In this document: positions 1 through 64,000 of the stretch, piece by piece
How the letters are laid out: each line of letters begins with the position of its first letter
How positions within the stretch are numbered: the first letter of the stretch is position 1
DNA from: Bradyrhizobium mercantei
GTDB lineage: Bacteria > Pseudomonadota > Alphaproteobacteria > Rhizobiales > Xanthobacteraceae
Assembly: GCF_001982635.1 (NCBI RefSeq)
Contig: NZ_MKFI01000005.1
Coordinates: forward strand, 124,001 to 188,000
Length of the DNA stretch: 64,000 nt
Reading direction: 5' to 3'
Notes under the pieces: model-generated
Told to the model about the DNA's origin: nothing
Database searches by the model: none
The model's input: only the letters and a program-made list of their open reading frames with translations
Made by a program: the position numbers and the translations under genes

Positions 1-1
1 C

Positions 2-1261
2 AAGAACATGCTCTCGGTGCTGGCGCAGGTGTTCTACACGGTCTGCCTGGTCACCGTGCTCTGGGCTCTCTACGGCTACAGCCTCGCCTTCACCGGCGGT
101 TCCGACTTCATCGGCGGCTTCTCCAAGGCCTTCCTGATGGGCGTCACGCCGGACTCGAAGGCTGCGACCTTCTCGGTCGACGCCAACATCTCGGAGCTCG
201 TCTATATGTGCTTCCAGATGACCTTCGCGGCGATCACGCCGGCCCTCATCGTCGGCGCCTTCGCCGAGCGCATGAAGTTCGCGGCGATCGCGCTGTTCAT
301 CCCGCTCTGGGTGACCCTGATCTACTTCCCGATCGCGCACATGGTCTGGTACTGGCCGGGCCCGGACGCGATCCAGGATGCCGCCAAGGCGCTCGCCGCT
401 GCGGCTGACGGTGCGGCCAAGACCGCGGCGCAGGCCAAGCTCGACGAGATCAACGCCGATGCCGGCTGGATCTTCAAGAAGGGTGCGATCGACTTCGCCG
501 GCGGCACCGTCGTGCACATCAACGCCGGCATCGCCGGCCTGGTCGGCGCGCTGCTGATCGGCAAGCGCACCGGCTACGGCAAGGAGTTGATGGCTCCGCA
601 CTCGCTGACCATGACCATGATCGGCGCCTCGCTGCTCTGGGTCGGCTGGTTCGGCTTCAACGCCGGCTCCAACCTCGAAGCCAATGGCGGCGCTGCACTC
701 GCCATGACCAACTCCTTCGTGGCAACGGCCGCGGCGGCGCTGGCCTGGATGTTCGCGGAATGGATCATCAAGGGCCATCCCTCGCTGCTCGGCGCACTCT
801 CGGGTGCGGTCGCGGGCCTCGTCGCGGTGACGCCGGCGGCCGGCTATGCCGGTCCGATGGGCGCCATCGTGCTCGGCCTCGTGGTCGGCGTGGTCTGCCT
901 GTTCTTCTGCACGGTCGTGAAGAACGCGCTCGGCTATGACGACTCGCTCGATGTGTTCGGCGTCCACTGCGTCGGTGGCATCATCGGCGCGCTCGGCACC
1001 GGCATCCTGGTCAACCCGGCGCTCGGCGGTGCAGGGATCATCGACTACACCGCGATCCCGCCGAAGGTCGCCGATTACGACTTCGCGGCGCAGATGATCT
1101 CGCAGGTCTGGGGCGTCGGCACCACGCTGGTGTGGTCGGGCATCGGTTCGGCGATCCTCTACAAGATCGTCGACGTGATCGTCGGCCTGCGTGCCAACGT
1201 CGAGACCGAGCGTGAAGGCCTCGACATCACCGAGCACACGGAGCGCGCCTACAACATGTAA
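2..1261 (+). CDS. amtB: Ammonium transporter AmtB, 5' end cut off by the window
   Basis: Amt/Mep/Rh-family channel that conducts ammonium across the inner membrane. The visible 419 codons consist of repeated hydrophobic segments and include the two pore histidine contexts of the family, FAGGTVVHINAG near residue 160 and FGVHCVGGIIGALGTG near residue 320. The open frame runs to the window edge (codons K-N before the first visible ATG at 8). The first visible Met is an internal one, because family members carry a signal peptide and first helix before this point, so the true start lies upstream. In alphaproteobacteria amtB normally follows glnK and is under nitrogen control, but that region is not visible. 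A strong intrinsic terminator follows at 1346-1382. Confidence 0.95.
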   Translation, partial: KNMLSVLAQVFYTVCLVTVLWALYGYSLAFTGGSDFIGGFSKAFLMGVTPDSKAATFSVDANISELVYMCFQMTFAAITPALIVGAFAERMKFAAIALFIPLWVTLIYFPIAHMVWYWPGPDAIQDAAKALAAAADGAAKTAAQAKLDEINADAGWIFKKGAIDFAGGTVVHINAGIAGLVGALLIGKRTGYGKELMAPHSLTMTMIGASLLWVGWFGFNAGSNLEANGGAALAMTNSFVATAAAALAWMFAEWIIKGHPSLLGALSGAVAGLVAVTPAAGYAGPMGAIVLGLVVGVVCLFFCTVVKNALGYDDSLDVFGVHCVGGIIGALGTGILVNPALGGAGIIDYTAIPPKVADYDFAAQMISQVWGVGTTLVWSGIGSAILYKIVDVIVGLRANVETEREGLDITEHTERAYNM

Positions 1262-1345
1262 GAGTTCTCCCGGGGCGCGACCTCCCCAAGCGGTCGTTCC
1301 CAGAACTACGGTCCGGACACATACCCGGCAATGTCCGGGCCGTTG

Positions 1346-1382
1346 AGGGGCTCCAGCGCAAGTTGGAGCCCCTTTCTTTTTT
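1346..1382 (+). terminator. Intrinsic terminator after amtB
   Basis: A perfect 10-bp stem (AGGGGCTCCA at 1346-1355 with TGGAGCCCCT at 1364-1373) closes an 8-nt loop and is followed directly by a T-rich tract (TTCTTTTTT). This is the clearest Rho-independent terminator in the window. Confidence 0.9.
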
Positions 1383-1400
1383 CCGCGGCTTGAGAAAATA

Positions 1401-1435
1401 TTGTCGGAATTGCCTGTCATCGTAGAATGACAGGC
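1401..1435 (+). promoter_or_regulatory. Candidate promoter and overlapping 9-bp inverted repeat before the GFA gene
   Basis: A perfect inverted repeat, GCCTGTCAT (1412-1420) and ATGACAGGC (1427-1435) with a 6-nt spacer, overlaps a plausible -10 (TAGAAT, 1423-1428). That -10 lies 16 bp after a weak -35 (TTGTCG, 1401-1406). The arrangement suggests a repressor site, but an RNA hairpin in the leader is also possible. The gene start is 28 bp downstream. Confidence 0.4.
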
Positions 1436-1462
1436 TACAACCAATAAGAATGGGAGGACGTC

Positions 1463-1867
1463 ATGAAGGTACAAGGCAGGTGCTATTGCGGCAACGTACG
1501 CTATGAGGCCGAGGGCGAACCGATGATGGCGGCGCAATGCCTGTGCCGCGAATGCCAGTACATCACGGGCGGCGGGCCGAACATGTTCATGGCGATGCCG
1601 ACCACCGGCTTCAAATACACCGCAAGCCAACCCAAGCAGTTCACGCGCAAGGACCTCGAGCGCGCCGTGACCCGCGAGTTCTGCCCGGAATGCGGCACCC
1701 ATCTGGTGACCAAGGTGCCGGGCCTGCCCGCCACCATCCTGAAGGTCGGCACCTTCGACGACCCCAGCGTGTTCACGCCTCAGATGACGATCTACACCTG
1801 CGACAAGCAGACCTTCCATCATCTGCCTGACGGCAAGCCGTCGTTCGAGAAGCTGCCGGCGCGGTAG
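1463..1867 (+). CDS. GFA / CENP-V domain protein
   Basis: 134-residue protein of the glutathione-dependent formaldehyde-activating enzyme (GFA) family, a small zinc-binding fold. The cysteine pattern of the family is visible: CYCGNVRYE near residue 8, CLCRECQ near residue 28 and FCPECGTHL near residue 74. The ATG at 1463 has a good Shine-Dalgarno (GGGAGGA at 1451-1457). The family name does not imply proven formaldehyde activity, and most members are uncharacterised. It is transcribed alone behind the amtB terminator. A palindromic repeat follows at 1885-1974. Confidence 0.85.
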   Translation: MKVQGRCYCGNVRYEAEGEPMMAAQCLCRECQYITGGGPNMFMAMPTTGFKYTASQPKQFTRKDLERAVTREFCPECGTHLVTKVPGLPATILKVGTFDDPSVFTPQMTIYTCDKQTFHHLPDGKPSFEKLPAR

Positions 1868-1884
1868 GCGTCGCAGATCCGGCA

Positions 1885-1974
1885 CGTAGCCCGGATGGAG
1901 CGCAGCGAAATCCGGGAACGGTCTCTCCCGCAGAGGCGCCGTTCCCGGATCACGCTCGCTTCATCCGGGCTACG
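1885..1974. repeat. Palindromic repeat family C, copy 1
   Basis: The element begins CGTAGCCCGGATG and ends with the exact reverse complement CATCCGGGCTACG. A second nested complementary pair (ATCCGGGAACGG with CCGTTCCCGGAT) completes a long hairpin. Copy 2 lies at 2318-2407. It fills the gap between the convergent GFA gene and the small gene at 1978. Confidence 0.85.
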
Positions 1975-1977
1975 TAG

Positions 1978-2250
1978 CTACAGTTCGTCGTCTCGAATGA
2001 CACCACCCAGTCGAGCTTGCAGCTTGCGCAGGACACTCAGGACCAGCTCGTCCTGATGGAAGTGGCGGCCACTCATATCTGCCTGAACACATGAACCTCC
2101 GTCAGTTGCGTCTGCGATGCTGAAATATGCAACCGGGGTCTCGTCATCCGCCAGGAGCAACCATGGATCGACTTGGCGTGGAAGCACCGCAGATAGCTCG
2201 CTCCGGACAAGCGACACCTCGCCCAGCTCTTCGAGAAAATAGCTCTTCAT
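1978..2250 (-). CDS. Small hypothetical protein, 90 aa
   Basis: I do not recognise a family. The ATG at 2250 has a weak upstream purine run (GAAAG). The product is soluble-looking, without a signal peptide or membrane segment, and is acidic overall. Both flanks are repeat elements (1885-1974 and 2318-2509). The stop codon sits only a few bases beyond the first repeat. It may be a real orphan gene or a decayed one, and base use is less GC-biased at third positions than in neighbouring genes. Confidence 0.5.
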   Translation of the reverse strand: MKSYFLEELGEVSLVRSELSAVLPRQVDPWLLLADDETPVAYFSIADATDGGSCVQADMSGRHFHQDELVLSVLRKLQARLGGVIRDDEL

Positions 2251-2317
2251 CGATCTTTCGCGCTCGAGAATACACCCGGACTAGCCCTTGCCCCGACAAC
2301 TGCCGCGACCACCAGCG

Positions 2318-2407
2318 CGTAGCCCGGATGAAGCGTAGCGCAATCCGGGAACGACGTCTGCGCAGGAGAGACCGCCCCGGATTTCGCTACGCTTCATCCG
2401 GGCTACG
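2318..2407. repeat. Palindromic repeat family C, copy 2
   Basis: Same ends as the copy at 1885-1974 (CGTAGCCCGGATG ... CATCCGGGCTACG), with long complementary arms (AAGCGTAGCGCAATCCGGG against CCCGGATTTCGCTACGCTT, imperfect). It lies upstream of the small gene at 1978-2250. Confidence 0.85.
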
Positions 2408-2417
2408 GCGCCGCGCG

Positions 2418-2509
2418 CTCGTCATGGCCGGGCTTGACCCGGCCATCCATCTTGCTTCGCGAGACTCTTTTCCGATGATGGATGCCCGGTTAAGCCCGGG
2501 CATGACGAG
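2418..2509. repeat. Palindromic repeat family D
   Basis: Starts CTCGTCATGGCCGGGCTTG and ends with the near reverse complement AAGCCCGGGCATGACGAG. Inner complementary arms (GGCCATCCAT / ATGGATGCCC) allow a long hairpin. It stands 10 bp after family C copy 2 and ends 5 bp before the stop codon of the NUDIX gene. Confidence 0.8.
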
Positions 2510-2514
2510 TTGCT

Positions 2515-2988
2515 TCAGTCGATCAGAACTTCCTCATCGGGCAACGCGCTCGGTGCGCCGTCGCGCAGATAGCCTTCAAGGATCGTGGCAAGCGAAAACG
2601 GGGTAAGCCGCTCTTCGGCGCTCGCGAGATCGGCGACCGGCCACCAGCGGAAGCAGTCGAGCACCTTGGCCTCGGCGTCGTCGGCCATGACAGGCGCGAA
2701 TCGATCGGCGTGAACGATCCGGTACTCTTCCTTCTGGGAGATCCGCCGGCCGCCCCAATTGAAGGTGTGGTGACGCCGCCAGACGGTTGGGCCGGGCTCG
2801 AAATCGAGCAGTCCCAATTCCTCGGCCAGTTCGCGCTGCAACGTCGCTTCCGGCGTCTCGTCGCCCTCGATGCCGCCGCCGGGAGCGACCCAGAAGCAGT
2901 CGCCGCCATGCGGCGGGCGGATCCGCAGCAGCAGGACTTCGCGCTCGGCCGTGATGATGAGCGCCCTCACGGCGCGGCGGTGGATCAT
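2515..2988 (-). CDS. NUDIX hydrolase
   Basis: Hydrolase of the nucleoside-diphosphate-linked superfamily, about 157 residues. The Nudix box GX5EX7REUXEEXGU is intact: GGIEGDE near residue 38, then REL-A-EE-L-GL near residues 51-60, giving the metal-binding glutamates. The substrate cannot be read from sequence. I prefer the ATG at 2988 over the TTG at 3000. Neither has a good ribosome-binding site. It appears to be a single-gene unit that runs into repeats at its 3' end. Confidence 0.85.
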   Translation of the reverse strand: MIHRRAVRALIITAEREVLLLRIRPPHGGDCFWVAPGGGIEGDETPEATLQRELAEELGLLDFEPGPTVWRRHHTFNWGGRRISQKEEYRIVHADRFAPVMADDAEAKVLDCFRWWPVADLASAEERLTPFSLATILEGYLRDGAPSALPDEEVLID

Positions 2989-3177
2989 GTCCAGGAGCAA
3001 TTCGGAGCAATTTCGGTGCGATTTTCTCAGGCCAGCGCTGATATCACGCGGCGGCCGATCGTGCCGCGCCGCCGATGGTTAATCGCGTCTTAACCTCGCC
3101 CTATCTATGGTGATTTGATCGGTTTACGGTCGGCGCCCCTACCCTCCGACCGCAGTGAAAGTACTGGCATTTCAACC

Positions 3178-4404
3178 ATGGCAATGACCGCCTCATCCGG
3201 CTTGGCGCAGGGCGCCGGCGATGTCGCATCCGCCGGCCAGGCCGAGCGTTCCCCGTTCTTGCGTACGACCGAGCTGCTGGCGCCCTATCAGCCCGCCAAG
3301 CCCTTGATTACGCTGTCATTAGGTGAGCCGCAGCACCCGGTGCCCGATTTCGTCGGGCCGGTGCTGGCAAAATATACCGCTGATTTCGGCCGCTACCCGA
3401 TCGCCAAGGGCATCGAGCCGTTCCGCCGCGCGGTCGCGGCCTGGCTCGGAAGCCGGTTCCAATTGCCGCGCCCGGTCGACCCCGAGAGCGAGGTCATGGT
3501 CTTGAACGGCAGCCGCGAGGGGCTGTTCTTCGCCGCGATCACGGCGTCGCGCTACGTCTCGCCGCGCAAGGGCCGGCCGGCGATCCTGATGCCGAATCCG
3601 TTCTATCCGGCCTACGGCGCCGGCGCCCGCGCGGCCGGCTGCGAGCAGATCTATCTGCCGACCACGCTCGCCAACGGCTTTCTGCCCGACCTTGATTCGA
3701 TCGACGAGGCGACGCTGGCACGCACCGTCGCCTTCTTCATCGCCTCGCCCGCCAATCCGCAGGGCTCGGTGGCCTCGCGCGCCTACTTCACGCGGCTGAA
3801 AGAGCTCGCCGACCGCCATGGCTTCATGATCCTGAGCGACGAGTGCTATTCGGAGATCTACACCGGCGAGGCACCGGGCAGCATCCTCGAATGCGCCGGT
3901 CCCGACTTCAGCAATGTCGTTGCGTTCCAGTCGCTGTCGAAGCGTTCGAGCCTGCCGGGCATGCGCGTCGGCTTTGCCGCGGGCGACGGGAAATTTCTCG
4001 CCGCGTTCCACGAGCTGCGCAATGTCGCAGCACCTCAGGTGCCGGTGCCGCTCCAGCATGTCGGCGTCGCCGCCTATAGCGACGAGGCGCATGTCGAGGA
4101 GAACCGCAGGCTCTATCGTATCAAGTTCGATTTCGCCGACCAGATCCTCGGCAACCGCTACGGCTACAAGCGGCCGGCCGGCGGCTTCTGCGTCTGGCTC
4201 GACGTCTCCGATCGCGGCGGCGACGAGGCGGCTGCCGTCAGGCTCTATCGGGACGCCGGCGTTCGCGTGATCCCCGGCAGCTATCTGGCGCGCCAGCAGA
4301 ACGACGGTTCCAATCCGGGCGCGGGCTATATCCGCCTTGCGCTCGTCTCCGACAGTGAATCCACGGCCGAGGCGATGCATCGCCTGGTCGAAACCCTGGG
4401 TTAA
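3178..4404 (+). CDS. Class I/II PLP-dependent aminotransferase
   Basis: Fold-type I aminotransferase of about 408 residues. The PLP-lysine context [15 protein letters not shown] is visible near residue 257. The SPANPQGS motif and the C-terminal arginine region (YIRLALV) are also present. It resembles enzymes annotated as succinyldiaminopimelate or aspartate/alanine aminotransferases, and the substrate is uncertain. The frame is open back to an upstream start at 3115, but that extension looks non-conserved, so the ATG at 3178 (or 3184) is preferred. It lies 22 bp upstream of ftsK and probably shares its transcript. Confidence 0.85.
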
Positions 4405-4426
4405 TCGCGAAGCGCGAAGATTGAGT

Positions 4427-6901
4427 ATGCCAGCGATCGAACGTGTCATCCCCCTGGTCGGCCATCTGCCGCTCTCGTTGCGCGAGGCGCTGGCCCGACG
4501 GCTGCGCGAACTCACCGGGCTCGGCCTGATCGCGCTGTCAGGCGCCATCGCTGCGGCGCTGATGACCTGGTCGGTGCAGGATCCGTCGCTCAGCCACGCC
4601 ACCTCGCGCGCGATCCGCAACGTGCTCGGCTATCCCGGCGCGATCGGCGCCGACCTGTTGATGCAGATCCTCGGCCTCGGCGCGATCATGCTGGTGCTGC
4701 CGGTCGCGGTGTGGGGCTGGCGGATGCTGACGCATCGTCCGTTCGACCGCGAGGCGCTGCGGCTCGGCTGCTGGATCCTGTGCACGGTGATCGCGGCGGG
4801 CTTCGCCAGCTGCTGGCCGCACAACACCTCATGGCCGCTGCCGACCGGGCTCGGCGGCGTGGTCGGCGACGCGCTGCTGCGCGCGCCTGCCGTCGTGTTC
4901 GGCCCGCCCGGCTTCCTCTATCGCGTCGTGCTCGGCCTGATCCTGTTCGTCGCGATGACTGCGTGCTTCCTGTTCGCCTGCGGCTGGGGCGCCAAGGAGC
5001 AGGACGACGAGCTGACGCCGATCACTGACGAGGACGAGCCGTTCGTCGAGGACGAAGACAACGACCGCAGCTCGGTCTCGCTGGGCTGGCTGTTCCATGC
5101 GCTGATGAGCGCGAAAGCGCGGCTCGGCTGGCTGTTCTCCACCGCCTATAGATCGCTGGTGTCGAGCGGATCGCAGGGCCGCAGCGCCGCCTTCGAGCGC
5201 CAGGAGCCGAATATCGGCGGCGGCCGCGCGGCGCCCTCGATCGCGCCCGCGCATGAAGATCACGACGAGGACGACGCCGAGGATCCCGGCGACGACGAAG
5301 AGGAAGAAGAGGACGAGGAGGAAGCTCCCGCCGCCCGCGCCCCGCGCAAGAAGGCCGAGCCGAAGCCGAAGAAGAAGAACTCCGACAAGTTCGAGCTGCC
5401 GTCGGTCTCCGTGCTCAGCGCGCCGAAGGCGAGCGATCGCCAACCGCTGAGCAAGGCCGAGCTCGAAGCCAATTCGCGCGCGCTCGAAGGCGTGCTGCAG
5501 GATTTCGGCGTGCGCGGCGAGATCGTGAAAGCCAACCCGGGCCCGGTGGTCACGCTGTACGAGCTCGAGCCCGCGCCCGGCATCAAGTCGTCGCGCGTGA
5601 TCGGCCTGTCGGACGACATCGCGCGCTCGATGAGCGCGCTGTCGGCGCGCGTCGCCGTGGTCGCCGGCCGCAACGCGATCGGCATCGAGCTGCCGAACGC
5701 GCATCGCGAGAAGGTTTACCTGCGCGAGCTCCTGGTCGCCAAGGAGAGCGTCGATTCGGTTGCGAAGCTGCCGCTGTGCCTCGGCAAGACGATCGGCGGC
5801 GATCCCGTCATCATCGATCTGGCCCGCACGCCGCACATGCTGATCGCCGGCACCACCGGCTCCGGCAAATCGGTCGCGATCAACACCATGATCCTGAGCC
5901 TGGTCTACCGGCTGCGCCCGGACCAGTGCCGCCTGATCATGGTCGACCCGAAGATGCTCGAACTTTCGGTCTATGACGGCATCCCGCATTTGCTGACGCC
6001 CGTCGTCACCGATCCGAAGAAGGCGGTGGTGGCGCTGAAATGGGCCGTGCGCGAGATGGAAGAGCGCTACAAGCGGATGGCCAAGCTCGGCGTGCGCAAC
6101 ATCGACGGCTACAATGCCCGCCTCGTCGAGGCCAAGGGCAAAGGCGAAGAGCTGACGCGCACCGTGCACACCGGCTTCGACAAGGAGACCGGCAAGGCGA
6201 TCTACGAGGAAGAGAAGCTCGACCTCGAGCCGCTGCCCTATATCGTCATCATCGTCGACGAAATGGCCGACCTGATGATGGTCGCCGGCAAGGACATCGA
6301 AGGCGCGGTGCAGCGCCTCGCGCAGATGGCGCGCGCCGCCGGGTTGCATGTGATCCTCGCCACACAGCGTCCGTCGGTCGACGTCATCACCGGCACGATC
6401 AAGGCGAACTTCCCGACCCGCATCGCCTTCCAGGTGACGTCGAAGATCGACAGCCGCACCATCCTCGGCGAGATGGGCGCCGAGCAGCTGCTCGGCCAGG
6501 GCGACATGCTCTATATGGCGGGCGGCGGCCGCATCAGCCGCGTGCACGGCCCGTTCGCTTCCGACGAGGAAGTCGAGAAGGTGGTGCGCCACCTCAAGAC
6601 GCAAGGCGCCCCGGAATATCTCGAAGCGGTCACGGCGGAAGAGCCGAGCGAGGAAGACGGCGCGGTGTTCGATGCCACCGGCATGGGTGGCGACGGCGGC
6701 GGCGACCTGTTCACGCAGGCGGTTGCGATCGTCAAGCGCGACCGCAAGGCGTCGACCTCCTACATCCAGCGCCGGCTGCAGATCGGCTATAACCGCGCCG
6801 CCTCGTTGATGGAGCGGATGGAACTTGAGGGCATCGTCGGCCCGGCGAATCACGCCGGAAAGCGCGAAATCCTGGTCGGGGAGGAAGAAGGCCAGTTCTG
6901 A
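4427..6901 (+). CDS. ftsK: DNA translocase FtsK
   Basis: Septum-anchored DNA pump that segregates chromosome termini during division. The N-terminal part (about residues 25-190) has four or more membrane segments. A charged linker follows, with a striking Asp/Glu run and then Lys/Arg-Pro stretches. The motor has Walker [10 protein letters not shown] near residue 474 and Walker [13 protein letters not shown] near residue 605. The C-terminal winged-helix gamma domain ([18 protein letters not shown]) that reads KOPS sites is present. About 824 residues. The frame extends upstream into the aminotransferase gene, but the ATG at 4427 is the sensible start, just after that gene ends at 4404. Confidence 0.95.
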
Positions 6902-7001
6902 TCGGGGGCGATCATCACGGAAAAACCATATCTCCCTCGGAAGAGGCGGGATAGAATCCGGCCAAGCGGGACGAGCGTCGAACAGAGACCTGACATATCT
7001 G

Positions 7002-7823
7002 ATGGCAAAATACCTCATTGACCGCGGCGCGCGCACTGCGCTGGCTCTTCTCGTCACCGCCGCGATCGCCGGCGGCGCGACTGCGCAGAATGCGCCGGCG
7101 CCGAAATCCGCACCCAACGCAGGATCCAAGACTGCGCCGAAGGCCAAGGACGCCGGCGCGCAGAGCAATGCGGACAAGGGCCCGACCACCACGGGCGCCA
7201 CCCAGGCACCGCCCAACCCGGTGATCCCCGATCCGCGCCGCAACGTCCCTGCCAATATCTTCCAGACCTTCGACGCCAACCAGAAGGCACAGGCCGCCAA
7301 GGTCTCGGCCTATCTGTCGTCGCTGCAGACGCTGGTCGGGAATTTCGTCCAGGTCGGTCCCGACGGCACCAAGACCAAGGGCGATTTCTACATCCAGAAG
7401 CCGGGCAAGCTGCGCTTCGAATATGACGATCCGAGCACCATCGAGGTGATCGCCGACGGCTCGTCGGTCGCGGTGCGCGACCGCAGGCTCGCCACCCAGG
7501 ACGTCTATCCGCTGTCGCAGACCCCGCTGCGCTATCTGCTGTCGGACCGCATCGACCTGATGAAGGACACCAACGTCATCAGCGTCACCGCCGACGACGT
7601 GTTCGTCAGCATCACGATCGAGGAGAAGCAGGCGCTGGTCGGCACCAGCCGCTTCCTTTTGATGATTGGCGCCAAGGACGGCAAGCTCAAGCAGTGGACC
7701 GTCACCGATCCCCAGGGCTACGACACGACCGTTGCAGTCTACAATCTCGACGTGACGCAGAAGCCCGATCCGGGGCTGTTCAAGATCGACTTCACGACCT
7801 ATCCCGGCTCCTCGCCGGGCTAA
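7002..7823 (+). CDS. lolA: Outer-membrane lipoprotein carrier LolA
   Basis: Periplasmic chaperone that moves lipoproteins from LolCDE to the outer membrane. A signal peptide (RTALALLVTAAIAGGATA near residues 10-25) is followed by an Ala/Pro/Lys-rich low-complexity stretch to about residue 75. The LolA fold follows (VQVGPDGTKTKGDFYIQKPGK, FEYDDPSTIEVIADGSSV). At 273 residues it is longer than enteric LolA because of that insertion. The ATG at 7002 is chosen because the upstream extension overlaps ftsK and would hide the signal peptide. It lies 100 bp after ftsK on the same strand. Confidence 0.9.
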   Translation: MAKYLIDRGARTALALLVTAAIAGGATAQNAPAPKSAPNAGSKTAPKAKDAGAQSNADKGPTTTGATQAPPNPVIPDPRRNVPANIFQTFDANQKAQAAKVSAYLSSLQTLVGNFVQVGPDGTKTKGDFYIQKPGKLRFEYDDPSTIEVIADGSSVAVRDRRLATQDVYPLSQTPLRYLLSDRIDLMKDTNVISVTADDVFVSITIEEKQALVGTSRFLLMIGAKDGKLKQWTVTDPQGYDTTVAVYNLDVTQKPDPGLFKIDFTTYPGSSPG

Positions 7824-7864
7824 CGCACTCTTCTCCCTCGCCTGTGGACAATTGAAACCCCCAC

Positions 7865-7892
7865 TGAGAACCATGCTAAGACGCGGTTCTCA
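7865..7892 (+). promoter_or_regulatory. Hairpin abutting the xthA start codon
   Basis: TGAGAACC (7865-7872) and GGTTCTCA (7885-7892) form a perfect 8-bp stem with a 12-nt loop whose last base is the A of the xthA ATG. No Shine-Dalgarno sequence is visible here, so the structure sits where ribosomes must land. Confidence 0.4.
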
Positions 7893-7900
7893 TGCGGTTC
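7886..7900 (+). promoter_or_regulatory. LexA-box match over the xthA start
   Basis: GTTC-N7-GTTC, the consensus reported for LexA in alphaproteobacteria, is matched exactly at 7886-7900 and spans the xthA start codon (ATG 7892). A match of eight fixed bases is expected about once per strand in 64 kb by chance. Only its place at a DNA-repair gene makes it notable. Confidence 0.35.
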
Positions 7901-8707
7901 TCCGTCACCACCTGGAACATCAATTCGGTGCGCCTGCGCATCGACATCGTCGCCAAGTTCCTGAAGAGCGCGCGGCCCGACGTGCTGTGCCTGCAGGAGA
8001 CCAAATGCATCGACGATGCGTTTCCGCTGAAGCGCTTCAAGCGGCTCGGCTATGAGCACGTCGCGCTGAACGGACAGAAGGGCTATCACGGCGTCGCCAT
8101 CGTCTCGCGGCTGCCGTTCGAGACGACCGACATCCGCACCTTCTGCGACAAGATCGATTCGCGGCACATCTCGGTTTCGTTCGGCGAGAAAGCGCAGCTG
8201 TCAAAGCCCTTGGTGCTGCATAATTTCTACGTCCCGGCCGGCGGCGACATTCCCGATCCCGCGCTCAATCCGAAATTCGAGCACAAGCTGCAATTCCTCG
8301 ACGAGATGAAGGCCTGCGAGCCGCTGCATCCGCGCGGCGAGGACCGCCACATCCTGGTCGGCGACCTCAACGTCGCGCCGCATGAGAACGACGTGTGGTC
8401 GCACAAGCAGCTGTTGAAGGTGGTCTCGCACACGCCGGTCGAGACCGAGAAGCTGCTCGCCGCGCAAGCGCATGGCGAATGGTTCGACATCGCGCGCGAG
8501 CGGATCCCGATGTCGGAGAAGGTCTACACCTGGTGGAGCTATCGCGCCGCGGACTGGACCGTCGGCGACCGCGGCCGCAGGCTCGACCACATCTGGGTCT
8601 CGCGCGCACTGAAGGACCACGTCAGCGACTTCAAGATCACCCGCGACGCCCGCAGCTGGGAGCGCCCGTCCGACCATGTGCCGGTGACCGCGGTGATGGA
8701 GGTTTGA
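7892..8707 (+). CDS. xthA: Exodeoxyribonuclease III (AP endonuclease)
   Basis: Mg-dependent AP endonuclease / 3'-5' exonuclease of base-excision repair, 271 residues, the usual length. Catalytic motifs of the ExoIII family are all present: TWNINSVR (Asn near residue 9), CLQETK (Glu), GDLNVAP (Asp-Asn near 153-155), LDHIW and the C-terminal SDHVPV (catalytic His). It starts 68 bp after lolA at an ATG without a clear Shine-Dalgarno and within a hairpin. Its 3' end faces a repeat element and the convergent cNMP-binding gene. Confidence 0.95.
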   Translation: MRFSVTTWNINSVRLRIDIVAKFLKSARPDVLCLQETKCIDDAFPLKRFKRLGYEHVALNGQKGYHGVAIVSRLPFETTDIRTFCDKIDSRHISVSFGEKAQLSKPLVLHNFYVPAGGDIPDPALNPKFEHKLQFLDEMKACEPLHPRGEDRHILVGDLNVAPHENDVWSHKQLLKVVSHTPVETEKLLAAQAHGEWFDIARERIPMSEKVYTWWSYRAADWTVGDRGRRLDHIWVSRALKDHVSDFKITRDARSWERPSDHVPVTAVMEV

Positions 8708-8727
8708 GGCTCTCGCCGAATCGGAAA

Positions 8728-8835
8728 CCGTCATCCTGAGGTGCGAGCGGAGCGAGCCTCGAAGGATGAATCGGCCCCACTGGTGGCCGTCGACCCTTCG
8801 AGACGCGCGCAAGAGCGCGCTCCTCAGGGTGACGG
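8728..8835. repeat. Palindromic repeat family A, copy 1
   Basis: Begins CCGTCATCCTGAGGTGCGAG and ends with CTCCTCAGGGTGACGG, its imperfect complement. The inner segment CCTCGAAGGAT pairs with CCCTTCGAG. Further copies are at 11765-11869 and 37290-37415. It occupies the gap between xthA and the convergent gene at 8862. Confidence 0.85.
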
Positions 8836-8861
8836 ATCATTGAACTGCCGGTAACAGCGGG

Positions 8862-9302
8862 CTAGGTACTCAGCTTCCCGCCCGCCATCAGGATATCGCT
8901 CGCCAGCTGGCTGGTGCGCAGTGCGAGTTCGTCGCGCAGGCGGCGGGCGGCGGCGGGATCGCTTTCCAGCACGCGCTGGAACAGGCTGCGTGCGACGCGG
9001 ATCACCGAGCCGCGCTCCAGTGCGGTCGCGGTCGACGGCCGTTTCATCGCGACGATCAATGCGAGCTCGCCGATCAGCGCGCCGGGACCTGCGATGATCT
9101 CGGCGCCGCCTTCCTCGACCCGGAAGGTGCCGCGCTGCACGACATAGCCGGCGTCCGCAGTGTCGCCGGTCTTGAACAGCACTTCGCCTGCGTTGAAGTC
9201 GCGTTGCTCGGAGCCGATCGCCAGCATGCGCAAGGAGCTGTCGCCCAACAGACGCATCGTCGGGACCCGCTCGAGCAGGGCTACGTCATCATCGATCGAC
9301 AT
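8862..9302 (-). CDS. Cyclic-nucleotide-binding domain protein
   Basis: 146-residue stand-alone cNMP-binding beta-barrel (FNAGEVLFKTGDTADAGYVV, then GPGALIGELALI, the phosphate-binding-cassette region with Gly-Glu, and STATALERGSV). There is no helix-turn-helix, so it is not a CRP-type activator. It lies 57 bp downstream of the cenR-like response regulator on the same strand, a pairing I recall from Brucella, where the partner is called Cpk, resembling a protein-kinase regulatory subunit. It probably acts as a small nucleotide sensor or adaptor. Ligand unknown. Confidence 0.8.
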   Translation of the reverse strand: MSIDDDVALLERVPTMRLLGDSSLRMLAIGSEQRDFNAGEVLFKTGDTADAGYVVQRGTFRVEEGGAEIIAGPGALIGELALIVAMKRPSTATALERGSVIRVARSLFQRVLESDPAAARRLRDELALRTSQLASDILMAGGKLST

Positions 9303-9359
9303 TCAGGTCCGGTAACCGCGGTGCGCCTCGATTTCACGAATCGTTGAGCGCGAAGCGTA

Positions 9360-10046
9360 TCACGGCACCAGCTTGTAGCCACCGGCTTCCGTGACCAGGA
9401 TTTCCGGGTTGGCGGCGTCCTTCTCGATCTTCTGGCGGAGGCGGTAGATGTGGGTTTCCAGCGTGTGGGTGGTGACACCGGAATTGTAACCCCAGACTTC
9501 CTGGAGCAGGGTCTCGCGCGACACCGGCATCTGGCCGGCACGGTAGAGAAAGCGCAGGATCGCGGTTTCCTTCTCGGTCAGCCGCACCTTGCGGGCGTTG
9601 GCGCCGGTCAGCATCTTGGAGCCGGGCCGGAACGAGTAGGGGCCGACCGAGAACACCGCGTCCTCGCTGGCCTCGTGCTGGCGCAGCTGGGCCCGGATCC
9701 GGGCCAGCAGCACCGCAAAACGAAACGGCTTGGCCACATAGTCGTTGGCGCCGCTTTCCAGCCCCAAGATCGTATCGGAATCGGTGTCGTGGCCGGTCAG
9801 CATGATGATCGGGGCCTTGAAGCCGCCCTTGCGCAGGCTGCGGACCACTTCGCGGCCGTCGGTGTCGGGCAGGCCAACATCCATCAGGACCAGATCGGGG
9901 GAATTGGCTTTGGCGGCAGTGGCGCCCTTGGCGCCGGTATCGACTGCGGAGGCTTCGAATTCCTCGTGCAGGGACAGCTGCTCGACCAGCGTATCGCGCA
10001 GATCGGTATCGTCATCCACGATCAAGATCTTGCGGGCATTGGCCAT
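9360..10046 (-). CDS. cenR: OmpR-family response regulator, CenR/OtpR-like
   Basis: 228 residues: a receiver domain (ILIVDDDTDLRDTL at the N-terminus, phospho-acceptor in LVLMDVGLPD near residue 56, conserved Lys in YVAKPFR near 106) followed by an OmpR/PhoB winged-helix DNA-binding domain (SRETLLQEVWGYN, THTLETHIYRLRQKIE). The LVEQLSLHEEF start and the downstream cNMP-binding gene fit the alphaproteobacterial CenR/OtpR group, which controls cell-envelope functions. The ortholog name is by pattern recognition only. The ATG at 10046 is preceded by GAAGGA at a good distance. No partner kinase is adjacent. Confidence 0.8.
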   Translation of the reverse strand: MANARKILIVDDDTDLRDTLVEQLSLHEEFEASAVDTGAKGATAAKANSPDLVLMDVGLPDTDGREVVRSLRKGGFKAPIIMLTGHDTDSDTILGLESGANDYVAKPFRFAVLLARIRAQLRQHEASEDAVFSVGPYSFRPGSKMLTGANARKVRLTEKETAILRFLYRAGQMPVSRETLLQEVWGYNSGVTTHTLETHIYRLRQKIEKDAANPEILVTEAGGYKLVP

Positions 10047-10288
10047 AGGTACAATCCTTCGGGGGCGGGGCGGTCAGAAGCGGAGGACGCTTATGGCCGT
10101 AACATCGGCTAGATATGTGCTCAGGTAGGCGATTGTTACCGATTCACAAGGCAGCGCAGTCTAACTCAAATCCGGCGGGGCAGGACGTGAATGTCCTGTA
10201 ATGCCGGGAGATAGAATGATCCGCGCGGCCAAGGCAAGTTCAGTTTGGAACGATTCTTAGGGGAAGATCAGCTATTTCAATCACTTAT

Positions 10289-10828
10289 ATGACAATCAAA
10301 CGTGATTGCCCGCTCTCCGCCATCGAGGTCCACGCAGCCGCCGGCGATCCGCGCCGGGGCTGGCTGACGGCCGACGGCTGGACCGTTCCGGTGGCGCTCG
10401 GACGCGGCGGGATCCTCGCCAACAAGCGCGAGGGCGACGGCGGCACCCCGCGCGGCGTCTTCCATCCGCGACAGCTGTGGTGGCGGGCCGACCGGCACCA
10501 GCGCCCCACAACCTTCCTGCCGACCCGGCCGATCCGCCGCGAGGACGCCTGGTGCGAGGATCCGGCCGACCGCCACTACAACCAGCCGATCCGGCTCGAC
10601 CGCGAGCAGACCGGCGACCGCCTGAGGCGCGACGACCACCTCTACGACTTCATCGTCGAGATCGACCACAACGCCACGCCGCGCATCGCCGGCCGCGGCA
10701 GCGCCGTGTTCCTGCATCTGGCGCGGCCGAATTTCGCGCCGACGGCTGGCTGTGTCTCGATGACGAGAGCCTCGATGCTGCGGCTGTTGCGGCGGATGGG
10801 TCCGCAGACCCGGATCATCATCGGCTAG
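10289..10828 (+). CDS. L,D-transpeptidase (YkuD) family protein
   Basis: 179-residue YkuD-fold protein. The catalytic signature is at the C-terminus: HLARPNFAPTAGCVSM near residues 147-162, with the nucleophile Cys in GCV and the upstream His. No signal peptide is obvious, which is unusual for an enzyme that cross-links peptidoglycan in the periplasm. Short YkuD proteins of this type are common in rhizobia. About 240 bp separate it from the divergent cenR. I see nothing definite in that gap apart from a moderately AT-rich promoter-like stretch. Confidence 0.8.
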   Translation: MTIKRDCPLSAIEVHAAAGDPRRGWLTADGWTVPVALGRGGILANKREGDGGTPRGVFHPRQLWWRADRHQRPTTFLPTRPIRREDAWCEDPADRHYNQPIRLDREQTGDRLRRDDHLYDFIVEIDHNATPRIAGRGSAVFLHLARPNFAPTAGCVSMTRASMLRLLRRMGPQTRIIIG

Positions 10829-10854
10829 TCTCAAACTCCTCGTGGTAAGGGAAT

Positions 10855-10942
10855 CGTCATTGCGAGCGAAGCGAAGCAATCCATTGCCACCGCGCATGCC
10901 GAAAGATGGATTGCTTCGTCGCTATCGCTCCTCGCAATGACG
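10855..10942. repeat. Palindromic repeat family E
   Basis: Starts CGTCATTGCGAGCGAAGCGA and ends with CTCGCAATGACG; inner arms AGCAATCCAT / ATGGATTGCT are complementary. It lies between the L,D-transpeptidase and the hydratase gene, which run in the same direction. A false upstream start for the hydratase falls inside it. Confidence 0.8.
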
Positions 10943-10968
10943 AGACGAAAGACAGTAGGGATCCGACC

Positions 10969-11754
10969 ATGCTCGACAACAACCAGATCGCCGCCGCCGC
11001 AAACGTCCTGCACGAGCACTGGCGCGCGGGAACAAAACTCGGCGCACTCGAGGCCGCGATGCGGCCGCGCGATCGCGCCGAGGGCTATGCGGTGCAGGCT
11101 GAGCTGGAGAAGACGTCGCGCGAAAAACTGTTCGGCTGGAAGATCGCGGCAACCAGCGCGGCCGGCCAGAAGCACATCAACGTCGCCGGCCCGCTCGCCG
11201 GGCGCATCCTCGCCGAGACGCTGATCCCGGATGGCGGCACCGCATCGATGAAGGGCAACGAGATGCGCGTCGGCGAGCCGGAATACGCCTTCCGCATGGC
11301 GCGCGACCTCGCGCCGCGCACGACGCCATACAGCGTGCAGGAGGTGCTCGACGCCGTCGGCACGCTGCACCCGGCGATCGAGATTCCGGATTCGCGGTTC
11401 GCCGATTTCGTCTCCGCCGGTGAGGCTCAGCTGATCGCCGACAATGCCTGCGCGCATCTGTTCGTGCTCGGAGAGGCAACGACCGCCGACTGGCGCGCGA
11501 TCGATCTGGTCGAGCAGCGGCCGACCATCACGCTGCGCGGCGAACGCTACACCGGCCACGGCAAGAACGTGCTCGGCGATCCCCTGATAGCGCTGACGTG
11601 GTGCGCCAACGAATTGCGCGCCCTCGGCATCACCTTGCGCGCAGGTGAAGTCGTCACCACAGGCACCTGCCATCCGCCGCTGCCGATCGCCGCGGGTGAT
11701 GTGTTCGCGGCCGATTTCGGCGCGATAGGTAAGGTGTCAGTGCGGTTCGCGTAG
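10969..11754 (+). CDS. 2-keto-4-pentenoate hydratase-like protein (FAH superfamily)
   Basis: About 261 residues, resembling MhpD-type hydratases and 4-oxalocrotonate decarboxylases of the fumarylacetoacetate hydrolase superfamily, which act late in aromatic meta-cleavage. Visible family segments include GWKIAATSAAGQKHI near residue 55, EPEYAFRM near 100 with metal-ligand Glu residues, and HPAIEIPDSRF near 130. The ATG at 10969 has AGTAGGG upstream. The longer frame begins inside a repeat element and is rejected. No other aromatic catabolic gene is adjacent, so the substrate is unknown. Confidence 0.8.
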   Translation: MLDNNQIAAAANVLHEHWRAGTKLGALEAAMRPRDRAEGYAVQAELEKTSREKLFGWKIAATSAAGQKHINVAGPLAGRILAETLIPDGGTASMKGNEMRVGEPEYAFRMARDLAPRTTPYSVQEVLDAVGTLHPAIEIPDSRFADFVSAGEAQLIADNACAHLFVLGEATTADWRAIDLVEQRPTITLRGERYTGHGKNVLGDPLIALTWCANELRALGITLRAGEVVTTGTCHPPLPIAAGDVFAADFGAIGKVSVRFA

Positions 11755-11764
11755 CAAGCCAACA

Positions 11765-11869
11765 CCGTCATCCTGAGGTGCGAGCGCTTGCGAGCCTCGA
11801 AGGATGCACGGCCCGGCTAGTGGCCGTCGATCCTTCGAGACGCCGCTTCGCGGCTCCTCAGGATGACGG
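11765..11869. repeat. Palindromic repeat family A, copy 2
   Basis: Ends CCGTCATCCTGAGG / CCTCAGGATGACGG are exact complements. The inner CCTCGAAGGAT pairs with ATCCTTCGAG. It directly follows the hydratase stop codon. Confidence 0.9.
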
Positions 11870-11900
11870 GTCTGATGATGGCGTAGAGGCAATCCGCATC

Positions 11901-12016
11901 GTCGTCCCTGCGAAAGCAGGGACCCATACGCCGTGGCCGGCGCAAAGGGCACGCGGCTAGTCGGCGCTCAACAACTACCTTCGGTGGTTATGGGTCCCGG
12001 CCTTCGCAGGGACGAC
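11901..12016. repeat. Palindromic repeat family B, copy 1
   Basis: Starts GTCGTCCCTGCGAAAGCAGG and ends GGCCTTCGCAGGGACGAC, with internal GACCCATA / TATGGGTC arms. It stands in tandem after family A copy 2, together filling the convergent gap before yggS. Other copies are at 17649-17789 and 62750-62868. Confidence 0.9.
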
Positions 12017-12040
12017 ACTGGCTATGCGGCACGCTCCTCG

Positions 12041-12757
12041 TCAGTTATGCACCACCGTCCGCGTGCCGAAGATCGCCGACCCCACCCGCACATGCGTCGC
12101 GCCCATCGCGATCGCCGCGGCGAAATCCGCGCTCATTCCCATCGAGAGATTCGTCAAGCCGTTGCGCGCGGCGATCTTGGCGCACAATGCAAAATGCGGC
12201 GCCGGTGCCTGGTCGACCGGCGGGATGCACATCAGTCCTGAAATCGGCAGGCCATATTTCTCGCGGCACGCCGCGATGAAGGTATCCGCGTCCTGCGGCG
12301 CGACGCCGGCCTTCTGCGGCTCCTCGCCGGTGTTGATCTGGACGAACAATTCCGGATGTTTCTGCTGAGATTTGATTTCCTTGGCTAACGCTTCGCAAAC
12401 GCTGGTGCGGTCGACCGAATGGATCGCATCGAACAGCGCGACCGCCTCCTTGGCCTTGTTCGACTGCAACGGCCCGATCAGATGCAGCCTCACACCGGGA
12501 TTGGCCTGGATCAGCTCCGGCCACTTGCCCTTGGCCTCCTGCACGCGATTTTCGCCGAATACGCGCTGTCCGGCGCCGATAATCGGCAAAATTGCGTCGG
12601 CCGCGAACGTCTTCGACACCGCGATCAGCGTCACCGAGGCGCGGTCGCGCCGCGCCTCCTTGCAGGCATGAAGGATCTCCTGCTCCACCGCGGCGAGGCC
12701 AGAGGCGGGGTCATGTGGTGAATCCGCCGATAACGGCGTGGTCGGGCTTTGCGTCAT
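12041..12757 (-). CDS. YggS-family PLP-binding protein
   Basis: 238-residue single-domain alanine-racemase-like TIM barrel that holds pyridoxal phosphate and takes part in vitamin B6 homeostasis. The PLP lysine lies in LIAVSKTF near residue 49, and the typical FGENRVQEAKGKW (near 70), HLIGPLQSNK (near 92) and GMSADFAAAIAMGATHVRVG motifs (near 205-225) are all visible. The start at 12757 is an ATG. It is divergent from the diguanylate cyclase gene across 109 bp. Confidence 0.93.
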   Translation of the reverse strand: MTQSPTTPLSADSPHDPASGLAAVEQEILHACKEARRDRASVTLIAVSKTFAADAILPIIGAGQRVFGENRVQEAKGKWPELIQANPGVRLHLIGPLQSNKAKEAVALFDAIHSVDRTSVCEALAKEIKSQQKHPELFVQINTGEEPQKAGVAPQDADTFIAACREKYGLPISGLMCIPPVDQAPAPHFALCAKIAARNGLTNLSMGMSADFAAAIAMGATHVRVGSAIFGTRTVVHN

Positions 12758-12794
12758 GCTTGTGCCGTTCTCTGACAGGTGCGGGGGGTTGGCT

Positions 12795-12812
12795 CGAATT
12801 TTACCAAATTCG
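12795..12812. promoter_or_regulatory. Small inverted repeat between yggS and the GGDEF gene
   Basis: CGAATTT (12795-12801) and AAATTCG (12806-12812) form a perfect 7-bp dyad with a 4-nt centre, midway between two divergent genes. It could be an operator for either. Evidence is limited to the symmetry and position. Confidence 0.3.
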
Positions 12813-12866
12813 GGAAAGGCTTTTTGAAGCCCTTCATTTTACCCTGCACACGGGCAAGGGAATAGA

Positions 12867-14558
12867 ATGTCGGGCGTCACTTTCAACCGCAACCGGGTCA
12901 GACTCAAGAAGCTTCTGGGCATCCGTGCCCGGCTGGCCTTGCTTGCGCTGATGCTGGTCGCGCCCCTGATGCTCGATCGCGTCCGCACGCTGGAAGATTC
13001 CCGTACCAAGCAGATCGCGCAGGCCGCAGCCGGCTATGCCAGCCTCACCGCCCACGCTGCCGAAACCCAGCGCGAAGTGGTGTCCTCGGTCGAGACCATG
13101 CTGAAATCCGCCGCCTATATCCGCGCCTCCGGCGGTATTGGGCAGAGCTGCGAGGTGCTGCGCGCCAGCCTGCCGACGGTGCTGCCCTGGATCCGCAGCA
13201 TCATGTTCGTCTCCAGGGACGGCGTCGTGCAGTGTTCCACGCTCAACAGCCAGGTCGGGATGAATCTCGGCGACCGCGAATATTTCAAGAAGGCGCAGGA
13301 CAATCGCGGCTTCGTGTTCAGCGACTATCTGCGCGGCAGGACCAACGGCCGCCCGATGATGATGGCGGCCTATCCGGTGGCTGCGATCAATCCGGAGCAG
13401 GATGCCGTGGTGGTCGCCGGCATCAACATCGACTGGCTGTCGCAGATCATGGCCAATCTCGGCGGCCAGCCCGGCATGTCGGCCGTGCTGGTCGACAGCA
13501 CCGGCGTCGTGGTCGCGGCACCCGCAGATCATGCGAGCCTGATCGGCCGCTCGCTCGACACCATCCCCTTGATGTCGGCGATTGCGGAGAAGGCGCTGAG
13601 CTATGACGAGCCGTCCGGCTCGATCTCGTTCACCGCATCCGACGGCACGCAGCGCACGTTGAGCTTCGCCCGTATCACCGGAACGCAATCGCGGCTGATC
13701 GTGAGCATGGACGAGGCCAAGGTGACGGCGGCGATCAACCGCGATATCCGGACCGCCTATCTGCAGCTCGGCTTCGTCTGCCTGTTCGTCCTGCTGGGCG
13801 CGCTGGTCGGCGCGGAGCGGCTCGTCATCCACCCGATCGAGCTGATGACCGGCATGGCGCGACGGTTCGGCGAAGGCGACTGGTCGGCGCGCGTCGCCAA
13901 GCACAAGCTGCCGTCGGAATTCGTGCCGCTGGCGCGCGCCTTCAACGCGATGGCGGCACAGCTCAGTCAGCGCGAGCGCGAGCTGGTCGCCTCCAACGAT
14001 CGTCTCACCGTGATGGCGTCGATCGACGCGCTGTCCGGCCTCGCCAACCGCCGCGGCTTCCAGAGCCGGCTCGATTTCGAGTGGATGCGGGCGCAGCAAT
14101 ATGAATGCGAGCTGTCGCTGATGATGATCGATGTCGATCACTTCAAGCTCTACAACGACACCTACGGCCATCCCGAGGGCGACGCCTGCCTGACCCGGAT
14201 CGGCGAGGCGCTCGCCGGAATCGCCGCCGACACGATGGGCTTTGCCGGCCGCTATGGCGGCGAGGAATTCTGCCTGCTGCTGCCGAACACCGACGCCGCG
14301 CATGCACTCGCGATCGGCGAGACCGTGCGCACCGCGGTGCTCGGCCTCGCGGTGCCGCATGCATCCTCGAGCCATTGCGTCGTCACCGTCAGCGTCGGCG
14401 TCGCCACCACCAGGCCGAACGAGACCCAGCGGCCGGGCGACCTCATCGAAGCCGCGGACGCCGCCCTCTACGCCGCCAAGCGCCGCGGCCGCAACGCCGT
14501 GATCGAGCACGGCTTCCTGCAGACGCTCGATGAAGCCGGGATGGCGCTGGCGAGCTGA
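12867..14558 (+). CDS. Membrane diguanylate cyclase (sensor - HAMP - GGDEF)
   Basis: 563 residues predicted to make cyclic-di-GMP. A membrane helix (about 20-38) precedes a periplasmic Cache-like sensor region (about 40-295; conserved DREYFKKA and NIDWLSQ segments). A second helix (about 296-318), a HAMP region and a GGDEF domain (about 390-556) follow, with active-site motif GGEEF near residue 463. The RxxD inhibitory site expected just before that motif is absent; the aligned residues are D-T-M-G. There is no EAL domain. ATG at 12867 with AAGGG upstream. Single-gene unit. Confidence 0.92.
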   Translation: MSGVTFNRNRVRLKKLLGIRARLALLALMLVAPLMLDRVRTLEDSRTKQIAQAAAGYASLTAHAAETQREVVSSVETMLKSAAYIRASGGIGQSCEVLRASLPTVLPWIRSIMFVSRDGVVQCSTLNSQVGMNLGDREYFKKAQDNRGFVFSDYLRGRTNGRPMMMAAYPVAAINPEQDAVVVAGINIDWLSQIMANLGGQPGMSAVLVDSTGVVVAAPADHASLIGRSLDTIPLMSAIAEKALSYDEPSGSISFTASDGTQRTLSFARITGTQSRLIVSMDEAKVTAAINRDIRTAYLQLGFVCLFVLLGALVGAERLVIHPIELMTGMARRFGEGDWSARVAKHKLPSEFVPLARAFNAMAAQLSQRERELVASNDRLTVMASIDALSGLANRRGFQSRLDFEWMRAQQYECELSLMMIDVDHFKLYNDTYGHPEGDACLTRIGEALAGIAADTMGFAGRYGGEEFCLLLPNTDAAHALAIGETVRTAVLGLAVPHASSSHCVVTVSVGVATTRPNETQRPGDLIEAADAALYAAKRRGRNAVIEHGFLQTLDEAGMALAS

Positions 14559-14978
14559 GCGGACCGGCTCGTGCAGCACGAGCAGCCGGCGCATACGCAT
14601 GAAAATCCCCTTCCGAGGGCCCGTGGTTGCCCGGGTCGGCCGTCGCCGATGGCTTTTGATCCGATGCGGTCATGAGCGCGAGAGTTCATCCTTGCGCCAA
14701 CCGCGAAAATGACGGCTGATGATCTATCGACACGCAGCGGGATCGGACCCAATTTGTATTGCTATTAGGTCAATGCTGCTGCCCGATATCCCCTCGTTCC
14801 GAAATTGCCTGGCGTCACCCTACTTACGATCGTGCGGCCATGCTTTGGTCAAAACTGCGTTGAGTGTTTGGCGGGACCATCGACGTAACGAACCGATGCG
14901 ATTCGCCTCTTTTGGTGACCCGGGATCAGGGGACAGGTCGCCACCGCATTCTTGAGATGCCCGCTGCAAAGGCTTGCG
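14559..14978. other. 420-bp gap without a supported gene
   Basis: No open frame here has convincing coding character. The stretch at about 14740-14870 is visibly less GC-rich than the surroundings and resembles a promoter region for the histidine kinase downstream. Short complementary arms (GCTCGTGC / GCACGAGC, about 14567-14583) just after the GGDEF gene could form a weak terminator without a T-run. Confidence 0.4.
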
Positions 14979-17585
14979 ATGGAAAGGGCAGGGTTCGAAA
15001 CGGCCAGGAATCTCGCTTTTGGCGACGCTCGGAGCATCGCGACCTACTCGGCCGAAATCTTGATAGTTGCGGTGATTTATGGCGGCCTTGCCGAATCCGC
15101 CCAGTTCCTTCCCGCGATAAATCCAACCGGGACACCGCTATGGCCACCGACCGGGCTTGCGCTCGCGCTGGTCCTGCTGCGCGGCTATCGGATCTGGCCC
15201 GCGATCCTGCTGGGGGCCCTCTCTCCTTACCTTATGGCGGCCGACCGGTCGCTCCTGGCGTTGGGCGCCGCCGGGATCGGCAGCCTGCTTGCTGCATCTG
15301 CCGGGGCATGGATGATCGGCCGTTGGTCGAACGGTCGCCGGACATTTGCCACGCCTCTCGGCGTCGCAAAGTTTGCTATCATTTGCTTTGCGCCGACCGC
15401 GATCATCAGCTCAACCATCGCGTTGGCCGGTTTCACGCTCGTCAACGAATCGAGTCTCTCCGATTCCGTCGTCACCGGGTTGAGCTGGTGGCATGCGGAC
15501 GCCGCGGGGGCCCTGGTGATTGCGCCGGTCATCGTGCTCTGGGCGACGATGCGCCTAGGCGGCTCCTCCAGATGGAAGCTGTTGGAATCGATCGCTGTCA
15601 CCGCTCTCGCTGCTATCATCGGGATGGTTGCTTACAGCCCGCTGATCGGCAGCAACCTCATCAGTGCTGGCCTTGACGTGTCGCTGCCGCATCGGGGCCT
15701 GCTGGGCTTTCTGATTTTACTACCCCTGGTATGGGCCGGCCTGCGCGGGGATCGATGCAGCGCGTCGACGGCTGCGTTCGTTTTTGTCGGAATGGCCGTG
15801 TGGGGGTTCTCGGTGGGGAATGATCCATTTCCGAAAATGGATCCGAATGGCGCATTGTTGTCCCTGCTCGTGCTTTCGATCAGCGTATCGGCGCCTCCTC
15901 TTGCCCTGGCAGCGGCAATCGCGACGCGCCAGACTACGGAAGCCCGTCTCCTTTCTGTTCAGGGCCAACTCAACGATCAACTGGAACGGAAAGCCCTGGC
16001 GCTGGACAGCATCAGACGACACTTCCAAACCCTGATCGAAGGCGTCGTCGACTATGCGATTTTTGCGCTTGATAAAGAAGGACACGTCACGAGCTGGAAT
16101 AGCAGCGCTCAGAAAATCATCGGCTACACCTCGGAAGAAATCGTAGGCAAGCATTTTGGAATATTCTATCGGCCGGATGAACGCCGCGCGGGTTCGCCAG
16201 CACACGCACTGGAGACGGCAATCGAAAAAGGCAAGTACGACGTCGAGGGTTGGCGCATCAGAAAGAATGGTACGCCGTTCTTCATCACGGGATCAGTCTC
16301 GTCGAGCCATGACGACGCAGGAAATCTGATCGGCTTCATCAGTATTCTACGAGACGCAACCGAACGACGCGATGCGGAAGAGAAGCTGGTTCAGGCCCGC
16401 GAGCAGCTCGCGATGTCGCAAAAAATGGAGGCAATCGGCAAACTGACCGGCGGGATTGCGCACGACTTCAACAATCTATTGATGATCATTGGAGGCAGCG
16501 CCCAGATCTTCACGCGACTGCTTGATCCAAAGCTGCCCAAGGCAATCGAAGCCATCCAGACCGCGGCCAAACGCGGCGAGAGCCTCACGCGCCAATTGTT
16601 GACATTCTCCCGTCACCAGCATCTCAGCCCGACGATCGTTGATCTGAATGCGTCCATCAAGAACATGCGGACCATGATCGAGAGCTCGCTACGCGGCAAC
16701 ATCGTGTACAACGAGAACGTCGGTGAGGGCATAGCCTCGGTCAAGGTGGACCTCGCCGAGCTGGAGCTTGCGATCGTCAACATCGCGGTCAATGCGCGCG
16801 ATGCAATGCCAAGCGGCGGCACGTTCACCTTGTCCGTCCATGCGGTGACCGCGAACCAGGAAACCGGCGGCGATCGCCGCGCAAAGACCTTCTTTGCGAT
16901 CGCGCTTGGCGATACCGGCACCGGCATTCCGCCAAACCTTCTGTCCAAGATGTTCGATCCGTTCTTCACGACCAAGGAGGTCGGCAAAGGGACCGGGCTC
17001 GGTCTGTCCCAGGTCTATGGTTTCGCGCACCAGGCCGGCGGAACGGTGACGGCAGACAGCAAGGTTGGACAAGGAACAACCATTACAATCTACCTGCCGT
17101 CCTGCGCAGACGAGCAGATCGCCAACAAAGACCTCGCCGCCGCCAAGGCCAGACCGAGGCAGCCGCAGCGCCAGACTGTTCTCGTCGTCGACGACAGCCC
17201 GGAAGTGGCGGATGTGACATCCTCGCTGTTCGAACATCTGGGTTATGAAACGATCTATCGGGATTCGGCCGAAGCGGCGTTGAAACTGCTCGATGCCGGC
17301 ACACGGATCGATCTCGTCTTCAGCGATATCGTGATGCCGGGAACCATCGATGGCGTCGGGCTCGCGAGAGAGGTGCGGTCGCGGTACCCGGGTTTGCCGA
17401 TAGCCCTCACCACCGGTTACAGCGACGCTGCAAATGCAGCGCCGCCTAGTCTGAAAATACTGCGCAAGCCGTTCGATACCGAGGCACTCAGGGATTTCAT
17501 CCAGGATCTTGCGCCCCCGAGATCCGCGCGATCAGCCGGCGTACGCCTGGCGTCGGATTCGAGCGACGCTCTGCGCAGAAATTGA
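14979..17585 (+). CDS. MASE1-PAS hybrid sensor histidine kinase with C-terminal receiver
   Basis: About 868 residues. The N-terminal MASE1-type membrane sensor spans roughly residues 20-310 (NPTGTPLWPPTGLALALVLL is typical). A PAS domain lies near 349-460. The kinase core follows, with phospho-acceptor His in GGIAHDFNNLL near residue 491 and HATPase boxes (NIAVNARDAM, GDTGTGIP, GKGTGLGLSQVYGFA). The C-terminal receiver begins LVVDDSPEV near 734, with acceptor Asp in LVFSDIVMPG. The frame opens at a TTG at 14952, but the ATG at 14979 with AAGG upstream is better. Codon use is less GC-biased than in neighbours. Confidence 0.92.
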   Translation: MERAGFETARNLAFGDARSIATYSAEILIVAVIYGGLAESAQFLPAINPTGTPLWPPTGLALALVLLRGYRIWPAILLGALSPYLMAADRSLLALGAAGIGSLLAASAGAWMIGRWSNGRRTFATPLGVAKFAIICFAPTAIISSTIALAGFTLVNESSLSDSVVTGLSWWHADAAGALVIAPVIVLWATMRLGGSSRWKLLESIAVTALAAIIGMVAYSPLIGSNLISAGLDVSLPHRGLLGFLILLPLVWAGLRGDRCSASTAAFVFVGMAVWGFSVGNDPFPKMDPNGALLSLLVLSISVSAPPLALAAAIATRQTTEARLLSVQGQLNDQLERKALALDSIRRHFQTLIEGVVDYAIFALDKEGHVTSWNSSAQKIIGYTSEEIVGKHFGIFYRPDERRAGSPAHALETAIEKGKYDVEGWRIRKNGTPFFITGSVSSSHDDAGNLIGFISILRDATERRDAEEKLVQAREQLAMSQKMEAIGKLTGGIAHDFNNLLMIIGGSAQIFTRLLDPKLPKAIEAIQTAAKRGESLTRQLLTFSRHQHLSPTIVDLNASIKNMRTMIESSLRGNIVYNENVGEGIASVKVDLAELELAIVNIAVNARDAMPSGGTFTLSVHAVTANQETGGDRRAKTFFAIALGDTGTGIPPNLLSKMFDPFFTTKEVGKGTGLGLSQVYGFAHQAGGTVTADSKVGQGTTITIYLPSCADEQIANKDLAAAKARPRQPQRQTVLVVDDSPEVADVTSSLFEHLGYETIYRDSAEAALKLLDAGTRIDLVFSDIVMPGTIDGVGLAREVRSRYPGLPIALTTGYSDAANAAPPSLKILRKPFDTEALRDFIQDLAPPRSARSAGVRLASDSSDALRRN

Positions 17586-17648
17586 CCGGTCGCGCCGGCG
17601 CGGGCGTTGATCGGATACGCGACTCACCGACCGCGCAGCAAACGCGCT

Positions 17649-17789
17649 GTCGTCCCTGCCTAGTGCGCAATTGCGCACGGGAGCAGGGACCCATAACCAC
17701 AAATGGTTATTGCTGAACGACGGCGGAACGACGAATCCCGATCACAACATCTGCCGCGGCGTATGGGTCCCTGCTTTCGCAGGGACGAC
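17649..17789. repeat. Palindromic repeat family B, copy 2
   Basis: Starts GTCGTCCCTGC and ends GCAGGGACGAC, with inner AGCAGGGACCCATA / TATGGGTCCCTGCT arms that are exact complements. It lies between the convergent histidine kinase and amine oxidase genes. The rest of the 289-bp gap shows nothing else. Confidence 0.9.
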
Positions 17790-17874
17790 ACCTATTTTGC
17801 GGCAGCACTCGACACCAAATCGCGACAAACACTGCGACAAGGAGGCCATACTCAGCCGTCACCTGACTCGACCA

Positions 17875-19284
17875 TCAATTCATCGGCCCGGCCGAACGCG
17901 GCGCGCGGCGCTTGTGCTTTGTGGACGACGCAGCGGACTCCGGCGCCGTCTCCTTGATCCCGCCGATTCTGCGCAGCGCGGCGTCGGCGGCGCGCTCGCC
18001 GCTTTCCCAGGCGCCGTCGACGGTGCCCCACAGCGTCTCATGGGTGGCCTCGCCGGCGAGATACATCGCGCCGATCGGCTCGGTCAGGATCCGGCGGGAG
18101 AATTGCGCGCCGGGTACTGCCGCCGACATCGCGCCCTGGATGAAGGGCTGCGCATTCCAGCGCGTCGCGCTGGTCTTCTTCACGGCACCACCGACCTCGC
18201 TGCCATAGAGCCTGGTCAGCCATTCCACCGCGAACGCAACCATCGCCTTCTCGCCCTGCGCGGAGAGATCGCGGCCGAACGAGCCGGCGACGTCGATCGT
18301 GCACAGCGAGGAGCCGGCGATATTGCCGTAGAGCAGCGCCGTCTTGGTCGAATTGCTCTGCTCGATGATGACGTCGTCGTGCGACAGCCCGAGCGGATTG
18401 CCGGGGAGTTGCAGCGCGATGCGATCGTAGCTGCCGAGGCTCAGCTTGGCGGCGGCATCGAGCGCGCGCTTCGGAAGCTCGGGCGCAAACTTGATGTTGC
18501 CGCTTGCGAGCACGTTGCTCGACACGGTGACGATGGCAGCGCGCGCGACTATCTTGCCGGACGGCGTCTCGACCATCACGTCGCGGTTGCTCCACAGAAT
18601 GCGCTGCGCCGGCGTCGACAGCGCCAGCGGCAGCCCGTCGCCGAGCTTTGCGATCAGCGCGCCGAGCCCCTGCCGGCAGGCGATCGCGGTGTTGCGATCC
18701 TGCGCGCGCACCTTGTCGACGGCGGAGAGATCCTTCAGGTCCTTGCCGCAGAAATTGGGACCGAGCAGGAATTCCGCGGTGCCGGCCCAGTCGCCGAGAT
18801 CCTTCGGCATCGCGGCGGCGCAGGCGATATCGCCCTTGCGCGCCGCGTCGTCGATGGCGCGATTGGCGCGCACCAACGCCGCGAGAAATTCCTCGGTCTC
18901 GCCGGGACGGGCGTAGCGGCGGCCGATGCGGATCTTCTGGCCCGCGGGCGCGGTGACGATGTCGAGGCCCGCGGAACGCGCCAGCCGGATCATCGGATTG
19001 GTCTCGGGATTGTGCATCCAGCGCGCGCCGCGATCGAACGGCACGTCGAAGGTCGATGCATCGGTCTGGCAGCGGCCGCCGATTTGGCCCGATGCCTCCA
19101 CCACGATCACCTTGCGGTTTGCAGCCGCGATCCGCCGTGCCGCGGCGATGCCGGCGGCGCCGGCGCCGATCACGACGATGTCGGCCTCGCGCGGCGACGG
19201 CGCAGCAAGCGCCCGGCCGCCCAGCACAGGCGTCAGCGCGAGAGCAGCCGACGCCGACAGGAAATCACGGCGGGTCACAGGCAT
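17875..19284 (-). CDS. Tat-exported flavin-dependent amine oxidase
   Basis: 469 residues. The N-terminus carries a twin-arginine signal (TRRDFLSASAALALTP) and a cleavage-like ALAA. The FAD dinucleotide-binding motif follows (VVIGAGAAGIAAARRI near residue 36, then VVEASGQIGGR). The C-terminal FAD-binding segment (GAMYLAGEATHETLWGTVDGA) is typical of the monoamine oxidase / flavin amine oxidase superfamily. Probably oxidises an amine or amino acid in the periplasm; substrate unknown. The C-terminus is basic (KHKRRAPRS). Divergent from the YiiX-like gene across 198 bp. Confidence 0.88.
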   Translation of the reverse strand: MPVTRRDFLSASAALALTPVLGGRALAAPSPREADIVVIGAGAAGIAAARRIAAANRKVIVVEASGQIGGRCQTDASTFDVPFDRGARWMHNPETNPMIRLARSAGLDIVTAPAGQKIRIGRRYARPGETEEFLAALVRANRAIDDAARKGDIACAAAMPKDLGDWAGTAEFLLGPNFCGKDLKDLSAVDKVRAQDRNTAIACRQGLGALIAKLGDGLPLALSTPAQRILWSNRDVMVETPSGKIVARAAIVTVSSNVLASGNIKFAPELPKRALDAAAKLSLGSYDRIALQLPGNPLGLSHDDVIIEQSNSTKTALLYGNIAGSSLCTIDVAGSFGRDLSAQGEKAMVAFAVEWLTRLYGSEVGGAVKKTSATRWNAQPFIQGAMSAAVPGAQFSRRILTEPIGAMYLAGEATHETLWGTVDGAWESGERAADAALRRIGGIKETAPESAASSTKHKRRAPRSAGPMN

Positions 19285-19381
19285 GACATAGCTTCTGGCA
19301 TGGTTTCCGCCGACTTGCAGAGAATGGGAACGCTTCGCGAACTGTGCCGCATCTCACCGACCGCAGCAACACTCATGGTAA

Positions 19382-19397
19382 ATCAATCATGATTGAT
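19382..19397. promoter_or_regulatory. Perfect 16-bp palindrome in a divergent promoter region
   Basis: ATCAATCATGATTGAT is its own reverse complement. It lies between the divergent amine oxidase gene (start 19284) and the YiiX-like gene (start 19483), about 100 bp from each. In a high-GC genome a 16-bp AT-rich perfect palindrome is unlikely by chance, so it is a good operator candidate. No regulator gene is adjacent. Confidence 0.5.
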
Positions 19398-19482
19398 CCG
19401 CCGATGGCATGAACTAAATTGCAACGGCTTGCGACCATGATTAAGTCAAACGAAGCGGTCGTAGAACCGCTGGGGGGAATCC

Positions 19483-20358
19483 ATGGGCGTAATGCTCGAT
19501 ACCGTCGGTAAATGGCTCGCGGGGTACCTGTCGAAGGAAGTCCCCGGTTACGAGCCGTTCACGCCGAGCGACCCGGACCAGTTGCGGGGCATCATGCAGC
19601 CCGGCGATGTGCTGCTGGTCGAAGGCAACAACCGCATTTCCGGCATCATCAAATACCTCACGCAATCGACCTGGTCGCACGCCGCGCTGTTTGTCGGGCC
19701 GATCGACGGCGCGTTCGAGCCCGACGGCGAACAGCATGTGCTGATCGAGGCCAATATCGGTGAAGGCGTGACCTCCGCGCCGCTGTCGAAATACCTGGCC
19801 TATCACACTCGCCTCTGCCGTCCGGTCGGACTGTCGTTCGAGGACCGCACCACGGTGTGCCGCTACGCCATCAACCGCATCGGCTTCGGCTACGACACCA
19901 AGAACATCGTCGATCTCGCGCGCTATCTGTTCCCGCTGCCGATTCCGCAGCGCTGGCGCCGCCGCATGATCGCGTTCGGTTCCGGCGATCCGACCAAGAT
20001 CATCTGCTCGGCGCTGATCGCGCAGGCGTTCGACGCCGTGCGCTATCCGATCCTGCCCAAGATCACGCGCGCCGCCAGCCGCAAGGCGCGCCGCGAGATC
20101 CTGCATATCCGCGATTCCTCGCTCTACATGCCGCGCGACTTCGACATCTCGCCCTATTTCGAAGTCATCAAACCCACCATCGTGCACGGTTTCGACTACA
20201 CGGCCCTGCACTGGGCCGACAAGCAGAAGCCGCTCCAGGAGGTAGCGGGCGAATTCGGTGTGTTTCCAGAATCGCCGCCGCTTGTTCCTGAAACGATTGA
20301 CGAAGAGACGGCGCTTCCGGCTGCGGAAGTGACGGTGGCAGAGACCGCGAGAGTCTAG
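19483..20358 (+). CDS. YiiX/YebB-like NlpC/P60-type cysteine hydrolase
   Basis: 291 residues. It resembles the circularly permuted papain-like branch of the NlpC/P60 superfamily: the catalytic His comes first (STWSHAALFVG near residue 66) and the Cys later (KIICSALIAQAF near residue 177). No signal peptide is visible. The Pro/Glu-rich tail from about 255 is probably disordered. Substrate may be a peptidoglycan or lipid amide/ester. ATG at 19483 with GGGGGGAAT upstream. The stop codon overlaps the stop codon of the convergent TonB receptor gene within a shared CTAG. Confidence 0.8.
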   Translation: MGVMLDTVGKWLAGYLSKEVPGYEPFTPSDPDQLRGIMQPGDVLLVEGNNRISGIIKYLTQSTWSHAALFVGPIDGAFEPDGEQHVLIEANIGEGVTSAPLSKYLAYHTRLCRPVGLSFEDRTTVCRYAINRIGFGYDTKNIVDLARYLFPLPIPQRWRRRMIAFGSGDPTKIICSALIAQAFDAVRYPILPKITRAASRKARREILHIRDSSLYMPRDFDISPYFEVIKPTIVHGFDYTALHWADKQKPLQEVAGEFGVFPESPPLVPETIDEETALPAAEVTVAETARV

Positions 20359-22631
20359 AACGTCGCCGCCAGTGTCAGCCGGACGGCGAGCGGCTCGGCA
20401 GGATGCACATGGCGGTCGGCGACACCGTCGATCGGTTCGCCCGGCAGCCGCGACAGATAGTAGTATTCGATCTGGTTGGTCTGGGCGTTGAAGAGATTGA
20501 GGACGTCGAGCTGCAGCCGCATCCCGTTGTCGAATTTGTAGCCGGCGCGGGCGTTGACGATGAACGACGATTGCGAGCGGACGCTGTCGTCCTCGATCAG
20601 CGGACGCGGGCCGAAGTAGCGGGCACGCAGGCTGCCGAACCAGCCGCTGTCGCGCCCGAAGGTGATGCCACCGCTGGCGACCCAGGCCGGTGCCCCCGGA
20701 ATGAAATTGCCGACCGGATCATCATCGGTGAAGCGCGCGCGCGTGTAGGCGAGATCGAAATCGAGGCTCATCCACGGCAGCAGCTTGTACTGGTTGGTCC
20801 ACTCGACGCCGACGCGCCGGCTCGGCCGGCTCGGCTCGGTGGTGCCGGCATCGCCGACGAACAGCAGCTCGGAATCGAAGTCGAGGACGAACACGGACAG
20901 CGACGAGGTGAGGCCGTCGATCGCCTTGGTGCGGATGCCGAGCTCGGCGCCCTTCGAGCGCACCAGAAGCGGCACGCGCTCGAGCGGCGTCACCTTGTCG
21001 TTGGGATCGACCGTGATCGTCGCACCGCGGATATCGTTGGAGTGCAGGCCGAGGCCGGCATTGCCGTAGAACTCGGTCCTGGACCAGGGACCGAGCACGA
21101 TGCCGGCCTTCGGGCTCGTCATCGCGGCCTGTGCATTGCCGGAATTCTGTGGCGTGTCGCTCAGCACATGGCCGGCGAAATAGTCCTCGCGGAGGCCGAC
21201 CGTGGTGCGCAGCCAGTTGGTCCAGCGCGCGGTGCTATCGGCCCACAGCGCGACGCTGCCCTCCTGCACCTGGTCGTTGCGCACGGTGGACAGGATCTCG
21301 CGCTGCGCGGTCTTGAACAGGCCGACATTGATGTCGTCGTAGCGGGTCTGCACGCCCACGCGCGTCTGGGTATCGATGCCGGCGATGCGGATATCGGCGG
21401 CGTGGCTGGCATCGAAGCCGTACACGGTGCGCCGGTCGGTCTGGTTGAACTGGTCGCCGTTGACGGGGTCGTCGAGGAAATAGGTGAAGTCGTTGTAGAG
21501 CTGCAGCGAGGAGCGGATCACATAGGCATTGAGCTTGGTCTGCCCGTAGTCGCTGGACTGCGCCCAGTTGCCGGACAGGCTGAAGCGGCTGGAGGTGCCG
21601 CCGTCGGTCGGATTGAGCGAGCCGTAGCGGCCGATCAGGCCCTGATCGATGGCGCGCTGCGCGAGCTGGTCGGTCGAATTCCAGCCGTTGGAATAGGCCG
21701 TCGCGGTCAGCGAGAAGCCGTCGGTCGCGGTGCCCTGGCTGTAGCGCAGCACGCCGTTCAGCTTGCGGATGTCGTCGGGCACGTCCCACGGGCCGTTGTA
21801 TTTGTTGGCCTCGAAGGCAGCGAGCAGCGTCCCCTCACCGGCCCTGCTCGAGCCCGCGGCCATCGCGCGCTGATAGCCGAAGCTGCCGGCGGTCAGCTCG
21901 GCGATATTCTTCGGCAGCCCGTTCAGATAATTGATGTCGACCGCGCCGGCCGAAGCGAAATCGCCCTTGTCCGCATAGTAGGGTCCCTTGCGGACATCCA
22001 TCGACTGGATCAGCTCCGGAATCAGGAAGTTGATGTCGGCATAACCCTGGCCGTGGCCATGGGTCGGCATGTTGACGGGCATGCCGTCCACGGTGATGGC
22101 GAGATCGGTGCCGTGGTCGAGATTGAACCCGCGCAGGAAATACTGATTGGCTTTACCCTCGCCGGAATGCTGGGTGACGATCAGCCCCGGCACTACCTCC
22201 AGCACTTCGCCGACGCGCGAGACCGGTCGTGCGTTCACTTCGTCGCCGCTGATCTGCCGCGCGCTGGCGCCGGTCGGTTGCAGATTGGAGGCAGCCACGG
22301 TCGCGGAACCGCTGGTGATTCCGTTGCTCGCGGAACTAGCTTGGCTCGGCTGCGGCGCTGCGGGCTTGCGGCCGCCGCCGGTGACATGGTGCGGCCGGGA
22401 GGGCTTGGCACGCTTCGGCGGCGCCTGATCGGGCGACGTTACCGTCACCGGCGGCAACTGCCCCGGTGTGGCGGCGACGGTCTGCGCTTCAGCGACCGGC
22501 ACGAATGCGGCAATGGATGCGGCGGCGGGAAATATCCGCCATGCACTACGACGCAACGCCCATGCCCCCGCATGATACCTGTTACAGTCACGCGACGACC
22601 GCACCAGTCCAACCAACCCCGGCCAGCGCAC
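20355..22631 (-). CDS. TonB-dependent outer-membrane receptor, predicted nickel-responsive
   Basis: About 758 residues. A signal-like segment (RIFPAAASIAAFVPVAEAQ) leads to a Pro/Lys-rich linker with VTVTSPD as a possible TonB box. The plug domain follows (ISGDEVNARPVSRVGEVLEVVPGLIV, YFLRGFNLDHGTDLAI, NMPTHGHGQGYADIN). A long beta-barrel ends in an aromatic residue (LTLAATF). The longest frame begins at a GTG at 22631; a TTG at 22556 after a G-rich run would give a more usual signal peptide, and no in-frame ATG exists nearby. It is divergent from nikR, with a NikR operator between, which predicts nickel-chelate (or cobalt) import. Confidence 0.92.
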   Translation of the reverse strand: MRWPGLVGLVRSSRDCNRYHAGAWALRRSAWRIFPAAASIAAFVPVAEAQTVAATPGQLPPVTVTSPDQAPPKRAKPSRPHHVTGGGRKPAAPQPSQASSASNGITSGSATVAASNLQPTGASARQISGDEVNARPVSRVGEVLEVVPGLIVTQHSGEGKANQYFLRGFNLDHGTDLAITVDGMPVNMPTHGHGQGYADINFLIPELIQSMDVRKGPYYADKGDFASAGAVDINYLNGLPKNIAELTAGSFGYQRAMAAGSSRAGEGTLLAAFEANKYNGPWDVPDDIRKLNGVLRYSQGTATDGFSLTATAYSNGWNSTDQLAQRAIDQGLIGRYGSLNPTDGGTSSRFSLSGNWAQSSDYGQTKLNAYVIRSSLQLYNDFTYFLDDPVNGDQFNQTDRRTVYGFDASHAADIRIAGIDTQTRVGVQTRYDDINVGLFKTAQREILSTVRNDQVQEGSVALWADSTARWTNWLRTTVGLREDYFAGHVLSDTPQNSGNAQAAMTSPKAGIVLGPWSRTEFYGNAGLGLHSNDIRGATITVDPNDKVTPLERVPLLVRSKGAELGIRTKAIDGLTSSLSVFVLDFDSELLFVGDAGTTEPSRPSRRVGVEWTNQYKLLPWMSLDFDLAYTRARFTDDDPVGNFIPGAPAWVASGGITFGRDSGWFGSLRARYFGPRPLIEDDSVRSQSSFIVNARAGYKFDNGMRLQLDVLNLFNAQTNQIEYYYLSRLPGEPIDGVADRHVHPAEPLAVRLTLAATF

Positions 22632-22644
22632 GCTAGCAAGCGCG

Positions 22645-22672
22645 GTATGACGTTACAATAGAAATATCATAC
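22645..22672. promoter_or_regulatory. NikR operator
   Basis: GTATGA (22645-22650), 16 bases, TCATAC (22667-22672) is an exact match to the published NikR consensus GTATGA-N16-TCATAC. It is centred in the 66-bp gap between nikR and the divergent TonB receptor gene, so one site can control both. A -10-like TATGAT for the receptor lies inside the site on the minus strand. Confidence 0.9.
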
Positions 22673-22697
22673 TCGCGTTCAGCAACACGGATAATCC

Positions 22698-23135
22698 ATG
22701 CAACGCATCACCATCACCATCGAGGATGACCTGCTCGCGGAGATCGACGCCGCCGCCGAGGCGCGCGGTTATCAGAACCGCTCCGAGATCATCCGCGATC
22801 TCGCGCGCGCCGGCTTGCAGCAGAGCGCGGAGGAAGCGCCGTCAGGGCAATGCGTCGCGGCGCTGGTCTATGTCTACGATCATGCCGCGCGCGACCTGTC
22901 GAAACGGCTGGTGCAGAATTTCCACGGCCATCACGATCTGTCGCTGGCGACGCTGCATGTCCATCTCGACGACGACAGCTGCATGGAGGTGACGGCGCTG
23001 AAGGGCGCGAGCGGCGAGGTCCGCCATCTCGCCGATCACATCATCGCCGAACGCGGCGTGCGCTACGGCCGCGTCGTGATGATCCCGACCGCCGCGGACA
23101 AGAAGTCGCGGAAGCGGGGGCATCGGCACGATTGA
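22698..23135 (+). CDS. nikR: Nickel-responsive regulator NikR
   Basis: 145 residues: an N-terminal ribbon-helix-helix (MQRITITIEDDLLAEID, then YQNRSEIIRDLAR) and a C-terminal ACT-like nickel-binding domain. The square-planar nickel ligands known from E. coli NikR fall at the same numbers here: H76 (in NFHGHH), H87 and H89 (in LHVHL) and C95 (in DDSCMEV). The His- and Arg-rich C-terminus is a little longer than usual. ATG at 22698. No nikABCDE or urease/hydrogenase gene is visible nearby, so its local target is the divergent receptor. Confidence 0.95.
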   Translation: MQRITITIEDDLLAEIDAAAEARGYQNRSEIIRDLARAGLQQSAEEAPSGQCVAALVYVYDHAARDLSKRLVQNFHGHHDLSLATLHVHLDDDSCMEVTALKGASGEVRHLADHIIAERGVRYGRVVMIPTAADKKSRKRGHRHD

Positions 23136-23145
23136 GGACGCTTAC

Positions 23146-23171
23146 CTCTCCCCGCAAGAGCGGGGCGGGAG
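23146..23171. repeat. Short hairpin between convergent nikR and HMG-CoA lyase genes
   Basis: CTCTCCCCGC AAGA GCGGGGCGGGAG can fold with a GC-rich stem. There is no T-run. It looks like a remnant of the family F repeat (compare the arms at 52895-53026), or a weak bidirectional terminator. Only 44 bp separate the two genes. Confidence 0.4.
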
Positions 23172-23179
23172 AAGACCGG

Positions 23180-24127
23180 CTACGCCGCCTTTGCCTTGCT
23201 GCCGCGCGGCAGACCGGCACGGGCGAGGCCGCCATAGAGCTGTTCGTTCGGCATCTCGGATTTCAGGATCGCGCGCACCTCGACCAGGCGATCGAGATCG
23301 ATGCCGGTCGGAAATCCCTTGCTCTCGCACAGAAAGACGAGGTCCTCGAATACGACATTGCCGGTCGCGCCCGGCGCGAACGGGCAGCCGCCGAGGCCGC
23401 CGAGCGAGCCGTCGAGCACGCGGGCGCCTTCATCAAGCGCGGCGGAGGCATTGGCAATGCCCATGCCGCGGGTGTCGTGCAGGTGGACGCAGACCGGCTT
23501 GGAGCCCGCGATCTTCACCGCGCCGCGCGTCAGCTCGCCGACCGCCTTCGGCCCGGCATAGCCGACGGTATCGGCGATCGCGACCATGTCGACGCCGACC
23601 TCGTAGAGCTTCTCGGTGAGGCGCAGCACCTCCTTCGGATCGACCGCGCCCACGATCGAGCAGCCCAGCCCCATCGAGATCGCGGCATTGACCAGCGGCT
23701 TGTGCGCGCTGGCATCGCGCAATTCACAAAGGCGCTTGATGTTCTCGATCGCGGATTCACGCGAGCGGTTGGCATTGGCCTGGCTGTGCTCCTCGGTCGC
23801 GGACACCACCGAAGCGATCTCGGCGACACCGGAGGCCAGCGCCTCGTTGACGCCGCGCTCGTTCAGCGCCAGAGCGACGCCATGCGCGCCGGGCAGCGCG
23901 GCGATGGTGGCAACCACGTCGCGAACATCGACGAATTGCGGAAAAGTCTTGGCCGGCAGGAACGAGCCGACCTCGAAATGCCGGACGCCGGCGGCATATT
24001 CATCGCGCACCCAGCGCTGTTTCGCCGCGGTCGACGGAAATGTCTTCACGAGCTGCAGGCCGTCGCGCAGACCGACCTCGCGCAGACTCACTCTGTCGTT
24101 GGGATAGATATCGTGGACGCGGGTCAT
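23180..24127 (-). CDS. Hydroxymethylglutaryl-CoA lyase family protein
   Basis: 315-residue HMGL-like TIM barrel that would cleave 3-hydroxy-3-methylglutaryl-CoA, or a similar 3-hydroxyacyl-CoA, to acetyl-CoA and an oxoacid. Seen: REVGLRDGLQ near residue 16 (substrate Arg and metal Asp), VHLHDTRGMG near residue 213 (metal His), and GGLGGCPFAPGATGN near residue 245, the active-site loop with the catalytic Cys. It follows the CoA-transferase gene by 7 bp, so the two form an operon that activates an acid to its CoA ester and then cleaves it. Confidence 0.88.
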   Translation of the reverse strand: MTRVHDIYPNDRVSLREVGLRDGLQLVKTFPSTAAKQRWVRDEYAAGVRHFEVGSFLPAKTFPQFVDVRDVVATIAALPGAHGVALALNERGVNEALASGVAEIASVVSATEEHSQANANRSRESAIENIKRLCELRDASAHKPLVNAAISMGLGCSIVGAVDPKEVLRLTEKLYEVGVDMVAIADTVGYAGPKAVGELTRGAVKIAGSKPVCVHLHDTRGMGIANASAALDEGARVLDGSLGGLGGCPFAPGATGNVVFEDLVFLCESKGFPTGIDLDRLVEVRAILKSEMPNEQLYGGLARAGLPRGSKAKAA

Positions 24128-24134
24128 GTCAGCC

Positions 24135-25304
24135 TCACGCAGCGTTTCCGGTTGATGAAATCTTTTGTTGTGCGAGCTCGGCGCGGACCGCCTCGGTATC
24201 GGCGCCGAGCACCGGCACTTTCAGGCCTTCGCCGATATTGCGGCCGTTCCATTCGACCGGCAGCGCAGGAACGCGGAACGGCTTGCCGTCGGCGTTCAAA
24301 TTGTTGACGAGACCGCCGGGACGCAGCACATGCGGGTCCTGCAACAAATCCTCCGGCCGGTTGATCGGCGAGAAGCAGATGTTGAGCGCGTCGAGCCTCG
24401 TCGAAAGATCGGCGACGTTCCAGCCCTTGATCACCTCGGCGACGCGCGGAATGATCCGGTCGCGCGCCATGATGCGATCCGTGGTCGAGCGCAGCGTCGG
24501 ATCGTCGGCGAATTCCTGCAAGCCGAACTCGCGGCAAAAACTCTGCCAATGGCCTTCGGTGACGACGCCGATGAAGATGCGATCGCCGCCGGCGGCGTCG
24601 AAGATGTCGTAGATCGGCCAGGCGTGCTCGCGTTCCGGCATCGAGCGCGGCTTGCGTCCGGTCATCTCGTACTCGACCATGTGCTGGGCAACCAGGAACA
24701 GGCAATTCTCGAACAGGCCGATGCGGATGTCGGCGCCATCAGCCTTGCCGCCACGCTTCTGATAGAGCGCGGCGAGGATCGAGATCACCCCGAACATGCC
24801 GCCCATGATGTCGTTGGCGGACGAGCCGACGCGCTGCGGCTTCTCGCTGGTGCCGGTCATCGCGGCGAGCCCCGACATCATCTGCACGACCTCGTCGAGC
24901 GCCGGGCGATGATCGTAGGGACCGGAGAGAAAGCCCTTGTGGCCGGCGATGATCAGATGCGGATATTTTTGGCGTAGCTCCTCGGGCCCTAGCCCCTGCT
25001 TGTCGAGCTGGCCGTCGCGGAAATTCTCCAGGAACACGTCGGCGCCGGTGAGCAGCCTGTGCATCGTGTCGCGGTCCTCGGCCTTGGCGAAATCGAGCAC
25101 GATGCTGCGCTTGCCGCGGTTGAACAGCGGGAAGAACGAGACGCCCATGCCGCCGAGCGAGCGGGTCTTGTCGCCCGCCGGAGGTTCGACCTTGATTACC
25201 TCGGCGCCGAGTTGCGCCAGGATCATGCCGCAGGTCGGCCCCATCACCATGTGGGTCATCTCGACGACCCTCACGCCCTCCAGCGGCAGTCCGCTCCCGG
25301 TCAT
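24135..25304 (-). CDS. Family III (CaiB/BaiF) CoA-transferase
   Basis: About 389 residues. Family III CoA-transferases move CoA between carboxylic acids through an active-site Asp, here probably in GSSANDIMGGMFG near residue 165. The N-terminal LEGVRVVEMTHMVMGPTCGMILAQLGAEVIKVEPP is typical. The frame is open to 25448, but the ATG at 25304 is preceded by CGGAGAAACC, a proper ribosome-binding site, and begins at the usual family N-terminus. First gene of the operon with the HMG-CoA lyase homolog; a LysR regulator is divergent. Confidence 0.88.
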   Translation of the reverse strand: MTGSGLPLEGVRVVEMTHMVMGPTCGMILAQLGAEVIKVEPPAGDKTRSLGGMGVSFFPLFNRGKRSIVLDFAKAEDRDTMHRLLTGADVFLENFRDGQLDKQGLGPEELRQKYPHLIIAGHKGFLSGPYDHRPALDEVVQMMSGLAAMTGTSEKPQRVGSSANDIMGGMFGVISILAALYQKRGGKADGADIRIGLFENCLFLVAQHMVEYEMTGRKPRSMPEREHAWPIYDIFDAAGGDRIFIGVVTEGHWQSFCREFGLQEFADDPTLRSTTDRIMARDRIIPRVAEVIKGWNVADLSTRLDALNICFSPINRPEDLLQDPHVLRPGGLVNNLNADGKPFRVPALPVEWNGRNIGEGLKVPVLGADTEAVRAELAQQKISSTGNAA

Positions 25305-25437
25305 CGGTTTCTCCGTGCTCGTGCGCTCTTGTTCTGACGCGTTTTCATCATGCGAACCGCTACCCAGTTGGCTCGAAAACGCTTTGTAATAGGCGCAGGT
25401 TAGGCTTCCGCACGCTATCTGAAAAATATAATCTGTC

Positions 25438-25464
25438 GAATAGTGCATTCGTCGTTCTAGAACG
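25438..25464. promoter_or_regulatory. Palindromes upstream of the LysR gene
   Basis: A perfect 12-bp palindrome CGTTCTAGAACG (25453-25464) lies 10 bp before the lysR ATG. Just before it GAAT-N5-ATTC (25438-25450) is a second dyad. LysR-type regulators usually bind dyads in the divergent promoter they share with their target, so these are candidate autoregulatory and activation sites. Confidence 0.4.
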
Positions 25465-25474
25465 CTGAACCCTC

Positions 25475-26398
25475 ATGGATTCGCGCCAGCTTCGCTATTT
25501 CATCGCAGTTTACGAACAGCGCAACCTGTCGCGGGCGGCGGATCAGGCCAACGTCGCGCAATCCGCGCTGAGCCACCACATCGCCAATCTCGAAGCGGAA
25601 TTCGCCACGCCGCTGTTCGAGCGCAAGCCACGCGGCATGGAACCGACCGCCGCCGGCGAGCGGCTCTACGAGCATGCCCGCATCATCCTGCGCGCGATGG
25701 CGGCGGCCGAGCGCGAGATCAAGGAAGGCGGCAGCGAGATCGCCGGCGACATCTCGATCGGCATGGCCAATTCCGGGATGAAGGCGATCGGCGTGCCGCT
25801 GATGCGGACCGTGCTGACCAAATATCCGAACCTGAAGCTGTCGCTGACCGAGAGTCTCTCCGGCGCGACGCTGCTGCATCTGCTGAGCTCCGATGTCGAC
25901 CTCGCGCTGGTCTACAACCCGCCCTCGGAGAAGGACCTGGTCGCCGAGCCGGTGCTGGAGGAGCAGATGTTCTGCGTCGGCACCGAGAAGCTGATCGGCA
26001 AGAAGGCGCCGATCGCCTTCGAGGAAGTGACGCGGCTGCCGCTGATCCTGTTGCGCTACGGACTGTCGGCGCGCGCATTGCTGGATGATCCCGTGCTGCT
26101 GAAGCGGCTCGAGGCCAACGCCATCATGCATCTCAACTCGACCAGCGGCATGATCGGCGCGCTGACCGCGGGCCTCGGCTGCACGATCGCGACGACGCAT
26201 TTCGTCAGCGAGCCGTTGAAGGCACGGCTATTGGTCGCGCGCGAGGTCATCGAACCAAAACTGACCCGCACGCTCTATCTCTGCCGCCTGCGCAACCGCC
26301 CGATGACGTATGTCATGGAGGAGATGTGCCGCCTGATCCGCGCCCTGATCGCAGACCAGGTCGGCCGCGGCGCCTGGGAGGCCACGCTTCTCATCTGA
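25475..26398 (+). CDS. LysR-family transcriptional regulator
   Basis: 307 residues. The N-terminal winged helix is typical: MDSRQLRYFIAVYEQRNLSRAADQ, then NVAQSALSHHIANLEAEF and LFERKPRGMEPTAAGERL. An effector-binding periplasmic-protein-like domain follows. It is divergent from the CoA-transferase / HMG-CoA lyase operon, across about 170 bp, which by LysR convention is its likely target. The MFS gene 208 bp downstream on the same strand may carry the substrate. Confidence 0.93.
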   Translation: MDSRQLRYFIAVYEQRNLSRAADQANVAQSALSHHIANLEAEFATPLFERKPRGMEPTAAGERLYEHARIILRAMAAAEREIKEGGSEIAGDISIGMANSGMKAIGVPLMRTVLTKYPNLKLSLTESLSGATLLHLLSSDVDLALVYNPPSEKDLVAEPVLEEQMFCVGTEKLIGKKAPIAFEEVTRLPLILLRYGLSARALLDDPVLLKRLEANAIMHLNSTSGMIGALTAGLGCTIATTHFVSEPLKARLLVAREVIEPKLTRTLYLCRLRNRPMTYVMEEMCRLIRALIADQVGRGAWEATLLI

Positions 26399-26470
26399 AG
26401 CGCTTTCAAGCGAAGCCTGTCCCGCACGCGATGCGGGGTGGACGCCGGTTCGCGTCAAGAAAGCGCGTCT
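26399..26470. repeat. Diverged rhizobial intergenic repeat
   Basis: AGCGCTTTCAAGCGAAGCC ... CGCCGGTTCGCGTCAAGAAAGCGCGTC resembles an element I recall as common in Bradyrhizobium intergenic DNA (AAGCG-AAG ... GGTTCGCGTGAAGAAAACGCG). This is the only copy I found in the window. Its ends are imperfectly complementary (GCGCTTTC / GAAAGCGC). Confidence 0.4.
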
Positions 26471-26489
26471 TGGATAGTCCCATCGAAAA

Positions 26490-26512
26490 TATCGAACGAT
26501 CTCTTCGATATG
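26490..26512. promoter_or_regulatory. 8-bp inverted repeat upstream of the MFS gene
   Basis: ATATCGAA (26490-26497) and TTCGATAT (26505-26512) are exact complements with a 7-bp spacer, giving a 15-bp centre-to-centre dyad typical of a dimeric regulator. It lies 95 bp before the MFS start in AT-richer DNA. Confidence 0.45.
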
Positions 26513-26606
26513 TTCGTCTGGATTTCTGGCTTCCGGCTGCCAAACATGGGCGACGGGCACGCCTTCGCAAGAAAGGCGGCCGCTGGACCACACGGGGAGG
26601 ACCATC

Positions 26607-28019
26607 ATGAGCGCCGTCGAACTCGGCCCGGTTGCCGATCTCACCAACACGACCAGCGGACCGGACCAGATCTCGCGGCGGCTCGAGGCGCTGCCGACGT
26701 CCGCCTATGTCTGGCGGCTGGTGATCCTGCTCTCGCTCGGCGGCTGCTTCGAAATCTACGATCTGTTCTTCACCGGCTATATCGCCCCGGGGCTCGCCCG
26801 CAGCGGGCTGATGACCACGACGACGCAGGCCTTCTTCGGCTTCTCCGGCATCGGCGCCTTCGTCGCGGCGACCTTCGCCGGCCTTTTCATCGGCACCTTC
26901 TGCCTCGGCTTCCTCGCCGATCGCTACGGGCGCAAGGCGGTCTTCACCTGGTCGCTGCTGTTCTACAGCGCGGCATCCGTCGTCATGGCGTGCCAGACCA
27001 CCCCGGGCGGCCTCTTGCTGTGGCGCTTCATCGCCGGAATCGGGATCGGCATCGAGGTCATCACCATCGACGCCTACATCACCGAGCTGGTGCCGAGCTG
27101 GATGCGCGGCCGGGCCTTTGCGATCAACCAGGCGGTGATGCTGTCGGCGGTGCCGATTGTCGCCGCGCTGTCGTGGTGGCTCGTGCCGCTCTCGCCTCAC
27201 GGCATCGACGGCTGGCGCTGGGTGGTGCTGATCGGCGCAGCCGCCAGCATGATCATCTGGGTGCTGCGGCTGTACGTGCCGGAAAGCCCGCTCTGGCTCG
27301 CCCGCCATGGCCGCGCCGCCGAGGCCGAAAAGATCATGCGGACGCTCGAGGCTGCCTCGGGCACGACGGCATCGCGCCCCGCACCCGTGGCCGTGCCGAC
27401 GACGGCGCGCGCGCGGGCCGAGACCGGTTACGCAGACCTGTTCCGGCCGCCCTACGCTTCGCTGGTCGTGCTGTTCATGATTTTCAATCTCTGCCAGGCG
27501 TTCGGTGTCTACGGCTTCTCCAACTGGGTTCCGGCGCTGCTGGTCGAGAAGGGCATCAACGTCACCAAGAGCCTGCAATATTCCTTCATCATCGCGTTCG
27601 CCTATCCGCTGGCGCCGCTGTTGGCTTCAACCTTCGCCGACCGCTTCGAGCGCAAATGGATCATCTGCGGCGCGGCCGCCGCGATCGCGGTGTTCGGCCT
27701 CGCCTTCGCGCAACTCACTGAGCCGGTGTTGCTGATTGCCAGCGGCGTGCTGGTGACCGGCGCCAACATGACGCTGTCCTACGCCTATCACGCCTATCAG
27801 ACCGAGGTGTTCCCGACCGCGATCCGGGCCCGCGCGGCGGGGCTGGTCTACTCGATGAGCCGGCTCAGCGCGACCTTCTCCGGCTTCATCGTGGCGTTCA
27901 TGTTGAAGGAGGCCGGCGTCAGCGGGGTGTTCGGCCTGATCACCGCGGCGATGGTCATCGTGATCGTTGCGATCGGTGTCTGGGGACCTCTGGTCCGCGG
28001 CAAGCCGCTCGACGCCTGA
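26607..28019 (+). CDS. MFS transporter (metabolite:H+ symporter-like)
   Basis: 470 residues, about 12 membrane helices. The loop 2-3 motif of the family is present: GFLADRYGRKAVF near residue 97. IDAYITELVPSWMRGRAFAINQ near residue 155 resembles the sugar / aromatic-acid / alpha-ketoglutarate symporter branch. The ATG at 26607 is preceded by GGGGAGGACCATC, a strong ribosome-binding site. Follows the LysR gene on the same strand after a repeat and a dyad. A substrate related to the CoA-transferase operon is possible but unproven. Confidence 0.88.
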   Translation: MSAVELGPVADLTNTTSGPDQISRRLEALPTSAYVWRLVILLSLGGCFEIYDLFFTGYIAPGLARSGLMTTTTQAFFGFSGIGAFVAATFAGLFIGTFCLGFLADRYGRKAVFTWSLLFYSAASVVMACQTTPGGLLLWRFIAGIGIGIEVITIDAYITELVPSWMRGRAFAINQAVMLSAVPIVAALSWWLVPLSPHGIDGWRWVVLIGAAASMIIWVLRLYVPESPLWLARHGRAAEAEKIMRTLEAASGTTASRPAPVAVPTTARARAETGYADLFRPPYASLVVLFMIFNLCQAFGVYGFSNWVPALLVEKGINVTKSLQYSFIIAFAYPLAPLLASTFADRFERKWIICGAAAAIAVFGLAFAQLTEPVLLIASGVLVTGANMTLSYAYHAYQTEVFPTAIRARAAGLVYSMSRLSATFSGFIVAFMLKEAGVSGVFGLITAAMVIVIVAIGVWGPLVRGKPLDA

Positions 28020-28107
28020 AACGCTCTCAACGCGACACAAACGGCACTTGCCGAAGCCATATTGGGTGGCTACCTCTCGCTCGTCAATTTGCAGAGGTAA
28101 CCCGGTC

Positions 28108-28860
28108 ATGTTCGACGCCGCCGTCAAGGCGCTTTCGCAAATCCTGTCGCCGCCGATGCGCACCATCCTGTGGCGCTCGATCGGGCTTGCGCTGGTGTTG
28201 ATCACCGTACTGGCAATCGGGTTGCAGCGGCTGCTGAGCTGGTTTGCCGACACCGGCGAGGTCTGGGCCGAAGGCATGCTCGGCCCCAACTTCCATTCCA
28301 CGCTGCACGTGCTGTCCTGGATCATCTCGATCTCGGCGGGCCTCGGCGTCGTGCTCGGCGGCATCTTCCTGATGCCCGCGATCACCTCGCTGGTGGCGAG
28401 CCTGTTCGTCGACGACGTCGCCGACCATGTCGAGCGCGAGCACTATCCGGCCGATCATCCCGGCGTGGCGCTGCCGGTCACGCTGGCGACGATCGAGGGC
28501 GTCAAGACCGCGTTGCTGACGATCCTGGTCTATCTGGTCGCGCTGCCGTTCGTGCTGTTCGCGGGCGCGGGCTTCATCATCTTCTTCATCGCGACCGCCT
28601 GGCTGCTCGGCCGCGAGTATTTCGAGCTCGCGGCGATGCGATTCCGCTCGCCTGCTGACGCCAAGGCGATGCGCAAGGAGAATGCGGCGACGGTGTTCAC
28701 CGCGGGCCTGTTCATCGCAGCCTTCGTCTCGATCCCGATCGTCAATCTGGCGACGCCGCTGTTCGGCATGGCCTTCATGGTTCACATGTACAAGCGGCTG
28801 TCCGGCCCGCGGCGCGAGCTGATTGAGCCGGCGCGGCGAAGCAACGTCTCCTCGATCTAG
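28108..28860 (+). CDS. EI24 / CysZ-like membrane protein
   Basis: About 250 residues with several long hydrophobic segments (LALVLITVLAIGLQRLL, WIISISAGLGVVLGGIFLMPAITSLVASLF, LLTILVYLVALPFVLFAGAGFIIFFIATAWLL). This arrangement and the length fit the EI24 family, whose best-known bacterial member CysZ imports sulfate. The family also contains proteins of unknown role, so function is uncertain. The ATG at 28108 is preceded by AGAGGTAA; the longer frame is rejected. Its stop codon overlaps that of the convergent exporter gene in a shared CTAG. Confidence 0.8.
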   Translation: MFDAAVKALSQILSPPMRTILWRSIGLALVLITVLAIGLQRLLSWFADTGEVWAEGMLGPNFHSTLHVLSWIISISAGLGVVLGGIFLMPAITSLVASLFVDDVADHVEREHYPADHPGVALPVTLATIEGVKTALLTILVYLVALPFVLFAGAGFIIFFIATAWLLGREYFELAAMRFRSPADAKAMRKENAATVFTAGLFIAAFVSIPIVNLATPLFGMAFMVHMYKRLSGPRRELIEPARRSNVSSI

Positions 28861-30425
28861 CTCGCATCCCGCGGCGCCGGCACCGATGCAGGCGTCCGAT
28901 CGCGCGCAAAGGGCACCAGCAGCAGCCCGACGATTGCCACGCAGGCAAGCATCGCCCATGCCTCGTTGACGCTGAGTGCAAGCGACGCCCGCTCGACCAG
29001 CGGCCGGATGAACGCCACCGTCGCCTCGTCGGGCGGACCCGGCGGACGGTTGATCAGCAACATCGGATCGAGCCCGATCGCCTGCGCCGCGCTGACATCG
29101 CCTGCCAGCAGCCGCGCACGGAAATCCTCACCATAGATCGGGCTTCGGCCGTAGAGGATCGTGTCGATCAGGGCGATCCCGATCGCGCCACCCAGATTGC
29201 GCATCAGGTTGAACAGTCCGCTGGCGTCGGCAATCTCCGCCTCCGGCAGCGCGCCCAGCGCGATGCGCGTCGGCGGCAGCAGACAGAACATGATCGCGAC
29301 ACCACGGACGACCTGCGGCCATAGCATCTCGCCGAAATCAGCGGTGCGGGGCTGAAAGGCGCTCAAGCCGAGACCGAGTGCGAACAAGGCGAAGCCCGCG
29401 CCGGTCAACAACCGGGCGCCGATGCGGCTTTCAAGGACGGCCGCAAGCGGCGCGGCGACGAGCTGCGCAATTCCGGTGACCAGCACGATGGTGCCGATCT
29501 CGAAGGCATCATGGCGGCGGACGAAGCCGAGGAACACCGGCATCAGGTAGGTCGATCCGTACAGGCCGACGCCGAGGCAAAAGCTCAGGGCACAACCGAT
29601 CGCGAACGAACGCCGCCGGAACAGAGTCAATCGCGCAATCGGATACGCAGCACCAAGTGTACGCCGGATCAACAGTGCCATCCCGGCGACGCTTCCAATC
29701 AGCAAGCTGAGGCACAGCATCGAGACCCAGCCACGTTGCGGCGCTTCCTTCAGGCCGATCATGAAGCTTGCGAGCACCGCTGCGAGCAAGACCAGCGATC
29801 CCTTGTCCAGCCTGATCACCGCGCGGAAATGCACCTCTTCCTTCGGAAGCAGCAACGGTGTGACCGAGGCGGCAATCGCCCCGGGAATCACATTGATCAG
29901 GAACAGCCACGGCCACGACCAGGTTTGCGTGATCCAGCCGCCGACGACGGGTCCAACGGTCGGTGCAAGCACCGCGACGACGCCGGCGATCGTGGTGGCT
30001 ACCGCATGAAGACGGACCGGGAATAACATGAACACGGCGGAGAACACCGCAGGGATCAGGACGCCGACGGAAAATCCCTGCAGCACGCGAAACACCAGCA
30101 GCAAGGCAAAGCCGCCGCTGACGGCGCAGCCGATCGACGCGACAGTGAACAGGCTGACGGCGATCGCGAACAACCATCGCAGCGACAGCACGTGCGTGAG
30201 CAGTCCGGTCAGCGGGATCGCGATCACCTCGGCGATCAGATAGGCGGTCTGGATCCAGCTCATCGTGGACGGCGAGATCGCAAGCGCACGCTGGATCGTC
30301 GGCAACGAGGTCGCGACCACCTGGATGTCGAGGATCGCCATGAACATGCCGAGGCACATCAGGAGGAAGCCCGCCCAGGTCACAACCGATGGGCTGTCGG
30401 TTGGGTGATCCGCCCGGGCGCTCAT
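28857..30425 (-). CDS. DHA2-family MFS exporter (EmrB/QacA type)
   Basis: 522 residues with about 14 predicted membrane helices, the drug:H+ antiporter-2 layout. The N-terminus (FLLMCLGMFMAILDIQVVATSLPTIQRAL) is a signature of the group, and VAVLAPTVGPVVGGWIT near residue 150 matches the helix-5 motif C of antiporters. Last gene of a three-gene operon: its ATG overlaps the stop of the ICMT-like gene by 4 bp (ATGA). It is probably the exporter of the polyketide-derived product, or a self-protection pump. Confidence 0.9.
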   Translation of the reverse strand: MSARADHPTDSPSVVTWAGFLLMCLGMFMAILDIQVVATSLPTIQRALAISPSTMSWIQTAYLIAEVIAIPLTGLLTHVLSLRWLFAIAVSLFTVASIGCAVSGGFALLLVFRVLQGFSVGVLIPAVFSAVFMLFPVRLHAVATTIAGVVAVLAPTVGPVVGGWITQTWSWPWLFLINVIPGAIAASVTPLLLPKEEVHFRAVIRLDKGSLVLLAAVLASFMIGLKEAPQRGWVSMLCLSLLIGSVAGMALLIRRTLGAAYPIARLTLFRRRSFAIGCALSFCLGVGLYGSTYLMPVFLGFVRRHDAFEIGTIVLVTGIAQLVAAPLAAVLESRIGARLLTGAGFALFALGLGLSAFQPRTADFGEMLWPQVVRGVAIMFCLLPPTRIALGALPEAEIADASGLFNLMRNLGGAIGIALIDTILYGRSPIYGEDFRARLLAGDVSAAQAIGLDPMLLINRPPGPPDEATVAFIRPLVERASLALSVNEAWAMLACVAIVGLLLVPFARDRTPASVPAPRDAS

Positions 30426-30934
30426 GGCGTGCTGCTACGCGGCCAGTCGGAAATCGAGAGGGCACGGCCCTCGGCGCGGATTCGGACCGCAAGCACCGCG
30501 AGATTGAGCACCGTGAAGACCAGCGCCAACAGCGGCAGATGCAGTGCGAGCGGAAGCAGCGCGATTTCACCGACGACGACGGCATAGTTTGGATGCGGGA
30601 AGAATCGATAAGGCCCGGACGCGACCAGCGGCACGCCCGGCAATACGATGATGCGCGTGGTCCATCGCGGCCCGAGCGCGGTGAGGACCCACAGCCGCAA
30701 GACTTGCAGCGACGCAAACGCCGCCAGGATCGTCAGATTGACGTCCTGGTTACGGCCCCAGATCCACAACGCGATCAGCCAGCCGGCGTGAACCAGCACG
30801 ATGAGCTTGTAGTGACCGGCGCCGACCTCGATTGCGCCACACGCTAGCAGCCGCGCCGTGTTGCGGCGTGACAGTACGAGCTCGCCGAGACGCTGCAGCG
30901 TGACCAGCGCAAGGATGACCGACGCGATGCTCAC
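30422..30934 (-). CDS. Isoprenylcysteine carboxyl methyltransferase-like membrane protein
   Basis: 170-residue ICMT-family protein with about five hydrophobic segments and the C-terminal SAM-site motif (GPYRFFPHPNYAVVVGE near residue 108). Bacteria lack prenylated Ras-like substrates. In Bacillus subtilis the homolog BpsB lies beside a type III PKS and methylates alkylpyrones. The same pairing here suggests O-methylation of the polyketide product. Translation starts at a GTG that overlaps the PKS stop codon by 4 bp, and its own stop overlaps the exporter ATG. Confidence 0.85.
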   Translation of the reverse strand: MSIASVILALVTLQRLGELVLSRRNTARLLACGAIEVGAGHYKLIVLVHAGWLIALWIWGRNQDVNLTILAAFASLQVLRLWVLTALGPRWTTRIIVLPGVPLVASGPYRFFPHPNYAVVVGEIALLPLALHLPLLALVFTVLNLAVLAVRIRAEGRALSISDWPRSSTP

Positions 30935-31992
30935 GCCGCATGCCTGAGCGCAACACAGCTGAGCGTGAATCCGGGTCCGAGCGCCGTGAGCAGCGAGCGT
31001 GGCGGCAATCCCTTTGCGCGAGCGCGTTCGAGCACAAAGAGAACCGTGGGCGCCGACATGTTGCCGCAGGCCGCGATGACATCGCGCTCGTGATCGAGCG
31101 TGCCCTGATCGAGCGCAAGCGCCCGCTCCAGCGCGGCGATGACCTTGGCGCCGCCGGGATGGCAGAGGAAGCGATCGATATCATCGGCCTCAAGCTGCAT
31201 CCGCGCCAGGATTTCGGCAACAGCCGGCCCGAGACGGTCGCGGACGAAATCCGGAATGGTGCGCTGAAACACGACGCCGAATCCCTCCGGATCGACTGTC
31301 CAGCCCATGATGTCGAGCGTATCCGGCCAGAGCTTTTCGCCCGCCGCCTCGATCCGCGTCGCACCGCCATCACCGGCGCGCAGCACGATCGCGGCGGCGC
31401 CATCGCCGAACAGGCTGGCGGCAACGATGTTCGCCTTGGTCAGCTCGTCGTGGCGGACCGCGAGCGTGCAGAGTTCGAGCGCAACCAGCAGCACGTTCGC
31501 GCCGGGCCGCGCTTCCGCCAGCCGCGAGGCGATCGACAGGCCCGACACGCCGCCCGCGCAGCCGAGACCGAACACCGGCACGCGCGACACATCGGTCCGC
31601 AGGCCAAGCTTGCCGGCGACGCGCGCCTCCAGCGTCGGCGTAGCGATCCCCGTCGAGCACACCGTGACCACGATATCGATGTCGTTGCCGGTCAGGTCGG
31701 CTCGCGCGATCGCCTTGCGGGCAGCGTCGACGAACAGCGCCTCCGCGCCTTCGAGGAAGGCCTGCGTCCGCTCCGGCCAACCGCGCCGTTCGAGATACCA
31801 TTCGATCGGCTTCACGCCATAGCGATGCTGAATGCCGGTATTGGCGAACAGGCTGGAGAGCGTCTCGAATTCGGGGTAGCGCTCGGCGAGCAGGTTACGC
31901 GCGGCCTGCAGGACTTGTCCTTGGTGGAACAGATGCGGTGGAACCGCCGTCGACAGGGAAACAAGTGCGGCCGTCTGCTTGGTCTCAATCAT
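30931..31992 (-). CDS. Type III polyketide synthase
   Basis: 353-residue chalcone/stilbene-synthase-fold enzyme that extends an acyl-CoA starter with malonyl-CoA. The catalytic triad is visible: C145 in FGLGCAGGVSGLS, H278 in FLCHPGGAKVI and N311 in ACGNMSAPT. Bacterial members of this form commonly make alkylpyrones or alkylresorcinols from fatty acyl starters; the precise product cannot be read from sequence. First gene of a coupled operon with an ICMT-like methyltransferase and an exporter. ATG at 31992 with GGAG upstream. Confidence 0.95.
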   Translation of the reverse strand: MIETKQTAALVSLSTAVPPHLFHQGQVLQAARNLLAERYPEFETLSSLFANTGIQHRYGVKPIEWYLERRGWPERTQAFLEGAEALFVDAARKAIARADLTGNDIDIVVTVCSTGIATPTLEARVAGKLGLRTDVSRVPVFGLGCAGGVSGLSIASRLAEARPGANVLLVALELCTLAVRHDELTKANIVAASLFGDGAAAIVLRAGDGGATRIEAAGEKLWPDTLDIMGWTVDPEGFGVVFQRTIPDFVRDRLGPAVAEILARMQLEADDIDRFLCHPGGAKVIAALERALALDQGTLDHERDVIAACGNMSAPTVLFVLERARAKGLPPRSLLTALGPGFTLSCVALRHAA

Positions 31993-32059
31993 CGTGGCTC
32001 CAGTTCCCCCGCTTGTGGAACCACGCGACGTGCAAAATATTTCAGACGCCGAGAGATAG

Positions 32060-32073
32060 AGGCGGCGCCGCCT
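32060..32073. promoter_or_regulatory. 14-bp palindrome upstream of the PKS operon
   Basis: AGGCGGCGCCGCCT is its own reverse complement. It lies 68 bp before the PKS start, beside AT-richer DNA (ATAAATT at 32078-32084 on the plus strand) that may hold the promoter. It is GC-rich, so chance is less easy to exclude. Confidence 0.3.
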
Positions 32074-32123
32074 TCACTATAAATTGACCCCCGGCGCGCT
32101 ATCCGCGCGGCGCCGTTGGCCAA

Positions 32124-33752
32124 TCAAGAAGCGGTGGCGTCCGACTTGCGCAGCATGTTCTTCACGAAGCCGAGCGGCACCGGTGACAGCGGACCCTGCG
32201 GCGCGCGCGTGATGAGGGCGACCAGGACCAGCGCCAGGATCGCGAACCAGAAGCACAGCCAGAAGCCGTCAATATAGGCGAGCGTGTTGGCTTCGCGCTG
32301 CACCAGCGCCGCGAGCGTGCCGACGGCACGCCCTGTCGCCGCCCCCACACCGTGGCCGGAAAACTCACCCGCCAGCCGCTTCAACAGGTTCACGACGTCG
32401 ATATCGCCATTCTGGACGTGCTGTCCGAGATAGTTCGAATGGATCTGCTCGCGAACCCGCAGCCACGTCCCCATCAGTGCGATGCCGATCTCGGCGCCGC
32501 CGAGCCGCATGATCTGGATATAGGCCGCGAACGCGGTCGCCCGCGACGGATCGGAGTTCGACAGCGCCATGATGATGATCGGCAGCAGCGTCAGCGCCTG
32601 CCCGACCGACGTGAGCAGCACGATGCCGACAAAATCCTCGCGCGCCCAGACATGGCTCAGCTGCGTGCCCCAGAGATTGGCCGCCGCGAATGCCGAGAAG
32701 CCGAGCACCACGACGATGCGCGGATCAAAATGACGGAGCAGCAGGATCGAGATCGGCACCAGCACGAACATCGGCAGCGCGCCATAGGTGAACAACAGCA
32801 CGCCGGACTGTTCCGGACGCAGCGCGCCGACAGAGCCGAGGAAATTCGGCACCAGCGACGAGTTCGACAGGCTGGTCAGCGTGTACAAGAGGATGACGAT
32901 CAGCGAGAGCCCAATATTGCGCGAGAACAGCACGTTGAAATGCGCCCAGGGCCGCGGCGCGACCATCTCGTTGATCATGAAGGCGACGATCAACGCGCCG
33001 CCCGCGATCAGCAGCGCCATCACGGTTCCTGACGACAGCCAATCGAGCCGGTTGCCCTGGTCGAGCCCGGCATAGACCATCGCGACGCCGGCGCCGAGCA
33101 GCAGCATGCCGCCCCAATCGGCATGGTGCAGCAGGTCGCGATTGACCGGCTCGTTCGGCGTGCCGAGATACACCATCAAGCCCATCAGCGGCGCGATCAC
33201 CACGCCCTGCCAATACAGCCACTGCCAGCCGAGGTGCTCGACATAAAAGCCGACCAGCGAGCTCGACGAGTCCAGCGCGAAGCCGACGCGGATCGAATAC
33301 ATCGCGATCGCCGGCACCCACCATCGGATCGGCAGATTGCGCAGGATGATCATCAGCGTTGCCGGCACGAAGGTGCCGAGCAGCATGCCATGCGCGATGC
33401 TGAGCGCGATCAGCGTCGTGTAGTCGCGCACGAACGGAATGGTCAGCGAGACCACGGCATAGACCAGGCTCGGAATTCCGAGCACGCGCCGCAGGCCGAA
33501 CGCGGTGGCGAGCCAGGCCACCGCGGGCGCGATGAAGATCTGCGAGCCGATCGCGGCGGTCGAGAGCCAGGCGCCCTCGTCGAAGGTGAGCGAGAACGCG
33601 CCGCGCAGGTCGGGCAGGCCGACCGTGGTCAGGCGGCTGTCGAAATTCGCCAGGAACGCGCCGAGCAATACGGCGACAACAGCGAAGAACGGATAGCGCG
33701 CGACGTCGCCGCGCGAGACCGGACCGCTGTGTCGGTCGTCACTTTCCGCCAT
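32124..33752 (-). CDS. DHA2-family MFS permease (EmrB-like)
   Basis: 542 residues with about 14 membrane segments. The start (FFAVVAVLLGAFLANFDSRLTTVGLPDL) is the DHA2 form in which an Asp sits in helix 1. It overlaps the upstream HlyD-type gene by 14 bp, so the two make an EmrAB-like efflux pair joining the inner membrane to an outer-membrane channel that is not encoded here. It ends 131 bp before the PKS operon on the same strand, so read-through into the PKS genes is possible. Confidence 0.9.
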   Translation of the reverse strand: MAESDDRHSGPVSRGDVARYPFFAVVAVLLGAFLANFDSRLTTVGLPDLRGAFSLTFDEGAWLSTAAIGSQIFIAPAVAWLATAFGLRRVLGIPSLVYAVVSLTIPFVRDYTTLIALSIAHGMLLGTFVPATLMIILRNLPIRWWVPAIAMYSIRVGFALDSSSSLVGFYVEHLGWQWLYWQGVVIAPLMGLMVYLGTPNEPVNRDLLHHADWGGMLLLGAGVAMVYAGLDQGNRLDWLSSGTVMALLIAGGALIVAFMINEMVAPRPWAHFNVLFSRNIGLSLIVILLYTLTSLSNSSLVPNFLGSVGALRPEQSGVLLFTYGALPMFVLVPISILLLRHFDPRIVVVLGFSAFAAANLWGTQLSHVWAREDFVGIVLLTSVGQALTLLPIIIMALSNSDPSRATAFAAYIQIMRLGGAEIGIALMGTWLRVREQIHSNYLGQHVQNGDIDVVNLLKRLAGEFSGHGVGAATGRAVGTLAALVQREANTLAYIDGFWLCFWFAILALVLVALITRAPQGPLSPVPLGFVKNMLRKSDATAS

Positions 33753-34890
33753 TGGCGGCCGCCTCGCCGGTGTTGATCCGCGTCACGACCGACATGCCCG
33801 GCAGCAGGCGCTCGAGCAACGGCTGGCCCTTGTCGAACTGGATGCGCACCGGGATGCGCTGCACCACCTTGGTGAAATTGCCGGTGGCGTTGTCGGGCGG
33901 CAGCAGCGCGAATTGCGACCCGCTGGCCGGCGCGATGCGCTCGACTGTGCCGCGCAGCCTCCGGCCGGAGAACGTATCCACGGTGACCTCGACCGGCTGA
34001 CCCGGCTTGACGTTGGTCAGCTGGGTCTCCTTGTAGTTGGCGATCACATAGACGTTCGGCAGCGGCACGACATTGATCAGATTGGTGCCGATGTTGACAT
34101 AGTCGCCCGGCTGCACCTGGCGCTCGCCAGTGACGCCGTCGAACGGCGCGACGATCTTGGTGTAGCCGAGCTTGAGCCTGGCCGACGCCAGCAGCGCCTT
34201 GGCGGCATCGAGATCGGCGGCGCGCTGCTTCTTGGTGCCTTGCAGGACCTCGAGCTGATGGCGTTGCGCTGCGATCACCGCGCGGCTGGCCTGCACGTCG
34301 GCCTGCGCCTTGGCGTAAGCCGCCGTGGCCTGTTCGAGCCGCTGCAATGTGCCGGCATCGGTTTGCGACAACGAGTGCTGGCGCTCCTCCTCCTGGCGCG
34401 CCAGGGTCTGCTGCGACTCGGCGGATAGCCGCGAAGCCTCGGCCTGCGCGATGGTCGCATATTGCAGCTCGACCTGGTTGTTGAGGTTGTCGAGCGCGGC
34501 CTGCGCGCCGACCACGCCGGCCTCGGCCTGTGCGACCTGCGCCTGGTAGTCGGCAGGATCGATCTGCACCAGCAGATCGCCGGCCTTGACGCGCTGGAAA
34601 TCGGAGACGGCGACCGTCAGCACTTCGCCCGAGACGCGGCTGGAGAGCTGGGTCAACTCGGCGCGCACATAGGCATCATCGGTGGTCTGGATCGTGGCGG
34701 CGCCGACCCACGCGTTCCAGCGGCTGGTTGCCACCACGACGAAGGCGAGCGCGACGAGCACCGCAAACAGCGGAATAGCGAAACGGCGCCAGAAGCCCTT
34801 CGTCGCAGATTTCGGCGCGACCGGGGCTGCCGCCGGGCCAGGCGCGGTCTGAGTGGCGGGTGACGGACCGTCTTGAACCTGCTCTGCCAC
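33739..34890 (-). CDS. HlyD/EmrA-family membrane fusion protein
   Basis: 383 residues. A short cytoplasmic Ala/Pro-rich tail and one membrane helix (FAIPLFAVLVALAFVVVATS, about 34-53) lead to the periplasmic adaptor. It has a biotinyl-lipoyl half motif (VQIDPADYQAQVAQAEAGV), a coiled-coil hairpin (about 110-220) and a beta-barrel (IVAPFDGVTGERQVQPGDYV). It starts at a GTG at 34890 supported by GAGGGAG seven bases upstream. Partner of the EmrB-like permease at 32124. Confidence 0.92.
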   Translation of the reverse strand: MAEQVQDGPSPATQTAPGPAAAPVAPKSATKGFWRRFAIPLFAVLVALAFVVVATSRWNAWVGAATIQTTDDAYVRAELTQLSSRVSGEVLTVAVSDFQRVKAGDLLVQIDPADYQAQVAQAEAGVVGAQAALDNLNNQVELQYATIAQAEASRLSAESQQTLARQEEERQHSLSQTDAGTLQRLEQATAAYAKAQADVQASRAVIAAQRHQLEVLQGTKKQRAADLDAAKALLASARLKLGYTKIVAPFDGVTGERQVQPGDYVNIGTNLINVVPLPNVYVIANYKETQLTNVKPGQPVEVTVDTFSGRRLRGTVERIAPASGSQFALLPPDNATGNFTKVVQRIPVRIQFDKGQPLLERLLPGMSVVTRINTGEAAANGGK

Positions 34891-34951
34891 ACTACACTCC
34901 CTCAGGCGCGCTACCGAAGACGCTCTACTAGCACACGATGACGATCATGCT

Positions 34952-35737
34952 TCAGACAGTCTTCTCCGGCCACCGGCAGAGATCATTGATCAGACATACT
35001 TCACAACGTGGCCCGCGGGCGAGGCAGGTGTAGCGGCCGTGCAGGATCAGCCAGTGATGGGCGTGCAGCATGAATTCCGTCGAGATCACCTTCTCCAATC
35101 CCAGCTCGACCTCGAGCGGCGTCTTGCCGGGTGCGAGCCCGGTGCGGTTGCCGACGCGAAACACATGGGTGTCGACCGCCATCGTGTGTTCGCCGAACGC
35201 CATGTTGAGCACGACGTTCGCGGTCTTGCGGCCGGCGCCGGGCAACGACTCGATCTCAGTGCGGGTACGCGGCACCTCGCTGCCGAATTCGGCGATCAGC
35301 TTCTCAGACAGAGCGATGACGTTCTTCGCCTTGTTGCGATAGAGCCCGATGGTCTTGATGTAGTCGCGCACACTGTCTTCGCCGAGCGCAAGCATCTTCT
35401 CCGGCGTGTCGGCGACGGCGAACAGCGCTCGTGTCGCCTTGTTGACGCCGGCGTCGGTTGCCTGCGCCGACAGCACCACCGCAACCAGCAGCGTGTAGGG
35501 GTTGAGATGCTCGAGCTCGCCCCTCGGCTCGGGATTGGCCTTGCGGAACCGGTCGAAGACCTCGTAGACCTCCGCGGCCGTCCATGGCTTGGGCTTTGTC
35601 GTTTTCTTGGCGGCCTTTGCGGGCGGCTTGTTTGCCGCGCGTTTGGACAGCGGCTTTGCCGCTTTGGCGGCTTTCTTCTTCGGCGGCGACCGAACGCTTG
35701 GCGTGCTGGCGCGTTGAGAGCGGATGATTTTGGCCAT
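34952..35737 (-). CDS. nth: Endonuclease III
   Basis: DNA glycosylase/AP lyase for oxidised pyrimidines, about 261 residues. Seen: helix-hairpin-helix LPGAGRKTANVVLN with the catalytic Lys, the catalytic Asp in AVDTHVFRVGNR, and the C-terminal 4Fe-4S ligands with spacing C-X6-C-X2-C-X5-C (CLARGPRCEVCLINDLC). An N-terminal Lys/Ala-rich extension of about 45 residues precedes the core and is longer than in E. coli. The ATG at 35737 is preferred; a longer frame runs into the divergent gene. Confidence 0.95.
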   Translation of the reverse strand: MAKIIRSQRASTPSVRSPPKKKAAKAAKPLSKRAANKPPAKAAKKTTKPKPWTAAEVYEVFDRFRKANPEPRGELEHLNPYTLLVAVVLSAQATDAGVNKATRALFAVADTPEKMLALGEDSVRDYIKTIGLYRNKAKNVIALSEKLIAEFGSEVPRTRTEIESLPGAGRKTANVVLNMAFGEHTMAVDTHVFRVGNRTGLAPGKTPLEVELGLEKVISTEFMLHAHHWLILHGRYTCLARGPRCEVCLINDLCRWPEKTV

Positions 35738-35759
35738 GAACGGGATATACTGACACGTC

Positions 35760-36305
35760 ATGACCGCAGGCAACGACTTTGATCCCGCGAACGACGCCGA
35801 GGCGACCGGCCCCGAGGCCGAGCCGAAACTGTTCTCGGCGCTGCTGACGCCGCATCGCTCGCTGAACCGCACCGGCTTCATCGTGCTGATGTCGTTCGTC
35901 ACCGTGATCAGCTTCATCGCCGGCGCGGTGTTCTGGTGGCTGGGCGCCTGGCCGATCTTCGGCTTCTTCGGCCTCGACGTGCTGGTGATCTACTGGGCGT
36001 TCAAGGTCAATTTCCGCACCGCCAAGGCGAGTGAGGAGATCACCGTGACGCCGTCGGAACTGCGGGTGCGCAGGATCAGCCATCGCGGCCATGTGGTCGA
36101 ATGGGTGCTCAATCCGCTCTGGGTGCGGTTCGAGCAGATCTCGCATGAGGAGTTCGGCATCGAGCGGCTTTACCTGGTGTCCCGGGGCCGCCGGGTCAGC
36201 GTCGGCAGTTTCCTGGGTCCGGACGAAAAGGCAAGCTTTTCCAAAGCATTGACGGCTGCGTTGAATGCCGCGAAACGCGGACCCACTTACAATCCCATCA
36301 CCTAG
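35760..36305 (+). CDS. DUF2244 integral membrane protein
   Basis: 181 residues. Two adjacent membrane helices (IVLMSFVTVISFIAGAVFWWL and IFGFFGLDVLVIYWAF, about 41-83) are followed by a cytoplasmic beta-rich domain (VTPSELRVRRISHRGHVVEWVLNPLW) typical of DUF2244. No function is known for the family. It is divergent from nth across only 22 bp, so the two promoters must overlap the opposite gene. Confidence 0.85.
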   Translation: MTAGNDFDPANDAEATGPEAEPKLFSALLTPHRSLNRTGFIVLMSFVTVISFIAGAVFWWLGAWPIFGFFGLDVLVIYWAFKVNFRTAKASEEITVTPSELRVRRISHRGHVVEWVLNPLWVRFEQISHEEFGIERLYLVSRGRRVSVGSFLGPDEKASFSKALTAALNAAKRGPTYNPIT

Positions 36306-36341
36306 TCGAGCTTGTCAGAAATCGGGTGGTTTGGACGCGCC

Positions 36342-37259
36342 ATGGCTCCTAAATCAGACACCATGATGACACTCGCCATACATGATCAGCGCCTGGCCAA
36401 GCCGGGCCTCCAGAGCGCCGCCCTGCGCGACTATGATTCAGTGCGGCGCGCCATCGCGTTCATCTCGGAACATTGGCGTACGCAGCCGACCATCGAAGCG
36501 ATGGCCGATGCCGCCGCCGTGACGCCGGATGAGCTGCACCACCTGTTCCGCCGCTGGGCCGGGCTGACGCCGAAGGCCTTCATGCAGGCGCTGACGCTCG
36601 ATCACGCCAAGAACCTGCTGCGCGATTCGGCCAGCGTGCTCGACGCGGCACTCGACTCCGGCCTCTCGGGGCCGGGACGGCTGCACGATTTGTTCGTCAC
36701 GCACGAGGCGATGTCACCAGGCGAATGGAAGACTGGTGGCGGCGGCATGACGCTGCGCTACGGCTTCCACCCCTCGCCGTTCGGCACCGCGATCGTGATC
36801 GCAACCGACCGCGGGCTGGCGGGGCTTGCCTTCGCCGACCCCGGCGACGAGCAGACCGCATTCGCCGACATGAAGCGGCGCTGGCCGAACGCGATTTATG
36901 TCGAGGACACCGACGGCACCACCGCCCTGGCGCAGCGCGTGTTCGATACGCGGCTGTGGCGAGCGGACCAGCCGCTGCGCGTCGTCCTGATCGGCACCGA
37001 CTTCGAGGTGCGGGTGTGGGAGACGTTGCTCAAGATCCCGATGGGCCGCGCAGTGAGCTATTCGGACATCGCCTGCAACATCAACAACCCGAAGGCGTCA
37101 CGCGCCGTCGGCGCCGCGGTCGGCCGCAACCCGGTGTCGTTCGTGGTGCCCTGCCATCGCGCACTCGGCAAGAGCGGCGCACTGACCGGCTATCACTGGG
37201 GCGTCACCCGCAAGCAGGCGATGCTGGGCTGGGAAGCCGGTCAGGTCGGGTTGCACTGA
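36342..37259 (+). CDS. Ada-like AraC-HTH / O6-alkylguanine-DNA methyltransferase fusion
   Basis: About 306 residues. The N-terminal half is an AraC-type helix-turn-helix (TIEAMADAAAVTPDELHHLFRRWAGLTPKAFMQA). The C-terminal half is a suicide DNA methyltransferase with acceptor Cys in VVPCHRAL near residue 270 and the GYHWG motif. The zinc-binding methylphosphotriester domain that begins E. coli Ada is absent, so it cannot sense alkyl-phosphotriesters in that way. The frame starts at a TTG (36312); ATGs at 36342 and 36363 are more likely. Confidence 0.88.
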   Translation: MAPKSDTMMTLAIHDQRLAKPGLQSAALRDYDSVRRAIAFISEHWRTQPTIEAMADAAAVTPDELHHLFRRWAGLTPKAFMQALTLDHAKNLLRDSASVLDAALDSGLSGPGRLHDLFVTHEAMSPGEWKTGGGGMTLRYGFHPSPFGTAIVIATDRGLAGLAFADPGDEQTAFADMKRRWPNAIYVEDTDGTTALAQRVFDTRLWRADQPLRVVLIGTDFEVRVWETLLKIPMGRAVSYSDIACNINNPKASRAVGAAVGRNPVSFVVPCHRALGKSGALTGYHWGVTRKQAMLGWEAGQVGLH

Positions 37260-37289
37260 GCGCGCGCGGACAAAGCGTCCGGTCTCTCA

Positions 37290-37415
37290 CCGTCATCCTG
37301 AGGTGCTCGCGCAAGCGAGCCTCGAAGGGTCGACGGCCACGAGCGGGGCCGTGCATCCTTCGAGGCTCGCCCAGCGGCGCAATTGCGCCGCAAGGCTCGC
37401 ACCTCAGGATGACGG
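37290..37415. repeat. Palindromic repeat family A, copy 3
   Basis: Ends CCGTCATCCTGAGGT / ACCTCAGGATGACGG are exact complements, with inner GCGAGCCTCGAAGG / CCTTCGAGGCTCGC also complementary and an extra GCGGCGCAATTGCGCCGC hairpin inserted in the right arm. It fills the gap between the convergent ada-like and gpmA genes. Confidence 0.92.
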
Positions 37416-37438
37416 GACGGTGATATTGACCGCTTCAG

Positions 37439-38062
37439 CTACCCGGCCAGATCGACCTTCGAGGCCACGGTGGAATCGGCGTTGAGCCGGTAGACCACCG
37501 GCGCGCCGGTCGCGAGCTCGCGCTTGAGGATCTGCTCGGGCGAGAGCTTCTCCAGCACCATGATCAGCGCGCGCAGCGAGTTGCCGTGGGCGGCGACCAA
37601 TGTGCGCTGGCCGCGCAGCACGCCGGGCAGGATCTCCTGCACGTAATAGGGCAGCGTACGCGCCAGCGTATCCTTCAGGCTTTCGCCGCCGGGCGGCGGC
37701 ACGTCGTAGGAACGGCGCCAGATCAGGACCTGATCCTCGCCCCACTTCTTGCGGGCGTCGTCCTTGTTGAGACCCGAGAGATCGCCATAGTCGCGTTCAT
37801 TGAGCGCGAGATTCTTCGTGGTCGGCAAGCCGGTCTGGCCGATCTGCTCCAGCATCAGCGTCAGCGTGTGCTGCGCACGGGTGAGATCGGAGGTGAAGGC
37901 GACATCGAACGACAGATCCTGCGCCTTCAGCTTGCGGCCGGCATCCTTGGCCTCGGCGACACCCTGTTCGGTGAGATCAGGGTCCTTCCACCCGGTGAAG
38001 AGGTTCTTCAGATTCCATTCGCTCTGACCGTGACGAACGAGCACAAGAAGACGATCACTCAT
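37439..38062 (-). CDS. gpmA: 2,3-bisphosphoglycerate-dependent phosphoglycerate mutase
   Basis: Glycolytic mutase of 3- and 2-phosphoglycerate, 207 residues. The phospho-histidine motif [10 protein letters not shown] (His 11) opens the protein; [11 protein letters not shown] and the second catalytic His in [10 protein letters not shown] near residue 159 follow. It is shorter than E. coli GpmA (about 250), as usual for the alphaproteobacterial form. It lies 47 bp downstream of dapB on the same strand and may share its transcript. Confidence 0.93.
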
Positions 38063-38109
38063 TTCTGATTCCGTTTTCGCTTAGCTGGATTTGATTTCGT
38101 CGAGCGGAC

Positions 38110-38922
38110 TCAGTCGCTCAACCCGAGAACGTCGGCCATCGAATACATGCCGGGCTTCTTGCCGTGCGCCCACAGCGCCGCCTTCAGCGCGCCCTGCGCG
38201 AACAGCGCGCGATCCTCGGCATGATGCGACAGCGTGATGCGCTCCGAGGGACCGGCAAAGATCACGCTGTGATCGCCGGCCGCGGTGCCGCCGCGCAACG
38301 AGGCGAAGCCGATATCGCCGGCACGCCGCGCGCCGGTCAGGCCATCGCGGCCGCGTGCCGAATGCTGGTCAAGCGCGATCTTGCGGCCGGCCGCGGCGGC
38401 TTCGCCGAGCATCAGGGCGGTGCCCGACGGCGCGTCGATCTTGGACTTGTGATGCAGCTCGAGAATCTCGATGTCGAAGCTCTGGTCGAGCGATTGCGCG
38501 ACGCGCTTGACCAGCGCGGCGAGCAGATTGACGCCGAGGCTCATATTGCCCGACTTCACCACGATGGCGCGGTTGGTGACGCTCTTGATCACCGCATCGT
38601 CGGACTGCGACAGGCCGGTGGTGCCGATGACATGAACGAGGCCGCGCTCGGCGGCGATCGCGACATTGGCGATGGTCGCGGCCGGCACGGTGAAATCCAG
38701 GATGCCGTCGGCACCCGCCGACATCGACCACAGATCGGCCGACAGCTTGACGTCATTGGCGGGAAGGCCGGCGAGCACGCCGGCATCCTTGCCGAGCAGT
38801 TCCGAGCCCGGCGCTTCCAGCGCGCCGACCAGCACCGCCCCCGGGGTTTCGGAAATCACCCGCACCAGCGTGCGGCCCATCCGGCCGCCAGCTCCCGCAA
38901 CAATCAGACGCATGTCAGCCAT
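38110..38922 (-). CDS. dapB: 4-hydroxy-tetrahydrodipicolinate reductase
   Basis: Lysine/diaminopimelate pathway enzyme, 270 residues. N-terminal dinucleotide fold ([12 protein letters not shown]), [20 protein letters not shown], and the signature [19 protein letters not shown] near residue 155 containing the catalytic His and Lys. It ends 47 bp before gpmA. The product goes to peptidoglycan and lysine. Confidence 0.95.
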
Positions 38923-38986
38923 GGCTCACCTCTGCACGCGATATAGCGAGCAAAGGCTGTTCCGGCAACCGAACCGGCGGCCCCGG

Positions 38987-39283
38987 CTACGGGCTGGCGT
39001 GCCCCTCGATGATGATCAGGTCGGCGATCGAGTGCGGCTGCCGGACCTTGATGTTGGCCTGGTATTCGGGCGAGTTGTAGCAGGCGAGCGCGGTCTCATA
39101 GTCCGGGAATTCGATCACCACGTTGCGCGAGCGGCTCTGGCCTTCCACGCTGGCGAACCTGCCGCCGCGGACGATGAACTTGCCGCCGAATTTCTGGAAG
39201 ATGGCCGGATTGGCCGCCATATAGGGCTTGTAACCCTCATCGTTATGAACGTCGACGCGTCCAATCCAGTATCCCTTCGCCAT
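38987..39283 (-). CDS. DUF1330 family protein
   Basis: 98-residue ferredoxin-like dimeric alpha/beta-barrel protein of the DUF1330 family (KGYWIGRVDVHNDEGYKPYM; FGGKFIVRGG; VVIEFPDYETALACYNSPEYQ). Members are frequent in proteobacteria and their function is unknown. It lies 23 bp after pyrF on the same strand and 64 bp before dapB. Confidence 0.9.
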   Translation of the reverse strand: MAKGYWIGRVDVHNDEGYKPYMAANPAIFQKFGGKFIVRGGRFASVEGQSRSRNVVIEFPDYETALACYNSPEYQANIKVRQPHSIADLIIIEGHASP

Positions 39284-39306
39284 CTCTGTTCTCCCTTGTT
39301 GTTGGT

Positions 39307-40029
39307 TCAGGCGAGCGCCTGGGCGATCTCAGCGTGAATGGCTTCGGCCGCGGCCTTCGGATCCGCGGCTTCCATCACCGGGCGCCCGACCACCAGATAG
39401 TCAGCGCCGGCGGCAATGGCACGGGCCGGCGTCATGATCCGCTTCTGGTCGCCGGTCGCCGAGCCCGCGGGGCGGATGCCCGGCGTCACCAGGCTGATCT
39501 GATCGCCGACGATTGTGCGCAGGGCGGCGGCTTCCTCGGGCGAGCTGACGAGGCCGTCGACACCGAGCGCCTGGGCCTGCCTGGCGCGGGCCTCGACGAG
39601 ATCGGAGACGTTGAGGCGATAGCCCGCCGCGTGCAGGTCGGCGTCGTCGTAGGAGGTCAGCACCGTCACCGCGAGGATCTTCAGGCCGGAGCCTGCGCGC
39701 GCCTCGACCGCCGCCTTCATGGTCTGCGGATAGGCGTGCACGGTGAGAAAGGTCGCGCCGAGACCGGCGACGCTTTCGACCCCGCGCGCGACCGTGTTGC
39801 CGATGTCGTGCAGCTTGAGATCGAGAAAGACCTTCTTGCCGCGGCCTGCCAGCTGCTTCGCCAACACGAGACCACCGGCATAACCGAGCTGATAGCCGAT
39901 CTTGTAGAAGGTAACGCTGTCGCCGAGCCTGTCGATCATCGCCTCGGCCGCCACGACCGACGGCACATCGAGCGCCACAATCAACCGGTCTCTTGGCGCG
40001 ATCCCTGGAGCGATCTGGGCTGGCTGCAT
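39307..40029 (-). CDS. pyrF: Orotidine-5'-phosphate decarboxylase
   Basis: Last step of UMP synthesis, 240 residues. The active-site motif [11 protein letters not shown] near residue 71 contains the Asp-Lys-Asp array. LIVALDVPS at the start and the phosphate-binding region [18 protein letters not shown] and VVGRPVMEA near the C-terminus are typical. It starts 6 bp after the end of the FMN-reductase gene; the two are probably co-transcribed. Confidence 0.95.
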
Positions 40030-40035
40030 GTCACC

Positions 40036-40614
40036 TCACATCATGCGTTGGGAATGGTCGATCAGCTGCCGCACCAGCGCCCGCATCGTGTCGATGTCGG
40101 CCTGGTGCTTCAGACGATCCATATCGTCATAGGCCTGCTCGGCGAATGACAGCGCGAGCTGGTTCGGGATCACGGTGGCGTGGCACGCCGACAGGATCAG
40201 CCGCAGCGCCGCCAGCGCGCGGGTGCCGCCGAGCCGGTTGCCGGATGCCGCAGCGATCGCGAACACGCGCTCGCGGAACACCTGGCCGCGGGTCTCCTGC
40301 GGATCCTGCACGCGGCTCACCCAGTCGATGGTGTTCTTCACCAGCGCCGGCACCGAGGAATTATACTCCGGCGTCACGATCAGCACGCCGTGATGGCCGC
40401 CGATCATCCGCTTCAGGTTGACGGCGTGCTGCGGCACGCCCGATTTGGCCTGCAGGTCGCCGTCATAGATCGGCAGCGGAAAATCACCGAGCGAGATGCG
40501 GGAGATGTCGGCGCCCAGCTGCGCGAGCTCGTGCGCCAGCACGGCGGCCAGCTTCGCATTGAGCGAGCCTGATCGAAGCGATCCCGGGATCACGAGGATT
40601 TTCAACGCGGACAT
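40036..40614 (-). CDS. NADPH-dependent FMN reductase family protein
   Basis: 192-residue flavodoxin-fold oxidoreductase. The FMN phosphate loop (GSLRSGSLNAKL near residue 11) and the PEYNSSVPALVKNTIDW motif near residue 84 are diagnostic of the NADPH:FMN/quinone/chromate reductase family. Soluble, no signal peptide. Placed directly before pyrF on the same strand. Confidence 0.9.
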   Translation of the reverse strand: MSALKILVIPGSLRSGSLNAKLAAVLAHELAQLGADISRISLGDFPLPIYDGDLQAKSGVPQHAVNLKRMIGGHHGVLIVTPEYNSSVPALVKNTIDWVSRVQDPQETRGQVFRERVFAIAAASGNRLGGTRALAALRLILSACHATVIPNQLALSFAEQAYDDMDRLKHQADIDTMRALVRQLIDHSQRMM

Positions 40615-40662
40615 TTCGAAATCGCAGGTTGGGCACGCGCCCAGCGCGACGATGCTGAGCGA

Positions 40663-41265
40663 TCAGCCCTTGCGATACACCCAGACCCGCGCGGGCGGAA
40701 GGTTCATCCAGATCCGCTCCGAGGCCTCTGTGGACACGCCCGGCAGCGACTTCGGAATCGGGGGCGCCACCGAATAGGTGAACTGGACGAAGGGCGCGCC
40801 GGGCGCGAGTGCCAGGAAGGCGTCGCGGATCAGCTTCAGGCGGGTCAGCATCGGCTTGGTGACCAGCGGTAGACCGGAGACCACGGCCGAGGCCGGAGAC
40901 TTCATGACGTCCCACAGCGTGTCGCGCAGCCGGTAGGCGTCACCCTGGACCACCTTGGCCTGCGGATAGCGTTCGCGCAACAACGCGCAGAAGCCGGGAT
41001 TGTATTCAACCAGGACGAGACGCTTCTGATCGACGCCGTGCTCGATCAGCGCGTTGGTGATCGCCCCGGTGCCGGGCCCAAGTTCGACGACAGGCCCTTC
41101 CGCGTCGGGATCGACATATTGCGCCATGGTGCGCGCAAGCAGCCGACCGGACGGCATCACCGCGCCCATATGCAGCGGCTTCTCGATCCATGAACGGAGA
41201 AAACGAACCTCGTCGTCGAGACGGAGGGGCTTCTTCGACGCACGCACGGACGATTGCAGAGGCAT
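40663..41265 (-). CDS. pmtA: Phospholipid N-methyltransferase PmtA-like
   Basis: About 200 residues, SAM-dependent. The SAM motif VELGPGTGAITNALIEHG near residue 60 and VLVEYNPGFCALLRERYP fit the small rhizobial Pmt that methylates phosphatidylethanolamine toward phosphatidylcholine. The alternative is another small rRNA-adenine-dimethylase-like methyltransferase. The frame opens at a TTG (41292); the ATG at 41265 gives the usual length. It follows dnaJ by 100 bp, an arrangement I recall for B. japonicum pmtA. Confidence 0.8.
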   Translation of the reverse strand: MPLQSSVRASKKPLRLDDEVRFLRSWIEKPLHMGAVMPSGRLLARTMAQYVDPDAEGPVVELGPGTGAITNALIEHGVDQKRLVLVEYNPGFCALLRERYPQAKVVQGDAYRLRDTLWDVMKSPASAVVSGLPLVTKPMLTRLKLIRDAFLALAPGAPFVQFTYSVAPPIPKSLPGVSTEASERIWMNLPPARVWVYRKG

Positions 41266-41335
41266 GTCGCTACCAGGCGGGACCGCGCACAATCGAGCGG
41301 TTGTCAGAAAACGTTCACAAACACGTATAGATCGA

Positions 41336-41361
41336 AGTCGTTACGGTCAAGCGTAACGACT
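41336..41361 (-). terminator. Hairpin after dnaJ
   Basis: A perfect 10-bp stem (AGTCGTTACG with CGTAACGACT) and a 6-nt loop lie 5 bp after the dnaJ stop on the minus strand. No T-run follows, so it may stabilise the dnaJ mRNA end or terminate weakly before pmtA. Confidence 0.55.
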
Positions 41362-41365
41362 GCGG

Positions 41366-42493
41366 CTAGACGGAACGGTTTCCGAAGAAGTCCTTGACCT
41401 TAGAGAAGAAACCCGCTGCCTCCGGCTGGGTTGCGCCGGACGACAGTTTTTCGAACTCCATCAGCAATTCTTGCTGTTTCTTGGTCAGATTCTGCGGCGT
41501 TTCAACCACGACCTGGACATACATGTCGCCGGTCTGACGTGAGCGGAGCACCGGCATACCCTTTGATGCGATGCGGAATCGCCGGCTGGATTGGGTGCCG
41601 GCCGGCACCTTCACCTTGGTCTTGCCCTTGTCGATGGTCGGCACTTCGAACTCGCCGCCGAGTGCTGCGGTGACCATCGAGATCGGCACGCGGCAATGCA
41701 GGTCGGCGCCATCGCGCTGGAAGAACTGGTGCGTGGTCAGCGACAAGAAGATGTAGAGGTCGCCGGGCGGTCCGCCGCGGACACCGGCCTCGCCTTCACC
41801 GGCGAGACGAATGCGGGTGCCGTCCTCGACGCCCGGAGGAATGTTGACCGACAGCGCACGCTCGCGCGTCACCCGGCCGGAACCGGCGCAGGAGGTGCAG
41901 GCGTCCTCGATCATCTGGCCGCGGCCCTGGCAGCCGGGGCAGGTGCGCTCCAGCGTGAAGAAGCCCTGGGCCTGCCGGATACGCCCGGCGCCGCCGCAAT
42001 GCGAACAGGTCTTCGGCTTGGTGCCGGCCTTGGCGCCGGTGCCGGAGCAGGATTCGCAGGTGACCGAGACCGGGATCTCGATCTGCGCGGTCTTGCCCTG
42101 GAAGGCCTCCTCGAGCGTGATCTCCATGTTGTAGCGCAGGTCGGCGCCACGTTCGCGGCCGCCGCTGCGGCGCTGCCCGGCCATGCCGAACAGGTCCTCG
42201 AAGATGTCGGAGAAGGATGAGGCGAAGCCGGCGCCGAAGCCGGGGCCGCCGCCGCCCATGCCCTGCTCGAAGGCGGCATGGCCGAAGCGGTCATAGGCGG
42301 CGCGCTTGTCGCCGTCCTTCAAGACCTCATAGGCCTCGTTGATTTCCTTGAACCGGACTTCGCTGGTGGCGTCGCCCGGATTCTTGTCCGGATGCCATTT
42401 CATCGCGAGCTTGCGGAAAGCCGATTTCAGCTTGGTCTCGTCCGCGTTCCGCTCAACCTCGAGGGTCTCGTAATAGCAGCGCTTGGTGGACAT
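41366..42493 (-). CDS. dnaJ: Chaperone protein DnaJ
   Basis: 375-residue Hsp40 that delivers substrates to DnaK and stimulates its ATPase. The J domain has the HPD triad (KWHPDKNPG near residue 33). A Gly/Phe-rich linker ([15 protein letters not shown]), four zinc repeats CxxCxGxG ([32 protein letters not shown]; about 145-215) and the C-terminal substrate domains follow. It is downstream of dnaK, with a hairpin plus T-run between them. Confidence 0.97.
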
Positions 42494-42600
42494 CCTTCAA
42501 TTCCGTCCGAAGTTCATCGCGATCGCCAAAGGTCGCGCCAGGGATTGCGTTGACGATTGCGTCAAGGATTGCGCCTGTCTGGAAGATGCAGCGATCGCCT

Positions 42601-42660
42601 TAAAGAAAAATGACCCCCACTCCTCCGAGACGCGGCGCGTGCTCTTTGGTGTGAGGGTCA
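42601..42660 (-). terminator. Terminator or attenuator between dnaK and dnaJ
   Basis: On the minus strand TGACCCTCAC (42660-42651) pairs with GTGGGGGTCA (42620-42611), ten pairs including one G-U. The stem is followed at once by TTTTTCTTTA. The 30-nt loop contains a smaller GC-rich hairpin. This lies 15 bp after the dnaK stop codon and 107 bp before dnaJ, so part of the transcript should end here. Confidence 0.6.
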
Positions 42661-42675
42661 TGATCGCAAATCCGC

Positions 42676-44577
<1,902 letters not shown>

Positions 44578-45155
44578 GATTTTGATATCCTCTTTGCTAC
44601 GGCAGGTTGGTTGGGCCCTGACGGCGCTCCGTACCGAACCCCCAGACGTTCACATACTCGCGATATTGCGACGGTGAGCCTGATATAGGAGAGAGGGTCC
44701 TGCCCGCAAGGACTGGACGCAACGTTGAGGCCTGAAAAGACTGACGTTTGAAAGATTGTGTCAGTCCGACTGCGGCACCGGTTCAAGCCCAAGGCAACCC
44801 CGGGCCAAGTTAACAAATCGGCAATGATGCGGCGCGCCGCCGACCGCGAATGTCCGCCGCGCGACGTCAGCGCTGTTGAGTGAACGCTCACAAACGTCGT
44901 ATGCGAGAGCGGCGCACGGGTCGAGGGCGCGCTGTTTGGCCGCTGGCGGCCAATCTCGGAAACGTCGGGAAACTGGAAAGTGCCTGCCAATCAGGGCGAA
45001 AAGCCCACGGAATCGGGCTCGCAGGCCCGGAGCGGAGATCTGGCGGCCTGTTGCAGGGTCATCAAAACCGCTAAAAGCGGTCCGACTGAAAGAGGCCATC
45101 CAGCCCTGCGCCCGGCCCCGCTGCGCGGCCACCAAGCAAAACCGGTAGATCCCCC
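44578..45155. other. 578-bp gap upstream of dnaK
   Basis: Contains the candidate heat-shock promoter of dnaK at 44683-44712 and, further right, the promoter region of the divergent exported protein. No frame in 44761-45155 has coding character and I see no CIRCE element (TTAGCACTC-N9-GAGTGCTAA). About 400 bp remain unexplained. Confidence 0.4.
44683..44712 (-). promoter_or_regulatory. Candidate sigma-32 (RpoH) promoter of dnaK
   Basis: On the minus strand TCCTTGCGG, 14 bases after CTTGCGG, CCTATAT resembles the heat-shock consensus CTTGAAA-N11-16-CCCATnT. The -10 lies about 105 bp before the dnaK ATG. dnaKJ of B. japonicum is reported to be RpoH-dependent. A site with the same spacing precedes grpE. 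Confidence 0.5.
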
Positions 45156-46091
45156 ATGACGCCTTTTCGAGTTCTCTTTGCGGTTGCCTTGCTGATTGCT
45201 GCCACCTGTCGTGGCTTTGCCGCCGACGTGGTGTTTCCGCCGGGCGCGCATGTCGGGATGAAACCGCTGGTGGGCCTCGTCCGCGCCAAGTCGTTCATCG
45301 GCTTCGAGACCGAGGATCAGGGCGTCAAGGTGCTGATCGCCGACCTGCCCGCCGACGCCTACAACGAGGTCGTGAACGCCTTCAAGGCCAACCCCGCCGG
45401 CACCGGAAACATCAAGCCCGAGAGCCTCGAAACGCCGGCCGGCCTTGCCTACTACACCGTGGAGAGCGCGCGCGACGGTGCTAGCAATGTGCGGCGCTAT
45501 TCCATGATCCTGCCGGGACCGACCTTCTCCGGCTATGTCGCGGTGCAGGTGCCGGAGAACGCGAGCAAGATCTACACCGACGATGCCGTGCGGCAGATGT
45601 TCGCCTCCGCCGAGATCCGCAAGGAGGTGCCGGTCGACGAGCAGCTCGGCATGATGCCGTTCAAGGTCACCGAGCTCAGCGGTTTCAAGAATATCCGCAT
45701 GCTGGCACCGGGCGCGGCGCTGCTGATGGCCGATGGCGACGACAAGGCTCTTGAAACCAAGCCCTTCATGCTGCTCGGCATCATCGGCTCGGCCCCGGCC
45801 ACGCCCGATGATCGCGGCCGCTTCGCCCAGCAGATCGCGACCACGATCCCCGGCGTGCGCGACGGACGGATCACCATGTCCGAGCCGATCCGGATCGACG
45901 GTCAGCCCGGCTTCGAGACGCGGATCGACGCCGTCAGCGGCAAGGACAACACCCCGGTGACCATCGTGCAGTGGCTGCGGTTCGGCGCGCAAACATCGAT
46001 GCGGATCATCGGCAGCTCGCCGCGCACCGATTGGGAGAAGGCCTTCCCGCGCTTCCGCGCGGTGCGCGACGGCATCCAGCCGCGCGGCTGA
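45156..46091 (+). CDS. Exported hypothetical protein, 311 aa
   Basis: A signal peptide (FRVLFAVALLIAATCRGFAA, cleavage after about residue 22) precedes a soluble domain without membrane segments or motifs I can name. FPPGAHVGMKPLVGLVRAKSFIGFE at the start of the mature protein and WLRFGAQTSMRIIGSS near the end look conserved-protein-like. The length, base use and start codon make it a real gene. Function unknown. Divergent from dnaK, and 97 bp before the nicotinamidase gene. Confidence 0.8.
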   Translation: MTPFRVLFAVALLIAATCRGFAADVVFPPGAHVGMKPLVGLVRAKSFIGFETEDQGVKVLIADLPADAYNEVVNAFKANPAGTGNIKPESLETPAGLAYYTVESARDGASNVRRYSMILPGPTFSGYVAVQVPENASKIYTDDAVRQMFASAEIRKEVPVDEQLGMMPFKVTELSGFKNIRMLAPGAALLMADGDDKALETKPFMLLGIIGSAPATPDDRGRFAQQIATTIPGVRDGRITMSEPIRIDGQPGFETRIDAVSGKDNTPVTIVQWLRFGAQTSMRIIGSSPRTDWEKAFPRFRAVRDGIQPRG

Positions 46092-46188
46092 TCAGCGGTC
46101 CATTGCCCCGGTCGGAAAAATCCCACTTTCGTCGTTCGCCGAACGGAACTAGCCTCCTCGCACGGTTATCAGAGCGAGGAGGGGCGCG

Positions 46189-46899
46189 ATGTTGGATCGA
46201 CGACAGGTTGTTGCAGGCCTCGGTACGCTGGCGCTGGCGACGCTGGTTCCAAGGAGCCTGTGGGCGGCTGCGATCAAGCCCGACGATGGCTCCGCGCTGC
46301 TGGTGATCGACGTGCAGAACTGCTTCCTGCCCGGCGGCAGCCTTGCGGTGAAGGACGGCGAACAGGTGGTGCCGATCATCAACAAGATCGCCAAGAGCTT
46401 TGCCAATGTGGTGATGACGCAGGACTGGCACACGCCCGGACACGTCTCCTTTGCCTCGACCCATTCCGGCAAGAAGCCGTTCGAAACCATCGACCTCGCC
46501 TATGGCAAGCAGGTGCTGTGGCCCGACCATTGCGTGCAAGGCACCGACGGCGCAGGTCTGTCGAAGGACCTCGCGATCCCGCAGGCCGAGCTGATCATCC
46601 GCAAGGGATTTCACAAGGACGTCGACAGCTACTCGGCCTTCACCGAAGCCGACGGCAAGACCACCACCGGGCTCGCCGCCTATCTGAAGGCACGGAACGT
46701 CGGGCGGGTTTTCGTGGCCGGGCTCGCCACCGATTTCTGCGTGGCGTGGACCGCGCTCGATGCGCGCAAGGCCGGCTTCGAGACCTACGTGGTGGAAGAT
46801 GCCTGCCGCGGCATCGACACCCAGGGATCGCTCGCCAAGGCCTGGGATGACATGGCCAAGGCCGGCGTCAAGCGCATCCAGTCCTCGGATATCGCCTGA
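46189..46899 (+). CDS. pncA: Nicotinamidase / pyrazinamidase with an export-type leader
   Basis: 236-residue cysteine hydrolase that deamidates nicotinamide to nicotinate. Catalytic Asp in LLVIDVQNCFLPGG near residue 42, metal ligands in TQDWHTPGHVSF, Lys in IIRKGFHKDVDSYSAF and nucleophile Cys in VAGLATDFCVAWTALDA near residue 185. Unusually, the N-terminus carries a Tat-like leader (DRRQVVAGLGTLALATLVP, then WAAA), so it may be periplasmic. ATG at 46189 with GAGGAGGGG upstream. Confidence 0.9.
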   Translation: MLDRRQVVAGLGTLALATLVPRSLWAAAIKPDDGSALLVIDVQNCFLPGGSLAVKDGEQVVPIINKIAKSFANVVMTQDWHTPGHVSFASTHSGKKPFETIDLAYGKQVLWPDHCVQGTDGAGLSKDLAIPQAELIIRKGFHKDVDSYSAFTEADGKTTTGLAAYLKARNVGRVFVAGLATDFCVAWTALDARKAGFETYVVEDACRGIDTQGSLAKAWDDMAKAGVKRIQSSDIA

Positions 46900-46921
46900 C
46901 ACGCCGCCGCTCGAGATTCGC

Positions 46922-47776
46922 ATGGCCGAGTTCGCGTCACCCGTTGCATTCGATCTCGCGCAGCGCCTGCCGTCGCCGCGCTTGGCGGGCCTGATCGCCC
47001 GGATCACGGGTTATCGCGAGATCGCGACCGGCAGGTTCGCGCAGCGGCAGAGCGCGCCGCTCATCGTGCCGCTGATCATCAGCTTCGGCTCGCCGTTCCT
47101 GATCGCGCTGTCGCGCCAGCCCAGCGCGGCCGATCGTCAATCGAGCTTCGCCGCCGGCCTGCATGCAGGGCCGGTCTATATCGAATCCGACGGCCAGGCC
47201 GCCTGCGTGCAGGTGGATTTCACGCCGCTCGGCGCCTACCGCTTCTTCGGCGGCGCGGTGACCGAGCTGGTCGGGCGCATGGTCGAACTCGACGATGTGC
47301 TCGGCCATGAGGGCCACCGGTTGCGCGAGCGGCTCGGCGCGGTGGCGTGCTGGCAGCGCCGCTTCGACCTGATCGAGGCCTTCGTGCTGCGCCGCGCCCG
47401 CCATACGCCGTCGCCCGATGTCGCGTTCGCCTACCGACGGCTGGCGCGTTCGGCCGGCGCTGTCAGCATCACGGCGCTGGCCGACGAGATCGGCTGGAGC
47501 CGCAAGCATCTGGTCGGCCGGTTTCGAACCGAGCTCGGCCTCGCGCCGAAATCGCTGGCGCGGATGATGCGGTTTCACCGGGCGAGCCGGCTCGCACTAG
47601 ACGGATCCAAACTTGGCTGGGCGGGGATCGCGGCGGAAAGCGGCTATGCCGACCAGGCCCATCTCGCCCGCGAGTTCGTCGAATTCGCCGGCGAACCGCC
47701 AACCGCCTGGGCGCGCCGCCAGGCGCTGACCGACCGCCGGCTGGTTCACGCCGACGACGGACTGCCGGACTGGTAA
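46922..47776 (+). CDS. AraC-family transcriptional regulator
   Basis: About 284 residues with a C-terminal double helix-turn-helix (ITALADEIGWSRKHLVGRFRTELG near residue 183, and WAGIAAESGYADQAHLAREFVEFAG). The N-terminal domain is not a classic cupin by eye and has LPSPRLAGLIARITGYRE at its start. The ATG at 46922 is 22 bp after pncA; the longer frame overlaps pncA and is rejected. Its targets may include the adjacent pncA or the VOC gene. Confidence 0.88.
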   Translation: MAEFASPVAFDLAQRLPSPRLAGLIARITGYREIATGRFAQRQSAPLIVPLIISFGSPFLIALSRQPSAADRQSSFAAGLHAGPVYIESDGQAACVQVDFTPLGAYRFFGGAVTELVGRMVELDDVLGHEGHRLRERLGAVACWQRRFDLIEAFVLRRARHTPSPDVAFAYRRLARSAGAVSITALADEIGWSRKHLVGRFRTELGLAPKSLARMMRFHRASRLALDGSKLGWAGIAAESGYADQAHLAREFVEFAGEPPTAWARRQALTDRRLVHADDGLPDW

Positions 47777-47843
47777 CAAACCTTCAAGCCGGGACCGCGT
47801 TGGCTCGTGCAGAGTGGCCCCATCAGCCAAGGAGGCCACGACC

Positions 47844-48269
47844 ATGACGCACGACATCGAACCGCCCCGCATCTACCCGACCCTGCGCTGCAAGGACACT
47901 GAAGCGATGACCGCCTGGCTCAAGACGGTGATCGGATTCACCGAGCACGTGGTCTATCGCAACGACGGCGTGATCCACCATGCCGAGCTCGCCTACGGCT
48001 CCTCGATGCTGATGCTGGGCCAGGCGCGCGACGATGCCTATGGCAAGCTGGTTGGTGATCTCTCCGGCCGCCGCACCGATTCAATCTACGTCGCCGTCGA
48101 CGATCCCGACGCCCTGCATGCGAAGGTGCGGGCCGCGGGCGCAAAGATCGAAATGGAACTGCGCGACACCGACTATGGCAGCCGCGATTTCGCCTGCCGT
48201 GATCCGGAAGGGAATCTCTGGAACTTCGGCACCTATTGGCCGAAAGCGCATGAGAAGCCGCTGCCGTGA
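47844..48269 (+). CDS. VOC-superfamily (glyoxalase/bleomycin-resistance-like) protein
   Basis: 141 residues in the paired beta-alpha-beta-beta-beta VOC fold. IYPTLRCKDTEAMTAWLKTVIGF starts the first module; HHAELAYGSSMLMLG and DSIYVAVDDPDALHAKVRAAGA, ending FACRDPEGNLWNFGTYWP, are typical of the PhnB/glyoxalase-like group. Substrate unknown. The ATG at 47844 has a perfect AAGGAGG eight bases upstream; the longer frame starts at a GTG and is rejected. It ends 40 bp before convergent grpE. Confidence 0.87.
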   Translation: MTHDIEPPRIYPTLRCKDTEAMTAWLKTVIGFTEHVVYRNDGVIHHAELAYGSSMLMLGQARDDAYGKLVGDLSGRRTDSIYVAVDDPDALHAKVRAAGAKIEMELRDTDYGSRDFACRDPEGNLWNFGTYWPKAHEKPLP

Positions 48270-48309
48270 CGCCACGACAGCGCGCTCATCCGTTTGCAGA
48301 TTGGACCGA

Positions 48310-48915
48310 TCAGACCGTGAAGTCGGCGCTCGGCGCAGCCTTGGCGCCGCCCTTGGAGACGCCGACCAGCGCCGGACGCAGGATGCGCTCGCCGATCATG
48401 TAGCCGGCCTGCACCACCTGCACCACGGTGCCCGACGGCACCGACGGATCGGGCACCTCGAACATCGCCTGCTGGAAATTCGGATCGAACTTCTCGCCGA
48501 TCGGATCGAACTTCTTGACGCCGTTCTTCTCCAGCGCGTTGAGCAGCGAACGCTCGGTCAGCTCGACGCCTTCGATCAGCGCCTTCAGGCCGGGATCGGC
48601 GGCTTCCTTGGTCTCGGCCGGCACCGCGTCGAGCGCGCGCTGCAGATTGTCGGCGATATCGAGCACGTCGCGGGCAAAGCCGGTGATGCCATAGGTCTTG
48701 GCGTCGGCCACCTCGCGGCGGGTGCGCTGACGGAGGTTCTCCATCTCGGCCAGCGTGCGCAGCGTGCGGTCCTTCGCCTCGGCGAGTTCCTTGGCCAGCG
48801 CCTCGGCCGATCCGACCTCGGGATCGTCAGGCATGATGTAGGGCTTCGAGACCACGGGCTCACCCGTCGGCGCCGAATTCTCGGTGTTGTCATTGGCCCG
48901 GTTCGGATCGGTCAT
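48310..48915 (-). CDS. grpE: Nucleotide exchange factor GrpE
   Basis: About 201 residues. Releases ADP from DnaK. An acidic disordered N-terminus precedes the long helix ([21 protein letters not shown]) and the C-terminal beta domain ([12 protein letters not shown], then [26 protein letters not shown]), all diagnostic. The ATG at 48915 has AAGG upstream; a frame 11 residues longer is less likely. It lies 165 bp after hrcA on the same strand and has its own candidate heat-shock promoter. Confidence 0.96.
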
Positions 48916-48971
48916 GGCTTGCCTTCTCGAAAACTCGCGTCGGTTCAAATCTTGGGGATTGGCTGCCCGGG

Positions 48972-49000
48972 ATATCGTGCTTTAGGCGGCGAAAATCAAG
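48972..49000 (-). promoter_or_regulatory. Candidate sigma-32 promoter of grpE
   Basis: On the minus strand CTTGATT, 14 bases, CACGATAT lies about 57 bp before the grpE ATG, in the 165-bp hrcA-grpE gap. The spacing equals that of the dnaK site (44683-44712). Confidence 0.4.
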
Positions 49001-49080
49001 CGCAAGATACCGGTTTCGGGCACAGGGATCTCCGGCTTGGGTGAACGAAACCCGTCAAATGAAAGCGAAATCCACTCCGG

Positions 49081-50169
49081 TCAGCCGCCCAGCATCTTGC
49101 TGACGATGCGCGCGGCATAATCGACGGTCGGGATCACCCGCGCATAGTTCAGCCGGGTCGGCCCGATCACGCCGAGCACGCCGACGATCCGGCCCTGGGC
49201 GTCGCCATAGGGCGCGATGATGGTCGAGGAACCCGACAGCGAGAACAGCTTGTTCTCCGAGCCGATGAAGATCCGCACGCCCTCGCCGCGCTCGGCGCGG
49301 CCGAGCAGGTCGATCACGCCGCGCTTGGTTTCGAGGTCGTCGAACAGCGACTTGATCCGCTCGAGATCGTCGAGCGCGTGCAGATCCTCGAGCAGATTGG
49401 CGTGGCCGCGCACGATCAGCTGGCGGTCCTCGCTCTCGCCGCCGGACCAGCTCGCGATGCCGGCCGCGACCACCTTTTGCGTGAGCAGGTCGAGCTCGGC
49501 GCGGTTTTGCGTCAAGGCGGTCTCGAGCTCGAGCCGGGCTTCGGCCAGCGTCCGGCCGCGAATTCGCGCATTGAGGAAATTGGTCGCTTCGGTCAGGGCC
49601 GAGGATGGAACGCCCGGCGGCAGCGCCAGCACCCGGTTCTCGACCTGGCCGTCTTCGCCGACCAGCACGACCAGCGCCTTCTCCGGCTCCAGCCGCACGA
49701 ATTCGATGTGCTTCAGCCGCGCATTCGACTTCTGCGTCAGCACGACGGCCGCGGCACGGGTCAGCCCCGACAGCCGCGTCAACGCCTCGCCAAGCGCCGC
49801 CTCGACGGATTGCGCACGGCCGACGGCGGCAAGCTGGGTCTGGATCGATTGACGCTCGGCTTCGGTGAGGTCGCCGACCTGCATCAGGGCGTCGACGAAG
49901 AAACGCAGGCCGAGCTCGGTCGGCAACCGGCCGGCAGAGGTGTGCGGCGCATAGATCAGGCCGAGCTGCTCGAGGTCCGACATCACATTGCGGACCGAGG
50001 CCGGCGACAGCGGTAAGGCGATCAGGCGCGAGATGTTGCGCGAGCCGACCGGCTCGCCGGTCGCGAGATAGCTTTCGACGATTTGACGAAAAATATCGCG
50101 CGAACGCTCGTTGAGCTGGGCAAGCCCGGCATGCGGCGCGATCAGGCCGATCGGATCGTGGTGAGTCAC
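49081..50169 (-). CDS. hrcA: Heat-inducible transcription repressor HrcA
   Basis: About 362 residues. HrcA represses groE-type operons by binding CIRCE. The N-terminal winged helix is clear ([30 protein letters not shown], then [39 protein letters not shown]), and the C-terminal [26 protein letters not shown] is the family end. The start is a GTG, either 50169 (VTHHDPIGL) or 50184; I prefer 50169 by recall of rhizobial homologs. No CIRCE is visible in the window, so its targets lie elsewhere. Confidence 0.95.
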
Positions 50170-50351
50170 ACTCCAGTCCCTCACAATTACTGCCTAATTT
50201 GTCGATCCGGAGGGCCGGTGACAAGCATGCATTCGGCCCTCTGGTACCGGACCAATCCGGGGCCGAAAACCCTCGCCAAAACCCTTGCCGCTGCCCCCTG
50301 CCCCTCCTACAAGCACGCCCAGCCATATCTGTCGGATTTTTGGAGGTTTTC

Positions 50352-51065
50352 ATGCGGCCAAGCCGCCGTGCGCCCGATGAGCTGCGCCCCGTGTCGCTGG
50401 AACGCGGCGTCGTCAAATACGCCGAGGGTTCCTGCATGGTGAAGTTCGGCGACACCCATGTGCTGGTGACCGCGACGCTGGAAGAGCGGTTGCCGCCATG
50501 GCTGAAGGGCCAGGGCCGCGGCTGGGTCACGGCCGAATACGGCATGCTGCCGCGCGCCACCCTGGAACGCACCCGCCGCGAGGCCTCCGCCGGCAAGCAG
50601 GGCGGCCGTACCGTCGAGATCCAGCGGCTGATCGGCCGCTCGCTGCGCGCAGCCGTCGACCTCGAGGCGCTGGGCGAGCGCCAGATCACGGTCGATTGCG
50701 ACGTCATCCAGGCCGATGGCGGCACCCGCACCGCCTCGATCACCGGTGCCTGGGTGGCTTTGGCCGACTGCCTCAACTGGATGAAGACCCGCAATATGCT
50801 GAAGGCCAACGTGTTGCGCGACAATGTGGCCGCGATCTCCTGCGGCATCTATCAGGGCACGCCGGTGCTCGACCTCGACTATGCCGAGGACTCCGAGGCC
50901 GAAACCGATGCCAATTTCGTCATGACCGGCGACGGCCGCATCATCGAAGTGCAGGGCACCGCCGAGAAGACGCCGTTCACCCAGGATGAATTCCTAGCCC
51001 TGATGGCGCTGGCGCGCAAAGGTGTCGCGCGTCTGGTCGACTTGCAAAAGATCGCGGTGGCGTAG
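50352..51065 (+). CDS. rph: Ribonuclease PH
   Basis: Phosphorolytic 3'-5' exoribonuclease that trims tRNA 3' ends, 237 residues, the usual length. [19 protein letters not shown] at the start, [16 protein letters not shown] near residue 55, [16 protein letters not shown], and [24 protein letters not shown] near 116-139 with phosphate-site residues are all present. The ATG at 50352 has TTTGGAGG upstream. Divergent from hrcA, the common alphaproteobacterial order, and the first of rph-rdgB-hemW. Confidence 0.96.
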
Positions 51066-51076
51066 TCAGATTGGTC

Positions 51077-51712
51077 ATGCATCGCCGAATCACCGGAAGG
51101 CTCGTGATCGCCACCCATAATCCCGGCAAGCTTGCCGAGATGCGGGAACTGCTGGCGCCGCACGGCGTCGAGGCGGTGTCGGCCGGCGAGCTCGATCTGG
51201 TCGAGCCCGAGGAGACCGGCGACAGTTTTCGCGCCAATGCGGCGATCAAGGCGATCGCGGCGGCGAAAGCGACCGGATTGCCGGCCTTCGCCGACGATTC
51301 CGGCCTGGTGGTCGACGCGCTCGACGGCGCGCCCGGGATCTATTCGGCGCGCTGGGCCGGCGAGGGCAGGGACTTCATGGCGGCGATGACGCGGATCGAG
51401 CGGCTGCTGCAGGAACGCGGCGCCACCGCGCCGGACCAGCGCAAGGCGCACTTCGTCTCCGCGCTGTGCGTGGCCTGGCCCGACGATCACCTCGAGGAGG
51501 TCGAGGCCCGGGTCGATGGAACCCTGGTTTGGCCGCCGCGCGGCACCGCCGGATTCGGCTATGATCCGGCTTTCCTGCCGGACGATTACACGCGGACCTT
51601 TGGCGAGATGAGCAGCATCGAGAAGCACGGCCTGCCGCCGCTCGGACTCGGCCTGTCGCATCGCGCCCGCGCCTTCGTGAAGCTCGCGGAGATCTGCCTT
51701 GAGCCACGCTGA
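51077..51712 (+). CDS. rdgB: RdgB/HAM1 non-canonical purine NTP pyrophosphatase
   Basis: House-cleaning enzyme that hydrolyses dITP/XTP, about 211 residues. The start [18 protein letters not shown] (substrate Asn/Lys), [27 protein letters not shown] (catalytic Asp) and [13 protein letters not shown] are diagnostic. The frame opens at a TTG at 51071; the ATG at 51077 is preferred. It starts 11 bp after rph and overlaps hemW by 14 bp, so the three genes are one transcription unit. Confidence 0.95.
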
Positions 51713-52856
51713 ACGAGAAGCTTTCGGCGTCTACGTGCACTGGCCGTTCTGCCTGTCGAAATGCCCGTATTGCGACTTCAACAGCCACGTGCGGCATGCG
51801 CCCATCGACGAGGCGCGCTTCGTGCGCGCCTTCGCCCGCGAGATCGAGACCACCGCGGCGCGGGTGCCGGGACGCGAGGTGTCCTCGATCTTCCTCGGCG
51901 GCGGCACGCCCTCGCTGATGCAGCCGCAGACCGTCGGCGCCGTGCTCGATGCCATCGGCAAGCACTGGCGGGTCTCGCGCGACGTCGAGGTCACGCTCGA
52001 GGCCAACCCGACCAGCGTCGAGGCGACGCGCTTTCGCGGCTATCGCACCGCCGGCGTCAACCGCGTGTCGCTCGGCGTGCAGGCGCTGGACGACGCGTCG
52101 CTGAAAGCATTGGGCCGTCTGCACACCGCGCGCGAGGCGCTCGACGCGGTGGCGATCGCGCGCTCGGCGTTCGATCGCTACTCGTTCGATCTGATCTATG
52201 CTCGCCCCGACCAGACGCCGCGGATGTGGGCCGACGAATTGAAGCAGGCGATCTCGGAAGCGGCCGAGCATCTGTCGCTCTATCAACTCACGATCGAGGA
52301 AGGCACGCCGTTCTTCGGGCTGCACGCCGCCGGCAAGTTGCAGACGCCGGATGAAGCGACTTCGCGCGCACTCTACGACGTGACGCAGGAGGTCTGCGCC
52401 CGCGAGGGATTGCCGGCCTACGAAATCTCCAACCACGCGCGCGCAGGCGCGGAGTGCAAGCACAATCTGGTCTACTGGCGCGGCGAGGAATATGCCGGCA
52501 TCGGCCCCGGCGCGCATGGAAGGCTCGACATCGACGGCGTCAGGCACGCCACCGCGACCGAGCGGCGGCCCGAGGCCTGGCTGTTGAACGTCGAGGAGCG
52601 CGGCCACGGCGTCGTCACCGATGACCGACTCAACAGCGAAGAGCGCGCCGACGAGTTCCTGCTGATGGGGCTGCGGCTCGCCGAGGGCATCGATCCCAAG
52701 CGCTACGCGGCACTCTCCGGCCGCGCGCTCGATCCGCACCGCATCACGATGCTGCGCGAAGAAGGCGCGATCGCCGTCGATGCCGACGGACGGCTGCGGG
52801 TGACCAAGTCGGGCTTCCCGGTGCTCGACGCCGTCGTCGCGGATCTCGCGGCCTAG
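51699..52856 (+). CDS. hemW: Heme chaperone HemW (radical SAM, oxygen-independent coproporphyrinogen oxidase-like)
   Basis: 385 residues. The radical-SAM cluster motif C-X3-C-X2-C is in [16 protein letters not shown] near residue 20, and [11 protein letters not shown] follows. [12 protein letters not shown] and [12 protein letters not shown] fit HemW, which inserts heme, rather than true HemN. It begins at a TTG (51699) inside the end of rdgB; GGAG seven bases upstream supports that start and no nearby ATG exists in frame. Confidence 0.93.
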
Positions 52857-52875
52857 AGCCTAACGAGATTAGGCT
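52857..52875 (+). terminator. Short hairpin directly after hemW
   Basis: AGCCTAA (52857-52863), loop CGAGA, TTAGGCT (52869-52875) forms a 7-bp stem starting at the base after the hemW stop codon. No T-run follows. It may be a weak terminator or a repeat fragment. Confidence 0.35.
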
Positions 52876-52894
52876 GAGCTGGAACGGCGTCCAA

Positions 52895-53026
52895 GGTTCA
52901 CCTCTCCCTTGGGAGAGGTCGATTTGCGCAGCAAATCGGGTGAGGGGTTACGGTCTATCGAGAGAGCAAGAGCCCTCACCCGGATTGCTTCGCAATCCGA
53001 CCTCTCCCAGCGGGGAGAGGTGAACC
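52895..53026. repeat. Palindromic repeat family F
   Basis: Starts GGTTCACCTCTCCC and ends with its exact complement GGGAGAGGTGAACC; inner GATTTGCGCAGCAAATCGGGTGAGGG and CCCTCACCCGGATTGCTTCGCAATCCG form two more stems. It occupies the 304-bp convergent gap between hemW and the PBP-activator gene; the remaining 130 bp show nothing else. Confidence 0.9.
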
Positions 53027-53160
53027 GAGACCGCGCCAAGCCGATTCAACCAAAACTCATCCCGCCTAGCTGCACGCTGCCAAAATATCGAAAACAACCC
53101 CATGCAAAGGAGCCGGCGGGTGCCGGCGCTCGACAAGGCAGCTCCACCGCCCGACGAAAA

Positions 53161-54366
53161 TTAAGCGCCGAAACTCTTCGGCGAGCCCGCAACAGGCGTG
53201 CCGCCGCCGGACGCCACCTTCATGACCGCAAGGCCGCGCTCATTGGTGCCGTCGGAGCGGAAGCGGAACAGGCCGTCGATACCGGCAAAGCCCGACGGAT
53301 TGGTCAGCGTCTCCGGCGCAAAGCGCTGCGCGCCCTGGGTGCGTGCCAGCGCCGCCATCAGCGCGACGGCGTCATAGGCAAGCGTTGCGGTGCGCACCGG
53401 CTCACTGCCGTATTTGGTGCGGTAGCGGCCGGCGAAGCTGCGGAAGCCGGACGGATCGGGCGCGGCGTACAGGCCGCCCTGCAAAACGGGGCTCGCGAAC
53501 ACCCGCGGATTGTCCCACAGCCCGGTACCGAGCAGCTGGATGTTGCGCAGGTTGGCGCCGGCTGCGGTCAGCGCGTCGGCGGTCGCAACGACAGAATCAC
53601 CGTCGTCGGCGATCAGCAGCGCATCGGCCTGGCCGAGCGCCTGCGCCACGGTCCGCGCCGGCGTGGCGCGGTCGGCGCCATATTTCTCGAATGCGACGAC
53701 GCGGCCGTTCTTGCGGCCGACCGCCTGCTTGAACGCGGCCTCGACCACGTTGCCATAGGCATTGTCCGGCACCATCGCGGCGAACGATCGCTTTCCGATC
53801 CCGGAGGAATAATCGACGATCCGATTGATGTCGGACTCCGGCAGGAAGCTCAGCAGATAGACGCCGCGGCCGGCCACGCTCGAATCGGTAGAGAACGCGA
53901 TCACCGAGGTTCCGCGCGGCCGCGTCAGCTGCGCGACGGCCGGCACCGAGCCTGCGAATAGCGGTCCCAGAATGATCTCGGCGCCCTCGGACAATGCCTG
54001 CTGGGCCCCCTGCGATGCGCCCTGCGGGCTGCCGCCGTCGTCCTTGATCAGGAGCTGGATGTTCGGGTTCTGAAATTCCGCCAGCGCCATTTCGGCGGCA
54101 TTGCGCATCGACTGCGCGGCGAGCCCGGCATTGCCGGACGCCGACAGCGGCAGGATCAATCCGATCTTGACCTGCCCGGTGCCGACCGCCTGCGGTTGCT
54201 GCTGCGGACCGGCGGGCCCGGCTTCCGGGTTGCTGCTGGAAAACTGGCTCAGGCTCTGCTGGATGCCGGAACAGGCCGTCAGCAGCGGCGCGCCCACGAG
54301 CAGGCCGAGCGCCGTGCGCCGGGTCGCGCCCGACGGCGAGGAGTTGCGGTGATGCGGGCCTTCCAT
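53161..54366 (-). CDS. Penicillin-binding-protein activator-like lipoprotein (LpoA/LppC C-domain)
   Basis: About 401 residues. A lipobox LTAC ends a signal at Cys 32, so it is a lipoprotein. The mature part is a periplasmic-binding-protein type I fold (IGLILPLSASGNAGLAAQSMRNAAEMALAEF; IKDDGGSPQGASQGAQQALSEGAEIILGPLF) as in LpoA/LppC and the amino-acid receptor LivJ; the lack of an ABC partner and the lipid anchor favour the former. The ATG at 54366 is preferred over a longer frame. Divergent from rsmI, as in many rhizobia. Confidence 0.85.
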   Translation of the reverse strand: MEGPHHRNSSPSGATRRTALGLLVGAPLLTACSGIQQSLSQFSSSNPEAGPAGPQQQPQAVGTGQVKIGLILPLSASGNAGLAAQSMRNAAEMALAEFQNPNIQLLIKDDGGSPQGASQGAQQALSEGAEIILGPLFAGSVPAVAQLTRPRGTSVIAFSTDSSVAGRGVYLLSFLPESDINRIVDYSSGIGKRSFAAMVPDNAYGNVVEAAFKQAVGRKNGRVVAFEKYGADRATPARTVAQALGQADALLIADDGDSVVATADALTAAGANLRNIQLLGTGLWDNPRVFASPVLQGGLYAAPDPSGFRSFAGRYRTKYGSEPVRTATLAYDAVALMAALARTQGAQRFAPETLTNPSGFAGIDGLFRFRSDGTNERGLAVMKVASGGGTPVAGSPKSFGA

Positions 54367-54586
54367 CGTCTCTCTTCTCTTGGCCGACCAGGATCGGCCA
54401 GGACTCCATCGACCTCTGATGAGGCGGGTGGATTTGGGCATATTGTCGGCGAATAGTTAACTAAAACAAAAGGATTATGGCCCCGCGGCGCCGTTGCCGC
54501 GGCCTTCATTTCCCTCCTCGGCAAGCTCCCGCCACCGCCGTTTTGCGGATGTGGCGCAAGCGCTGCCATCCCTCTAGATTGGCATT

Positions 54587-55540
54587 ATGCGCGCAAAAGC
54601 CAGTTCCCTCCACCATTCGGATGCCACGACAGGCGCTGCGGCCAGAACCTTTTCGATCGGCGGCCAGCAGCTGGCCGCGCCCAGGGCTGCGCCCGGGCTC
54701 CATCTGGTCGCGACCCCGATCGGAAATCTCGCCGATATCACCCTGCGCGCGCTGGAGACGCTGGCCGGCGTCGACGTCATCGCCTGCGAGGACACCAGGA
54801 TTACGCGCCGGCTGACCGAGCGTTACGCGATCACCGCCGAGCTCGCGCTCTATCACGAGCACAACGCAGCCCAGGCCCGGCCCAAGATCCTCGAGCGGCT
54901 GGCGCAGGGCGCCGCGATCGCGCTGGTTTCCGACGCCGGCACGCCGCTGATCTCCGATCCCGGATTCAAGCTGGTGCGCGAGGTCTGCGCCGCCGGCCAT
55001 GCCGTCATCGCGGTACCGGGGCCGTCGTCGGTGCTATCAGCATTGTCGGTTGCGGCGCTGCCGACCGACCGGTTCTTCTTCGAGGGATTCTTGCCAGCGA
55101 AGGAGCACGCGCGCCGCGCCCGGCTCAACGAGCTCGCCCGGATCGATGCGACGCTGGTGATGTTCGAATCCGGCAATCGCGTGCAGGACACGCTGCGCGA
55201 CCTCGCCGCCACCATGACCGGACGCGATGCCGCGATCTGCCGCGAGCTGACCAAGCTGCATGAGGAGGTCAAGCGTGCGCCGATCGCCGAGCTAGCGGCG
55301 GGCGCGGACGCATTGGAAACCCGTGGCGAATTCGTGCTCGTGATCGGGCCGCCGGCCGACGATGCCGGGGTGATGGACGAGAATTCGCTCGACGACCTCC
55401 TGCGCGCGCAGCTTGCCCGCGGCAGCGTCAAGGATGCGGTCGCGCACGCCGTCGAATTGTCGGGCCGGCCGCGTCGCGAGGTCTACGCCCGCGCGCTTGA
55501 GCTCGCAAAAGCCATCGGGGACGGCGATGGCGAAGACTGA
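54587..55540 (+). CDS. rsmI: 16S rRNA (cytidine-1402-2'-O)-methyltransferase
   Basis: 317 residues. Tetrapyrrole-methylase fold: [22 protein letters not shown] near residue 38, the [10 protein letters not shown] segment, [20 protein letters not shown], and [27 protein letters not shown]. Uses SAM to methylate C1402 in the decoding centre. The N-terminal 35 residues are extra and low in conservation. It overlaps the yraN start by 14 bp, so the two are co-transcribed. Confidence 0.95.
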
Positions 55541-55913
55541 CAGCGCCTCGCCCGAGCGCGTCGCTGCGTTCCGCACCGGGATCTCGGCCGAAAGTCGTGC
55601 CGCGGCGCTGCTGATCGCCAAGGGCTATCGCATCCTCGCAAGGCGCTTCCGCACCCCCTATGGCGAGATCGACCTGGTGGCGCGGCGACGCAACCTCGTC
55701 GCCTTCGTCGAGGTCAAGGCCCGTGCCAGCCTCGACGACGCCGCCTATGCGGTGACGCCGCGCCAGCAGCAGCGCATCGTCAACGCCGCCCAGGCCTGGC
55801 TGATGGCGCATCCCGAACATGCCGAATTTGATCTCAGATTCGACGCCGTGCTGATTGCGCCGAGGAGCCTGCCGCGCCATCTGTTAGCAGCATTCGACGC
55901 CAACCCCAATTAA
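55527..55913 (+). CDS. yraN: UPF0102 / YraN family nuclease-like protein
   Basis: 128 residues. The restriction-endonuclease-like fold shows [31 protein letters not shown], which contains the Asp and Glu-Val-Lys (EVK) metal-binding set of this family. Function unknown. The ATG at 55527 lies within the end of rsmI; the longer frame is rejected. It is followed by gshB after 25 bp, the typical rhizobial order rsmI-yraN-gshB. Confidence 0.92.
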
Positions 55914-55938
55914 CCTCAAGACCTCGCGGGACACGCCT

Positions 55939-56886
55939 ATGAAATTGAAGATCGCCGTCCAGATGGATCCCATCGCGCGCATCAACATCCGCGGCGATTC
56001 GACCTTTGCGCTGCTGCTCGAGGCGCAGAAGCGCGGCCACGGCATTTCCTACTACACGCCCGACAAGCTGTCGCTGCGCGGCGAGGAGCTGGTGGCGCCG
56101 CTGCAGCTTCTCACCGTGCGCGACGAGGTCGGCGATCACTTCACGCTCGGCGAGCCGAAGCGCGAGGCGCTCAACGGCTTCGACGTCGTGCTGCTGCGGC
56201 AGGATCCGCCGTTCGACCTCGCCTACATCACCTCGACCCATTTGCTCGAGCGCATCCATCCGAAGACCCTTGTCGTCAACGACCCGGCCAGCGTGCGCAA
56301 CGCGCCGGAAAAGCTGTTCGTGATGAATTTCCCGCAGCTGATGCCGCCGACCCTGATCTCGCGCGACCTCGACGAGATCAACGCGTTCCGCGACCAGCAC
56401 GGCGCCGTCGTCATGAAACCGTTGCACGGCCATGGCGGCGCCGCGGTGTTCCGCGTGATGCCGCAGGACATGAATTTCGGATCGCTGTTCGACATGTTCT
56501 CGGTCACCTTCAAGGAGCCCTGGGTGATCCAGCGCTTCCTCCCCGAGGTGAAGCATGGCGACAAGCGCATCATCCTGGTCGACGGTGAATTCGCCGGCGC
56601 CGTCAACCGCGTGCCGGCGGCGGACGACCTGCGCTCCAACATGGTGCGCGGCGGCGCGGCCAAGGCGACCGAGCTGTCGGATCGCGAGCGCGAAATCTGC
56701 GCCACCGTCGGGCCCGCGCTGCGCGAGCGCGGCCTGCTGTTCGTCGGCCTTGATGTGATCGACGGCAACCTGACCGAGATCAACGTCACATCGCCGACCG
56801 GCATCCGCGCCATTGCGCGGCTCAACGGCCCCGACGTCGCGGCGATGATCTGGGATACCATCGAGAAGAAGCGCGCCGCCAAATAG
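55939..56886 (+). CDS. gshB: Glutathione synthetase
   Basis: 315-residue ATP-grasp ligase that joins glycine to gamma-glutamylcysteine. Seen: [22 protein letters not shown] at the start, [30 protein letters not shown] near residue 157 (ATP-binding loop), [16 protein letters not shown] and the C-terminal [17 protein letters not shown] at 55939. Last gene of the rsmI-yraN-gshB unit. Confidence 0.97.
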
Positions 56887-57074
56887 CCCTCCCTTGTGCG
56901 TCGCACATCCAGGTTGAACTCGCGCCAGAGTTCGACCGCGCACGCGTTCTCCTTATTCTACTTGCCAGCTTGCGCGGGCGAAGGCAGCATCCTGTTGCCT
57001 GCGTCAGGTCAAGCGGCGGGTCAACGCGCGGGCAACAACGCGACAATCTCATAAAAAATGTGGAGGAAGACGTT

Positions 57075-58046
57075 ATGACGCTCAATGTCTCACGACGATC
57101 CTTGCTCGCGCTTGGTGCCGGTCTCGGCGCCAGCACACTGCTCGGTAGCACCGCGCAGGCGCGCGCGCCGAAACTCGGCACACAGACTCCCTATTGGCAC
57201 CGCTTCGAACTCGGCGATGCCGAAGTGACCGTCGTCTCCGACGGCCCGCTTCCGCTCGGCGATCCCTCCGGCACCTTCACCGGCGTGCCGAAGGAAGAGG
57301 TGAAGAAGATGCTCTCCGACAACTTCCTCTCGCCGGACAATGTCGTGCTCGAGCAGAACTCGCCGATCGTCAACATGGGCGACAGGCTGATCCTGTTCGA
57401 TACCGGCATGGGCACGTCGCAACTGTTCGGCAAGACCACCGGCCGGCAGCAGAAGAGCATGCAGGAAGCCGGCATCAAGCCGGAGGATATCGACGCCGTC
57501 GTGCTGTCGCACGCCCACATCGATCATATCGGCGGCATTGTCGGCGCCGACGGCAAGCCGCTGTTCCCGAACGCACAGTACTACATCGCGCAGAGCGATC
57601 TCGAGTTCTGGACTGACGAAGGCAAGATGGGCAGCGGGCTGAAGGATTTCATCGTGCATGCCCGCAAGAACCTGCTGCCGGTGCGCGACCGCATCGTGTT
57701 CTTCAAGGATGGCCAGGAATTCCTGCCCGGCGTGACGGCGATCGCGGCTCCCGGCCACACCGTGGGCCACAGCATCTTCATGGTGAGCTCGGGCGGCAAA
57801 TCCTTCGCCTTCCTCGGCGACCTCTCGCATCACGCGGTGCTGCTGCTGGAACGGCCGCGGATGGAGTTCTCCTACGACACCGATCCGAAGCAGGCCGCGG
57901 CGTCGCGGGTCAAGCTGCTGGAGATGCTGGCGGCGAACAAGACGGCGGTGATGTCCTATCACTTCGCCTGGCCGGGCTACGGCCACGTCGCCAAGGCCGG
58001 CGAGGGCTTCCACTACTATCCGGAGCCGATGCAGATGACGCTGTGA
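57075..58046 (+). CDS. Exported metallo-beta-lactamase-fold hydrolase
   Basis: About 323 residues. The N-terminus has a Tat-like leader (SRRSLLALGAGLGASTLLG, cut near AQA). The zinc motif HAHIDHIGG lies near residue 145, with GHTVGHS and GDLSHHA supplying later ligands. The general layout resembles quorum-quenching lactonase / MBL hydrolase proteins, but the substrate is unknown. The ATG at 57075 is preceded by GGAGGAAG, a strong ribosome-binding site. Confidence 0.9.
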   Translation: MTLNVSRRSLLALGAGLGASTLLGSTAQARAPKLGTQTPYWHRFELGDAEVTVVSDGPLPLGDPSGTFTGVPKEEVKKMLSDNFLSPDNVVLEQNSPIVNMGDRLILFDTGMGTSQLFGKTTGRQQKSMQEAGIKPEDIDAVVLSHAHIDHIGGIVGADGKPLFPNAQYYIAQSDLEFWTDEGKMGSGLKDFIVHARKNLLPVRDRIVFFKDGQEFLPGVTAIAAPGHTVGHSIFMVSSGGKSFAFLGDLSHHAVLLLERPRMEFSYDTDPKQAAASRVKLLEMLAANKTAVMSYHFAWPGYGHVAKAGEGFHYYPEPMQMTL

Positions 58047-58152
58047 CGGCTGACCATCCGGGGACGGCGCACGTCGCCCCCGGATGTTCTCTTAATGTTC
58101 TTGCGCTGGACGGTCCGTTCCGCTACCTTCGATTGCGGAAGACAGGGGCAGC

Positions 58153-59691
58153 ATGGTCCAGCGGGTTTCTACCGTCGCATTCGAGGGCATCGAGGCCCGC
58201 GCGGTCGACGTGCAGGTGCAGGTCGCGCCGGGACTGCCGGCGTTCGCGATCGTCGGCCTGCCCGACAAGGCGGTGTCGGAGGCGCGGGAGCGGGTGCGCT
58301 CGGCGCTGATCGCCTCGGGCCTCGCGCTGCCCGCTCGCCGCATCACCGTCAACCTTGCGCCCGCCGACCTGCCCAAGGAGGGCAGCCATTACGACCTGCC
58401 GATTGCGCTCGGCCTGATGGCCGCCATCGGGGCGATCCCGCCGGATGCGCTCAGCGGCTTCACGGTGCTCGGCGAGCTCGGGCTCGACGGCTCGATCGCA
58501 GCCGTTGCCGGCGTGCTGCCGGCCGCGATCGGCGCCAATTCGCGCGACGAGGGGTTGATCTGTCCGGCCGCCTGCGGCTCGGAGGCCGCCTGGGCCAGCC
58601 CGGACATCCAGATCATCGCGGCGCACTCGCTGATCCAGATCGCCAATCACTTCAAGGGCACGCAGCTGCTGTCGCGGCCGCAGCCGAAGGTGCATGAGCG
58701 CGAGGAGGCGCTGCTCGACCTGCGCGACATCAAGGGCCAGGAAAGCGCCAAACGCGCGCTGGAGATCGCCGCCGCCGGCGGACATCATCTTTTAATGATC
58801 GGCTCGCCCGGCGCCGGCAAGTCGATGCTGGCGGCGCGGCTGCCCTCGATCCTGCCGCCGCTGTCGCCATCGGAGCTGCTCGAAGTCTCGATGATCGCCT
58901 CCGTCGCCGGCGAGATCCGCGACGGCGCCCTGACCGCGCGGCGTCCGTTCCGCAGCCCGCATCATTCCGCCAGCATGGCCGCGCTGACCGGCGGCGGCAT
59001 GCGCGCCAAGCCCGGCGAGATCTCGCTCGCGCATCAGGGCGTGCTGTTCCTCGACGAACTGCCGGAATTCGATCCGCGCGTGCTGGATTCGCTGCGCCAG
59101 CCGCTCGAGAACGGCGAAGTCTCGGTGAGCCGGGCCAACCATCGCGTCACCTATCCGGCGCGCTTCATGCTGGTCGCGGCCATGAACCCGTGCCGCTGCG
59201 GCCACGCCTATGAGCCCGGCTATTCCTGCAAGCGCGGCCGGCTCGACCGCTGCACCGCCGATTACCAGATGCGGATCTCCGGTCCGCTGATGGATCGCAT
59301 CGATTTGCGCATCGAGGTGCCCGCCGTGACCGCGGCGGACCTGATCCTGCCGCCGCCGGCGGAGGGCTCGGCCGAGGTCGCCGCGCGCGTCGCGGCGGCG
59401 CGCGACATCCAGCTGGCGCGCTATGCCGCAGCCGGCATGCCGCATGTCCGCACCAATGCGGAGGCGCCGAGCTCGCTGCTCGAGACCATCGCGCAGCCTG
59501 ATGCGCATGGCCAGAAGCTGCTCCGCGAGGCGGCCGACAACATGCACCTCACGGCGCGCGGCTATCACCGCGTGCTGCGGGTGGCGCGCACGCTCGCCGA
59601 TCTCGACGGCGCCGCTACGATCGGCCGGCTGCACCTCGCCGAAGCGCTGTCCTATCGTGCATTGGCCGACGATCTGCGTCGCGCGGCCTGA
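58153..59691 (+). CDS. YifB/ComM-family AAA+ ATPase
   Basis: 512 residues. An N-terminal Lon-protease-like S5 fold (AVDVQVQVAPGLPAFAIVGLPDKAVSEARERV) is followed by an Mg-chelatase-like AAA+ module with Walker A GSPGAGKSML near residue 216 and Walker B VLFLDELPEF near 296. MNPCRCGHAYEPGYSCKRGRLDRCTADYQMRI carries the conserved cysteines and histidine. ComM relatives act as a branch-migration helicase in natural transformation; its role in rhizobia is unproven. Confidence 0.93.
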   Translation: MVQRVSTVAFEGIEARAVDVQVQVAPGLPAFAIVGLPDKAVSEARERVRSALIASGLALPARRITVNLAPADLPKEGSHYDLPIALGLMAAIGAIPPDALSGFTVLGELGLDGSIAAVAGVLPAAIGANSRDEGLICPAACGSEAAWASPDIQIIAAHSLIQIANHFKGTQLLSRPQPKVHEREEALLDLRDIKGQESAKRALEIAAAGGHHLLMIGSPGAGKSMLAARLPSILPPLSPSELLEVSMIASVAGEIRDGALTARRPFRSPHHSASMAALTGGGMRAKPGEISLAHQGVLFLDELPEFDPRVLDSLRQPLENGEVSVSRANHRVTYPARFMLVAAMNPCRCGHAYEPGYSCKRGRLDRCTADYQMRISGPLMDRIDLRIEVPAVTAADLILPPPAEGSAEVAARVAAARDIQLARYAAAGMPHVRTNAEAPSSLLETIAQPDAHGQKLLREAADNMHLTARGYHRVLRVARTLADLDGAATIGRLHLAEALSYRALADDLRRAA

Positions 59692-59821
59692 CGAGAACCC
59701 AAGCCTGCTTCAACTCGCGGCTGAGTAGCGCGCGTCAACGTGACGGTAACCACTCTCATTTACGCTCCGCAAACCATAAGCACCGCGATCCGCGGCAAGC
59801 TTGGGTCGAGCGAGTTGTGTC

Positions 59822-60340
59822 ATGTTGCGTTTGAAAGTTTTGGCCTCGGTGGTCCCGCTTGCCGTGGCCGCGGTATTTGCCCGCGCTGAATTCCTGCCGG
59901 GTCCCCGCCCCTGCATCGAGGTGGGCGGGACCACGATGCAGATCGCATCGGTGCCCTGGCTGGCCCAGCTTCACGTCAGCTTCACCGACGACCCCAGCCT
60001 TGCGACCGTCCGGGTCCAGATCGCCGAGAACGCCGACGCCGCCGACTTCACCGTGATCGACGACATCGACGACGCCGAGGCCGGCGCGTGCGAGAGCAGC
60101 GCGGTGCCGCAGCTGATCGGGATTTCCAGCGAACCGGCCGCAACCGGCCCCGTGATCTATCTTTCGCATGACGGTCCGTTCGACTACCGCGTCTACGTGC
60201 AGTCGAAGACGTTCTCGGTGCGCGATGCCGCGGCCCTGATCGTCAGCGCCCGCGGCGGACATCGCGGCCTCGAGGCAGCCTTGCACGAGCCTCGCGCGCG
60301 CGTCCGCGGCCAGACGCTGGCGGAGTTAACCTCGCGCTAA
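59822..60340 (+). CDS. Exported hypothetical protein, 172 aa
   Basis: An uncleaved or cleaved signal (LKVLASVVPLAVAAVFARAEF) leads to a small mature domain rich in Asp/Ala and ending in a basic tail. I do not recognise the family. Two cysteines (in PRPCIEVGG and GACESS) may form a disulfide. The ATG at 59822 is used; a longer frame starts at a TTG. It lies between yifB and a hybrid kinase on the same strand. Confidence 0.75.
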   Translation: MLRLKVLASVVPLAVAAVFARAEFLPGPRPCIEVGGTTMQIASVPWLAQLHVSFTDDPSLATVRVQIAENADAADFTVIDDIDDAEAGACESSAVPQLIGISSEPAATGPVIYLSHDGPFDYRVYVQSKTFSVRDAAALIVSARGGHRGLEAALHEPRARVRGQTLAELTSR

Positions 60341-60392
60341 CCCTGTTCCGAGGGCAGCGCGAAACGGCCATCAACTTCAAGCACTTTGCAAG

Positions 60393-62732
60393 GTGGCCGA
60401 CGCATCGTCGTTGCCAGACCAAGCTATCTCAGGGCCACCATTGATGGGGCGTTTCTTCCGGATCAAGTTACGCCTTCGCCGCTTCCTGCGGCGCCATTCC
60501 TGGCTCGCGACGATCGTCCGTTCCTTCACGATCTTCTCGGTCGCATTCGGCGGCGCCTTCGGGTTCATTTCGGGCGCGCTCTCGCAGCACAGCGGCTACG
60601 ACCCCAATACATTCGCGATCGGGGTCAGCTTCCTGTTCGCGCTCGCCTGCCTCTGGATCGTGACGCTCGGCATCCGCCTGCGGCTGATGCGCAGGAGGCT
60701 GCGCACCATCGCCACGCACAATGAGGCAATGGCCGACCGCAACTGGGAACTCCAGGAGGCCGAGCAGCGCGCCGGCAAGCTGTTCGAGGCGCAGGGCGAT
60801 TTGATCGTGCTGCGCGACCTCGAGGGACGCATCACCTATGCCAACGACGCCTATTGCGAGCTCGCCCAGGTCTCGCGCGACAATTTGATCGACAGCACCG
60901 CCACGCTGACCGTGCTGGAGCAGGGCGACACCGCGCTCGAGCCCAGCGGGACCCGCGTCTACGACCAGAAGGTCGAGGGACCGCTCGGGCCGCGCTGGAT
61001 CGCCTGGCGCGAAGGTCTCGTGCGCAACGACGCCGGCGCGCCCGCCGAGATGCAGAGCGTCGGCCGCGACGTCACCGACCGCACCGAGAGCGAGCGCGCG
61101 CTGGCCGAAGCGCGCGATCAGGCCGATGCGGCCAACCGCGCCAAATCGCGCTTCCTTGCAATGGCGAGCCACGAGATCCGCACGCCGCTGAACGGCATCA
61201 TCGGCATGAGCGGACTGCTGATGGATACCCAGCTGACACCGGAGCAGACGACCTACGCCAAGGCGGTCAAGACATCCGGCGACGCGCTGCTCGCGCTGAT
61301 CGAGGAGCTGCTCGACTATTCCAAGATCGAAGCCGGCAAGATCGACCTCGAGCACCGCGCCTTTGCGCTGTCCGGCCTGATCGAGGACATCACCGAGCTG
61401 CTGGCGCCGCGCGCGCAAACCAAAGGCATCGAGATCGCCGCCTATGTCGACGAGCGGCTGCCGATCCAGGTGACGGGCGACGCCGCGCGGCTGCGTCAGG
61501 TGCTGCTCAACCTCGCCGGCAATGCCATCAAGTTCACGGCGAGCGGCGGCGTGGCGCTGATCGTCGAGCCCGGGATCTGGCCGAACGAGATCAGCTTCCT
61601 GGTTCGCGACACCGGCATCGGCATCGCACCGGAGGCGCAGCAGCGCATCTTCCGGGAATTCGAGCAGGCCGACGACCGCATCGCGCGCAGCTATGGCGGC
61701 ACCGGTCTCGGCCTGTCGATCAGCGACCGCATCGTCAAGCGCATGGGCGGCCGCATCACGCTCGCCAGCACGCCGGGTGCGGGCTCAACCTTCGAGGTCT
61801 CTATCCCGCTGGCCGCCGCCGACACCGGCGAGGCCAACGGCTTCACCGCGCCCGACCTCACCAATCAGTCGATCATGCTGGTTGCGCCGCACAGCATCGA
61901 GGTTTCGCTGATCTCGCGACGGTTGCAGCGCTGGGGCGCGCAGACCTGCATCGTGTCGGATGCCAATGTCGCCGAGGCGCTACTGCCGGAGCGGAGCTGG
62001 CACGCGGTGCTGATCGACCACACGCTCGGCACGCCCGCCATGGAAGCGTTCGCCAGCGCCGCCCGCATCCATGCAATCCATCGCATCGTGATGGTCACGC
62101 CGGCAACGCGGCAGGATCTTGCGGCCGCCGAGACGGCTATGCTCACCGGCTATCTGGTCAAGCCGTTGCGCGCCTCGTCACTCGCCGCACGCCTGACCGC
62201 ATCGCCCGAAATCGCCGCGCCAAGCCTTGTGATGCCAAGCCCGGGGGTGCCAGGCATTGCGATCGAGACTGCCACCGAGTCCGCGCCCACTGCGCCGGCG
62301 GCACCGCCGGACAAGGGGCTCTCGATCCTGGTCGCCGAAGACAATGAGATCAACGCGCTCCTGATGCGTTCGCTGCTCACCCGGCTCGGCCACAGCGTGG
62401 TCATCACGACCAATGGCGAGCAGGCGATGGAATCCTGGCTGTCGGCGACGTCAGCCGGCACGCCCTACGACATCGTGCTGATGGATATCCAGATGCCGCG
62501 CCTCAACGGCATCGAGACCACCAAGCAGATCCGCGCCCAAGAATCCGGCGGGCTGGCCGGCCAGTCCATCCGCCGGACCCCGATCCTGGCGCTAACGGCC
62601 AACACGCTGGTGGAAGACCGCTATGCCTGCTTCGAAGCCGGCATGGACGGCTTCCTGATCAAGCCGCTCGACCGCGAGAAGCTGGAAGAAGCGCTGGCCG
62701 GCCTCGCCGCTGCGCGACATATCGCGGCGTAA
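60393..62732 (+). CDS. Hybrid sensor histidine kinase with two receiver-like domains
   Basis: About 779 residues. Two membrane helices (about 39-61 and 74-97), a PAS domain (about 125-240), HisKA with phospho-acceptor His 256 in [15 protein letters not shown], and HATPase with [18 protein letters not shown] and [13 protein letters not shown]. The first receiver-like segment (about 495-610) lacks the N-terminal acidic pair (MLVAPHS). The second (about 637-760) is intact, with [12 protein letters not shown] and acceptor Asp in [13 protein letters not shown] near 696. The start is a GTG at 60393; an ATG at 60444 is possible. Confidence 0.92.
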
Positions 62733-62749
62733 CCAGCCAAAAACTCGAT

Positions 62750-62868
62750 GTCGTCCCTGCGAAAGCAGGGACCTATAGCCACCGAATTTGGTTTTGCGAC
62801 GCGCTGTGGCCACAGCCTGCGAATCGCAAACGGCTGTGGTGATGGGTCCCCGCGTTCGCGGGGACGAC
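62750..62868. repeat. Palindromic repeat family B, copy 3
   Basis: Starts GTCGTCCCTGCGAAAGCAGGG and ends CCCCGCGTTCGCGGGGACGAC, with the centre holding a TGTGGCCACA palindrome and GCTGTGG / CCACAGC arms. It fills the gap between the convergent hybrid kinase and coaA genes. Confidence 0.88.
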
Positions 62869-62901
62869 AGCTGTGATGTGGCAAGCTTGAGTGGCTAAGA
62901 A

Positions 62902-63858
62902 TTACAGCCGGCGCAGCGCGACCGACTGCACCACGTGGTCGGCGCCCTTCTTCAGGATCAGCGTCGCGCGCGGACGGGTCGGCAGGATGTTGTCCTCGAG
63001 ATTGGCGAGGTTGGTGCGCTCCCAGATCGCGATCGCGGTCGCGGTCGCTTCCTCGTCCGACAGCGGCGCGTAGCGGTGGAAGTAGGACCTCGGATCGGTG
63101 AACGCGGTGTCGCGCAGCGCCAGGAAGCGCTTGATGTACCACTCCCGCAGCACGGCCTCGTCGGCGTCGATATAGACCGAGAAATCGAAGAAGTCGGAGA
63201 CGAACGGCACCGCCTTGCCGTCGCGCGGCAGCCGTCCGGTCTGCAGAACGTTGACGCCTTCGACGATCAGGATGTCGGGCTGGTCGATCTCGACCCATTT
63301 GTTCGGCACGATGTCGTAGGTCAGATGCGAATAGACCGGGGCGCGCACGCGGCGCCGTCCCGCCTTGATGTCGGAAAGGAACGACAGCAGCGTCGGCAGG
63401 TCGTAGCTCTCCGGAAAGCCCTTCTTCTGCATGATGCCCTGCCGCTCGAGCACGGCATTGGGAAACAGGAAACCGTCGGTCGTGATCAGGTCGACCTTCG
63501 GCCGCGGCGACCAGCGCGCCAATAGCGCCTGCAGCACGCGGGCGGTGGTCGACTTGCCGACCGCGACGGATCCGGCGACGCCGACGATGTAGGGCATCTT
63601 GCGATCGCGGATGTTGAGGAATTGGCGCTGCGAATAATACAGCCGCTGGGTCGCATCGACATAGGTCGAGAGCAGCCGCGACAGCGGCAGGTAGATGTCC
63701 TCGACCTCCTGCAAATCGAGGCGGTCGTGCATCGAACGCAGACGATCGAATTCGCCGGGCTCGAGCGTCATCGGCGTATCGTCGCGCAGATGCGACCATT
63801 GCTGGCGCGTGAAGATGCGGTAGGGGTTGTACTGCTGATCTGGTGCCCGGATGTCCAT
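62902..63858 (-). CDS. coaA: Type I pantothenate kinase
   Basis: First committed step of coenzyme A synthesis, 318 residues, the usual length. P-loop [17 protein letters not shown] near residue 94, TTDGFLFPN near residue 126, and the [14 protein letters not shown] and [10 protein letters not shown] segments match E. coli CoaA. ATG at 63858. It follows the hisE gene by 16 bp on the same strand, as is normal in rhizobia. Confidence 0.97.
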
Positions 63859-63874
63859 GAGGCCCTCCCCGTGA

Positions 63875-64000
63875 TCAATCGCGCTTGCGCGACGCCTTCT
63901 CTTCCAGCCCCGACATCGCGGTGCGCTTCTCCAGCGCCGCCTCGACGTCCTCCAGCTTCACGCCGCGTGATTTCAACAGAACCAGCAGGTGAAACACGAG
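63875..64000 (-). CDS. hisE: Phosphoribosyl-ATP pyrophosphohydrolase, 3' end only
   Basis: The last 41 residues of HisE are visible ([20 protein letters not shown], then [21 protein letters not shown] and TGA). The N-terminal part lies beyond the window edge. HisE carries out the second step of histidine synthesis. hisE before coaA is the standard alphaproteobacterial order. The short piece explains the modest confidence in the identity. Confidence 0.75.

Follow-up and report, generated by a model that had tools for sequence, protein, structure and literature searches.

The window, a stretch of 64,000 nucleotides of Bradyrhizobium mercantei DNA, contains nikR and a divergent gene for a TonB-dependent receptor. 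There is a palindrome between the two genes, and the features of the locus are as follows.

20355 to 22556, minus strand: TonB-dependent receptor, 733 aa from a likely TTG start placed by orthologues, with Plug and TonB_dep_Rec_b-barrel domains
22050 to 22061, minus strand: HGHG motif in the plug domain (H166 to G169, numbered from the TTG start), H166 and H168 invariant in 26/26
22630 to 22635, minus strand: putative -10 element TAGCGT, 17 bp from the -35 element, a CTTGCTAGCGT-like block being conserved in many Bradyrhizobium
22645 to 22672, no strand assigned: NikR operator GTATGA-N16-TCATAC, an exact palindrome, the sole exact match in the genome, conserved upstream of orthologous receptors
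22653 to 22658, minus strand: putative -35 element TTGTAA inside the operator spacer, at the same or nearly the same spacer position in many orthologous sites
22698 to 23135, plus strand: nikR, nickel-responsive regulator of 145 aa, above the curated cut-offs of TIGR02793 and PRK02967, ungapped with 1q5v and with H76, H87, H89 and C95

NikR, the operator and the receptor

By its sequence, the gene to the right of the operator encodes a canonical NikR. The protein contains PF01402 (RHH) and PF08753 (the NikR C-terminal domain) and scores 198.7 bits against TIGR02793 (cut-off 175.45) and 204.8 bits against PRK02967 (cut-off 83). Residues 1-130 align with E. coli NikR (1q5v) with no gap. His76, His87, His89 and Cys95, which we take to be the nickel ligands of E. 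coli NikR, are all found at the same positions, as the sequence-only reading had claimed.

The 28-mer GTATGACGTTACAATAGAAATATCATAC at 22645-22672 has 0 mismatches to GTATGA-N16-TCATAC and ends 25 bp before the start of nikR, so the perfect operator first described between nikR and the receptor is indeed there. It had also been called identical to the published consensus. This holds for the six-base half-sites, which are the same as in the enterobacterial consensus GTATGAT-[N13/14]-ATCATAC (as printed in PMC545781), but the seven-base left half, GTATGAC, differs by one base. A comparison of operator variants (GTATGC-N16-GCATAC in L195, L196 and L199) with the N-terminal strand of NikR gave no clean pattern.

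The ORF list has the receptor as 758 aa from a GTG at 22631, and the 66-bp gap first given between nikR and the receptor rests on this codon, which overlaps the putative -10 element. Orthologues such as L134, L136, L137, L140, L141 and L180 have an in-frame stop 79-82 nt past the operator. Just after it, at +85 to +88, a TTG is the first usable start, and a signal-like sequence comes next; in some of the other orthologues there are GTG starts nearby. The window receptor has a TTG at +88 from the operator (22556), and a signal-like N-terminus, read by eye, follows from it. This suggests that translation probably starts at 22556 and that the gap is 141 bp.

Both Pfam domains of the receptor are above cut-off. 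Its structure model (mean pLDDT 78.6, with low confidence at residues 1-93 and 167-171) has the general TonB-receptor fold, which does not discriminate between substrates. The best PDB fold matches are PqqU, YncD and FecA, at low identity; in sequence, the closest solved structures are those of YncD/PqqU and BtuB, all distant relatives. The nearest named receptor loci are from Bradyrhizobium, at 91-92% identity. H166 and H168 of the HGHG motif are invariant in all 26 aligned sequences, including the operator-less receptors L170, L181, L191 and L201, so the pair characterises the receptor but does not prove that metal is bound.

On the receptor strand, TTGTAA or, in other genera, a TTGACA-like hexamer is found in the spacer, often at positions 15-20 of the site. 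In many Bradyrhizobium it is followed about 17 bp later, past the operator, by TAGCGT or a similar block. By sequence, a conserved -35-like element of the putative receptor promoter lies under the operator, which fits repression by occlusion.

Rarity of the operator and its conservation with the receptor

The sequence-only reading had called for a search for the operator across the genome. There is 1 exact match to GTATGA-N16-TCATAC, the window site, in the 8,842,857 bases (72 contigs), compared with 0 for the reversed-pattern control. At two mismatches or fewer there are 37 places compared with 27 for the control pattern; the weaker matches are therefore mostly noise, and none stands out by mismatch count. 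We built a site profile from the orthologous sites and ran it on nine stretches of the genome, including the surroundings of three NicO places, the hydrogenase and the urease. The window site scores 46.5 and the next-best imperfect sites score 15.9 (C67:3836) and 13.0 (C23:592960); both have two mismatches and adjoin genes with no visible nickel role. The one-mismatch site C56:362847 has a GC-rich spacer and a negative score. No convincing profile match was found around the NicO places, hydrogenase or urease, and the motif scan of the whole genome and the profile scan of the nine stretches gave no second convincing operator. A wider NikR regulon in this genome was rejected on the control counts and the low profile scores. 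The locus is like E. coli NikR/nikABCDE in regulator family, nickel ligands, operator core and spacing, with an ungapped regulator, but its target is an outer-membrane receptor and it appears to be the only one in these scans.

We surveyed 100 genomes of the family, including that of the window, taking E below 1e-200 to define a close receptor orthologue. The exact pattern is found at 29 places in 27 of the 100 genomes and the control pattern at 0, and there is a nikR match in 46 of the 100, some of the matches being fragments. Besides the window receptor there are 26 close orthologues, 20 of which have a site with no more than one mismatch; for G064 and G086, both among the 20, the site precedes a NiCoT gene, which precedes the receptor. 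G043 has only sites with 2-3 mismatches. The remaining five (G023, G063, G087, G095 and G027) have no site. There is no nikR match in the genomes of G023, G063 and G087 and only a fragment in G095, while in G027 nikR adjoins a different, distant receptor that has an exact site. Over the class as a whole, enrichment of the bare motif is weak, with exact matches in 14 of 289 genomes (window genome included) compared with 5 that have a control match. Three of the 13 class-scan loci outside the window genome are at nikR or CbiM-type genes (L261, L265 and L266, with a Pfam check that covers L265 alone).

Among the named receptor loci, taken as the best 80 of 540, the upstream site is exact at 55, has one mismatch at 5 and two at 7, and is missing at 13, so that 60 of the 80 have a site with at most one mismatch. 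Where nikR lies in the stretch examined (44 loci), the site has at most one mismatch at 40 and two at 4. Where it does not (36 loci), the site is exact at 20, has two mismatches at 3 and is missing at 13. nikR was sought genome-wide for 35 of these 36, L168 being left out. For the comparison of nikR with the site we added the window row and dropped L165 and L168. A site with at most one mismatch is present in 59 of the 67 rows with nikR but in only 1 of the 12 without it (Fisher p 9e-8), and several of the latter are drafts or metagenome bins, so some nikR absences may be assembly gaps. On the receptor tree, which is a quick one with weak branches, there are 8 independent pairs, about 7 in the same direction and 0 opposite (median p 0.016). 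Recoding two doubtful rows gives a Fisher p of 3.9e-6 and 7 pairs, 5.9 the same way and 0 opposite (median p 0.031).

The exceptions run in both directions. A site with at most one mismatch is lacking at eight loci whose genomes bear nikR (L139, L181, L182, L186, L195, L196, L197 and L199); at six of the eight a two-mismatch site is still seen. No nikR was found in the genomes of L156, where the site is exact, and L154, where the site has two changes that look like decay. Receptors with neither operator nor nikR remain in a number of genomes (L150, L151, L160, L188 and L191 among them), so control by NikR is not universal for this receptor. Taken together, the relatives strongly support NikR control of the receptor: as first proposed, it would be under NikR, since the site stays with it in many genomes that have nikR elsewhere, is seldom present when nikR is missing and covers the -35-like element.

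A variant palindrome, GTATGC-N16-GCATAC, lies upstream of the receptor in L195, L196 and L199 (Reyranella, Rhodospirillales). There nikR is in the stretch for L196 and L199 and elsewhere in the genome for L195.

Two of the alternatives we considered leave the receptor outside control by NikR. The palindrome could occur by chance, as the counts at two mismatches (37 and 27) would allow, but the exact match is the only one in 8.84 Mb and its position is kept in most orthologues while the spacer varies. With the family count of 29 against 0 and the conservation at the named loci, we rejected chance, whose probability is negligible. The operator could also serve only autoregulation of nikR, the receptor being an unrelated divergent neighbour; it does lie 25 bp before nikR, the nikR of L055 has an exact site upstream with no receptor adjoining, and that of G022 shares one with a CbiM-type cluster. 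Against this stands a survey of 52 nikR loci (30 of 49 family matches and 22 of 25 from the genomes of the named loci), from which G022 and G027 are separate. Where nikR is beside a receptor, the window included, a site with at most one mismatch lies within 400 bp upstream of nikR in 17 of 18 cases, compared with 1 of 34 where no receptor adjoins (p 1.4e-11, not corrected for relatedness); the other 33 of these 34 have no site with fewer than three mismatches in that interval. Moreover, the exact sites at 20 of the 36 named loci without nikR in the stretch are upstream of the receptor (these include L124, where the contig end cuts, L156, where nikR was not found, and L168, left out of the nikR search). 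Autoregulation alone was rejected on the contrast of 17/18 with 1/34 and is highly improbable. It is the receptor, not nikR, that the site tracks.

In many Bradyrhizobium with nikR away from the receptor, nikR adjoins a gene for a heavy-metal P-type ATPase (L103, L121 and L232-L244), and L103 and L121 also have a gene for a CsoR/RcnR-type repressor there. No operator was found within 400 bp upstream of these nikR genes (loci L033, L035 and L232-L244).

Genes behind the operator and the metal probably imported

We read the flanks of the 29 exact family sites. Eighteen precede close receptor orthologues (two via a NiCoT gene; window included), 2 precede a distant receptor (G052 and G027), 3 a NicO/NiCoT permease (G024, G075 and G031) and 2 CbiM-type importers (G084 and G022), the operators away from receptors thus including those before NicO/NiCoT and DUF4198-CbiM genes. 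One lies between nikR and a divergent FmdE-family gene (G042; FmdE gene L108:4724-5221), and at 3 no nickel gene was seen (G020, G046 and G081). Thus 26 of the 29 precede a receptor, NicO or CbiM gene, or nikR. Gene calls at the loci of relatives were made by a simple script and some starts are misplaced. L120 carries in one stretch nikR, the operator, the receptor, a NiCoT gene with a one-mismatch site and [NiFe] hydrogenase genes.

An ORF with a receptor-like N-terminus, possibly a second receptor, lies at L113:4175-6448 just before an operator-NiCoT-receptor cluster. In the window, the only Rfam match at gathering score is the Bradyrhizobiaceae small RNA BjrC68 (RF02353) at 1300-1381.

The sequence-only reading had the receptor importing a nickel chelate, or cobalt. 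The nickel side of this has gained from the nickel-type importers behind exact operators, the L120 cluster and the lack of a cobalamin riboswitch at the Rfam gathering score in the 64,000 nt of the window, and nickel rather than cobalt is favoured as the substrate. We infer transport of the metal by the receptor, and the form in which it is carried, from this context. The NiCoT and CbiM families are able to carry cobalt, Pfam calls CbiM a cobalt uptake region, and predicted cobalt TonB-dependent receptors are recorded in PMC7689651 (section 17) and in a table of PMC7142613, so the receptor could import cobalt itself or chelated cobalt, with a metal sensor of the NikR type in control. NikR, however, is a nickel-responsive family, no riboswitch marks the window, and L120 groups receptor, NiCoT and [NiFe] hydrogenase genes with two operators; we consider cobalt unlikely. 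The relationship to YncD/PqqU by sequence, and to PqqU, YncD and FecA by fold, would instead suit uptake of chelated iron or of a cofactor, PQQ for example, NikR control being metal cross-talk. These identities are low, the PqqU model gives 51.8 bits against a curated cut-off of 1200, and operators across the family mark nickel-type permeases, which makes this explanation very unlikely.

The genome encodes a [NiFe] hydrogenase and a urease. HupE/UreJ was not found and CbiM had no match in it, and no nik transporter genes were seen by eye in the ORF list from 14000 to 34000, in agreement with the earlier remark that nikABCDE is not nearby. NicO-family matches are on contigs C67, C6 and C1, and none of the three stretches matches the family NiCoT of L102 (tblastn, 1e-3). 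The small C1 NicO protein shares 71% identity with a NicO protein encoded immediately upstream of the receptor gene in L170. Relatives of this L170 protein are encoded immediately downstream of the receptor gene in L022, L026 and L016, so that in four genomes the receptor has a relative of the C1 protein beside it. For the inner-membrane step the C1 protein is the strongest candidate. No operator could be recognised in the stretch examined around its gene, its Pfam score is only just above cut-off and it has His-rich loops like those of RcnA-type exporters; it may therefore not be an importer.

Proposed control of nickel uptake

To our knowledge, few bacteria have been shown to import nickel across the outer membrane, and few of the chelates used are known. 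NikR sites in Helicobacter follow another consensus. Nickel uptake through a TonB-dependent receptor had been cited as known in some bacteria, and FrpB4 of H. pylori, which is repressed by NikR, is an established case (PMC3856676). The nickel role of FrpB4 is experimental, in contrast with that of the window receptor, which is read from sequence, and the two are likened by description only. For Bradyrhizobium diazoefficiens, a table of PMC7142613 lists bll6948 as a predicted receptor for nickel, citing Rodionov et al. 2006. This protein shares with the window receptor the genus of the nearest named relatives, the TonB-dependent type and the predicted nickel substrate, and is possibly its orthologue, by description and not by sequence. 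Similarly likened by description only, the Region VIII, cluster 52 TonB-dependent transporters are given in PMC2771747 as predicted nickel/cobalt receptors with an unknown metallophore and no experimentally studied member. The literature matches listed, in which subscription journals are thinly covered, include no experimental paper on the nikR-operator-receptor arrangement. With NikR-repressed nickel receptors already known in Helicobacter and one predicted in Bradyrhizobium, the window system is a further case.

Our main reading, to which we give a probability of about 0.8, is that 22645-22672 serves to switch an outer-membrane transporter in response to nickel. With ample nickel, Ni-NikR would bind the 28-bp operator and cover the receptor -35 element, and perhaps the divergent nikR promoter too, so that transcription stops. 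When nickel is scarce, the receptor would be made and would import nickel, probably as a chelate, with energy from TonB. The NicO-family protein encoded on C1 may carry out the inner-membrane step, and the imported nickel would feed the [NiFe] hydrogenase and urease.

A broader reading, which we offer only tentatively, joins three suggestions. NikR would be a single-target regulator of the outer membrane; the nickel-chelate receptor and the small NicO protein would form a two-membrane route to hydrogenase and urease; and receptor and operator would be a mobile module, which parts from nikR and enters NiCoT operons or hydrogenase clusters, the operator disappearing where nikR is lost.

The receptor-NicO pairs in relatives suggest a possible inner-membrane step, and the linked absence of operator and nikR is a natural experiment. 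The hydrogenase and urease of Bradyrhizobium need nickel, and the conserved NikR-receptor pair, with one operator, one receptor and one regulator, would offer a clear genetic handle on its supply.
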